33,220 nucleotides of DNA from IMG/VR virus record IMGVR_UViG_3300046028_001730, positions 1-33,220 of that record; one strand, given 5' to 3'. This DNA is from a virus. A program made the position numbers and the translations under genes. Below, in pieces: positions 1-33,220 of the stretch. Positions within the stretch are counted from its first letter, which is position 1. Every line of letters starts with the position of its first letter. The notes below the pieces were generated by a model. That model was not told the DNA's origin. It saw nothing but the letters and a program-made list of their open reading frames with translations, and did not search any database.

Positions 1-270
1 GCAAAAGCCAAGGCCGAGCGGATTTACATGGAAGAGTACCGCAAGAGCTTGAAGGCCATCATTATGAAGCGGTCGCTTGAGTCCAGCGTCAACGCTCAAG
101 AGCGAGAAGCCTACAGCGACCCAGAGTACACCGATTGGTTGAAGAAGCTCCAGATCGCCATTGAGGTCGAAGAGCAGTTACGCTGGGAGATGGTGGCTGC
201 GCAGGCTCGCGTCGAGGTCTGGCGCTCACAGGAGGCCAGCAATCGGGTTGAGGGGAAGCTTACCCTGTGA
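1..270 (+). CDS. 5'-truncated hypothetical phage protein (last 89 residues)
   Basis: The frame is open from the first base, so the true start probably lies upstream; an internal ATG at 28 is possible but has no clear ribosome binding site. The visible part is mostly helical and charged, with a Lys/Arg-rich first third and a C-terminal stretch (AAQARVEVWRSQEASNR) that I associate with short conserved hypothetical proteins beside recombination nucleases in environmental phages. No catalytic motif is visible. Its stop overlaps the GTG start of the next gene by 4 bases (GTGA), so the two are probably translated together and may act in the same recombination or repair step. That functional link is inferred from position only. 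Confidence 0.7.
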   Translation, partial: AKAKAERIYMEEYRKSLKAIIMKRSLESSVNAQEREAYSDPEYTDWLKKLQIAIEVEEQLRWEMVAAQARVEVWRSQEASNRVEGKLTL

Positions 271-560
271 ACAACAAGCTCAACGCAGCGGAGCGGAAGC
301 ATCTGGCTCGGGTCAAGAGCCTCCCCTGCTCCGTCTGCAACGCCCCTCCCCCCAGTAGCGCCCACCACATCAACCAAGGCCAGCAGTACACCGCCGTGGC
401 GCTTTGCTACGACTGCCACCAAGGGTCAATGATGGGCTGGCATGGGAACAAGCGGGCGTGGGCTATCCGCAAGATGGACGAGCTTGATGCCTTAAATGTA
501 ACAATCCAGCGGCTTCTGACCGACGGTATGCCACTTGAGGAAAATAATTTGCCCTTTTGA
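267..560 (+). CDS. Ref-like HNH-superfamily nuclease, putative
   Basis: This is a 97-residue protein starting at GTG 267 inside a GTGA overlap. It has a zinc/HNH-type pattern: C21-x2-C24, the pair H33-H34 after a Pro-rich loop, then C47-x2-C50-H51 and H59 in the context CYDCHQGSMMGWHG. This arrangement matches the P1 Ref (RecA-dependent nuclease) family as I know it, where the enzyme cuts DNA at RecA-formed D-loops. The length is about that of the Ref catalytic core, without P1 Ref's long basic N-terminal tail. A role in phage recombination or repair is likely, but RecA dependence is untested. A different small HNH endonuclease is the alternative. Confidence 0.7.
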   Translation: MNNKLNAAERKHLARVKSLPCSVCNAPPPSSAHHINQGQQYTAVALCYDCHQGSMMGWHGNKRAWAIRKMDELDALNVTIQRLLTDGMPLEENNLPF

Positions 561-570
561 AGAAAACCTG

Positions 571-600
571 TTGACAGGTCGTTTAAGCTCCAGTTACATT
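571..600 (+). promoter_or_regulatory. Putative sigma70-type promoter P1
   Basis: A perfect TTGACA (571-576) is followed after 18 bases by TACATT (595-600, 4 of 6 matches to the -10 consensus). It sits in the gap before the gene at 647. Downstream, CGGTC (608-612) and GACCG (619-623) can form a leader hairpin, followed by AATAAGGAGCGA as the ribosome binding site. The segment TTACATTAC (594-602) recurs at the second promoter (1991-1999). Confidence 0.5.
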
Positions 601-646
601 ACGCCTACGGTCACTTGAGACCGGACAGCGAATAAGGAGCGACACA

Positions 647-988
647 ATGAAGAACGACCTCAACACCATCGATACCCTCGGCGCACTGCTGGCTCAGATC
701 GCAGATCTGAAGAAGCAAGCCAAAGCAATCAAGGATGACCTCAAGGATTCGGCTACTGCTCCCGGCGGCAGCAAGGTATTCGAGGGCGATCTGTTCAAGG
801 CTACCGTAGTCGAAGCTAACCGCTCCTCGGTTGACTGGCTGGCATTGCTCGCCACCAAGTTGGATGTAAAGGCAGACTGGGAAGCGGTTGCCGCCAAGAT
901 TGGTTACGACAACAAAGAACTGCCAAAGGCTATCGCCGACAACACCAAGACCACCGCTGTCTTCTCTATCAAAGTCACTTCACGTTAA
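647..988 (+). CDS. Conserved hypothetical protein, 113 aa
   Basis: The ATG at 647 has a strong ribosome binding site (AAGGAGCGA). The N-terminal half (about residues 7-35) is a predicted helix with a heptad-like pattern rich in Leu and Lys (LLAQIADLKKQAKAIKDDL). A short beta-like part follows (KVFEGDLFKATVVEANRSS), then a second helical part. This resembles small phage proteins of unknown function that pair a coiled coil with a small beta unit. It is the first gene after promoter P1, so it is probably strongly expressed. I cannot assign a function. Confidence 0.75.
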   Translation: MKNDLNTIDTLGALLAQIADLKKQAKAIKDDLKDSATAPGGSKVFEGDLFKATVVEANRSSVDWLALLATKLDVKADWEAVAAKIGYDNKELPKAIADNTKTTAVFSIKVTSR

Positions 989-1001
989 TCAGGGGGTTGC
1001 C

Positions 1002-1163
1002 ATGAAATACAGAGACCATCACAACAGCGAATTGATTGAAACCCACTGGTGCGCAAGCGTGAGCCATCACCATTATTACTTTGAGACCTATGCAGAAGTC
1101 GTGGCGTTTTTTGATTCTCCGCTGTACGACCTGCGTATGCAAATTTCATCCCCAGCAAACTAA
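1002..1163 (+). CDS. Small hypothetical protein, 53 aa
   Basis: The ATG at 1002 follows AGGGGGTTGCC, a weak but usable ribosome binding site, 13 bases after the previous stop. The product is aromatic- and His-rich (SHHHYYFETYAEVVAFF) and ends just before the gene at 1181. There are no cysteines in zinc-binding spacing and no membrane span. It is kept because it fills the gap between two well-supported genes on the same strand. Function unknown. Confidence 0.55.
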   Translation: MKYRDHHNSELIETHWCASVSHHHYYFETYAEVVAFFDSPLYDLRMQISSPAN

Positions 1164-1180
1164 TTAAACAGGAGCGAATC

Positions 1181-1498
1181 ATGGAAAACTTTCAAGCAAT
1201 CTACGATGAAGCACTGGCGGCTGGCATCAAGGCGGAGGCGGATTACATGGCGCAATATGGCGAGCCAATGTACTGCGGCTTCGCATGGGTTGAACTCCCG
1301 AACGGTCGCAGCAAGTTTGTCAACTGGCTCAAGAAGCAGGGCATTGGCAGCAAGCACTGGAAGAAGGGCTGGCAGATCTGGAGGCCGACGAACAATGGCA
1401 CCCAGTCGATGGACATACTGGAGGCTGGCGCATATGCTTTTGTCAAAGTTCTGCGGGCGCATGGCATCGATGCGGTGTCCGCCTCCAGAGCGGACTAA
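1181..1498 (+). CDS. Hypothetical protein, 105 aa
   Basis: The ATG at 1181 has an excellent ribosome binding site (AGGAGCGAATC), nearly identical to the one before the gene at 2034. The protein is soluble and rich in Trp, Lys and Gly (WLKKQGIGSKHWKKGWQIW around residues 49-67), followed by a small helical C-terminus. The basic aromatic patch could contact nucleic acid, but this is speculation. It lies in a row of small genes after P1. No family recognised. Confidence 0.7.
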   Translation: MENFQAIYDEALAAGIKAEADYMAQYGEPMYCGFAWVELPNGRSKFVNWLKKQGIGSKHWKKGWQIWRPTNNGTQSMDILEAGAYAFVKVLRAHGIDAVSASRAD

Positions 1499-1507
1499 GG
1501 GGATTCA

Positions 1508-1678
1508 GTGAAGCAATTCAGGACAGTTCTAGATGCAGTCGGGTTTGTGTTCGAGCATGGCTTGCACAAGCCCGACCAGAGCGGTCAGCAGCCCGACCTC
1601 GTCTTCGAGAGGAACGAGGACGGGGTGAAGATCACATTCAAACCAGAGGAGGGAAAAGATGGACGAGACTACATTTGA
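1508..1678 (+). CDS. Small hypothetical protein, 56 aa (GTG start)
   Basis: The GTG at 1508 follows AAGGGGATTCA, a good ribosome binding site. The 56-residue product begins MKQFRTVLDAVGFVFEHGLH, then becomes polar and charged. It overlaps the start of the next gene by 20 bases. It fills what would otherwise be a 160-base gap in a packed operon, which supports it being real. Function unknown. Confidence 0.5.
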   Translation: MKQFRTVLDAVGFVFEHGLHKPDQSGQQPDLVFERNEDGVKITFKPEEGKDGRDYI

Positions 1679-1898
1679 GCCGCAAACCGAGCTAGACATA
1701 TTTAACAGCGGTTGCGACCTTGTGCTGACCCACGTTGAGGCTTTCATTGGCAACCTTGAGGCGTCGGAGGATGATGTTGCCACACGGTACGACAAGGTCA
1801 AGCGGCTGATAGCCGGAATGCGGCTGACGGTGAACAAGCGCCGAGCGCCCAAGCAGGAGTCGAGCATCATCCTGCCAGACCAGAACATCGTTACTTAA
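1659..1898 (+). CDS. Hypothetical protein, 79 aa
   Basis: The ATG at 1659 is preceded by GAGGAGGGAAAAG, a strong ribosome binding site inside the end of the previous gene. The product is acidic at its N-terminus and basic at its C-terminus (RLTVNKRRAPKQES), mostly helical, with no cysteine motif or membrane span. It is the last gene of the first small-gene run, because an intrinsic terminator follows at 1908. Function unknown. Confidence 0.65.
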   Translation: MDETTFEPQTELDIFNSGCDLVLTHVEAFIGNLEASEDDVATRYDKVKRLIAGMRLTVNKRRAPKQESSIILPDQNIVT

Positions 1899-1907
1899 TT
1901 GGAAACG

Positions 1908-1944
1908 GAAACTCGACTGCAAAAAAAGTGGTCGAGTTTCTTTG
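1908..1944 (+). terminator. Putative intrinsic terminator
   Basis: GAAACTCGAC (1908-1917) and GTCGAGTTTC (1931-1940) form a perfect 10-bp stem with a 13-base A-rich loop. A short T-rich tail (TTTGATTTG) follows. It lies directly after the stop of the 1659 gene and before the next promoter-like element, which fits a transcription boundary. The T tract is weak, so termination may be partial. Confidence 0.6.
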
Positions 1945-1961
1945 ATTTGTTCAAAAAGTTG

Positions 1962-1991
1962 TTGACGGGGTCAGATGATTTAACCTAAGAT
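1962..1991 (+). promoter_or_regulatory. Putative sigma70-type promoter P2
   Basis: TTGACG (1962-1967) and TAAGAT (1986-1991) are separated by 18 bases. The element lies just after the terminator at 1908-1944 and is followed by TTACATTAC (1991-1999) and the ribosome binding site AATAAGGAGCGA. This is the same order of motifs as at P1, so the two gaps look like versions of one control module. Confidence 0.45.
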
Positions 1992-2033
1992 TACATTACT
2001 GCACTTCGCAGGACATTGAATAAGGAGCGAATC

Positions 2034-2483
2034 ATGTTGCACTTCAGAGTAAACGCAGAGCAGGAAGTCATTAAAGTTGCATCTGAGATGCCGGAAGGTA
2101 AGCGGAAGTGGGTCTCAAGCAGCGAAGATGGTTCTGGCTGGATGACCCGCCACGACATCAAGTCGGTCGAACACGCAGCAGAGATCGCTGAATCGGCTCA
2201 GAAGCTCACGGGCAAGACCTACCTGCCTGTTGACAGCGGTAGCGGTGTCTGGCCTCGTTTTGACGTTATCGAGGCTCCTGCGGTCGGCGAGGCTGTCTCT
2301 TACGCATTCAACGGTGACTACTATCCCTGCGGTCATATCAAGTCGATCAGCGCCAGCTTCCGCATGATCACCACGACCGAAGGCCAGAAGTTCTATCGTC
2401 GTAAGCAGACTGCTAACTGGAAGTACAACCGGACATGGTCGCTGGTTGACGGTCACCGTAGCGAACTGAACCCAAGCTTCTAA
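2034..2483 (+). CDS. Conserved hypothetical phage protein, 149 aa
   Basis: ATG 2034 is chosen over an in-frame TTG at 2016 because AAGGAGCGA sits just upstream of it. The protein has an N-terminal half with helices and a C-terminal beta-rich module around residues 83-149 containing NGDYYPCGHIKSIS, then TTTEGQKFYRRKQT, then TWSLVDGHRSELNPSF. From memory this module is common in uncultured phages and has no assigned function. The pattern suggests a small barrel, perhaps an SH3-like or nucleic-acid-binding fold; that is a guess. It is the only gene between promoter P2 and a hairpin at 2491, so it may be transcribed as a single unit. Confidence 0.75.
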   Translation: MLHFRVNAEQEVIKVASEMPEGKRKWVSSSEDGSGWMTRHDIKSVEHAAEIAESAQKLTGKTYLPVDSGSGVWPRFDVIEAPAVGEAVSYAFNGDYYPCGHIKSISASFRMITTTEGQKFYRRKQTANWKYNRTWSLVDGHRSELNPSF

Positions 2484-2490
2484 TTAACCC

Positions 2491-2511
2491 GCCCGGAGCA
2501 ATCCGGGCTTT
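2491..2511 (+). terminator. Hairpin, possible weak terminator
   Basis: GCCCGGA (2491-2497) pairs perfectly with TCCGGGC (2502-2508) across a GCAA tetraloop, and TTT follows. It begins 8 bases after the stop of the 2034 gene. The stem is stable, but the T run is only three bases, so it may end transcription weakly or act as a 3' mRNA stabiliser. Confidence 0.5.
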
Positions 2512-2525
2512 CCCGGAAACTTATC

Positions 2526-2654
2526 ATGGAAAATACCGCGCCAGTTTCTTTGCCAGAGTGGGCTAAAGATGTTAATTGGGACTACGAGCGCCGCGAGGAG
2601 GCTCGTCTTGACGCTATGTACGACGCACGTTACGAGCGGGATGATGATGAGTGA
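2526..2654 (+). CDS. Small acidic hypothetical protein, 42 aa
   Basis: The ATG at 2526 begins a 42-residue reading frame rich in charged residues and ending in a run of Asp/Glu (YERDDDE). Its end overlaps the start of the methyltransferase gene, which suggests translational coupling. The ribosome binding site (CCGGAAAC) is weak. The coding call rests on gap-filling and overlap and is therefore moderate. Function unknown. Confidence 0.45.
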   Translation: MENTAPVSLPEWAKDVNWDYERREEARLDAMYDARYERDDDE

Positions 2655-3174
2655 CCGAACCGAGCTTTTGATTGGCTGCGGCAACTCCCGCGAGAAGATC
2701 TTATCCCTAAAAGGGCAGGAGTCGTGGAGCAATCTGACCACGCTGGATTTCTACAAAGAGTGCAGCCCAGACGTTGTGTGGGACTTGACCCAGATCCCGC
2801 TACCCTTTGCGGACAATTCCTTCGACGAGATCCACGCCTACGAGGTGCTAGAGCATACGGGGAAGCAGGGTGACTGGGAGTTCTTCTTTGCCCAGTTCTC
2901 TGACTTCTGGCGCATCCTGAAGCCTAACGGCGTCCTGTTCGCCAAATGCCCGTCGCTTCAGTCCCGGTGGGCTTGGGGTGACCCATCGCATACGAGGATC
3001 TTGCAGCCAGAGAACCTTCTATTCTTGTCGCAGGCCGAGTACACGGCGAGGGTAGGTGTCACGCCTATGTCTGACTTCAGGCGGGTCTACAAAGCTGACT
3101 TTGAGACGATTTACAGCGCCGAAAATCAGGACACTTTTGCCTTTGCCTTGAAAGCGATCAAGCCTAATGAATAA
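2647..3174 (+). CDS. Class I SAM-dependent methyltransferase
   Basis: The 175-residue product shows a Rossmann-fold methyltransferase pattern: motif I LLIGCGNSREK near residues 7-17, an acidic end of strand 2 (TLDFYK), then WDLTQIPLPFADNSFDEIHAYEVLEH, which matches motifs II-IV of the Methyltransf_11 group. RILKPNGVLFAKCPS fits the post-core strand. Three consecutive ATG codons (2641, 2644, 2647) could start it; 2647 is chosen because GAGCGGG lies 6 bases upstream. The acceptor is unknown: no DNA-methylase DPPY or NPPF motif is visible, so a small molecule, sugar or protein target is more likely than DNA. It sits in the small-gene island after a short acidic gene. Confidence 0.8.
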   Translation: MSDRTELLIGCGNSREKILSLKGQESWSNLTTLDFYKECSPDVVWDLTQIPLPFADNSFDEIHAYEVLEHTGKQGDWEFFFAQFSDFWRILKPNGVLFAKCPSLQSRWAWGDPSHTRILQPENLLFLSQAEYTARVGVTPMSDFRRVYKADFETIYSAENQDTFAFALKAIKPNE

Positions 3175-3313
3175 ATTCTTTAAAGTATTGCTGATGATCC
3201 ACCTGATAACCATCTTAGTGTTCACAGGGTGCCTGATCTACGTCATCATCGAGTTGCCGAAGAGCAAGGAATGCCAGCAGGAGAGCGTCAAGACCTACCG
3301 GAGCCTTACATGA
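3167..3313 (+). CDS. Small membrane protein, 48 aa
   Basis: The ATG at 3167 overlaps the methyltransferase stop by 8 bases. The N-terminus MNKFFKVLLMIHLITILVF is a short basic part followed by a hydrophobic segment of about 22 residues. It contains FTGC, a poor lipobox, but the hydrophobic run continues past the cysteine (LIYVII), so a simple one-span inner-membrane protein is more likely. The C-terminus is polar. The stop overlaps the next gene by 4 bases. Function unknown. Confidence 0.5.
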   Translation: MNKFFKVLLMIHLITILVFTGCLIYVIIELPKSKECQQESVKTYRSLT

Positions 3314-3411
3314 TGAATTGGGCTGACTTCCTGCTTGGGCTGACCACAGGCGCTATCGCAGCCTTTTTGCTTGAGGTCTATCGAGCATGGCGGAGGGGTA
3401 GGCATGAGTAG
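3310..3411 (+). CDS. Very small membrane protein, 33 aa
   Basis: The ATG at 3310 lies in an ATGA overlap with the previous stop; ATG 3313 is an alternative. The product is one hydrophobic span (WADFLLGLTTGAIAAFLLEV) followed by a basic tail (RAWRRGRHE), which predicts an N-out, C-in orientation. The 8-base overlap with the next start supports the frame. It could act with the membrane protein encoded just before it. Function unknown. Confidence 0.45.
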   Translation: MMNWADFLLGLTTGAIAAFLLEVYRAWRRGRHE

Positions 3412-3655
3412 CGAAGACGCTAACAAGCTGGCTGACTGGATGATGAAGCGTGGTTATGCCACGGGGCATGGCGAGACCGTCGAAGACTTGCTGGGCGAGC
3501 TTGACTGGCAGATTGCTGAGGGCTGGAACCGCGCCCTGTTCAATGGCGTGAGAACTGAGCGCGAACGTTGCGCTGTTCTCGTCGAGCAGATGGGTATTGA
3601 GGGCTACGGTACGCTGGCTATCGCCGCAGCTATCCGATTAAGGGGGCAGGAATGA
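3404..3655 (+). CDS. Conserved hypothetical phage protein, 83 aa
   Basis: ATG 3404 is chosen because GGAGGGGTAGGC provides a strong ribosome binding site. The N-terminus (SSEDANKLADWMMKRGYATG) and the C-terminal ERERCAVLVEQMG...YGTLAIAAAIRLRG pattern both resemble short modules that recur in unrelated small phage proteins. The C-terminal part appears to be a shared module fused to different N-termini. The protein is all-helical and soluble. No function is known to me. Confidence 0.7.
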   Translation: MSSEDANKLADWMMKRGYATGHGETVEDLLGELDWQIAEGWNRALFNGVRTERERCAVLVEQMGIEGYGTLAIAAAIRLRGQE

Positions 3656-4050
3656 CTGACAGAGAACTGATGCAAATGGCTCGGGATGCATTGGTGCATC
3701 TTTGGGATGGCTGTCCGGCAGATGAGGATTTAATCTTAGAACTGAATGACCGACTCGCGCAGCCTGAACTTAATTCTGAATTGAAGGTGGTTTCAACAGG
3801 TGTGACGCATATTTACAGCACTGGTGCGCCGGACGCTATTCAGTACGACAAAGACGGCAATGAGATGGCGCACTGGAAGTTCAGATCGTTCGCACCACCA
3901 CAGCGCGAATGGCAGTGGCTGACGGATGAGGAAATCGGCGCTGTTATTGCTGACTGCCAGATTACGCTGGTGAACTATTGCAGCGAGGATAAGCAGACAG
4001 AGTTTGCCCGCGCCATCGAAGCTAAGCTGAAGGCCAAAAACAATGCTTAG
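3652..4050 (+). CDS. Conserved hypothetical phage protein, 132 aa
   Basis: It starts in an ATGA overlap with the previous gene. The C-terminal half contains WQWLTDEEIGAVIADC and ends FARAIEAKLKAKN, a pattern frequent at the C-termini of small phage proteins of unknown role. The N-terminal half has an acidic helix (LMQMARDALVHLW) and a short beta-rich middle (THIYSTGAPDAIQYDKDG). It looks modular: a variable N-terminus joined to a common C-terminal module. Function unknown. Confidence 0.7.
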   Translation: MTDRELMQMARDALVHLWDGCPADEDLILELNDRLAQPELNSELKVVSTGVTHIYSTGAPDAIQYDKDGNEMAHWKFRSFAPPQREWQWLTDEEIGAVIADCQITLVNYCSEDKQTEFARAIEAKLKAKNNA

Positions 4051-4285
4051 TCATCACCAAGCCGCAATGCTGCGTATGTTTGAGCGCGGGTGGGCATTCC
4101 GCCTATACAACAAGCGTCCGACTAGTTGGCTGACCTACTGGGCGCTGGTGAGAAAAAACTTGATTTGCGACAGGGATAACTTGGCGCTCCACGGTGGGCG
4201 ACCAGTGGTTTATGTAAAGCTGACAGAGAAGGGGAAAAAAGAGTTGGAGCGATATAACCGTAAGGAGGAGAAAAGCAATGGCTAA
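4043..4285 (+). CDS. Small basic protein, possible winged-helix fold, 80 aa
   Basis: The ATG at 4043 overlaps the previous stop by 8 bases. The protein is basic, and the order of helices followed by YVKLTEKGKKELERY resembles the wing and last helix of winged-helix DNA-binding proteins (the L-T-x-x-G-x-x-L-E pattern). WALVRKNLICD could be the preceding helix and turn. This is a weak, pattern-based idea. If correct, it would be a small transcription regulator for the island. Otherwise the function is unknown. Confidence 0.6.
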   Translation: MLSHHQAAMLRMFERGWAFRLYNKRPTSWLTYWALVRKNLICDRDNLALHGGRPVVYVKLTEKGKKELERYNRKEEKSNG

Positions 4286-4472
4286 ATTACCGTACACCAT
4301 CACGATCTGCCCAGATGAGCCGAATCCAAAACAGTTCACGGCGCTAACGCCAGCGATTGTTCGTGCGCTGCGGTACACAAACGACTTGACCATAGACCAG
4401 CGCCAGCACGTTTACCCATCAGCGCCGCAGGGGGTGACAAGCATTAATACGCATAAGGAAAAAAATACATGA
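4278..4472 (+). CDS. Small hypothetical protein, 64 aa
   Basis: The ATG at 4278 follows AAGGAGGAGAAAAGC, a very strong ribosome binding site that overlaps the end of the previous gene. The product has a short beta-like start (KLPYTITICPDEPNP) and a helical middle (ALTPAIVRALRYTND). The stop overlaps the next ATG (ATGA at 4469-4472). No motif is recognised. Confidence 0.6.
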   Translation: MAKLPYTITICPDEPNPKQFTALTPAIVRALRYTNDLTIDQRQHVYPSAPQGVTSINTHKEKNT

Positions 4473-5101
4473 GCTACGTCGTGGCCTCGTTGCCGCCAAT
4501 TAAGTGTTTCGTAAGGCGGGAGTTCCTATACAACTTCACGAAGGGGCATGGCGAACTGGAGCCAGCAATCTGGGTGAGCATCAAAGCCCTACGGGGGCAG
4601 GTGTTCCGCATCGAGTCGCTGCTGCCTAACTATGGCGCTTTGTATGACAAGCTGCCGATCCACGCTTATGTGTGGACAGAGGATCACGGCGACCTGCCTA
4701 TCGATACCTTGCAGCTATGGGATTGCATGGGCTATCGCTTCACCGTGGTGGAGAAGATCGGCTTGCGCAATCTGGGCGTCAAGTTCTTGGGCAAGGACAA
4801 GGAGTGGCACTTCGGGCGGTATATGTTCACGGTGGACTTCTGCGCTGATGGCATGGAGGTAGACACTGGCTTTACTGAGCAGGCCGAGGAGCATAAGAGC
4901 TTCAACTTCATTGCACTGGACAACGGGCAGTTTGCCGCGCAGCCGAACAATCGGTGCCTGTGGTATGACCAGAGCCTGATCCCTGCTGAGACAAAGTTCC
5001 CTGACTTTCAGGCGGCGCAGAAGTTCTGGACGGTAGACGGCACCCGCAAGTGGTCAGCAGGTGACGATTGGTTTTATAACATAGAGGAGAAAAACACATG
5101 A
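4469..5101 (+). CDS. Conserved phage protein of unknown function, 210 aa
   Basis: This is the largest protein of the island, with an ATGA overlap at both ends. It is beta-rich with many aromatic residues; recognisable stretches are IKCFVRREFLYNF, GELEPAIWVSIKALRG, YGALYDKLPIHAYVW and NGQFAAQPNNRCLWYDQSL. From memory this protein is very widely conserved in environmental tailed phages and often found among small early genes, yet has no assigned function. No catalytic motif is evident to me. Its conservation and length compared with its neighbours suggest a core role, perhaps in host takeover or nucleic-acid metabolism; that is inference. Confidence 0.75.
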   Translation: MSYVVASLPPIKCFVRREFLYNFTKGHGELEPAIWVSIKALRGQVFRIESLLPNYGALYDKLPIHAYVWTEDHGDLPIDTLQLWDCMGYRFTVVEKIGLRNLGVKFLGKDKEWHFGRYMFTVDFCADGMEVDTGFTEQAEEHKSFNFIALDNGQFAAQPNNRCLWYDQSLIPAETKFPDFQAAQKFWTVDGTRKWSAGDDWFYNIEEKNT

Positions 5102-5310
5102 GAGCATTTAGCGTTACCTACAACCCCGGCATTGACCAGACTAAGATCACACTTTCAAAGGAGTTTGAGCAGGCTGAACTAATACTGAAACTTGACATAT
5201 TGCAAGATGCCATCGGTGACCTGCAAGACATTTACGAGGAAACTCGCAAGCAGTTTGCGACGATGTGTGTGTCGATGGGTGCGAAGCCATCAGAGGAAAA
5301 TTTAACATGA
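5098..5310 (+). CDS. Small hypothetical protein, 70 aa
   Basis: It starts in an ATGA overlap after GAGGAGAAAAACAC, a strong ribosome binding site. The middle (residues about 22-55) is a predicted helix with heptad spacing (LILKLDILQDAIGDLQDIYEE), so a short coiled coil and self-association are plausible. The end is coupled by ATGA to the next gene. Function unknown. Confidence 0.6.
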   Translation: MRAFSVTYNPGIDQTKITLSKEFEQAELILKLDILQDAIGDLQDIYEETRKQFATMCVSMGAKPSEENLT

Positions 5311-5486
5311 AGTTGCTGGTTCTTGTATACTATGGGCTGGTTGGGATCATCGCATTCTGCTGTTTTGTGTATGTGTTGACCAACCCGCCCAAGCCGCAGA
5401 TCCAGTGTACAGTGGCGGAGATCAGTCCAGACTTTTCGACGCAGGACAGGGAGTATTGCCGTAGGTTAAGGGCGCATAAGCTTTGA
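5307..5486 (+). CDS. Small membrane protein, 59 aa
   Basis: The ATG at 5307 overlaps the previous stop (ATGA) with AGAGGAAA upstream. Residues 3-24 (LLVLVYYGLVGIIAFCCFVYVL) form one membrane span, followed by a polar tail with two further cysteines. Such a short N-terminal span with a small soluble tail could be an inner-membrane effector or a lysis-accessory protein, but the genes around it give no support. It is the last gene before the 450-base non-coding region. Confidence 0.6.
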   Translation: MKLLVLVYYGLVGIIAFCCFVYVLTNPPKPQIQCTVAEISPDFSTQDREYCRRLRAHKL

Positions 5487-5879
5487 CATTACTTTGCGGT
5501 AACGCAATGCCGCGAAGCAAGAAGTGTGGAGATTGTTTTAGCCGTTATGGAGACATAAGTGGCGGACATAGGTACTAGGTAACCGTTTCGGTCTAGTTAT
5601 GGGCAGTCTCTACACTTGTTGGTAAGAAAGGGTGAGCGCCGAGTTCGCATAGGCTCTATACATGGATTGCGACGCTACCAACAGCCAAGACGCATGATCA
5701 TTGCCGGACGCGAAAGCGCAAAGCGGACTAACCCAGAAGCGGAAAGCCCCAAGTTCTAGACACCTTGGCGGTAGCAAGACGGGGAAATAGCAGTGGTCAG
5801 CCGTGTTGGGAAAGCTGCCTCAACCGTTTCCAGCGGGAGTTATGCTCCTGAGCGCGAGACGGCGAGTACCAACACCTCA
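5487..5879 (+). ncRNA. Putative large structured RNA upstream of terminase genes
   Basis: This 390-base stretch has no credible gene on either strand but has many complementary segments. The best are: an 11-bp helix 5522-5532/5607-5617 with one G-U pair, extendable inward; TGTTGGTA (5617-5624) with TACCAACA (5676-5683); ACTAG/CTAGT and ACCG/CGGT within 5574-5597; GCC and TTAT pairing within 5541-5563; TTGCG-GTAA-CGCAA (5494-5507); CGC-GAAA-GCG (5709-5718); CCAAG/CTTGG (5749-5768); CAAGACGG/CCGTGTTG (5775-5808, one mismatch); GGGAG/CTCCT (5835-5849). GCCGCG (5509-5514) can close the domain with CG and CGGC at 5855-5863. Two GNRA-type tetraloops hint at tertiary contacts. It does not show RNase P, tmRNA, group I intron or tRNA core motifs that I can find. 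Possible roles are a packaging RNA or site, a terminase mRNA leader, or a GOLLD/ROOL-like phage RNA. Confidence 0.65.
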
Positions 5880-5908
5880 TTGCAAGGGATTGATGTAACA
5901 GGTATATT
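5880..5908 (+). promoter_or_regulatory. Putative sigma70-type promoter P3 for the packaging operon
   Basis: TTGCAA (5880-5885, 4 of 6 matches) is separated by exactly 17 bases from TATATT (5903-5908, 5 of 6). A start near 5915 would give a short leader before the small terminase gene. It lies just outside the structured RNA, so the packaging genes may be transcribed both from here and by read-through. Confidence 0.55.
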
Positions 5909-5922
5909 GCCGACATTACATC
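5892..5922. promoter_or_regulatory. Inverted repeat flanking the P3 -10 box, possible operator
   Basis: GATGTAA (5892-5898) and TTACATC (5916-5922) are perfect 7-base inverted arms with 17 bases between them, centred on the -10 box and start point. A dimeric regulator bound here would block or control P3. TTACAT also occurs close to the two other promoter candidates (594-599 and 1991-1996), which hints at a common regulator. Confidence 0.4.
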
Positions 5923-5937
5923 TACCGGAGACTGATG

Positions 5938-6453
5938 ATGTCTGAGCCTTCCGACCCAGCCGACCAAATTGCCGCCGAGCAACAGAAGCCCCGAAAGAAG
6001 ATGGGGCGACCATCCAAGTACACCCAAGAGCTAGCCGCAGAGATATGCGAGAGACTATCTAACGGAGAGCCATTACGACGTATATGCAGAGACGACCATA
6101 TGCCGTCGTGGGTCAGTATTTACGCTTGGGCTGCTGCCGATAAGGAACTTTCTGAACGCATCGCACAGGCGCGTGAGCAGGGCGCTGACGCCATCGCTGA
6201 GGAGGCGCTGGAGATCATCGACACGCCGCCCGAGTACGTCCTGACCAAGACCGGCGAATCCGTTGATTCGGGCTATGTGACATGGCAGCGCAACCGCGCC
6301 GACCTGCGCTTGAGGCTGCTGGCTAAGTGGCACCCAAAGAAGTACGGCGACCGCCAGATCTTGGCTGGTGACGCTGAGAACCCGCTGACGACTAGCCCCG
6401 ACGCCTCCTTTGTGGCTGACCTGATCGCCAAGATCGAGGCGACAAAGCGGTGA
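5938..6453 (+). CDS. terS: Terminase small subunit
   Basis: This is the DNA-recognition subunit of the packaging motor. The 171-residue protein has a basic linker with GRPSKYT (residues 23-29), then a helix-turn-helix region (about 29-68: ELAAEICERLSNGEPLRRIC, then WVSIYAWAAADKELSERIAQ). This is typical of Sf6-type small terminases, which form rings that bind the packaging site. The C-terminal part (KWHPKKYGDRQ) fits the same family. ATG 5938 is chosen because CGGAG lies 7-8 bases upstream; ATG 5935 is an alternative. It directly precedes the large subunit, separated by one small gene. Confidence 0.85.
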   Translation: MSEPSDPADQIAAEQQKPRKKMGRPSKYTQELAAEICERLSNGEPLRRICRDDHMPSWVSIYAWAAADKELSERIAQAREQGADAIAEEALEIIDTPPEYVLTKTGESVDSGYVTWQRNRADLRLRLLAKWHPKKYGDRQILAGDAENPLTTSPDASFVADLIAKIEATKR

Positions 6454-6626
6454 CCCCGCGAGAGTTCATTGAGTGGTTCCGGGACGATCAGAAGATCGAC
6501 GGGATGCGCGTCGCTGGCATCATGACCCCGGAAGGCATGATCGACCTTGATGACATCACCGACGAGGAGGCCGAGGCCATCGCCGAGAAGATCATGTTCT
6601 GTTACAGCACTAGGGGCAACGCATGA
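6450..6626 (+). CDS. Small acidic protein between terminase genes, 58 aa
   Basis: It starts at GTG 6450 in a GTGA overlap with the small terminase and ends in an ATGA overlap with the large terminase, which strongly supports the frame. The product is acidic, with a tail of alternating Asp/Glu and Ala (DDITDEEAEAIAEKI). No motif is recognised. Its position suggests a packaging-accessory role or simply a spacer gene; function unknown. Confidence 0.6.
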   Translation: MTPREFIEWFRDDQKIDGMRVAGIMTPEGMIDLDDITDEEAEAIAEKIMFCYSTRGNA

Positions 6627-8134
6627 CCGAGCCTGTCGTTGACCGCAAGGTAGCCGCCGAGTATGCGCAGCAGGAGATCAAGACCCTGCTGGACTGCTCG
6701 CTTGAGGAGAAGCTTGCCAAGCTCCCCCGGATACAGCGGATCGCCTACGAGTGGCGCTTGCGCTGGCTGGTATCGGCTCACAAGCATCAGATCCTACCTG
6801 CCGGTGACGCTTGGACGATCTGGCTGATGCTTGCAGGCCGGGGTGCCGGGAAGACCCGCACCGCAGCCGAGCAGCTAGGCTGGTGGGCATGGAGCGAGCC
6901 AAATACCCGCTGGCTGGTGGCGGCTCCGACCAGTTCGGATGTGCAGGGCGTCTGCTTTGAGGGTGAGTCAGGGCTGCTGTCCGTCATCCCGCCTGAGTTG
7001 ATCAAGGATTACAAGGTGCAGAAGTGCGAGATCCACCTGATCAACAAGTCCATCATCAAGGGCATCCCGGCGTCCGAGCCTGAGCGGTTCCGAGGCCCGC
7101 AGTTCCACGGTGGCTGGTTCGACGAGTTGGCTGCGTGGGATTACATCGACGATGCGTGGGACATGATCCAGTTCGGTCAACGTCTGGGCGACCGAGTCCG
7201 CCAGATAGCCACCACGACCCCGAGGCCGAAGGCGCTGATCAGGAGCCTGATTGCCCGCAACGGCAAGGACGTAGCCGTCACGACCGCCTCGACCTATGAC
7301 AACATTGACAACCTCGCGCCGCAGTTCCAGCAGCAGATCCTGCAATACGAGGGCAGCAAGATCGGGCGACAGGAGATCTACGCCGAGCTTCTGAACCCGG
7401 AAGAGGATGGCATCATCAAGCGCCAGTGGCTGAAGGTCTGGCCTGCTGATAAGCCGCTGCCCGAGTTCGAGTACATCATCATGTCGCTCGACACCGCATT
7501 CACCGAGAAGACCACCGACAAGAAGGGCGACGCCGACCCGAGCGCCTGTTCGGTCTGGGGCTACTTCAAGCACGACAAGAAGCCCGCTATCCTGCTGCTC
7601 GACTGTTGGGAGGAGCATCTAGGCTTACCTGACCTGATCGCTCGCGTGAAGCAGGAGATGAGCGTCCAGTACGGTCAGGGCGACATGAAGCCAGTGATTA
7701 AGCCGATGATTGGCCCGAAGTCATCTTACCTCGTAGGCCGCAAGCCTGACCTGCTGCTGATCGAGGACAAGGGATCGGGTATTAGCCTGCGGCAGATGCT
7801 GGCGAGAGAAGAGATCCTCGCCTACCCGTACAACCCCGGCAAGGCAGACAAGCTGGCTCGACTGCATATGGTCTCGCACATATTTGCGCATGGTTATGTT
7901 TGGGTGGTAGAGTCTGAAAAGCGTCCGGGTCAGATCAAGACTTGGGCGGAGCCGCTTGTAGCGCAGCTTTGCAGTTTTACTGGCGAGCGGTCGATCAAGC
8001 ATGACGACCTGATGGACTCGACCACGCAAGCAGTCCGCTTCCTAAGCGACCGCAATATGCTAACGGTCACAGTCAAGCAGCTTGAGCGCAAGATCGCACC
8101 GCCGAAAGAATACGTCAATCCGTATGCAATCTAA
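6623..8134 (+). CDS. terL: Terminase large subunit (packaging ATPase and nuclease)
   Basis: The 503-residue packaging motor drives DNA into the capsid and cuts concatemers. The ATPase domain has Walker A GRGAGKT (72-78), Walker B ending WFDE (D167, E168) and a TTTP coupling motif (197-200). The RNase H-like nuclease domain shows D290 in IMSLDTAF, the acidic pair E381-D382 in LLIEDKGSG, and D461/D462 in KHDDLMDS. All expected catalytic residues are present and the length is normal for the family, so it should be active. It belongs to the Terminase_6 type. The start is in an ATGA overlap. It works with the portal encoded next. Confidence 0.95.
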   Translation: MTEPVVDRKVAAEYAQQEIKTLLDCSLEEKLAKLPRIQRIAYEWRLRWLVSAHKHQILPAGDAWTIWLMLAGRGAGKTRTAAEQLGWWAWSEPNTRWLVAAPTSSDVQGVCFEGESGLLSVIPPELIKDYKVQKCEIHLINKSIIKGIPASEPERFRGPQFHGGWFDELAAWDYIDDAWDMIQFGQRLGDRVRQIATTTPRPKALIRSLIARNGKDVAVTTASTYDNIDNLAPQFQQQILQYEGSKIGRQEIYAELLNPEEDGIIKRQWLKVWPADKPLPEFEYIIMSLDTAFTEKTTDKKGDADPSACSVWGYFKHDKKPAILLLDCWEEHLGLPDLIARVKQEMSVQYGQGDMKPVIKPMIGPKSSYLVGRKPDLLLIEDKGSGISLRQMLAREEILAYPYNPGKADKLARLHMVSHIFAHGYVWVVESEKRPGQIKTWAEPLVAQLCSFTGERSIKHDDLMDSTTQAVRFLSDRNMLTVTVKQLERKIAPPKEYVNPYAI

Positions 8135-8143
8135 GAGAGTGAC

Positions 8144-10678
8144 ATGGATGAAATGAACGAAAAGCGCCCCGACCCCAAAGATCCAGCGGGCGAGATATTC
8201 GACCTAGGTCAAGAGGAAGAGGATGTCGTTGACACCGAGGATGGTGGCGCGATAGTCAAGATCAGCGACGAGCCGCTACCCGGAGAATCGCCGTTCTACG
8301 AGAACCTCGCTGAGACCTTGCCAATCTACGAGTTGGCAACGATTGGCACCCAACTGTCTGATCTTGTTGAGAGGGACAAGGAAGCCCGTAAGCGCCGCGA
8401 CGAGCAGTACGAGGAGGGCTTGCGTCGCACTGGTCTGGGCGATGATGCCCCCGGTGGCGCAGGTTTCGTTGGCGCAAGTCGTGTCGTGCATCCGATGCTG
8501 ACTGAGGCCTGCGTAGACTTCTCAAGCCGGATGATGAAGGAAGTCTTCCCTGCCGGTGGCCCCGCCAAAGAAAAGACCATCGGCGAGATGTCAAAGGAGA
8601 AGTTCGAGAAGGCGCAGCGCATCACTAAGTTCATGAACTGGCAGATGACGCGCCAGATGCCTGAGTTTCGCGCCGAGATGGAGCAGATGTCCACCCAGAT
8701 GCCATTGGGCGGTGTGCAATACCTGAAGCTCACATGGGATGGACGGCGTAAGCGCCCGATCCCGACCTTCGTGTCCGTGGACGATGTCTACCTGCCGTTT
8801 GCCGCGACTAACTTCTATACCGCCGAGCGTAAGACGCACGTTCAGTACATCACTAAGCTGGAGTATCAGCGCCGTGTCCGCTCGGGTATGTACCGAGACG
8901 TAGACTTGTCGCCCGCGCCGATTACGCCGGACATGAGCAAGTCCGAGACCGCGAACAACAAGATCGAGGGTCGTGATGGCGGCTCCTATAACCCTGACGG
9001 GCTGCGCACGATCTTCGAGATCTATGTCCAGTATGAGCTTGACGACGATCCTTCCCCGTACATCATCACGGTAGACAAGGCGACCCAGCAGGTGTTGTCG
9101 ATCTACCGCAACTGGGACGAAGAGGACGAGCTACGCGAGGAACTGATCTGGATGATCGAGTTCCCGTTCCTGCCGTGGCGTGGTGCCTATCCGATTGGCC
9201 TGACTCATATGATCGGTGGCCTGTCTGCCGCTGCTACAGGCGCACTGCGGGCGCTGCTCGACTCCGGTCACATCAACAACTTCCCCGGCCTGCTGAAGCT
9301 CAAGGGCGGCGGTGCTGGCGGCGAATCGACCCGTGTTGACCCGACCGAGGTGCATGAGATCGAGGGTAGCTTCGCGCAAGATGACATCCGTAAGGTCATG
9401 ATGCCGCTACCGTTCAACCCGCCTAGCCAAGTGCTGTTTACCCTGCTCGGCTTCCTTGTGGATGCCGCCAAGGGTGTGGTGCGCACCTCGTTTGAGGATC
9501 TGGCTGATAGCAACGCCAACACCCCGGTAGGCACGACGCTCGCCCGCATGGAGCAGGGCATGGTGGTGTTTAGCTCAATCCACGCTCGGGTGCATGATGC
9601 GATGTCTCGCCTGCTGGAGACCCTGTACCGCATCAACAAGATGTACATGGACGAGCAGGAGGTTTTTGACGAGACCGGCGAGTTGCTGGCCTATCGCGCC
9701 GACTTTGATGGCCCCGTCAACGTCATGCCGGTGTCCGATCCGAACATCTACTCAGAGATGCAGCGGTTCGCGCAGGTTCAAGCAGTCGTTGCTCGGGCGC
9801 AAGCCATGCCGCAGTTGTACGACGTTCGTGCGGTAGAGAAGCTGCTGCTCCAGCAATTGAAGATCCCAGAGGGCGACTCGTTGTTGGTGCCGAAGCCAGA
9901 AGTCAAGGAGATGAATGCGGTCAACGAGAACCTTGCCGCTTCAATGGCGAGACCGATTGTGGCCTTCCCGGAGCAGGATCACCTTGCTCACTTGCAAGTC
10001 CATTTAGACTTCATGCGCTCGCCGGTTCTTGGCTCGGCTCGAACTGCGGCTGGTACTTCGTTGCCAATCCTGCTAGAGCATTGCAAAGAGCATATGGTGC
10101 TTTGGTATGTGACGCACATGATCAACGTCACCTCCGAGGCCGCTGGCGTCGATGTTGGTACGTTGCTAAAGGACGCCAACAAGGAAGAGCGAGCCGAGTT
10201 TGACCGGATGCTGGCGGCTGCAAGCCAGTCGGTAATCAACGAGGCGAACTCGACGATGGAGCAGATTCCAAAGATCATCGAAGAGCTTATCGGCTATATG
10301 CAGTCGATCCAGCCTCCGCCGCCGCCTGACCCAACGGCTGAGATCGCGCAAGCGGAGATTCAGCGCAAGCAACAGGCAGACGCTGCGAAGGCGCAGACCG
10401 ATGCCGCCAAGATCCAGACCGAGCAGGCAAAGCTCCAGCAGCGCCAGCAGGAAAGCGCCGCAGCCTTGCAGCAGAAGATGGAAGAGTTGAAGCTGCGGAT
10501 CGCAGAGGCTCAGATGCGCGAGCAGGGAGAAGATGCTCGCAAGCAGGCAGAGCTTGCAGCCCGCATGAAGATGAACGCCGACGACAATACGACAGCCAAG
10601 CAGCTTGCCGCGCTGGAGATTGCCGCTGGCGAAAGAATTGCTGTGTCAACTGGCACTGGCATAAACCCCAACCCGTAA
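8144..10678 (+). CDS. Portal protein
   Basis: This 844-residue protein follows the terminase directly, the usual place for the portal, the dodecameric ring through which DNA enters and leaves the head. The N-terminal 45 residues are acidic. The core contains ASRVVHPMLTEACVDFSSRMMKE and KAQRITKFMNWQMTRQMPEF, typical of long portals of podovirus-like environmental phages. From about residue 724 a Pro run (PPPPPDP) leads into a Gln/Ala-rich coiled coil to about 830, which fits the C-terminal barrel that long portals extend into the capsid. The start codon has AGAGAG upstream. Confidence is high from size, context and family likeness. Confidence 0.88.
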   Translation: MDEMNEKRPDPKDPAGEIFDLGQEEEDVVDTEDGGAIVKISDEPLPGESPFYENLAETLPIYELATIGTQLSDLVERDKEARKRRDEQYEEGLRRTGLGDDAPGGAGFVGASRVVHPMLTEACVDFSSRMMKEVFPAGGPAKEKTIGEMSKEKFEKAQRITKFMNWQMTRQMPEFRAEMEQMSTQMPLGGVQYLKLTWDGRRKRPIPTFVSVDDVYLPFAATNFYTAERKTHVQYITKLEYQRRVRSGMYRDVDLSPAPITPDMSKSETANNKIEGRDGGSYNPDGLRTIFEIYVQYELDDDPSPYIITVDKATQQVLSIYRNWDEEDELREELIWMIEFPFLPWRGAYPIGLTHMIGGLSAAATGALRALLDSGHINNFPGLLKLKGGGAGGESTRVDPTEVHEIEGSFAQDDIRKVMMPLPFNPPSQVLFTLLGFLVDAAKGVVRTSFEDLADSNANTPVGTTLARMEQGMVVFSSIHARVHDAMSRLLETLYRINKMYMDEQEVFDETGELLAYRADFDGPVNVMPVSDPNIYSEMQRFAQVQAVVARAQAMPQLYDVRAVEKLLLQQLKIPEGDSLLVPKPEVKEMNAVNENLAASMARPIVAFPEQDHLAHLQVHLDFMRSPVLGSARTAAGTSLPILLEHCKEHMVLWYVTHMINVTSEAAGVDVGTLLKDANKEERAEFDRMLAAASQSVINEANSTMEQIPKIIEELIGYMQSIQPPPPPDPTAEIAQAEIQRKQQADAAKAQTDAAKIQTEQAKLQQRQQESAAALQQKMEELKLRIAEAQMREQGEDARKQAELAARMKMNADDNTTAKQLAALEIAAGERIAVSTGTGINPNP

Positions 10679-10688
10679 GGAGAGCAGC

Positions 10689-10859
10689 ATGGAAGCATTG
10701 AATTTGCACAAGGCGATGGCGATGGGCAAGGGCTACCCGACCACTGTGCAGGGCAGCGGCAAAGACCCCGCACCCAAGGCACCGATTCCTAGTGGCAACG
10801 CTAAGAACCTGACCCGCATGAAGTCGTTCGAGGCCAAGACCCCGAAGGGCGGTATGTGA
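10689..10859 (+). CDS. Small basic protein, 56 aa
   Basis: The ATG at 10689 follows AAGGAGAGCAGC, a strong ribosome binding site 10 bases after the portal stop. The product is basic and rich in Gly, Pro, Lys and Met (LHKAMAMGKGYPTTVQGSGK) and probably unstructured. It ends in a GTGA overlap with the next gene. Such peptides are sometimes virion components; no family recognised. Confidence 0.6.
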   Translation: MEALNLHKAMAMGKGYPTTVQGSGKDPAPKAPIPSGNAKNLTRMKSFEAKTPKGGM

Positions 10860-11056
10860 TTGACAAGATTATTGGCAAGATAAAGAATGCGCAGCAGCAG
10901 GCGGCACTGGAAGCGGTGTCGCGCCCTCCCTCAGATGGGAAGGATGTTGCGTATATGTATGGGCAGAGGGTCGGCTACTACGCTGGCCTAGACCATGCGC
11001 TAAGGCTTATCGAGCAGACCCTGAGCGATCAGGACAGGCACGATGATCGGTTGTAA
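10856..11056 (+). CDS. Small hypothetical protein, 66 aa (GTG start)
   Basis: It starts at GTG 10856 in a GTGA overlap, with AAGGGCGG upstream. It is helical, with an N-terminal MIDKIIGKIKNAQQQAALEA and a second helix containing GQRVGYYAGLDHALRLIEQT. The G-x-x-x-G-Y-Y-x-G-x-x-x-A-L pattern is one I associate with short phage proteins located between portal and capsid genes. Function unknown. Confidence 0.65.
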   Translation: MIDKIIGKIKNAQQQAALEAVSRPPSDGKDVAYMYGQRVGYYAGLDHALRLIEQTLSDQDRHDDRL

Positions 11057-11079
11057 TAACTCAGCATTGGAGAGAGCAA

Positions 11080-11499
11080 ATGCTATTGGAAAACCCTATT
11101 GAAATGCAGTATGACTCACTGGATGACGCCTTCCCTGCTGTGGATTGCGGTATTGATCCCCTAGGTTCGCGGGTAATCGTTCAGATTCGCAGGGCAAAGC
11201 AGCAGACCAAGTCGGGGCTGTATATCCCTGAAGAGGCTCGCAAGACAGAAGCAAGCAACACGCAGGTTGCCAAGGTAATTGCTATCGGGGCGCTAGCATA
11301 TCGCAACAGAAACACGATGGAGCAGTGGCCTGAAGGCGCTTGGTGCGCGATTGGTGACTTTGTCCGCAGCCCGAAGTACGGCGGCGACCGCTGGACGGTG
11401 ACGCACGACGAGGAGGAGATCGAGTTTGTCATGTTTAACGACTTGGACATTCTCGGCAAGGTGACTGGTGATCCGACCAAGATCAGGGCTTTTATCTAA
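11080..11499 (+). CDS. GroES-like co-chaperonin (Cpn10 family)
   Basis: The 139-residue protein contains the Cpn10 signature in order: PLGSRVIVQIRRAKQQTKSG (27-46), GLYIPEEARKTEASNTQVAK (46-65) as the mobile loop region, then VIAIG (66-70). It is longer than GroES (about 97 residues) with N-terminal and C-terminal additions, as in phage co-chaperonins such as T4 gp31 and RB49 CocO. These cap host GroEL to fold the major capsid protein. Its place just before scaffold and capsid genes supports that role. The ribosome binding site GGAGAG precedes ATG 11080. Confidence 0.82.
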   Translation: MLLENPIEMQYDSLDDAFPAVDCGIDPLGSRVIVQIRRAKQQTKSGLYIPEEARKTEASNTQVAKVIAIGALAYRNRNTMEQWPEGAWCAIGDFVRSPKYGGDRWTVTHDEEEIEFVMFNDLDILGKVTGDPTKIRAFI

Positions 11500-11519
11500 A
11501 CGGCTGAAAGGAGTCGATA

Positions 11520-12434
11520 GTGAACACGCAGACGAACGAGACCCTCATTGAAGATGATGGCGATGAGAAAGAACAAAGCAATGAATACGTTGCCGTAGAG
11601 CAAGATGATGAGCGCGTAGAAGCTCATGCAGATGACGGTGATGACGACGGCGACGATGAGCGCCTTGATGCGGATAACGAAGACCGTGAGGAACTTCGCC
11701 GCCGCCGCCGTGAAGAGAAGGCAGAGCGTTCGCAGCGCCGCAAGGCTGCAATTGAGCGCGATAAGGCTGAACTGGCCTTCCTGCGCCAGAAGACGGAGGA
11801 GCAGGAGCGCCGTCTTGCTGCAATTGAGCATCGGTCGGCTTCGCATGACTTTGCGAGCCTGAACCAAAGGCTGAAGGATACTCAGGAAGAGGTAAAAGCC
11901 GCCGAGTATGTGATTGCCAAGGCAACTGAGGTCGGGAATGGCGAGGACGTTGTTGCGGCGATGCGCGTCAGAGATGAGGCGATTGACAAGCTGCGACAGC
12001 TTTCTGCGTTGCGTAATAGGTCGCAGCCAGCGCAGGAGAAGAGGCAGCAGCCCGAACCACAGGCACCAGCCCATCAGCAGTTGGCTCAGGACTGGGTAAA
12101 GATGAACCCTTGGTTCGACCCGCAGGGTGGTGACGAGCGGTCGAAGCGGGTGTTACAAATTGACCAAAACTTGACAAATGAGGGATATAATCCTTTAAGC
12201 TTGGAATATTGGCGTGAACTTGATAAACGAGCCGGTGTGGATAAGAAAAGTCGTGGTGGCCCACCGATTGGCTCCGGTCGAGAGAGAGCGTCGGCAGTAT
12301 CGAAAAATGAAGTTTACATCTCCCCAGAGCGGAAGCAGGCAATGATTGATGCTGGTGTCTGGGATGACAAAAATGCTCGGCAACGCTATTTGAAGGCGTA
12401 CTCCGAGTGGGATCGAAATAATGCAACTCGCTGA
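11520..12434 (+). CDS. Putative scaffolding protein
   Basis: The 304-residue protein starts at GTG 11520 after AAAGGAG. Residues about 10-55 are extremely acidic; about 56-165 form a long charged coiled coil beginning with an Arg/Glu run. The C-terminal third contains NPWFDP and YNPLSLEYWRELDKR, then a positively charged end. Acidic start, coiled coil, basic C-terminus and position between portal and major capsid gene are the hallmarks of a phage scaffolding protein, which templates procapsid assembly and then leaves. No protease domain is visible. The family assignment rests on architecture, not on a strong motif. The DNA becomes clearly more A/T-rich from about 12150. Confidence 0.7.
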   Translation: MNTQTNETLIEDDGDEKEQSNEYVAVEQDDERVEAHADDGDDDGDDERLDADNEDREELRRRRREEKAERSQRRKAAIERDKAELAFLRQKTEEQERRLAAIEHRSASHDFASLNQRLKDTQEEVKAAEYVIAKATEVGNGEDVVAAMRVRDEAIDKLRQLSALRNRSQPAQEKRQQPEPQAPAHQQLAQDWVKMNPWFDPQGGDERSKRVLQIDQNLTNEGYNPLSLEYWRELDKRAGVDKKSRGGPPIGSGRERASAVSKNEVYISPERKQAMIDAGVWDDKNARQRYLKAYSEWDRNNATR

Positions 12435-12447
12435 TAAGGAGTGAGAA

Positions 12448-12978
12448 ATGAGTGACGAAAGACTAAAGAAAATCGCAGACCCTGCCCGCCAATCGCGAGC
12501 CTCGCAGAATCGTGAGGTTACTGAGAACCGGGAGTTGTCGGACGATGATCGAGTCGAGATGTTTAGGCAACAGTTTTACCAAAGCGCATTACCTGATTTA
12601 CCGGGAATACCGGGGTATCACACTTGTTGGTTGACCACCACAAACCCTCGCGACTCTGTCCAAGCGCGTATGAGACTTGGATATGAGCCTATTAAGCCGG
12701 AAGATGCTCCCGGCTACGAGTACATCACACTCAAAACGGGCGAATACGCAGGGCTTATCGGGGTCAACGAAATGCTAGCTTTCAAACTTCCATTGCGTTT
12801 GTATCATGCGTTTATGGAGGAAGCTCACTTCAATGCACCATTGCGTGAAGATGAGAAGCTAGTAGCCATGACCGAGGCCATGCAGGAACAGGTTGAACGG
12901 GCAGGTGGCAGGTTGATCGAAGGTGACGGTATGTCAGACTTGCGCAAAGTTCCTGAGCGCCCTGTCTTTACTGATTAA
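12448..12978 (+). CDS. Conserved head-region protein of unknown function, 176 aa
   Basis: The ATG at 12448 follows AAGGAGTGAGAA. It is a polar, disordered-looking N-terminus (about 40 residues) followed by a compact part with YHTCWLTTTNPRDSVQARMR and VNEMLAFKLPLRLYHAFMEE. I recall similar proteins between scaffold and capsid genes of environmental phages. They may be virion or morphogenesis proteins, but the role is unknown. No catalytic motif is seen. Confidence 0.7.
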   Translation: MSDERLKKIADPARQSRASQNREVTENRELSDDDRVEMFRQQFYQSALPDLPGIPGYHTCWLTTTNPRDSVQARMRLGYEPIKPEDAPGYEYITLKTGEYAGLIGVNEMLAFKLPLRLYHAFMEEAHFNAPLREDEKLVAMTEAMQEQVERAGGRLIEGDGMSDLRKVPERPVFTD

Positions 12979-13026
12979 GTGATTAGGGTGCAAGGGTTTG
13001 ATATGACATATTTTTAAGGAAATATT

Positions 13027-13590
13027 ATGTCGAACACTGTTAATGCACCATTCGGGCTGCGTCCCGTTTACCACCCAAGTGGTTTCGTGCGTCCGCAGGC
13101 TTTTACAATGACTGATAGCTACAATACGACAATATTGCAGAATCAGCCTGTGAAACTCTCTGCTGACGGCGTAATCGTACCAGCAGCAATTGGTGATGCG
13201 TTTATTGGTACCTTCCAAGGTATTGAATTCACCGACTCTGACGGTCGTCGTCGCGTATCCAATAAGCACATTGCAAACAATGTGGCTACAAACATTATTG
13301 CCTACGCAACTTCTGACCCGTTGATTGTGTATGAAATTCAATCAAACGCTGCTATCAACGTAACCAATATTAGCAATCAGTTCAACACAGGTACGATTAC
13401 CGATGGCTCTACAGTCACTGGTCTGAGCGCTGTTGTTCTGGATGTTTCTACTGTCACTACAACAGGTAGCGCACAATTGCGTCTGATCGGTATCACACCC
13501 GGCCCAGATAACGCATTCGGTGATACTTATGTGATCTGCCAAGTTGAGATCTCTGAGCATCAGTATGTAGCCGACAAAGTCGCATTCTAA
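13027..13590 (+). CDS. Virion structural protein, putative head decoration protein
   Basis: The ATG at 13027 follows AAGGAAATATT. The 187-residue protein is beta-rich with few charged residues: NAPFGLRPVYHPSG near the start, IGTFQGIEFTDSDGRRRVSN in the middle, ISEHQYVADKVAF at the end. I recall this arrangement from proteins directly upstream of major capsid genes in uncultured podovirus-like phages, where a cement or decoration role is likely. It could instead be another minor head protein. It shares a transcription unit with the major capsid gene. Confidence 0.7.
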   Translation: MSNTVNAPFGLRPVYHPSGFVRPQAFTMTDSYNTTILQNQPVKLSADGVIVPAAIGDAFIGTFQGIEFTDSDGRRRVSNKHIANNVATNIIAYATSDPLIVYEIQSNAAINVTNISNQFNTGTITDGSTVTGLSAVVLDVSTVTTTGSAQLRLIGITPGPDNAFGDTYVICQVEISEHQYVADKVAF

Positions 13591-13602
13591 GGAGAGCGGA
13601 TC

Positions 13603-14634
13603 ATGAATAAATTTATCTCTACCGCGCTTTCCAAAGTTAGCGGCTTTTTCAAAGACTTAGCACATCGTTTTCATGATTCTACATTTGACCTTATGGTCAG
13701 ATGTGGTCTTATCATGTGCGCTGTGCCAATGCGTTCCACCGACTTCCGCTCGATTGTTGAGCCGATCCTGAACGAAGAGTTCGACGGTATCTACGATCAA
13801 CGCGCAGACGAATGGAAACAAGTCTTCACGCAGCGTAATGGTATTCCTCGTAACTACCATGAAGAGCCAGTGCTGTTTGGCTTTGGTGCTGCGCCGGAAC
13901 TGCCTGACGGTATGCCAGTGACGTATCAGGCTGGTGGTGTTCTGTTTAACGCACGTTACGTCTACAAAGTTTTTGGCCTTGCATTTGCTCTGACCAAAGT
14001 CCTCGTAGAAGACGGCGACCATATCTCTATCGGTCAGACCTATGCCAAGCACTTGGCTCAGTCGCTGATTGAGACTAAGGAAACCCTGTGCGCTAACATC
14101 CTGAACCGTTCTTTTACTGGCGGCGTTTATGCTGGTGGTGACGGCGTAGCTCTGGTTGCTACTAACCACCCAATTGCTTCTGGTACGTTCTCGAACCAGT
14201 TGACCACTCCTGCGGCTCTGTCGCAGACCTCGCTTGAGCAGATCTTGATTCAGATCCGCAACGCTGTTGACAACAACGGCAAGCGTATTCGTCTGACTCC
14301 TGAGAAGCTGGTTGTCAGCCCGTCGAACGTCTTCCAAGCAGAAGTTCTGCTGAAGTCGGTTCTGCGTACTGGTAACGCCAACAACGACATCAACCCAGTC
14401 AAGTCGATGGGTATGCTCGGTGGCGGTCAAGCTAACCTGTCCCGTCTGACTTCGACTACCGCTTGGTGGATCAAGACTGACGCTAAGGTCGGTCTGCAAC
14501 TGATGATGCGTCGTGCGCTTGAGAAATCGATGGAAGGTGATTTCGAGACCGATTCGATGCGTTACAAGGCAACTGAGCGTTACATTCCGGGTTGGACTGA
14601 TCCTCGTACCGTTTACGGTACTGCGGGCATCTAA
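13603..14634 (+). CDS. Major capsid protein
   Basis: The 343-residue product contains SIVEPILNEEFDGIYDQRAD, YHEEPVLFGFGAAPELPDGM, RYVYKVFGLAFALTKVLVED and HLAQSLIETKETLCANILNR, which I recognise from major capsid proteins of environmental podo-like phages, thought to have the HK97 fold. ATG 13603 has the strong site AAGGAGAGCGGATC. An ATG at residue 43 would match where the family pattern begins but has no ribosome binding site, so the first 42 amphipathic residues are probably real. The gene is followed by an intrinsic terminator, which fits high, separately controlled expression. Confidence 0.85.
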   Translation: MNKFISTALSKVSGFFKDLAHRFHDSTFDLMVRCGLIMCAVPMRSTDFRSIVEPILNEEFDGIYDQRADEWKQVFTQRNGIPRNYHEEPVLFGFGAAPELPDGMPVTYQAGGVLFNARYVYKVFGLAFALTKVLVEDGDHISIGQTYAKHLAQSLIETKETLCANILNRSFTGGVYAGGDGVALVATNHPIASGTFSNQLTTPAALSQTSLEQILIQIRNAVDNNGKRIRLTPEKLVVSPSNVFQAEVLLKSVLRTGNANNDINPVKSMGMLGGGQANLSRLTSTTAWWIKTDAKVGLQLMMRRALEKSMEGDFETDSMRYKATERYIPGWTDPRTVYGTAGI

Positions 14635-14642
14635 TCAACCTG

Positions 14643-14672
14643 CCGGGGGCTTAATCGCCCTCGGCGTCTTTT
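14643..14672 (+). terminator. Intrinsic terminator after the major capsid gene
   Basis: CCGGGGGC (14643-14650) pairs with GCCCTCGG (14657-14664), one G-U pair, around a TTAATC loop, followed by CGTCTTTT. It lies 8 bases after the capsid stop. Partial read-through would supply the downstream genes at lower levels. Confidence 0.8.
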
Positions 14673-14684
14673 AAGGAGAACGGA

Positions 14685-15143
14685 ATGTCTACGCCAAGCC
14701 TATCGCATACTTACTTTGGTTCTGCGTTGACTGCTGGCTCTGCACTCACTGAAGCCGCCAATGGTGGCTATGTGGTGTTGAATCAGTTTGCAACGCTTAC
14801 ATCCGTTTCAGCAGGCACTGCTGTTGATGCAACAATTACAATCCCTCAGAATTGCGCAATTCTGGGATTTGTTCTTGATACATTGACTGCTCCCGTGGCT
14901 GGCGCTGGAACGGCAACAACTGCACCAATCAGAATTGGTACATCTGCTGGTGGTCAGCAGTATGTGTCTGACACTGATTGCTTTACTGGCGGTCGTACTG
15001 GCATCACCTTCACGGCGGCGCAAGTCACGGCAATGTCCAGCACTGGCACCAATACCTCTGTTAACGTCCGACTTGATCCTGACGGAACAATTTTGACCAC
15101 ACAGGGTGTATTTAGGGTCGCTGTTAGCTACATTATGTTGTAA
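14685..15143 (+). CDS. Putative virion structural protein, 152 aa
   Basis: The ATG at 14685 follows AAGGAGAACGGA. The product is Ser/Thr/Ala/Gly-rich and beta-rich with very low charge (ATITIPQNCAILGFVLDTLT, IRIGTSAGGQQYVSD, VNVRLDPDGTILTTQGVFRV). This composition is typical of phage head-decoration or head-fibre proteins. It forms its own unit between two terminators, which suggests tuned expression of a virion component. The exact role is unknown. Confidence 0.65.
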   Translation: MSTPSLSHTYFGSALTAGSALTEAANGGYVVLNQFATLTSVSAGTAVDATITIPQNCAILGFVLDTLTAPVAGAGTATTAPIRIGTSAGGQQYVSDTDCFTGGRTGITFTAAQVTAMSSTGTNTSVNVRLDPDGTILTTQGVFRVAVSYIML

Positions 15144-15147
15144 CAGG

Positions 15148-15174
15148 AGGGGGAGTTCGCTCCCCTTCTTTTTT
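15148..15174 (+). terminator. Strong intrinsic terminator with UUCG loop
   Basis: AGGGGGAG (15148-15155) pairs with CTCCCCTT (15160-15167) around a TTCG tetraloop, an especially stable hairpin, and TCTTTTTT follows to 15174. It begins 5 bases after the stop of the 14685 gene and is the clearest terminator in the window. Confidence 0.9.
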
Positions 15175-15185
15175 AGGAGCTATTA

Positions 15186-15584
15186 ATGCCAAACGTACTC
15201 ACAAGCCAAACCATCCTTGATGGAGAGCGTTTGGCTATTATTAAAGTTACTGGTCTGGTTGATACCGTAGAAACAAATGTAGTTAAAGTCGATGTATCTA
15301 CCCTGAACCCTCAAGGCGCATTGGCCTGTACTGGGTGTAAGTTAAATAGAATCTGGTCACAAACTCACGGGTTACAGGTTGAGATGTTATGGGCTGCTAC
15401 AACTCCAGTTATGATTGTTACGATTCCTCAAAACTCTAATTATTTAATGGATTACAGTATGTTTGGTGGCATACCAAACAATTCTGGTGCTGGAAAGACT
15501 GGTGATATTACATTCACCACACAAGATGTGTCTGCTGGCGATTCTTACTCAATCGTAATGGAAGTCATTAAGACTTACGGCTGA
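15186..15584 (+). CDS. Putative virion structural protein, 132 aa
   Basis: The ATG at 15186 follows TAGGAGCTATTA, which overlaps the end of the terminator tract. The protein is beta-rich with low charge. It has a C-x2-C pair (ACTGCKL near residue 48) and a hydrophobic central stretch (VEMLWAATTPVMIVTIPQNS). It resembles small virion proteins near capsid genes, but no family is recognised. The next gene starts only 2 bases after its stop. Confidence 0.6.
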   Translation: MPNVLTSQTILDGERLAIIKVTGLVDTVETNVVKVDVSTLNPQGALACTGCKLNRIWSQTHGLQVEMLWAATTPVMIVTIPQNSNYLMDYSMFGGIPNNSGAGKTGDITFTTQDVSAGDSYSIVMEVIKTYG

Positions 15585-15586
15585 TC

Positions 15587-17596
15587 ATGGCTTATATAAC
15601 CATCCCAGCACTGCCACTAGGCACCGCGCTTAGTGGCTTAGAGATGTTTGAGTCGGTTCAGTCATCTATATCTGTTCGCCTGACTGCAAACCAAATCAAG
15701 GCATTTGCTTCGTCAACGCCCTCACTTACCGTGGCTGACGCTGCAACCAATACGGTTTCTACTGCCGCGACTTTGCTGCACACGACTACCGGCACACCCG
15801 CCGCTGGTTTTGGTACAGGGCTTGATTTCTCCGCTGAGGTCAACTCAAACACCAATTTTGTTGGGTCGCAAATACAGGCAGTAACGACAGACGTTGGCAT
15901 CGGCACAGAGACGTTTGCTCTGGCCTTCCGCCTGATGAATTTAAACGTTCTATCAGAGGTTGCCAGATTTACCGCAAATAAGAGACTTGGTGTTGGAACA
16001 TCGACTCCTGCTGTAACTGTCCATGCCCTCGTTGATGACGCAAACAATAGTGGCGTCACAAGGACGCTTCAATTAACTCACACAACGACTGGCGTTCCGG
16101 GCAACAACATCGGGACAGGTATTGCGTTTGAGGTTGAGACATCTGCCACCAATAATGAGCTTGGCGCTGCAATTGACGCTATTGCGTTTGATACCTTGGC
16201 TACAGCAGAGGATTTTGATCTTGCGTTTAGTCTGATGACTAATGGCGCTGCGATTGCCGAGGTCATGAGATTGAAGAGTACGGGCAGGCTTGGTCTAAAC
16301 ACCAGCACACCCGGAGCGACGTTTGAAGCTGTAACGAATGATGCAAACAATAATGCTGCCGTTACAGTAGCTAGGTTTACCCACACAACAACCTCTGCTC
16401 CCTCTGTTGGGATAGGTACTGCGATTGATCTCGTCACCGAAACTTCGGCTGGCAACAACGAGATCGGTGCTGCAATTTACACGCAATCTACAAATATTGC
16501 GGCGGGCTTAGAAGATTTTGATTTGGCCTTCGCTGTGATGCAAAACGGCATCGCAGGGGTTGAGGTTTGCCGAATCACAAGCGACCTTCGTTTCGGTATT
16601 AATACATCGCTGCCGCAAACAAGTCTACACGCCGTAACCAGTGACGGCGCTACTAGCACAGTCACTGCTGTCCAGCGGCTGACTCATACTTCAAGCGGCA
16701 TTCCGGCGATAGGTTTTGGTACTGGCTTGGAGTTTGAGGCTGAGACAGCGGTCTCTAATTTTGAGGTTGGCGCGACCGTCAATGCGGTAATTGCCGACCC
16801 CGCTGCCGGTGCCGAGGACTTTAACCTTATCATCTCTACGATGACGGCTGGCGCGGCTGCAAACGAAAAGCTGCGTATTGGCGAAGTTGTTTATACGCCG
16901 CAACCATTTGGCGCTGGAACGGTTCCAGATGCCACTGCGTGGATTCATGCTGGCGCAGGCACGACAACGGTCGCAGCGGCTGATTTCGACCCCGGTACAC
17001 TGCTGACGACGCCGTTCCAAGGTGCGGTGGAGTACGAGGGAAGATCCCTGTATTTCACGCCGACTGGTACGCAACGAGCAGTTGTGCAGGCGATGCAGGT
17101 TTTTCAATTAAATGCAAACTCTCCGGGTGATGGCGCGGTAATCACAATTCAACCGTTTTTCCCTAAAGCAGCAACCGTTCAAGCTGGCACTAGGTATGAG
17201 TATGAGCTAATAGCGGTGGTTGCTAACACCGCACTCAGTGCAAAAAGTTTGCAATACGCGCTAGGCGGTACTGCAACGCTTCTTGCTCATGACTATATGG
17301 TTCAATCATTCTTTGCTGCTGCTACAACGACAGTGACAGCAGAAAACATGATGAGAAACGCGATCACGGGTGGTTTTTCTACCTTGGTGACGGTAACTGC
17401 CGCTTCTGGTGCTGCTGCCGGATCGTTTACCGTCAGAATTCGTGGTTCATTTGATGTAAGCGTCGCAGGTACGGTTAATTTTTCGTTTGGGTTAACTGCG
17501 GTCGGTACATCGGTCACTATTGCAAGCGGATCTCAAGTTGCATTGTGGCCTATTGGCGCTGGAAACGTACAAACCGAGATTGGTAACTGGGTTTAA
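15587..17596 (+). CDS. Repetitive virion appendage protein (fibre or spike), 669 aa
   Basis: The first 40 residues (TIPALPLGTALSGLEMFESV, then VRLTANQIKAF) match a common phage N-terminal anchoring pattern used by tail fibres and spikes. Residues about 42-440 hold four repeats of about 100 residues, each with TSTP-like starts, a THTTTG-x-P-x-x-x-G-x-G segment, ET-x-x-x-N-N-E-x-G-A and EDFDLAF. The C-terminal 230 residues are non-repetitive, beta-rich and may form the receptor-binding tip. There is no S74 chaperone domain here. It is probably a trimeric fibre; a decoration fibre on the head is the alternative, given its position near capsid genes. Confidence 0.7.
   Translation: MAYITIPALPLGTALSGLEMFESVQSSISVRLTANQIKAFASSTPSLTVADAATNTVSTAATLLHTTTGTPAAGFGTGLDFSAEVNSNTNFVGSQIQAVTTDVGIGTETFALAFRLMNLNVLSEVARFTANKRLGVGTSTPAVTVHALVDDANNSGVTRTLQLTHTTTGVPGNNIGTGIAFEVETSATNNELGAAIDAIAFDTLATAEDFDLAFSLMTNGAAIAEVMRLKSTGRLGLNTSTPGATFEAVTNDANNNAAVTVARFTHTTTSAPSVGIGTAIDLVTETSAGNNEIGAAIYTQSTNIAAGLEDFDLAFAVMQNGIAGVEVCRITSDLRFGINTSLPQTSLHAVTSDGATSTVTAVQRLTHTSSGIPAIGFGTGLEFEAETAVSNFEVGATVNAVIADPAAGAEDFNLIISTMTAGAAANEKLRIGEVVYTPQPFGAGTVPDATAWIHAGAGTTTVAAADFDPGTLLTTPFQGAVEYEGRSLYFTPTGTQRAVVQAMQVFQLNANSPGDGAVITIQPFFPKAATVQAGTRYEYELIAVVANTALSAKSLQYALGGTATLLAHDYMVQSFFAAATTTVTAENMMRNAITGGFSTLVTVTAASGAAAGSFTVRIRGSFDVSVAGTVNFSFGLTAVGTSVTIASGSQVALWPIGAGNVQTEIGNWV
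15710..16907 (+). repeat. Four ~300-bp repeats within the 669-aa appendage gene
   Basis: Units begin near residues 42, 138, 239 and 340 of the protein. The last three starts are separated by exactly 101 codons (303 bases: 15998, 16301, 16604). The protein pattern is kept, but the DNA has diverged, so the duplications are old. Confidence 0.75.
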
Positions 17597-17598
17597 TT

Positions 17599-17898
17599 AT
17601 GGCGATCATTAAAGGTTGGCATTTTGCAAAGGGCGGTCAGGTTAACTTGACTGCCAAGCACAAAAACCCAGAAGGCGGGTTGAGCCAAGCTGGTCGTGAC
17701 GCTTACAATCGTGCTACTGGCAGCAATTTAAAGCCTCCAGTGTCTAAAGATGCTGCTGCAAAAAGCCCCGCCAAGGCTGCAAGGCGTAGCTCGTTCTGCT
17801 CGCGCATGGAGGGCATGAAGTCTAAGCTGACTTCGGCTAAGACGGCGCGTGACCCCGACTCTCGTATTAACAAAGCACTGCGGAAATGGGACTGCTGA
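17599..17898 (+). CDS. Small basic protein (KNPEGGL type), 99 aa
   Basis: It starts 2 bases after the previous stop. The protein has KHKNPEGGLSQAGRDAYNRA followed by TGSNLKPPVSK, then a Lys/Arg-rich centre and RRSSFCSRMEGMKSKLTSAK, ending RKWDC. I recall this arrangement as a conserved domain of unknown function (DUF6321 type) in environmental phages. The spacing of basic residues and lone Cys residues suggests nucleic acid binding, but no activity is known. It starts a run of three basic proteins and may be a virion component. Confidence 0.7.
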   Translation: MAIIKGWHFAKGGQVNLTAKHKNPEGGLSQAGRDAYNRATGSNLKPPVSKDAAAKSPAKAARRSSFCSRMEGMKSKLTSAKTARDPDSRINKALRKWDC

Positions 17899-17899
17899 C

Positions 17900-18103
17900 A
17901 TGATCGGACAGAAAATGGCGTTTAAAAAGGGCGGCAAGGTCAAGGCACCTTGGGATAAACCCCGTCCTGATGACCTGCCGAAGCCTAAAAAGCTCTCGTC
18001 GGGACAGAAATCGGCTGCAAAGAAGGCTGCAAAAGCCGCTGGAAGACCATACCCAAACCTTATAGACAATATGCGCATGGCGCAGAAGGGTAAGAAATCA
18101 TGA
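17900..18103 (+). CDS. Very basic small protein, 67 aa
   Basis: ATG 17900 is one base after the preceding stop; ATG 17915 (MAFKKGGKVK) is an alternative start. The product is about one quarter Lys/Arg, with FKKGGKVK and a histone-H1-like run of Lys and Ala (SAAKKAAKAAGRPYPN). It ends in an ATGA overlap with the next gene. It probably binds DNA or RNA through charge. Function unknown. Confidence 0.6.
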   Translation: MIGQKMAFKKGGKVKAPWDKPRPDDLPKPKKLSSGQKSAAKKAAKAAGRPYPNLIDNMRMAQKGKKS

Positions 18104-19110
18104 GCAAACTCAAATACGGTGAGTTTTCCTTCCCAGCACCCAAGGCTCGCCCGACAGTTGGTGGCTACGCTCGCGGCGGCAAGGCTGAGACCAAGGGTCA
18201 GGCTAAAATTTCCAAGGAAAGCGTAAAATCCGCAAAATTGGTTGGAATGAAGCGCGAACCAGAGGCAATTGTCAAAAAAGAGATTGCTTTGCTCAAAAAA
18301 GCGGGCGCTCCTGCCAAAATCATCAAGCACGAAGAGCGTGAGATGACATTGCCCAGCGGCATGAAGAAGGGCGGTAAGACTGGCTACGCCAACGGCGGCG
18401 AAGTCAATAAGATGGTCAAAGAAAACGTCCGAGCCAAGGAAGCAACGCCCGGAAAACGTGGCGCTGGTCAGATGACCGACCGTGAACGCCGCATGATGGA
18501 GCAGGCTCGCGGCGAGAAGATGGATCGCCAGATGCGTGACGCCGAGCGCCAGCACTATGAGCGTGAGCGGTCTGAAAACGAGGCTGACCGTAAGGCGGCA
18601 CAAGATGCGTTGATGTATATCCCGCGCAAGATTGGCGAGGGCGCTCGTTCTGCCTACGACTATGTAATGGGCAAAAAGAAGGGTGGCGCTGTCCACGAAG
18701 ACGTAGCAATGGACAAGAAGATCGTCAAGAAGGCTGTCCACAAGCATGAGGCTGCAATGCATCCCGGCAAGCCAATGACCAAGCTGAAGAAGGGTGGTAA
18801 GCCAGAAGGTTATTTTGTTGGCGGCAGAACGCCTATGCGCCCCCCGGCAAGGCCAGCAACACCTCCACTAACTTCAATGGCGACAGCGAAGCCAGCGGTA
18901 ACACCTGCGCCAGCGAAGCCAGTGACACCGGCTCCGGCTCCGGTAAAACCAGTGACACCGGCTCCGGCTCCGGTAAAGCCAGTAACGCCGCCACCGGCTC
19001 CGGCAAAACCAGTGACGCCACCCGCGCCAGTGAAGAAAATTGCAAATACGAGTGGCCTAGGCTTTAAAAAGGGCGGAGTGCCTGTTCATAAACGCACCTC
19101 TAAGTGCTGA
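18100..19110 (+). CDS. Large basic Gly-Lys and Pro-rich protein, 336 aa
   Basis: The protein carries repeated Gly-Gly-Lys motifs (ARGGK, KKGGK, YANGG, KKGGA, KKGGK, FKKGG) spread along its length. A charged helical region about residues 105-175 is rich in Arg, Glu and Met, and the Pro/Ala/Val/Thr region (about 265-310) consists of ten-residue tandem repeats. It ends with KKGGVPVHKRTSKC. I recognise the KKGG pattern from environmental phages but know of no function. The location among structural genes suggests a virion protein, perhaps packaged or ejected with DNA. It starts in an ATGA overlap with the preceding basic gene. Confidence 0.65.
   Translation: MSKLKYGEFSFPAPKARPTVGGYARGGKAETKGQAKISKESVKSAKLVGMKREPEAIVKKEIALLKKAGAPAKIIKHEEREMTLPSGMKKGGKTGYANGGEVNKMVKENVRAKEATPGKRGAGQMTDRERRMMEQARGEKMDRQMRDAERQHYERERSENEADRKAAQDALMYIPRKIGEGARSAYDYVMGKKKGGAVHEDVAMDKKIVKKAVHKHEAAMHPGKPMTKLKKGGKPEGYFVGGRTPMRPPARPATPPLTSMATAKPAVTPAPAKPVTPAPAPVKPVTPAPAPVKPVTPPPAPAKPVTPPAPVKKIANTSGLGFKKGGVPVHKRTSKC
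18892..19035 (+). repeat. 30-bp tandem repeats coding for Pro/Ala/Val/Thr units
   Basis: About five units lie in tandem. The copies at 18919-18948 and 18949-18978 are nearly identical; the unit before (27 bases) and the two after are diverged. Each codes for a ten-residue PVTPAPAPVK-like segment. The repeat length keeps the frame, so copy number can change without breaking the gene. Confidence 0.85.
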
Positions 19111-19178
19111 TTAGGCAATAAAATGTAGTCCATTGAGATCGCCAAGTTCCGGCGAACTGCGGCTTATAGGAGATAAAA

Positions 19179-20168
19179 GTGGCAGTTTCAGGAACAGTTT
19201 CTCAAACAGTTTTCAACACGCGCAAGGTCATTGATCATGCGTTCCGCAAATGCCGTGTCCCGCCCGAAATGGCGGGGGGCGAGCAGATGACGGTCGCTCA
19301 GGAATCTTTGTACCTGATCCTGTCAAGCCTTGCTAACCGTGGCATCCAACTCTGGTGCATTGAAAAGCTCATCCTGCCGCTATATGAGAATCAGGCGGCT
19401 GTCCCCGTGGGCAACGGCATCGTTGACCTGCTAAACACCAATTACCGCACCATCCAGTACCTGACGCCCGTTACAGAGACGGCGTTGGTGGATCGCGTCA
19501 CCTTCAACCTTGGCACCTCTGAGATCGTCACTACGGTCGGGATTAACTGGCTGGGTGCGTCGGTAGCGTTCAACTTGCAAATCAGCCCGGACAATGTGGT
19601 TTGGACAACGGTCAAAAGCGTTTCAGATCCGAATCAGAATATTGGCGAGTGGACTTGGGTGGACATTGATGGAAGCCTTGCCACGCAGTATTTCCGGGTA
19701 GTGGCTCCGGGCGGGCTACTTGATCAGGATACGGTTCTGGTCGGTAACACCCCGAACGAGATCGTCATGGCGCGTCTGAACCGCGACAGCTACTCTAACC
19801 TGCCGAACAAGACTTTTACTGGCAAGCCGCTCCAATTCTGGCTTGACCGTACCCTGAACGAGCCTGTGATGTACATCTGGCCTGTCCCAAACCCGTCTCA
19901 GGCGCTCGGGCAGGTGGTGACCTATGTGAAGCGGTACATCATGGATGTCGGCTCCTTGACGCAGGAAATCGAGGTGCCGCAGCGGTGGTACGAGGCGATT
20001 GTCTACCTGCTGGCTGCGCGACTGGCGGAGGAGCTTCCGCAGGTCGAGCCGGGATATGTTCAGGTTCTTGATCAGAAGGCGCTCCGCGCATTGAGTGAGG
20101 CGGAGATGGAGGAGAGAGACAACTCTCCGATTTATTTCACCCCAAATATTTCTATTTACACACGATGA
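19179..20168 (+). CDS. Putative head-tail connector with inserted beta-sandwich domain
   Basis: The 329-residue protein starts at GTG 19179 after TAGGAGATAAAA. The N-terminal part (VIDHAFRKCRVPPEMAGGEQ, then LILSSLANRGIQLWCIEKLI) and the C-terminal part (PQRWYEAIVYLLAARLAEEL) form a split helical core, which resembles P22 gp4-like or gp6-like adaptors below the portal. Between about residues 95 and 195 lies a beta-rich insert with SPDNVVWTTVKSV and ATQYFRVVA, a pattern I associate with discoidin-like carbohydrate-binding folds. The connector role is inferred from pattern and context. The 68-base gap before it has a small hairpin but no clear promoter. Confidence 0.6.
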   Translation: MAVSGTVSQTVFNTRKVIDHAFRKCRVPPEMAGGEQMTVAQESLYLILSSLANRGIQLWCIEKLILPLYENQAAVPVGNGIVDLLNTNYRTIQYLTPVTETALVDRVTFNLGTSEIVTTVGINWLGASVAFNLQISPDNVVWTTVKSVSDPNQNIGEWTWVDIDGSLATQYFRVVAPGGLLDQDTVLVGNTPNEIVMARLNRDSYSNLPNKTFTGKPLQFWLDRTLNEPVMYIWPVPNPSQALGQVVTYVKRYIMDVGSLTQEIEVPQRWYEAIVYLLAARLAEELPQVEPGYVQVLDQKALRALSEAEMEERDNSPIYFTPNISIYTR

Positions 20169-20392
20169 GCATCTGGCTTGATCCTACGGGAAGATCGACT
20201 TACGGCATCGGCGTCTGCGACCGCTGCCGAATTAAAATGTCGCTTGATGAACTGTACTCAGACCCGAATAGTCCGGGGCTGCGGGTGTGCAGGTATGACC
20301 TCGATAATCTCGACCCATACCGACTGCCCGCAAGACAAACAGAAAATATTACTCTACCGTTCACGCGCCCAGATGCGCCTTTGGAGGCTTAA
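20165..20392 (+). CDS. Small zinc-knuckle-like phage protein, 75 aa
   Basis: It starts in an ATGA overlap with the connector gene. It contains C18-x2-C21 in GVCDRCRIKMSLDELYSD and VCRYDLDNLDPYRLPAR further on. From memory, relatives have a second complete C-x2-C pair at the latter place, whereas here only one cysteine remains, with Asp residues close by. Zinc binding may therefore be altered or lost. Relatives occur beside connector genes in environmental phages; function unknown. Confidence 0.7.
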   Translation: MSIWLDPTGRSTYGIGVCDRCRIKMSLDELYSDPNSPGLRVCRYDLDNLDPYRLPARQTENITLPFTRPDAPLEA

Positions 20393-23300
20393 ATGGCGAT
20401 TGTCATTATTACAAAAAATAGTTCTGCTGCTGGCGTTGCGCCGTCATCGGGGCAGCTTGTTCAGGGCGAACTCGCCGTTAACGTAACCGACAGAAGGCTG
20501 TATACGCTAGACTCAACTGGCGCGGTTGTTCTGATTGGCGCTGGCTCGACCTTCCCAAATGACATCGTAGTCAATGGCGTTACCGTTGGTCGTGGCGCTG
20601 GCAATGTAGTTACTAACACTACGCTTGGTAACGCTGCGCTTGCACTTAACACTACAGGCGCGAACAATACAGCTATTGGCTACCAAGCCTTAGACGTTAA
20701 TACGACAGGCCAAAGAAACACAGCCGTAGGCGCTGAAGCTTTAACCGCAAATACTACTGGTGTACAAAATACGGCAGTAGGTTTTCAGGCGCTTGATGCA
20801 AATACAGCTGGCACAGCCAACGTAGCCGTTGGGGATTCGGCGCTTGGCGCGAATATTGTTGGGTCAAATAACGTAGCTATTGGTACTTCTGCTTTGCTGG
20901 CAAATACAGCCAATAACAACATTGCTATTGGTAGTTCTGCTGGCGACGCAATTACCACTGGTAACCAAAACATAGCCATTGGCACTAATTCACTTGGCGC
21001 AAATTCAGTTGGCAATACCAATGTAGCTATTGGTCATAATGCTTTGTTACTTGCAACCTCAAGCGATAACGTAGCGATTGGCGCGTTAGCCGGTGATGCA
21101 ATCACTACTGGTAGTTCAAACGTTGTTATCGGCACAAATGCTGGCGGCGCACTAACCACTGGATCTAGCAACATTGCAATTGGTAACGGAGCCGGAGATG
21201 CGGCAACTACTGCAACTGGAACTATTGCAATTGGTACTAATGCGCTTGGCCTAAACACTGCCATCGACAACATTGCAATTGGCAATGCTGCCGGTGATGC
21301 AATCACGACTGGCCTCAATAATTTGGCTATCGGCACTAATGCGCTCGGGGCTAACGCAACCGGATCAAATAACATTGCTATTGGTAATAACGCTTTGCTT
21401 CTAGCAACCGTTGACAGCAACATAGGAATTGGCGTAGCCGCAGGCGATGCTATTACGACTGGTACTCAAAACATAGCAATCGGCGCAAACGCTCTCGGAG
21501 CAAACTCTACCGGCTCCAATAACATTGCTTTTGGTCAGAGTGCTTTGTTGCTTGCGACTTCAAGCAATAACATTGCAATCGGTGCTTTGGCAGGCGATGC
21601 CATTACGACTGGCGTTAATAACCTAGCGATTGGTACAGATGCTTTGGGTGCAAACGCTACCGGAACAAACAACATCGCCATCGGTCAAAACGCACTGCTT
21701 CTAGCTACCTCAAGCAACAACGTAGCAATTGGCGCATTAGCTGGCGATGCAATAACAACAGGCGTTCGTAATATTTTGATTGGGTCAAATGCCGGTAGCG
21801 CCATAACTACCGGCATTAACAACATCGCCTTTGGCATGGATGCTGGTGACGCAATTACCGTTGGAAGCAACACAATTGCCATTGGTACAGATGCTCTTGG
21901 GTTAAATACGGCTGACAATAACATCGCCATCGGCAACGCTGCTGGAGATTCGCTTACTACAGGCACTCCAAACTTGGCAATTGGCAATAATGCTTTGGGT
22001 GCAAATGCAACGGGTATCAACAACATCGCGCTTGGTCAAAATGCACTGATTTTGGCGACATCAAACGACAACATTGCAATTGGTGTTTCGGCTGGAGATG
22101 CGATCACTACAGGCACAACAAACTTGGCTATTGGCACTGATGCACTCGGCGCAAACCAAACCGGCGTTGACAACATAGCCATTGGTCATAACGCTCTTTT
22201 GCTGGCAACTGGAAGTAGCAATGTCGCGGTTGGCCCAAGAGCAGGTGACGCAATTACTACGGGTGCGCAGAACATTCTCATGGGCGTTAATGCTGGAACT
22301 GCTCTAACAACCGGAACAAACAACGTTGCTTTGGGTCATGCAGCGGGTGATGCCGCAACAACGGCTATTAACACCATCGCGATTGGCACAAATTCCCTTG
22401 GTCTTAACACTGCTGATAACAACATTGCTATTGGCACTGGCGCTGGCGACGCACTGACCACTGGCACACCGAACCTAGCGATTGGCACTGATGCTCTCGG
22501 TGCAAATCAAACCGGCATTAACAACGTCGCTATTGGTCAAAACGCACTGCTTTTGGCGACTTCCAGTGACAACGTAGCTATTGGTGCTTTGGCAGGCGAT
22601 GCTATTACCACTGGTAACTCCAATATCGTTATTGGCACCAATGCTGGCGGCGCGTTGACGACTGGTTCTAGCAATATCGCGATTGGTAATGGTGCGGGGG
22701 ATGCTGCGACAACTGCGGTTAGCACCATTGCTATCGGTAGTAACGCTCTTGGCTTAAATAATGGCAGCAACAACATTGCTATCGGCAATGGCGCTGGTGA
22801 TGCGCTGACCACTGGCATCAATAATTTAGCAATTGGCTCAGACTCTCTTGGGGCAAACCAGACTTCTAATAACTGTATTGCTATTGGTAATAATGCACTT
22901 CTTTTGGCAACTTCCGGAGATAACATAGCCATTGGGGTTCAATCTGGCGACGCAATTACCACCGGCACTAATAATGTGGTTATCGGAACGAACGCTGGCG
23001 GTGCCTTAACCACGGGTGTTAATAATATTGCGATTGGTATCTCCGCCGGAGATGCGGCAACAACAGCGATTAATACCATTGCGATAGGCACTAACGCACT
23101 TGGTCTTAACACTGCTGATAACAATATAGCTATTGGTAACGGTGCTGGTGACGCACTAACTACTGGTACGCTGAACTTAGCTATCGGAACTGATGCTCTC
23201 GGTGCAAACGCTACCGGAACAAACAACATTGCTTTAGGTAATTCCGCATTATTGCTTGCCACATCCAGCAATAATGTTGCCATTGGTGTCGCTGCCGGTG

Positions 23301-26300
23301 ATGCTATTACTACGGGCAATTCAAATATCGTAATTGGTACAAATGCTGGCGGTGCTTTAACTACGGGCGCGGACAACATTGCAATAGGTGTTAACGCGGG
23401 TGATGCGGCAACAACGGCAATAAACACTATCGCTATCGGAACCAACGCGCTCGGTTTAAACACCGCAAACAACAACATCGCTATCGGTAACGGCGCTGGT
23501 GATGCAATTACGACTGGTACTCCAAACCTAGCAATCGGCACAAATGCATTAGGCGCAAACGTTACCGGCATCAACAATATTGCGCTTGGTCAAAATGCAC
23601 TGCTTTTGGCTACTGCCGACAATAATATAGCAATTGGTGCGTTGGCAGGGGATGCGATTACTACAGGCTTTCAGAATGTAATGATTGGCACAAACGCCGG
23701 AACGTCCATAACAACAGGAACGGATAACGTTATCGTAGGACACGCAGCAGGCGACGCTATCACCACTGGAGTCGGCAACGTACTACTAGGCACCAATGCT
23801 GGCGGCGCTTTGACTACAGGCTTAGGCAACATCGCTATCGGTCTCGGCGCTAGTGCTACAGCAATTACCGCACTCGGCACTATAGCAATTGGTGTAGACG
23901 CTCTTAGCCTTAACACTGCCAATGACAACGTAGCAGTAGGTCTTTATGCCCTTAATCTCAATACTACGGGCAATAACAATGTAGCAATAGGCAGCAGCGC
24001 TCTTTATTCCAATACTACAGGCAATAATAACGTTGCCATTGGCACTAATGCGCTTAATGTTAATACTATCGGAGTGGACAACGTAGCAATTGGCGTTAAT
24101 GCGCTTGGCTCCAATACTACTGGTATTTACAACTTAGCAATCGGTAGGGCTGCGCTTCAAAGCAATACAGATGGAAATTACAACATTGCAATTGGCTATT
24201 CCTCATTAGCTTCCCATGCTCAGGGCAACAGCAATATTGCTATTGGACTGCAATCGTTAACATCAAATACTTTTGGTACTCAAAACGTCGCCGTCGGAAC
24301 TAACGCATTACAAAATAATAGTACCGGCACTCGAAATATTGCTATAGGTGATCAAGCGCTTTTAAACAACACTGTTAGTTCTAATGTCGCCATTGGTTCT
24401 GATGCACTGTCTTTAAATACTACGGGGTATTACAATACCGCCGTTGGCACTTTCTGTCTTGCAAATAATGTAACTGGTTTTTTCAATACTGCTGTTGGAA
24501 CTAATTCCCTTAACTCCAACAGCGATGGCTCATTTAATACTGCCGTTGGCAGTAATTCCCTTACCTCCAACACTACTGGCACTCGAAATATTGCTATAGG
24601 TGATCAAACGCTTTTAAACAACACTACTGGCTCATTTAATACTGCCGTTGGCAGTAATTCCCTTACCTCCAACACTACTGGTGTTCGAAATACTGCTATA
24701 GGTGATCAAGCGCTTTTAAACAACACTACTGGCACAGATAATGTCGCCATTGGTGCGTATGCTCTTGCAACTAACACTGCCGGTGCTAATAACATTGCAA
24801 TTGGCAAAGAAGCTATGCAACTTGCCAATGGCGGCAGTCAAGCCGTTGCTATTGGCTCTAATGCATTAGAGAACAATCAAGCCAATAACAATATTGGTAT
24901 TGGCTTTAATTCCTTAACTCTAAATACCACAGGCGCAAACAATGTCGCCGTTGGTGCCGCTACCCTGTCAAGCAACTTGACTGGTTCCAATAACGTCGCT
25001 ATTGGAGACAACGCACTTACTGCGGCTACATCGAGCAACAACGTAGCGATTGGTACTGCTGCTGGTGACTCCATTACTACCGGCAACAGTAACATTCTTA
25101 TTGGGTCAAGTGCTGGCACCGCACTAACTACTGGCTCCAACAACATTGCAATTGGCAGAGATTCTGGTGATGCCATCACTACTGGTACTGCAAACGTAGC
25201 CATTGGTACCAATTCGCTTGGCGCAAACCAAACAGGCCAAAACAATATTGCGATTGGTGATAGCGCACTTGTTCTTGCGACTTCAAGCAATAACATTGCA
25301 ATTGGTGCGCAAGCAGGCGATGCGATTACAACTGGTAATGCAAACGTACTTATCGGAACAAACGCTGGCGGTGCTTTAACTACCGGCGGAAGTAACATCG
25401 CTATTGGCGACAGTGCTGGTGATGCAGCAACGACTGCAACTGGAACTATTGCTATTGGCACCAATGCGCTTGGCCTCAATACCGCTAGCAACAACATTGC
25501 CATCGGTAACGGTGCTGGTGATGCTTTAACTACCGGCACTCCAAACCTTGCAATCGGAACTAATGCTCTTGGCGCAAATGCTACTGGCATCAATAATATT
25601 GCAATTGGACAAAACACCTTAGTGCTTGCTACCTCAAGCAACAACATCGCTATCGGTGCGTTAGCTGGAGATGCAATAACGACGGGCGGATTGAATGTAT
25701 TGGTTGGAACGGACGCTGGTGGCGGCATTACCACGGGTGCCAACAACACGATGGTAGGCCACAACGCTGGCTCTGCCGTAACCACAGGTACTGGTAACGT
25801 CATCATCGGTCAGGGCGCGGCAGCCAGTGCGGTGGGCGGTGTTAACCAGATCGTGCTTGGCAACGGCGTTACCGGACAGGCTGACAGCAACGTCACCATT
25901 GGCTCCGCTGCCGGTAAGATTTACAACGCCTTTACCGTTAACGCGACATGGACGTTTACATCGGATGAGCGTCTAAAGACCGATGTTAAAACAGCGCCGC
26001 TGGGACTTTCCTTTATCAAAGACTTGAAGCCGGTTACTTACCGTTGGAAACCGTCCTACGAGATTCCAGAAGAGTTGTATGACTGGTATAACGAAGAAAA
26101 CCTGCGAGACACAGAAACCGTCATGCATGGAATGCTTGCTCAAGATGTCAAAGCCGCTCTTGATAAACAAGGCGTTACTGATTTTGCTGGATGGGATGTC
26201 CAGCGTGATGGCACCCAGTGCATATCGCGTGAAATGTTTGTCATCCCGCTGATCAAGGCGGTTCAGGAACTGGCAGCAGAAGTTGAGTCATTGAAATCCC

Positions 26301-26314
26301 AACTCCCAAAATAA
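20393..26314 (+). CDS. Giant tail fibre with YadA-head-like repeats and S74 chaperone domain
   Basis: The 1973-residue protein begins with a virion-anchor pattern (APSSGQLVQGELAVNVTDRR, then LYTLDSTG). From about residue 90 to 1840 it is an almost unbroken series of about one hundred 16-17 residue repeats of the N-N-[IV]-A-I-G-x-x-A-[GL] type, close to the trimeric YadA/Hep_Hag head fold. The C-terminal 117 residues are a peptidase S74 intramolecular chaperone domain with SDERLK starting at S1857 (the expected self-cleavage serine), then KPVTYRWK and HGMLAQDVK. That domain trimerises the fibre and is then cut off. It most likely makes a very long trimeric host-binding fibre. The ribosome binding site GGAGGCTTAA precedes ATG 20393. 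Confidence 0.88.
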   Translation: MAIVIITKNSSAAGVAPSSGQLVQGELAVNVTDRRLYTLDSTGAVVLIGAGSTFPNDIVVNGVTVGRGAGNVVTNTTLGNAALALNTTGANNTAIGYQALDVNTTGQRNTAVGAEALTANTTGVQNTAVGFQALDANTAGTANVAVGDSALGANIVGSNNVAIGTSALLANTANNNIAIGSSAGDAITTGNQNIAIGTNSLGANSVGNTNVAIGHNALLLATSSDNVAIGALAGDAITTGSSNVVIGTNAGGALTTGSSNIAIGNGAGDAATTATGTIAIGTNALGLNTAIDNIAIGNAAGDAITTGLNNLAIGTNALGANATGSNNIAIGNNALLLATVDSNIGIGVAAGDAITTGTQNIAIGANALGANSTGSNNIAFGQSALLLATSSNNIAIGALAGDAITTGVNNLAIGTDALGANATGTNNIAIGQNALLLATSSNNVAIGALAGDAITTGVRNILIGSNAGSAITTGINNIAFGMDAGDAITVGSNTIAIGTDALGLNTADNNIAIGNAAGDSLTTGTPNLAIGNNALGANATGINNIALGQNALILATSNDNIAIGVSAGDAITTGTTNLAIGTDALGANQTGVDNIAIGHNALLLATGSSNVAVGPRAGDAITTGAQNILMGVNAGTALTTGTNNVALGHAAGDAATTAINTIAIGTNSLGLNTADNNIAIGTGAGDALTTGTPNLAIGTDALGANQTGINNVAIGQNALLLATSSDNVAIGALAGDAITTGNSNIVIGTNAGGALTTGSSNIAIGNGAGDAATTAVSTIAIGSNALGLNNGSNNIAIGNGAGDALTTGINNLAIGSDSLGANQTSNNCIAIGNNALLLATSGDNIAIGVQSGDAITTGTNNVVIGTNAGGALTTGVNNIAIGISAGDAATTAINTIAIGTNALGLNTADNNIAIGNGAGDALTTGTLNLAIGTDALGANATGTNNIALGNSALLLATSSNNVAIGVAAGDAITTGNSNIVIGTNAGGALTTGADNIAIGVNAGDAATTAINTIAIGTNALGLNTANNNIAIGNGAGDAITTGTPNLAIGTNALGANVTGINNIALGQNALLLATADNNIAIGALAGDAITTGFQNVMIGTNAGTSITTGTDNVIVGHAAGDAITTGVGNVLLGTNAGGALTTGLGNIAIGLGASATAITALGTIAIGVDALSLNTANDNVAVGLYALNLNTTGNNNVAIGSSALYSNTTGNNNVAIGTNALNVNTIGVDNVAIGVNALGSNTTGIYNLAIGRAALQSNTDGNYNIAIGYSSLASHAQGNSNIAIGLQSLTSNTFGTQNVAVGTNALQNNSTGTRNIAIGDQALLNNTVSSNVAIGSDALSLNTTGYYNTAVGTFCLANNVTGFFNTAVGTNSLNSNSDGSFNTAVGSNSLTSNTTGTRNIAIGDQTLLNNTTGSFNTAVGSNSLTSNTTGVRNTAIGDQALLNNTTGTDNVAIGAYALATNTAGANNIAIGKEAMQLANGGSQAVAIGSNALENNQANNNIGIGFNSLTLNTTGANNVAVGAATLSSNLTGSNNVAIGDNALTAATSSNNVAIGTAAGDSITTGNSNILIGSSAGTALTTGSNNIAIGRDSGDAITTGTANVAIGTNSLGANQTGQNNIAIGDSALVLATSSNNIAIGAQAGDAITTGNANVLIGTNAGGALTTGGSNIAIGDSAGDAATTATGTIAIGTNALGLNTASNNIAIGNGAGDALTTGTPNLAIGTNALGANATGINNIAIGQNTLVLATSSNNIAIGALAGDAITTGGLNVLVGTDAGGGITTGANNTMVGHNAGSAVTTGTGNVIIGQGAAASAVGGVNQIVLGNGVTGQADSNVTIGSAAGKIYNAFTVNATWTFTSDERLKTDVKTAPLGLSFIKDLKPVTYRWKPSYEIPEELYDWYNEENLRDTETVMHGMLAQDVKAALDKQGVTDFAGWDVQRDGTQCISREMFVIPLIKAVQELAAEVESLKSQLPK
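20660..25915 (+). repeat. Array of ~50-bp coding repeats in a higher-order ~400-bp pattern
   Basis: The basic unit is 48-51 bases (16-17 residues). Units are ordered in a higher pattern: AGDAITTG, ALGANATG, NALLLATSS, AGDAITTG, AGGALTTG, AGDAATTA, ALGLNTA, repeated seven to eight times. Codon choice differs among copies, so most duplications are old or maintained by selection at the protein level. Confidence 0.9.
24527..24730 (+). repeat. Two nearly identical 102-bp direct repeats inside the fibre gene
   Basis: 24527-24628 and 24629-24730 differ at only a few positions. Each spans two 17-residue units starting GGCTCATTTAATACTGCCGT. A further partial copy of the second half lies near 24330-24376. 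This is much closer DNA identity than elsewhere in the array, pointing to recent duplication. Confidence 0.85.
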
Positions 26315-26322
26315 GGAAAGTT

Positions 26323-27012
26323 ATGAACGATATGCGCAAAGTAATGATCGCAACGCCCGCCTATGACGGGAAGGTAGATGCTTTATTTGCGGACAGCTTG
26401 GTAAACACGATCAAGCTTGGATTGATTCACGGGATTAATTTTTGCCCTATTTACATTGCAAACGATGCGCTTATCCAACGAGCTAGGAATGACTTGGCAA
26501 AGATTGGCGCGTCAGGCGAATTTGAATGCATGGTTTGGATAGATTCTGACCTTGCGTGGGAGCCGCAGTGGGTCATGGATTTGGTGAACTACAAAGAGGA
26601 TGTTGTCGGCGGAACGTATAGGAAAAAAACAGACACCGAGGAGCTATACGTTGTCGTTACTGAGTCAACTCAGGTTGAGGACAACGGCTTGATCAATGTC
26701 TTGGGTCTTGGCACTGGTTTTGTGAAGGTGTCCCAAAAGGCCGCAAAAGATGTTTTTGATGCCTCCATGCCTTACAAGAACACTGGCGGCAGAGACAGCC
26801 ACATGGTTTTTGATATTGGCATTGTGGATGGCGAATTGCATAGCGAAGACACTATGTACTTCCACAAGCTAAGGAATTTGGGTTATGAGGTTTGGCTTGA
26901 CCCAAAGATGACCTTGGATCATGTTGGTACTAAGAAATTTGTCGGCAACTTTGAAAACTACCTAAAGAGCATTCAGCCGCCAGAGAATGTTCATCAGGTT
27001 AAATTTGGATGA
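26323..27012 (+). CDS. Glycosyltransferase family 2-like protein (GT-A fold)
   Basis: The 229-residue protein has a nucleotide-sugar-binding pattern: MIATPAYDGKV near the start, ANDALIQRARNDLAK, then MVWIDSDLAWEP with a D74-S-D76 metal motif. VVGGTYRKK, GLGTGFVKVS (about 127-137) and SEDTMYFHKLRNLGYEVWLD with H200 in LDHVG complete a GT-A/GT2-like catalytic core. The start is ATG 26323 after AAGGAAAGTT (ATG 26332 is possible). It follows the fibre gene, so it may glycosylate the fibre or another virion protein, or alter host surface sugars. No membrane span is present. The donor and acceptor cannot be read from sequence. Confidence 0.8.
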   Translation: MNDMRKVMIATPAYDGKVDALFADSLVNTIKLGLIHGINFCPIYIANDALIQRARNDLAKIGASGEFECMVWIDSDLAWEPQWVMDLVNYKEDVVGGTYRKKTDTEELYVVVTESTQVEDNGLINVLGLGTGFVKVSQKAAKDVFDASMPYKNTGGRDSHMVFDIGIVDGELHSEDTMYFHKLRNLGYEVWLDPKMTLDHVGTKKFVGNFENYLKSIQPPENVHQVKFG

Positions 27013-27239
27013 TGGTCATGGAGCCACAATTTTTAATCAATATTGGATTCACTGCGGCTGGTTTTTTTGGCGGTTGGATCTTAAACAGTCTTGCAAAATC
27101 AATAGCCCGTCTTGAAGACAAGATGTCTGATTTTACTTTGTTGTATGTGCAGAAGGAAGACTATCGTCGCGACATAGACGAGGTAAAGGATATGTTGAAA
27201 CAGATTTTTAACAAGCTAGATAACAAGGCGGATAAGTGA
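27009..27239 (+). CDS. Small membrane protein with coiled-coil tail, holin-like
   Basis: It starts in an ATGA overlap at 27009, with further in-frame ATG codons at 27012 and 27018. Residues about 8-27 (LINIGFTAAGFFGGWILNSL) are one membrane span, followed by an amphipathic helix that ends FNKLDNKADK. I recall this N-terminal GGW pattern in small phage proteins near lysis genes. It could be a one-span holin or a holin partner. The first gene of the lysis cassette is a fitting place. Confidence 0.65.
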   Translation: MMVMEPQFLINIGFTAAGFFGGWILNSLAKSIARLEDKMSDFTLLYVQKEDYRRDIDEVKDMLKQIFNKLDNKADK

Positions 27240-27240
27240 T

Positions 27241-27951
27241 GTGGATCCGCTTACTCTGCTTGCTGCGGCAAATGCTGCGGTCGCTGCTGTAAAGAAAGGA
27301 TGCCAGTTATATAAAGACATCAAGGGGGCGGCGGGCGAAGTAAAAGAAGTGCTGGATGATTTGAAGTCCCAATTTGGGAAAATTCAAAATCCCACAAATG
27401 CTCAGAAGATCCAATACAACGAAGAGGTTGCCAGAGTACAAGAAATTGCAAAGGCTGACCCAAATGATGTGTTTCTTCGTATTGGTAATGATCTTGGTTC
27501 TTTGATGGATGCGTATGACGAGATTGGCAAAGCATTCTTGGCGCAGGAGGCGGAGGCAGTAAAGGTTTACACGGGCAAGGATTCAATCGGTAAGCGGGCG
27601 TTAAATCGCGTGATTATTCGCGCAAGACTTGATGCGATGCTGGCTGAGTTGAGAGAAACAATGGTCTACAAAGCGCCAAGTGAGTTGGGCGATTTGTGGG
27701 GCAAATACGAAAAGATGTGGAAGCAGATTGCTGAAGAGCAGGATGAGGCGCATAAGCGGGAAACCGCAAAATTACAAATTGAAGCAGCTAAAAGACGCAA
27801 GTTGATGGAAAAGAGGAAAGAAGAAGCGGTATGGGTTGGAGCAATCCTTTTCGTCGTGGTGTGGTTCGCAAGCCTTCTAGTCCTCCTCCGCCTGAGTCAG
27901 ACGTACCGTGGACTCTACTCATCGCCGTGGTGGTCTTGTGTTTTGTGCTAG
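27241..27951 (+). CDS. Helical membrane-anchored protein of unknown function, 236 aa
   Basis: The GTG at 27241 follows AAGGCGGATAAGT. The protein is almost all helical: an N-terminal hydrophobic helix (DPLTLLAAANAAVAAVKKGC), a long charged middle, a Lys/Glu coiled coil (about 165-200), and a C-terminal membrane span (about 203-222: VGAILFVVVWFASLLVLL). Similar proteins sit beside lysis genes in marine and freshwater phages, function unknown. Its last 121 bases overlap the next gene in another frame, and that part codes for its C-terminal membrane anchor. Confidence 0.7.
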   Translation: MDPLTLLAAANAAVAAVKKGCQLYKDIKGAAGEVKEVLDDLKSQFGKIQNPTNAQKIQYNEEVARVQEIAKADPNDVFLRIGNDLGSLMDAYDEIGKAFLAQEAEAVKVYTGKDSIGKRALNRVIIRARLDAMLAELRETMVYKAPSELGDLWGKYEKMWKQIAEEQDEAHKRETAKLQIEAAKRRKLMEKRKEEAVWVGAILFVVVWFASLLVLLRLSQTYRGLYSSPWWSCVLC

Positions 27952-28082
27952 TGATTGCACTCCCCGTGATGGGGGTGATGTATATGGACATGAACAATGC
28001 CCTATACAGGGCGTCAGAAGAAACTCGCAAGATGAAGGAATTACGATTAAAAGTTTTACGAGAAATGAGGGGTGAAGAATGA
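27831..28082 (+). CDS. Small membrane protein overlapping the previous gene, 83 aa
   Basis: ATG 27831 lies inside the 27241 gene in another frame, with AGAGGAAAGAAGAAGCGG upstream. The product has a Pro-rich cytoplasmic start (SSPPPPESD), one membrane span (WTLLIAVVVLCFVLVIALPV) and a charged helix (RASEETRKMKELRLKVLREM). Its stop is in an ATGA overlap with the holin candidate, which supports it as a true coding frame. Topology resembles small lysis accessory proteins; exact role unknown. Confidence 0.65.
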   Translation: MGWSNPFRRGVVRKPSSPPPPESDVPWTLLIAVVVLCFVLVIALPVMGVMYMDMNNALYRASEETRKMKELRLKVLREMRGEE

Positions 28083-28366
28083 ACGAATCAACTGACTGGA
28101 TGACCACTAAATGGCGACCCATGATGGCGATAACCTACATGATTATCTGCCTGTGTGATTTTGTGCTATTCCCGATCTTGTGGACGATTGTTCAGTTTTG
28201 GGAAACTGAAGCAGCTAATGATGCCTTCCGTGAGTGGACTTCTCTGACCTTGCAATCTGGCGGCTTCATCCACATCACCTTTATGGCAATCCTCGGCATC
28301 TCTGCTTGGACTCGCGGGCAGGAAAAGATTGAGTCGATTAAAGCCGGGAAAGAAGAAAATGCCTAA
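28079..28366 (+). CDS. Putative holin, 95 aa
   Basis: This starts in an ATGA overlap. It has a polar start (STDWMTTKWRPMM) followed by hydrophobic spans around residues 16-40 and 60-78 and a charged C-terminus (RGQEKIESIKAGKEEN). The WRPMM...YMIICLCDFVLFPILW pattern resembles the GTA/3TM-type holin family. It lies directly upstream of spanin and endolysin genes, the usual place. A holin would form inner-membrane lesions that let the endolysin reach the wall. Confidence 0.75.
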   Translation: MNESTDWMTTKWRPMMAITYMIICLCDFVLFPILWTIVQFWETEAANDAFREWTSLTLQSGGFIHITFMAILGISAWTRGQEKIESIKAGKEENA

Positions 28367-28859
28367 CCCCTACGTCATTATCGGTGCGCTTGTTTTTGCT
28401 ATCTGCTCATATTTCTACGGGCATCATACGGGTGTGCAGGTAACTAAGGCGGAGTGGGAGGCAGAGAAAGCCACGGCAGCTATTGAGGCTGGCAAGGTGC
28501 TAGCAGCGGAGCAGGCCAAGGTCGCTGAGTTTGAGCATCTGCTGGCAAATGCACAAAACAGAGTGGAGAAGGTCTATGTTGACAAAGTTAGAACAGTTGA
28601 AGTGGAGCGCAAGCAGCTTGTTGATGTTGCTCGTACTGACGGGCTGTTCATCGACGCCTCGTGTCCAGACAGTAATAACGCCGTGTCCAGTCCTGCCGCC
28701 AGTCCCAGCAGCGATCATGGAGGAGCGAAAGCCCGACTTTCAGGAGCGGCTGCGGAAGCTCTTATTGCCATCGCAGCCGACGCAGACGAAGTCACCCACC
28801 AACTAAACGCCTGTCAGGAGATATTGAGAAATGAAAGAGAACTTCCAAGAAGCCCTTAG
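28359..28859 (+). CDS. Inner-membrane spanin subunit, Rz-like
   Basis: ATG 28359 is chosen because GGGAAAGAAGAAA lies upstream and an N-terminal membrane span (PYVIIGALVFAICSYFYGHH) follows directly. Residues about 28-90 form a charged, Ala-rich coiled coil in the periplasm, as in i-spanins. The Rz1-type lipoprotein gene is nested within it in another frame, the classic Rz/Rz1 arrangement. Together they span the periplasm and fuse inner and outer membranes at the last lysis step. Identity rests on architecture and nesting rather than sequence likeness. Confidence 0.82.
   Translation: MPNPYVIIGALVFAICSYFYGHHTGVQVTKAEWEAEKATAAIEAGKVLAAEQAKVAEFEHLLANAQNRVEKVYVDKVRTVEVERKQLVDVARTDGLFIDASCPDSNNAVSSPAASPSSDHGGAKARLSGAAAEALIAIAADADEVTHQLNACQEILRNERELPRSP
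28576..28806 (+). CDS. Outer-membrane spanin lipoprotein, Rz1-like
   Basis: This 76-residue frame lies fully inside the Rz-like gene. ATG 28576 has GGAGAAGG upstream. A short basic start and hydrophobic stretch end in a lipobox (LLVLTGC, lipidated C24), followed by a Pro-rich segment (TPCPVLPPVPAA), as expected for o-spanins. The mature protein would be about 53 residues, a usual Rz1 size. It would sit in the inner leaflet of the outer membrane and bind the Rz coiled coil. Confidence 0.85.
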   Translation: MLTKLEQLKWSASSLLMLLVLTGCSSTPRVQTVITPCPVLPPVPAAIMEERKPDFQERLRKLLLPSQPTQTKSPTN

Positions 28860-29343
28860 CGCCATCCTCAAGCACGAAGGAGGCTTTGTAAACCACCCAA
28901 AAGACCCCGGTGGCATGACTAATCTTGGCGTGACCAAGAAGGTCTGGGAAGAGTGGGTAGGCCATCCGGTTGACGAGAAGGCGATGCGGGCGCTGACACC
29001 GGAGACTGTCTCCCCGATGTACCGCAAGAAGTATTGGGACGCTGTTAAGGCTGACGACCTGCCGGACGGTCTGGATTACCTGATGTTCGACTTCGCTATC
29101 AACGCTGGCCCCGGTCGGGCGATCAAGACCATGCAGAAGGCTATTGGAGCCACCCCAGACGGCGCAATTGGCCCCAAGACCATGCAGGCATTAAAAGATG
29201 CCAATCAGGGCGAGTTGGTGGCAAAATTCAGTGCAGAAAAAGAGGCGTTTTATCGCAGCCTGCCTACGTTTGGGACGTTTGGAAAGGGCTGGTTGCGTCG
29301 TGTAGCTGAGGCTAAAACCCATGCCGAAACTATGATCGCATAA
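28831..29343 (+). CDS. Endolysin, GH108 N-acetylmuramidase with peptidoglycan-binding domain
   Basis: The 170-residue lysin cleaves glycan strands of peptidoglycan. The GH108 signature HEGGFVNHPKDPGGMTNLGV includes the catalytic E16. KYWDAVKADDLPDGLDYLMF and FAINAGPGRAIKTMQKAIG continue the family pattern; the C-terminal part (DGAIGPKTMQALKD) matches a type 3 peptidoglycan-binding domain. No signal peptide is present, so it depends on the holin. It overlaps the end of the Rz-like gene by 29 bases and has its own GGAGATATTGAGAA ribosome binding site. Length is normal for the family. Confidence 0.92.
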   Translation: MKENFQEALSAILKHEGGFVNHPKDPGGMTNLGVTKKVWEEWVGHPVDEKAMRALTPETVSPMYRKKYWDAVKADDLPDGLDYLMFDFAINAGPGRAIKTMQKAIGATPDGAIGPKTMQALKDANQGELVAKFSAEKEAFYRSLPTFGTFGKGWLRRVAEAKTHAETMIA

Positions 29344-29360
29344 GGCAACAAGGAGTCGCT

Positions 29361-30014
29361 ATGCCACAGGCAATGACATTTAATAACCTGCGTGACGACG
29401 TTCGCAACTATCTGGAGCGCGGCGCTTCTGTTGCCACCGATCCGATTGTTTACGAGCAAATCCCAAAGCTAATTAATTTGGCAGAACGAAGGATTGCTCG
29501 CGACCTAAAGTTGCAGGGGTTCCAGACTGTGGTTACTACCACCATGCAAACTGGCGTATGCGTAATGCCAAAGCCCGATAGGTGGCGGGAAACCATATCC
29601 ATCAACATCGGCATTGGTGGCCTCAATAATTCTCGCAAAACATTGTTCACCAGAAGTTATGAGTATTGCAGAGCCTACTGGCCTGATCAAACTCAAACTG
29701 GAGAGCCAACTTTTTACGCTGACTACGATTATCAGCACTGGCTTTTTGCAGAGACTCCTGATGAAAACTACCCAATAGAAATTTTGTACTACGAGTTGCC
29801 GCCGTTGCTTGACGAGCAGCAGCAACAGAACTGGCTCACGACTTACGCTCCAAATGCCTTGCTGTATGGGACTTTGCTAGAGGCGACACCATTCCTAAAA
29901 AATGATGAGCGTATTCCAGTTTGGCAATCATTTTACGATATGTCGGTGTCTTCTCTGAACCAAGAAGATGTGAAGAAAATAATTGATAGATCGACTGTTA
30001 GATCAGAGGCTTAA
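29361..30014 (+). CDS. Head-tail adaptor protein (gp6-like)
   Basis: ATG 29361 follows AAGGAGTCGCT. The 217-residue protein has FNNLRDDVRNYLERGASVAT, then IPKLINLAERRIARDLKLQG near the start, a beta-rich middle with YDYQHWLFAETPDENYPIEI, LYYELPPLLDEQQQQNWLTT and a C-terminal helix. This is the pattern of phage adaptor proteins that form a ring under the portal, common in podovirus-like environmental phages. Two connector-like proteins in the window (this and the 19179 product) may form successive rings of the neck. Confidence is moderately high from pattern. Confidence 0.75.
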   Translation: MPQAMTFNNLRDDVRNYLERGASVATDPIVYEQIPKLINLAERRIARDLKLQGFQTVVTTTMQTGVCVMPKPDRWRETISINIGIGGLNNSRKTLFTRSYEYCRAYWPDQTQTGEPTFYADYDYQHWLFAETPDENYPIEILYYELPPLLDEQQQQNWLTTYAPNALLYGTLLEATPFLKNDERIPVWQSFYDMSVSSLNQEDVKKIIDRSTVRSEA

Positions 30015-30016
30015 TT

Positions 30017-31144
30017 ATGAGTGTTTTTACAAACATCTTTGGTGGTAGCAATATTTCGCCAAGTAGCGTTTCTTATAGCTCAGTTACTCTATCTGCGCTG
30101 GAAACGGAATTTTATTGGCCTGTTGAAACATCGGCAAATGCTAATCTGATTTCAACAATCATGGACGTTACCAGCAATACTGCTGGCAATGCGATTGTTC
30201 TTGCGTCTGCCGAAGAGGTGTCTACTGGACAGACAATCCTTTTCACAAACGTTGGGGCTAACGCTTTTATCGTCAAGGATTTTTCTGGCACCCAAATACT
30301 TAACGCAAACCCCGGAACCTCTTGGCAAATTTATCTTACTGACAATACAACGCCTGCCGGTGTTTGGCAAAGCTTCCAATACGGCGCGTCTGTTTCCTCT
30401 GTAAATGCTTCTGCGCTTGCTGGTAACGGCATTGTTGCTCTGGGGTCGTTGCTGGCGCAGTCGATGCCGGTAAACACATACATTGGGAACTATTCAATAC
30501 TTGTGCCAGATCGGGCGCAAACGTTCTTGTGGTCTGGTGGCGTTGGTACGCTAACCTTGCCTCTTGCTGGCCTTGCTGGGAACAATTGGTTTGTCCAATT
30601 TAAGAACGCAGGAACTGGGCAAGTCACTATTGCTACTCAAGGCACCGACACCATCGACAATGCGAGCAGCATCAGTCTACAGCCTTTAGATTCTTGCATT
30701 GTCCTAACGGACGGCGTTAGCTATTACTCTCTTGGTCTCGGTCAATCTGCAATTTTTGCATTTGACTACACCACAATCAATGTCGCTGGATCTGGCGACT
30801 ATGTGTTGGTTGGCGCGGAGCTAAACAGGGTTGCATATGAGTTTACCGGCGTATTGACTGGTAACAGAAACATCATTGTCCCGAATACGGTTCAGCAGTA
30901 TTGGGTTAGGAACCTAACGACGGGTGCCTTTACCTTTACCGTCAAGACCGCCACAACTTCTGGCGTCGTGGTGCCACAAACAATTTCCACCATTTTGTAT
31001 TGCAACGGCAACCAAGTCGTCTCAGCAGAAACCTCTGCGTATCCAATCCCGCTGCCGGTAAACCAAGGCGGAACCGGAGCTACAAACGCAGTTAACGCTG
31101 TAATTAACTTAGGCCTGAACCCACTTGATGGCGGGGTATTCTAA
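30017..31144 (+). CDS. Putative tail appendage or fibre-base protein, 375 aa
   Basis: The protein is beta-rich with low charge. The first 135 residues (SSVTLSALETEFYWPVETSA, GQTILFTNVGANAFIVKDFS, WQIYLTDNTTPAGVWQSFQY) look like a virion-binding domain. The end carries NQGGTGATNAVNAVINLG, a motif found near the ends of N-terminal parts of tail fibres. Unlike the 20393 product it has no S74 chaperone and stops shortly after this motif, so it may be a fibre base on which other fibres assemble, or a shortened fibre. The gene overlaps the next by one base (TAATG). Confidence 0.65.
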   Translation: MSVFTNIFGGSNISPSSVSYSSVTLSALETEFYWPVETSANANLISTIMDVTSNTAGNAIVLASAEEVSTGQTILFTNVGANAFIVKDFSGTQILNANPGTSWQIYLTDNTTPAGVWQSFQYGASVSSVNASALAGNGIVALGSLLAQSMPVNTYIGNYSILVPDRAQTFLWSGGVGTLTLPLAGLAGNNWFVQFKNAGTGQVTIATQGTDTIDNASSISLQPLDSCIVLTDGVSYYSLGLGQSAIFAFDYTTINVAGSGDYVLVGAELNRVAYEFTGVLTGNRNIIVPNTVQQYWVRNLTTGAFTFTVKTATTSGVVVPQTISTILYCNGNQVVSAETSAYPIPLPVNQGGTGATNAVNAVINLGLNPLDGGVF

Positions 31145-32772
31145 TGGCTGTTCCCGTAATTATTAGACCAAAGCCCGGAATTAAGCGGGATGGCACAAAG
31201 TTTGAGGGTGACTACTACGTTGACGGTCAGTGGGTAAGATTTCAGCGCGGGTTGCCACGAAAAATTTTTGGCTATAAGGCGGTCAGTAATTACCTGACAG
31301 AAATAAGTCGTGGTTTAAAAATTTACACTGAGGATGCAAGCACATACATCCACTCTGGCAGCGCAGAGTATTTGGAAAGATTTTCGCTTGATATAAACGG
31401 CAACGCTAGTGCAGTTGTAGACAGAACGCCGGTCACCCTGAATTACAGCCAGAACAATGCTTGGCAATTTGATGTCTTGTACGACTCCATCAGCTTAGTT
31501 CCATCAAACAAAATTATTGCCCAAGTAGCTGAGAACGGCGGGTCGCTGTACAACTCAATAGGCGGTCAACTCTTCGTTGGCGATATACGCTCTCCAGATC
31601 GTCTGGTCGAGATTCCTCAGCCCTCTGGAGTTTCTTTTAGCGGCGGTGTTTGCGTACTCCACCCGTTCCTTACGGTATTTGGCACAGATGGCTCTCTCGG
31701 CTGGTCTGTTCCGGGTAACCCATCGGACTTGACCGGATCTGGCTCCGGCAACGCTCGCATAGCGGCTCAGAAAATTGTGCGTGGCTTACCGCTCCGTGGT
31801 GGCCCCGGCAACGCTCCTGCGGGCTTGTATTGGTCTACAGATGCGGTTGTCCGCGCCTCCTTTGTCGGCGGGAACCAGACCTTTCAGTTTGACACCATTA
31901 GCTCACAAAGCTCGATCCTCTCACCCAACTCCGTCATTGAGTATGACGGCATCTATTTTTGGTGCGGGGTTGACCGCTTCCTTATGTTCAACGGTGTTGT
32001 TCGGGATGTGCCGAATGACCTTAACATTAATTATTTTTTTGAAGGCTTGAACCGCGAGGCATCGCAGCGGGTTTTTGCGTTCAAGGTTCCAAGGTTTGGC
32101 GAGATTTGGTGGTGCTATCCAAGAGGAAATGCCACCGAATGTACTCATGCGGTCATCTATAACGTCCGCGAAGATACTTGGTATGACACGCAGCTACCAA
32201 ACAGCGGAAGGTCTGCCGGTGACTTTGCTACGCAATTTGCCGCACCATTTTTGAGTGGCGTTGACTTCAACAACAATAAGCCGCCGCCAGATGAGCGGAT
32301 TACGGAGGCTGGCGACATCCGAATTACAGAAGTCAACGACATCCGAATTACTTACATCAATGACAACTACAAGTTCTGGGAACATGAGACTGGCGTAAAT
32401 GAGACAGACATAAGTTACCAAAATGCTATCCAGAGTTACTTTGAGACTTCGGACATTAGCAACTTAGTCCTCAATGGGAAGAACAGGTCGTTGCGATGCG
32501 AATTGCTGGAGCCAGACTTTGTCCAGACGGAGAACATGACGGTTCAAATCATGGGTAGGGCAAACGCCAGAGCAAAAGAGATTTCTGGGGAAGTAAAGAC
32601 GTTTAATGACAATGCGACAACGCCGTTTGAGCAGGTTGTGTTTTTTAAGGAAATCCGCCGGGAGATGCGCTTCAGGTTTGAGTCCAACATCATTAATGGC
32701 GACTACCAGATGGGGCAGGTAATTGCCCACATTTCAGAAGCTGACGGAACTGTACTTGGGGCGACAAATTGA
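31144..32772 (+). CDS. P22 gp10-like tail protein (DNA stabilisation / tail hub)
   Basis: The 542-residue, beta-rich protein begins VPVIIRPKPGIKRDGTKFEG followed by YYVDGQWVRFQRGLPRKIFG and has repeated beta-propeller-like segments, including DGIYFWCGVDRFLMFNGVVR and REDTWYDTQLPNSG. This pattern is typical of P22 gp10 / T7 gp12-type nozzle proteins that close the neck after DNA packaging and support short-tailed particles. An insert at about residues 383-406 is a three-unit octapeptide repeat (RITEAGD / IRITEVND / IRITYIND). The previous gene overlaps it by one base; the next starts in a TTGA overlap. Confidence 0.75.
   Translation: MAVPVIIRPKPGIKRDGTKFEGDYYVDGQWVRFQRGLPRKIFGYKAVSNYLTEISRGLKIYTEDASTYIHSGSAEYLERFSLDINGNASAVVDRTPVTLNYSQNNAWQFDVLYDSISLVPSNKIIAQVAENGGSLYNSIGGQLFVGDIRSPDRLVEIPQPSGVSFSGGVCVLHPFLTVFGTDGSLGWSVPGNPSDLTGSGSGNARIAAQKIVRGLPLRGGPGNAPAGLYWSTDAVVRASFVGGNQTFQFDTISSQSSILSPNSVIEYDGIYFWCGVDRFLMFNGVVRDVPNDLNINYFFEGLNREASQRVFAFKVPRFGEIWWCYPRGNATECTHAVIYNVREDTWYDTQLPNSGRSAGDFATQFAAPFLSGVDFNNNKPPPDERITEAGDIRITEVNDIRITYINDNYKFWEHETGVNETDISYQNAIQSYFETSDISNLVLNGKNRSLRCELLEPDFVQTENMTVQIMGRANARAKEISGEVKTFNDNATTPFEQVVFFKEIRREMRFRFESNIINGDYQMGQVIAHISEADGTVLGATN
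32293..32361 (+). repeat. 24-bp tandem repeat within the gp10-like gene
   Basis: Three in-frame units code for R-I-T-E/Y octapeptides. The second (32314-32337) and third (32338-32361) share the first 14 bases, GACATCCGAATTAC; the first is more diverged. Confidence 0.75.
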
Positions 32773-32996
32773 TAACTTTGCCAGTTATAATTGGTTTAAG
32801 GGATTGGGCAGATCAGATCGTACTCGACCTAGATGAATATGGCCCCATCCCCCGGCTGGTTGACGAGAGCAGGTGGCAGGAGTGGGCTGTCGCCTTTTGC
32901 GTTATCTCTGGGATCAGTCAGAAAAACCCCCCAAGCCCACTTCAATTCTCAGACTGGCGTGAATGGGCTAGTCGCTTCGCACAGGTGATGGCATGA
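32769..32996 (+). CDS. Small conserved phage protein, 75 aa (TTG start)
   Basis: The frame starts at TTG 32769, within a TTGA overlap with the gp10-like gene, and ends in an ATGA overlap with the next gene, which supports it. It has two Trp-containing helical segments with a repeated theme (LRDWADQIV; SDWREWASRFAQ). I recall short W-x-x-W-A helices in small proteins next to tail genes of environmental phages, function unknown. The ribosome binding site GGGGCGAC is weak. Confidence is moderate because of the rare start codon. Confidence 0.6.
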   Translation: MITLPVIIGLRDWADQIVLDLDEYGPIPRLVDESRWQEWAVAFCVISGISQKNPPSPLQFSDWREWASRFAQVMA

Positions 32997-33220
32997 CTGA
33001 GCAAGACTTTATGACGCTGCTGAACGCAGTAGCGAAGATAGCAAAACCCTTTAACGGCGAATACAAGGATATTACCTCAATGTCAGAAAAGCTTGCTGAC
33101 TCGGGGCTAGATAGCTTGGATATGTTGCTGACAAGTATTTATTTGTGTGATGTCTTTGATATTGACGAGGAGACCGGAAAGACTCTAAGTGCAACAAATG
33201 TTCAAGAGTTATTTGATTGC
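32993..33220 (+). CDS. Acyl carrier protein-like gene, 3'-truncated (first 76 residues)
   Basis: The ATG at 32993 overlaps the previous stop (ATGA). The 76 visible residues fit the carrier-protein helix bundle: helix 1 (EQDFMTLLNAVAKIAKPF), a loop, then LADSGLDSLDMLLTSIYLCD, where D40-S41-L42-D43 matches the DSL phosphopantetheine attachment motif, S41 being the modified serine. Helix 2 leads to VFDIDEETGKT and a last short helix. Carrier proteins hold acyl or aminoacyl groups as thioesters for synthases or transferases. A phage copy beside virion genes would need partner enzymes, which may follow beyond the window. The end is cut by the window edge. Confidence 0.75.
   Translation, partial: MTEQDFMTLLNAVAKIAKPFNGEYKDITSMSEKLADSGLDSLDMLLTSIYLCDVFDIDEETGKTLSATNVQELFDC

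Follow-up and report, generated by a model that had tools for sequence, protein, structure and literature searches.

Arrays of structured RNA modules in phages: a gene-free region upstream of terminase genes and its relatives

GOLLD and ROOL, phage RNAs that are located near tRNA islands and assemble into homo-oligomeric cages, have no known function, and GOLLD additionally carries a variable 5' region (PMC12286853). We consider them the nearest described kind to the array reported here, which occupies the studied region 5487-5879 of a 33,220-base IMG/VR virus fragment (the window, that is, the whole stretch of DNA analyzed); the setting is shared, but neither the sequence nor the architecture is. 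Like GOLLD and ROOL, the arrays of this study are phage-borne, long, elaborately structured, and found near tRNA genes, and the coexistence of conserved and variable parts recalls GOLLD. In contrast to them, these arrays lack an Rfam match, consist of a combinatorially shuffled string of inserts in repeated frames, and also precede terminase or holin genes. Type III antitoxin RNAs (ToxI repeats), repeated structured RNAs that neutralize a defense RNase (PMC5772629), are similar in concept only and differ in that the array has no identified toxin gene next to it and no demonstrated sequence relation to them. In lambdoid late regions, Pas sRNAs adjoin holin and lysozyme genes, often with STnc100 nearby, and the arrays occur in the same prophage neighborhoods as STnc100 (PMC13192938). 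One P1 module (L269:3195-3315) matched positions 31-147 of the STnc100 model (RF02076; E 3e-5); however, its score of 33.9 bits was under the family threshold of 47, and only this one module type was concerned. If this P1 module is a distant relative of STnc100, some of the class may already have been observed as isolated modules. The phi29 pRNA, the rings of which use loop-loop contacts, is likewise a structured phage RNA, and packaging genes adjoin the window array; however, no Rfam match links the two, and the arrays are not tied to terminase genes, co-location with packaging genes being present in the window but absent from the stretches read of P1, HK620, STGO-35-1, IME11, and wV8.

A search of Rfam 15 returned nothing at or above the gathering threshold in the window, and in 15 related loci only tRNAs and one distant int-alpA exceeded it. 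The GOLLD and ROOL models matched neither the window nor the related loci searched. The array frame is not present in the T4 stable RNAs C and D, and an integron attC array was rejected, since the core sites GTTRRRY / RYYYAAC were not found and the 3' ends of A modules are mostly GTTGGT. No description of the class was found in the literature, although subscription papers and preprints lay mostly outside the search and an earlier description is possible.

A chain of folded modules in the window

The + strand is free of ORFs of 60 aa or more between the upstream ORF, which ends at 5486, and terS, which starts at 5935, so the gene-free gap described in the earlier note was upheld. Within 5487-5879, no coding signal was detected, the longest stop-free frame (69 aa) falling under the mean of composition shuffles (82.5 aa). 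The minimum free energy of the + strand was -137.5 kcal/mol, whereas its shuffles averaged -125.0 (z -2.44), with none of the 100 shuffles equally stable, and the - strand of the same region reached a z of -1.48 in the shuffle comparison.

The array begins with a leading hairpin, followed by alternating modules in the order A1-B1-A2-B2 (Table 1). Two helices that the earlier note had read from the letters proved to be real: the 11-bp helix 5522-5532/5607-5617 grows to 14 pairs as the A1 stem, and the 8-bp helix 5617-5624/5676-5683 closes B1, a module also present in L229, a different phage contig that encodes tRNA-Pro and tRNA-His. A1 has the AUUG...CAGU top common to other A frames, but its lower stem differs. 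In the A2 insert, for which 26 relatives were aligned, compensatory changes occurred at columns 25-41, 26-40, 56-92, 66-86, and 67-85, with columns 56-92 divided into 14 CG and 13 GC; P4 of the window A2 contains one mismatch (5749/5769). A GNRA hairpin previously proposed at 5712-5715 is not kept as such; relatives instead pair columns 25-27 with 39-41, with compensatory changes. The P4 loop of A2 contains the palindrome TCTAGA (5755-5760), and a palindromic core (CTAG or CCGG) is kept in 27 of 27 family members; judged from sequence, this core is a possible dimer contact. The 5' end of B2 matches L010, and the TTGG[T]GAAAGC...GCGAGTACCAAC type is seen again after other A modules. A clear promoter belonging to the window array itself was not apparent. 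A partial CRISPR-DR36 match at 5879-5899 (TTGCAAGGGATTGA; E 0.08; 19.9 vs 38 bits) overlaps the promoter-like site behind the array and was judged to be chance.

Table 1. Positions of features in the window and tag-bearing C modules in other loci
Feature	Position	Strand	Details
phrog_3704 match, annotated ferredoxin	4469..5101		few genes upstream of array; E 5e-76
Hairpin H0	5491..5517	+	CUUUGCGGUA...UGCCGCGAAG; z -3.65; 94% identical in L003/L004/L005
Module A1	5522..5617	+	frame helix 5522-5535/5604-5617 (AAGUGUGGAGAUUG / CAGUCUCUACACUU); variable insert 5536-5603; z -5.04
Module B1	5617..5683	+	closed by UGUUGGUA/UACCAACA; 97% identical in L003, 91% in L229
Module A2	5685..5809	+	frame CCAAGACGCATG-ATC-ATTG (5685-5703) / CAGT-GGT-CAGCCGTGTTGG (5791-5809); insert 5704-5790
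A2 insert helix P2	5709-5711/5723-5725	+	
A2 insert helix P3	5739-5740/5774-5775	+	
A2 insert helix P4	5747-5750/5768-5771	+	
Module B2	5806..5872	+	closed by UUGG (5806-5809, common with A2 end) and CCAA (5869-5872)
Direct repeat TACCAACA	5676-5683 and 5867-5874	+	bounds A2+B2 unit; 191-base period
Promoter-like TTGCAA-17-TATATT	5880..5908	+	between array and terS; consensus match only; kept in L003
Terminase small subunit gene (terS)	5935..6453	+	phrog_1482, E 8e-38; downstream of array
Terminase large subunit gene	6623..8134	+	phrog_38, E 1.5e-27; downstream of array
Tag modules (C) in other loci	L264:3560-3860; L265:3730-3960; L267:3690-3960; L268:3710-3960; L269:1800-2060; L270:2200-2480; L424-L430		
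Ten C-module tags			ANDDVVLMAA, ANDNVFLAVA, ANDNTFLAVA, ANDAQFLAVA, ANDDLMLAAA, ANDSEVLMAA, ANDDLMMVAA, ANEEMYLAVA, ANDEQFLAVA, ANDDLMLMAA

Covarying frames, variable inserts, and module exchange

The A frame has the consensus ACGCATG-NNN-ATTG...CAGT-N'N'N'-CAGYCGTG, also written (C)CAANACGCATG-NNN-ATTG...CAGT-N'N'N'-CAGYCGTGTTGG. A search with its 3' half alone recovered at least 120 IMG/VR stretches, nearly all of which bear the matching 5' half. NNN and N'N'N' are complementary in 128 of 135 A modules, relative to a mean of 75 and a maximum of 87 in 2000 permutations. Among 49 distinct A frames, 99.0% of the cells were paired (91.9% in shuffles) and 41 double changes were counted (11.4 in shuffles), values reached by 0 of 500 shuffles; these covariation counts are inflated by sequence kinship, yet individual positions repeatedly show compensatory pairs of several types (GC, AU, CG, and UA). 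An exhaustive scan with the triplet set to GGT yielded 33 stretches, 5 of these among the first 120 matches listed, and scaling places the number of A-frame stretches in IMG/VR very roughly at ~800, with a wide error. The frame is scarce in cellular genomes: the 84,980 species searched gave 10 matches, of which one or more arose by chance; a match in a Williamsia genome, the triplets of which are non-complementary, was judged to be of this kind.

The sequences held by these frames are diverse. At a 70% identity cut-off, the inserts of 133 A modules fell into 75 families, and insert lengths across arrays ranged from 24 to 104 nt. As complete units, A modules form stable folds (mean z -3.5, with 91% below -2), and the + strand was the better folder in 35 of 40 A modules; inserts alone barely beat shuffles (mean z -0.70; reverse complements -0.49).

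Relatives of TerL and TerS were fetched from IMG/VR, and three of the resulting contigs (L003-L005) encode a TerL 98% identical to that of the window. H0, B1, and the stretch ahead of terS are retained in them, the place of A1 is taken by a different A module of 118 nt, and A2+B2 is exactly absent (query 197-387 missing), the missing unit being flanked by the repeat TACCAACA. The A2 insert was found in other surroundings too, for example in L085. Within an insert family, the following module nearly always differs: in one family 10 members preceded 9 different next modules, in another 7 preceded 7, and in each of three families 5 preceded 5. Because insert families recur with ever-changing neighbors, modules are exchanged, gained, and lost as units, plausibly via recombination in the repeated frame sequences.

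Covariation among homologs, one of the checks named in the earlier note, was found in the A frame, in P2-P4 of the A2 insert, and in the kissing-loop B module described below. The proposal of a large structured RNA, of a class that is not listed, was borne out by this covariation and by the existence of homologs. The RNA is not a single unit drawn together by a long closing helix; exchangeable modules follow one another in a string. The helix in question (5509-5514/5855-5863) is unsupported, and the nearest relatives lack approximately 5684-5873 entirely. We conclude that the window array is a chain of RNA hairpin modules on the + strand, each folding by itself, and part of a modular phage noncoding RNA, its identity as a modular structured RNA class being very probable (roughly 0.93).

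Spread in phages, genomic surroundings, and tag modules

When the complete window array was compared with isolated phages by BLAST, nothing matched. A search with the related array L213 reached isolated phages of Klebsiella, Pseudomonas, Escherichia, and Salmonella, together with P1, HK620, PY54, and BASEL Bas77-80. A sister frame, A' (CAACAGGTAAG-NNN-ATT...AGT-N'N'N'-CTTNCCGTTGTGG), and a kissing-loop B module are present in P1, HK620, N4-like, Ackermannviridae, and other phages. The A' triplets are complementary in 72 of 74 distinct modules (permutation maximum 67), and these 74 modules hold 47 insert families. The B module of the isolated-phage arrays comprises two hairpins with complementary loops (GCUGAU/AUCAGC), and both hairpins and the loop-loop helix covary, with 27 double-change cells vs 3.4 in shuffled alignments (0 of 500) and compensatory changes that include the loop-loop helix. 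A piece of HK620 containing C, A', and B modules matches 836 phage records, mostly without annotated genes there, and a larger HK620 piece matches 456 of 5426 E. coli genomes. The class is widespread, extending to hundreds of phages, and apparently uncatalogued. Hypothetical ORFs have been annotated over or across modules (Bas77_0057, L264:3594-4076; MIFENG_9, L266:4065-4262; P1 PLNCDLJO_00064, L269:2663-2836), and these small ORFs are probably not genes.

Terminase was the commonest annotated gene behind the arrays, accounting for at least 27 of 88 downstream ORFs and several unrelated terminase families, relative to an estimated few percent of cases for a random gene. The HK620 array is located between pR' and the late terminator, upstream of the holin gene, and the arrays of P1, the Felix O1-like phage wV8, and a Klebsiella Taipeivirus lie among tRNA genes. 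In Salmonella phage STGO-35-1, a C-A'-B-hairpin-tRNA-Met unit is enclosed by a promoter-like site and a terminator and is oriented against the genes on either side (z -3.8 for the array part). Arrays favor late-operon starts and tRNA regions and are bound to no single gene.

Only in an enterobacterial/Aeromonas sub-group does the first module (C) hold a tag ORF of 10 codons plus a stop, mostly after AAAU. Its carriers are lambdoid, P1, Felix O1-like, Ackermannviridae, N4-like, and Aeromonas phages, in which the module is unannotated. All tags follow the pattern AN(D/E)...AA-stop or ...AVA-stop and are near the E. coli ssrA tag, ANDENYALAA, in their AND start and hydrophobic, Ala-rich end. The C module aligns to permuted tmRNA (RF04321; E 1.2e-4 in IME11) at the tag end of the latter; the module differs from tmRNA in scoring under the Rfam threshold (best 33.1 vs 47 bits), and no tag-like frame of this kind was found in the window array. 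ARAGORN detected no tmRNA in the tag-module loci where it was run. An unannotated tRNA-like stretch (L424:1665-1743; 31.7 bits) directly follows the tag module of wV8 and could be a tRNA-like domain. Among the inserts, T-arm mimics occurred in 7 of 122 families, against 0.06 expected from shuffles, and a T-arm was absent from the other 115 as well as from the inserts of the window array. A truncated-tRNA-like A insert (L085:4088-4179, L145:3653-3742, L158:1153-1243) combines an acceptor-like stem with a T-arm and is devoid of an anticodon arm.

Proposed function and rival explanations

The frames, as helices with fixed and covarying positions, may serve as standard sockets in which the inserts sit, providing for folding, stability, and exchange. 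The array RNA would act in trans, and the inserts would be payloads with different binding partners in the host or the phage; on the sequence patterns described, we give a trans-acting RNA with interchangeable payloads about an even chance. The partners might be the translation/tRNA machinery and the defense RNases that attack it, with the inserts as mimics or decoys, and the first module in one sub-group might act as a tmRNA-like tag messenger. That the inserts are putative decoys or mimics of translation-related RNAs is our best guess, held tentatively, and it was reached because some inserts contain T-arm mimics, arrays lie among tRNA genes, and one sub-group carries a tmRNA-like tag module. 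Weighing against this explanation are the lack of a T-arm in most insert families and in the window inserts, the confinement of the tag module, as far as found, to one sub-group, the small margin by which insert folds on their own surpass shuffles, and the lack of a clear promoter for the window array.

Several other explanations were weighed. The frames could instead assemble into a multimeric scaffold or cage, with the variable inserts as cargo or surface decoration, as suggested by the precedent of GOLLD and ROOL, phage RNAs near tRNA islands that form homo-oligomeric cages (PMC12286853), by the conserved kissing loop of the B module, and by the palindromic core in the A2 P4 loop. We find this doubtful, given that the GOLLD and ROOL models did not match, that array length and module number are too variable for one fixed assembly, and that the kissing loop lies within a single module and is explicable without multimers. 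A cis-acting late leader, in which the structures would shield the late transcript, favor antitermination, or control the terminase or holin gene that follows, is unlikely: dozens of insert families would be needless for a simple leader, the STGO-35-1 unit, closed by tRNA-Met and a terminator, is oriented opposite to its neighbors, and the window has a promoter-like site between array and terS, even though the position of the HK620 array and the prevalence of downstream terminase genes would agree with such a role. Regulators acting by base pairing, or sponges for host sRNAs and mRNAs, would resemble the phage anti-sRNAs reported from lambdoid late regions (PMC4104026) and would accord with the Pas sRNAs and nearby STnc100 beside holin and lysozyme genes (PMC13192938) and with the below-threshold STnc100 likeness of the P1 module; the inserts, however, are enclosed in stable helices, and conservation resides in helices rather than in exposed seeds, which renders this explanation quite improbable.

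The position of the array before terS and terL, in the window and in many relatives, had led the earlier note to suggest a packaging RNA or packaging site. This suggestion found no support and is now very improbable, as arrays lie far from terminase genes in P1, HK620, Felix O1-like phages, Ackermannviridae, and Schitoviridae, related arrays also occur in tRNA clusters, in the HK620 late leader, and as a stand-alone antisense unit, and the closest relatives (TerL 98% identical) carry a different module set. Least probable of all is a DNA element (cruciform, recombination cassette, or attC-like site) in place of an RNA. Module exchange and terminal repeats are compatible with it, and the GTTGG/CCAAC ends recall integron core sites, but the conserved U-G wobble of the frame (39 of 49), the better folding of the + strand, and the loop-loop covariation point to RNA; moreover, the 3' ends are mostly GTTGGT rather than GTTRRRY, and no integrase gene was noticed, unsystematically, beside the arrays inspected.

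Returning to trans-acting arrays with exchangeable payloads, we tentatively propose, at somewhat less than even odds, that phages draw on a common pool of RNA payload domains, interchangeable and set in standard frames, and that the arrays expressing them would imitate or obstruct translation-related RNAs as well as the agents that attack these RNAs, one branch including a tmRNA-like tag module. If true, this would be the RNA counterpart of a gene-cassette pool. The class would add a major RNA class to the biology of phages such as P1, HK620, the Felix O1-like and N4-like phages, and the BASEL coliphages, in regions annotated as empty. The shuffling of modules makes the function directly testable, and the tag module raises the question of whether phages run their own trans-translation.

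Follow-up and report, generated by a model that had tools for sequence, protein, structure and literature searches.

Genes at the end of the window

The stretch of DNA analysed (hereafter the window), a virus record, is 33,220 bases long and contains terminase, portal, capsid, tail and lysis genes. Its last open reading frame is still open at the window end after 76 codons and carries the motif DSLD, whose serine is residue 41 (S41). As indicated in Table 1, this frame closes a block of closely packed genes: its ATG overlaps the TGA of the preceding frame (ATGA), and the TTG start of the latter overlaps the stop codon of the gp10-like gene. No Pfam family was found for the small protein encoded between the two. 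The gp10-like gene is conserved in relatives two to three genes upstream of a ketosynthase (KS) gene, and the protein at this position in the public record MW202545 is annotated 'phage stabilization protein'. No tRNA was found in the window, which therefore gives no host clue of this kind.

Table 1. Coordinates of the genes around the window edge, of their continuation in contig L002 and of the KS remnants.
Feature	Position	Strand	Basis or remark
Tail-fibre-like protein (cluster c5), farther upstream in the same block as the acyl carrier protein (ACP) gene	30017..31144	+	phrog_12796, E 2.1e-8
Virion structural protein, phage-stabilisation / P22 gp10-like kind (cluster c1)	31144..32772	+	phrog_3287, E 5.5e-31; synteny
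75-aa small protein of the virion module (cluster c8), started by TTG and overlapping the ACP gene as ATGA	32769..32996	+	synteny; weak PHROG match
ACP, residues 1-76 of 96, cut by the window end; S41 is the predicted phosphopantetheine site	32993..33220	+	ORF, L002 match, profile, model, conservation
Window edge	33217..33220	+	region beyond known from the near-identical contig L002
End of the ACP gene, beyond the edge	L002, to 10291		
KS, 370 aa, beyond the edge	L002, 10288-11400		
GNAT-like protein, 212 aa, beyond the edge	L002, 11403-12041		
Large protein (cluster c4), beyond the GNAT-like gene	L002, 12044 onward		
KS remnant (deletion scar)	L308, 1685-1789		neighbours kept
KS remnant (deletion scar)	L309, about 3900-3990		neighbours kept

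A scan of viral contigs with the window frame gave five relatives. One of them, L002, differs from the window at 6 positions over 10,227 bp (99.94% identity) and could therefore be read as its continuation. The full-length protein encoded there has 96 residues, and the start of the KS gene overlaps the end of the ACP gene, again as ATGA. The last base of the window (33220) is C whereas L002 has G, with TGG (Trp) as the last codon; this mismatch is perhaps a contig-end error, and the terminal C76 of the window frame is thus unsure. In L003, L004, L006 and MW202545 the gene order is the same as in L002, as far as each of them reaches.

Several other genes of the window deserve mention. Between the portal and capsid genes, positions 11080-11499 encode a GroES-like Cpn10 protein (PF00166, E 5e-11), and MW202545 has a 'chaperonin 10 kd subunit' at the corresponding place. 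The 1973-aa protein encoded at 20393-26314 contains many similar short repeats (NIAIG...ALGAN...) and ends with a Peptidase_S74 chaperone domain; it is perhaps a giant tail fibre or adhesin. In the lysis region, a 176-aa Rz-like frame (28329-28859) overlaps a 91-aa frame in another reading frame (28531-28806) that carries a lipoprotein-like box, LLVLTGC; the two look like a nested Rz/Rz1 spanin pair and adjoin a GH108 endolysin gene (28831-29343). A phrog_1574 protein (26323-27012) shows a weak glycosyltransferase match, below the cut-off, and the protein encoded at 2569-3174 matches Methyltransf_11 above the cut-off.

A carrier protein and its ketosynthase partner

The original prediction had read the last frame as an ACP-like protein on account of the DSLD motif at S41. 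Taken alone, this motif is weak evidence for an ACP: DSL[DE] occurs in 2 of the 205 stop-to-stop frames of at least 60 aa in the window. A Pfam search with the 76-aa frame as cut by the window end gave no match, and single full-length proteins matched the PP-binding family (PF00550) weakly (14.0 bits for L006, compared with a gathering score of 20.8); 17 of the 38 family members reached E≤1, the best value being 0.0027. A profile built from these 38 members matched 84 PDB sequences at E≤10 (best E 3.3e-4). Among the best 60 of them, all but 3mx9, which is another kind of protein, are named as ACPs or as ACP subunits of complex I, and the phage DSL serine aligns with the DSL serine of the ACPs in this match. 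The ACP also matches phrog_28189 (E 3e-4), and the median pI of these proteins is 4.4.

An AlphaFold model made from 37 sequences (pLDDT 86.0) has helices at residues 3-17, 41-54, 59-62 and 70-80, with short ones at 34-37 and 88-95. The fold is that of a carrier protein, and S41 opens helix II, so that the serine sits at the N-terminus of this helix. The 50 matches listed by Foldseek were all carrier proteins or chains of entries containing one, at E values of 0.04 or worse. VIA-align likewise gave carrier proteins or such chains in all 50 of its rows, the best with Z 8.5, rmsd 2.6 and 80 residues aligned. The serine, whose conservation the original prediction had left to be checked, was kept in 173 of 173 proteins among the matches listed. 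These data confirm that the frame 32993-33220 is real and support its reading as the start of an ACP gene, as had been proposed, and the conserved serine is the predicted phosphopantetheine attachment site of the putative carrier.

The prediction had further placed an enzyme that loads or uses the acyl group just to the right of position 33220. When the sequence beyond the edge was read in L002, a member of one of the enzyme classes named in advance was found there, a KS encoded directly downstream of the ACP. This protein passes both Pfam cut-offs (PF00109 and PF02801, 39.3 and 54.1 bits, compared with 20.8), and matches solved FabF chains in the PDB (E 6.5e-28) as well as phrog_35856 (E 8e-37). 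In a first set of 81 KS proteins, Cys130, His270, Lys298 and His303 were conserved in all 81; in a larger set of 171 among the matches listed, the Cys was found in 170 and His, Lys and His each in 171, the one exception having Arg in place of Cys.

We did not file the KS as a FabF (KAS II), since its score against the FabF equivalog TIGR03150 is 99.4 bits for a cut-off of 493.75 and the C-terminal GFGGTN loop of FabF is replaced by AGMGN[VI]Y in the phage proteins listed in an alignment to the bacterial KS of two metagenome-assembled genomes (MAGs). The position of the FabF gating Phe would presumably be occupied by Met. Because the GFGGTN loop is absent and the score lies far below the equivalog cut-off, the chemistry of the phage KS may differ from that of FabF. 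In a tree of 46 phage-type KS (including one, L086, described below) and 11 bacterial KS from the two MAGs, a long branch with a support of 100 separates the two groups, although the program issued long-branch warnings; in this sample, the phage KS thus appear to form a virus-only clade on a long stem. Eighteen further KS matches from a phage collection, other than MW202545, are 23-29% identical and come from unannotated records, many of them short; we judged them to be likely host FabF and did not count them.

Spread, relocation and loss of the pair

Scans of viral sequence with the KS as query yielded 229, at least 555, 322 and 151 stretches, of which the best 80 per scan were taken, so that all counts of the pair lean to close relatives. 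Of the 287 loci compared (L001, a piece of the window, being left out), 268 had a KS, and 179 distinct KS DNAs remained once identical ones were merged. Among the matches listed, an ACP gene lies directly upstream of the KS gene in 171 of the 171 distinct KS DNAs with room for it; of the 173 pairs scored, 119 show a 4-bp overlap of the two genes, counted from the ACP stop to the nearest KS start. Downstream of the KS, the 167 matches listed with room encode the GNAT-like protein in 119 cases, a small protein of cluster c27 in 45 and neither in 3. The usual order, found in most of the phages, is gp10-like, small protein, ACP, KS, GNAT-like, c4 and c6. Because the ACP gene occupies the same place in many phage contigs, a random host insertion was rejected, in agreement with the original prediction, which had relied on the ATGA coupling to tail genes.

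Two conserved peptides, patterns that can miss distant relatives, were used to search 84,980 prokaryote genomes and retrieved one close relative of the KS and one KS at 23% identity. The close relative (L086, positions 8001-9125) comes from a phage-like contig in a MAG that bears the label Balneolaceae; it is either a weak host hint or a binning error. No member of the FabD or FabG families was found in 16 long phage records; host enzymes would therefore be needed for these steps. The components are those of type II fatty-acid synthesis (FAS), and phage ACPs have been called auxiliary metabolic genes in two reports (PMC8224337, PMC11705849). The pair could accordingly be a general auxiliary one, in which a phage FabF and AcpP boost or tune host fatty-acid synthesis for membranes. 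We regard this as improbable: the KS is not host-like but forms a virus-only clade on a long stem, the prokaryote scan returned a single close relative, the gating loop is altered, and the phage's own ACP was always present where there was room among the matches listed.

The pair is not confined to the virion genes. In a nested group of the KS tree, characterized by c27, it lies behind a gene for a DNA helicase, and those contigs that were read have a primase gene farther upstream; the pair has moved from the virion block to the replication block as a unit. When 15 records, many of them short, were searched for the GNAT-like family, it was found in 5: four of the relocated group (G009, G012, G026 and G029) and one virion-block phage (G027). 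In the four former records the virion block consists of the gp10-like gene, the small protein gene (uncalled in one of them), the GNAT-like gene and c4, without ACP and KS. Of 17 records chosen among the relocated group and its neighbours, 4 had an AcpS above the Pfam cut-off, namely contigs L066, L069, L155 and L162 of the relocated group (PF01648, 54.2 bits for a cut-off of 25 in L066); of the 16 long records, 1 had an AcpS, G009, which is the record of L066. In one further locus, L094 (positions 5713-7112), the pair occupies a third setting: c4 and c6 genes lie on the other strand about 5 kb downstream, and no GNAT-like, c27, gp10-like or helicase gene was found near the pair. The idea of a virion-only role for the pair was dropped once the relocated group had been found.

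These observations also bear on whether the two proteins could be co-opted, non-catalytic parts, either structural or acting as decoys. Their location among virion genes in most of the phages would fit such a role, which we nevertheless consider hardly credible given that the catalytic residues and the ACP serine are almost invariant, that AcpS is encoded in some of the same contigs and that the pair also occurs in the replication block.

In searches with GNAT-like proteins as bait, a KS gene lay directly upstream in 36 of 36, 1 of 10 and 19 of 21 loci with room for it; the second set was obtained with a GNAT-like protein of the relocated group. Two loci of the third set, L308 and L309, had no such KS gene. 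Their alignments to L033 coincide, so that they seem to represent a single lineage. Between the small protein gene and the GNAT-like gene they retain only a KS remnant corresponding to positions 288-322 (35 codons), and no other KS match was found in their records of 5.6 and 23.3 kb, each an incomplete genome. Judged on these incomplete records, loss of ACP and KS is possible with the GNAT-like gene and c4 still in place, meaning that the pair is not indispensable; it also speaks against the GNAT-like protein closely requiring the pair. We therefore no longer considered that the GNAT-like gene strictly depends on ACP and KS.

Possible uses of the proposed acyl chain

Taken together, comparison of the sequences and models shows a predicted carrier whose attachment serine is invariant and a FabF-like KS in which the Cys-His-Lys-His set is conserved, the two being encoded by overlapping genes and co-inherited; it also shows that the pair moved, was kept and was once lost as a unit. 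The position of the ACP directly before the phages' own condensing enzyme suggests that a dedicated acyl chain is built during infection. We therefore favour, with moderate confidence, the reading that the last gene of the window supplies the ACP of a separable, phage-specific type II condensing pair, acting in trans and making a dedicated acyl chain used in infection. Action in trans is proposed because the pair is kept among virion genes and replication genes alike. In such a scheme, the ACP would be converted to holo-ACP by a phosphopantetheinyl transferase, that of the host or, for a few phages, an AcpS they encode themselves, and host FabD would load malonyl. The KS Cys would take an acyl group from host acyl-ACP or acyl-CoA and the enzyme would condense it with malonyl to beta-ketoacyl-ACP, which host FabG, FabZ and FabI could optionally reduce. 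The dedicated ACP would keep the chain apart from the host pool until its use during infection. Candidate destinations are a membrane or other lipid, protein acylation or a small molecule, of which a changed membrane lipid or an acylated target seem the likeliest.

The protein encoded after the KS in most of the phages is relevant to the last two. Its model (38 sequences, pLDDT 92.7) has the GNAT fold, with the order of helices and strands usual for GNATs. All PDB matches shown by Foldseek were acetyltransferases, 35 of them at E≤1e-3, and VIA-align placed it on acetyltransferases with Z 11.0, rmsd 3.1 and 123 residues aligned; no LuxI or HlyC structure was found among the 50 rows shown in each comparison. 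Its best match among viral proteins, at 42% identity, comes from an uncultured phage and is uncharacterised. The CoA-binding motif of GNATs is [RQ]xxGx[GA]. It was not found at a fixed place in these proteins, 7 of 117 matching it anywhere and at scattered positions, and we thus called them GNAT-like instead of filing them as GNAT enzymes. In view of the missing motif, the protein may use another donor, lack activity or serve a structural role; a shared fold alone shows no function.

LuxI and HlyC are examples of GNAT-fold enzymes that use ACP as the source of their acyl group. The GNAT-like protein could thus move a chain made by KS and ACP onto a virion or ejection protein, for example c4, and so aid membrane insertion at genome entry. 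In favour of this idea are the GNAT topology of the model and its structural matches, the GNAT-like gene directly after the KS in 119 of 167 matches listed, its presence elsewhere in the four records whose pair had moved, and a match to the DNA ejection protein family phrog_4287 farther downstream in L003 (13640-14635). On the other hand, the protein lacks the CoA-binding motif and may be no enzyme, the GNAT-like gene and c4 persist in L308 and L309 without the pair, the acylation site is hypothetical, and a hydrophobic 19-residue segment is present in only 29 of 65 c4 proteins. We hold virion acylation to be unlikely on balance. Its full form, in which phage ACP and KS, sometimes with AcpS, supply a GNAT-like protein that uses acyl-ACP, not acyl-CoA, to lipidate a virion ejection protein, is slightly less likely still; the virion would then bear a fatty acyl group synthesized by the phage's own enzyme, which would serve in membrane entry.

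Release of the KS product as a 3-oxoacyl amide or lactone, for instance by the GNAT-like protein, would instead yield a signal or toxin. The direct product of a KS is indeed a 3-oxoacyl-ACP, and LuxI-type synthases have a GNAT-like fold and use acyl-ACP; the genes, however, lie mostly in the virion block, and we give this possibility very little weight.

The components of the favoured condensing pair are of known kinds, and their arrangement seems new. The AcpP-FabF part of bacterial type II FAS likewise has an ACP gene directly before a FabF-like KS gene, the DSL serine and the Cys-His-Lys-His set; the phage side differs by having neither fabD nor fabG in the 16 records tested and by a KS that is shorter at the N-terminus (370 aa), has AGMGN[VI]Y for GFGGTN and falls in a virus-only clade. 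Rhodobacteraceae prophages carry fabG-acpP-fabF, which the authors of that report read as the E. coli arrangement (PMC8224337). The acpP-fabF order on phage DNA is common to both cases, whereas the present pair comes without fabG, is lineage-wide in phage contigs and lies in virion or replication blocks. Lone ACPs, called auxiliary metabolic genes or of unclear function, are described in Erythrobacter phage R6L (PMC5463345), Alteromonas phage R22Y (PMC11705849) and Vibrio phage R16F (PMC10152775), and the portions available of these accounts mention no partner KS. Other reports list an ACP in Acidobacteriota-linked vOTUs (PMC11924767) and in 2 of 153 entries of a cyanophage review table (PMC10452541), fabF in a Fonsibacter pelagimyophage (PMC7029224) and fabF/fabG/fabZ in deep viromes (PMC10653327). 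The Shark Bay paper (PMC6008428) has only a reductase, in a table, and the terms acyl carrier, fabF, oxoacyl and fatty acid were not found in the main text of PMC6802176, on a freshwater phage set. In the literature searched, preprints and most subscription papers aside, we found no phage lineage described as having its own pair of ACP and KS.

Earlier accounts of phage ACPs concern single genes, taken to be auxiliary metabolic genes whose use is unclear. Here a carrier and a condensing enzyme, distinct from the bacterial enzymes compared, are co-inherited across a wide phage group and kept on relocation with their catalytic residues intact; if active, they would constitute a viral acyl-chain pathway. 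The role of phage ACPs becomes testable, as the two proteins are small, soluble and can be expressed and assayed. Both PHROG families matched, phrog_35856 by the KS and phrog_28189 by the ACP, are listed as of unknown function. The same genes are present in Siphoviridae sp. ctpbd312 (MW202545), where ACP-like, KS and GNAT-like genes follow the stabilization protein gene; a function is given there for the KS alone, with a shorter start, and both of the other proteins are entered as 'hypothetical protein'.
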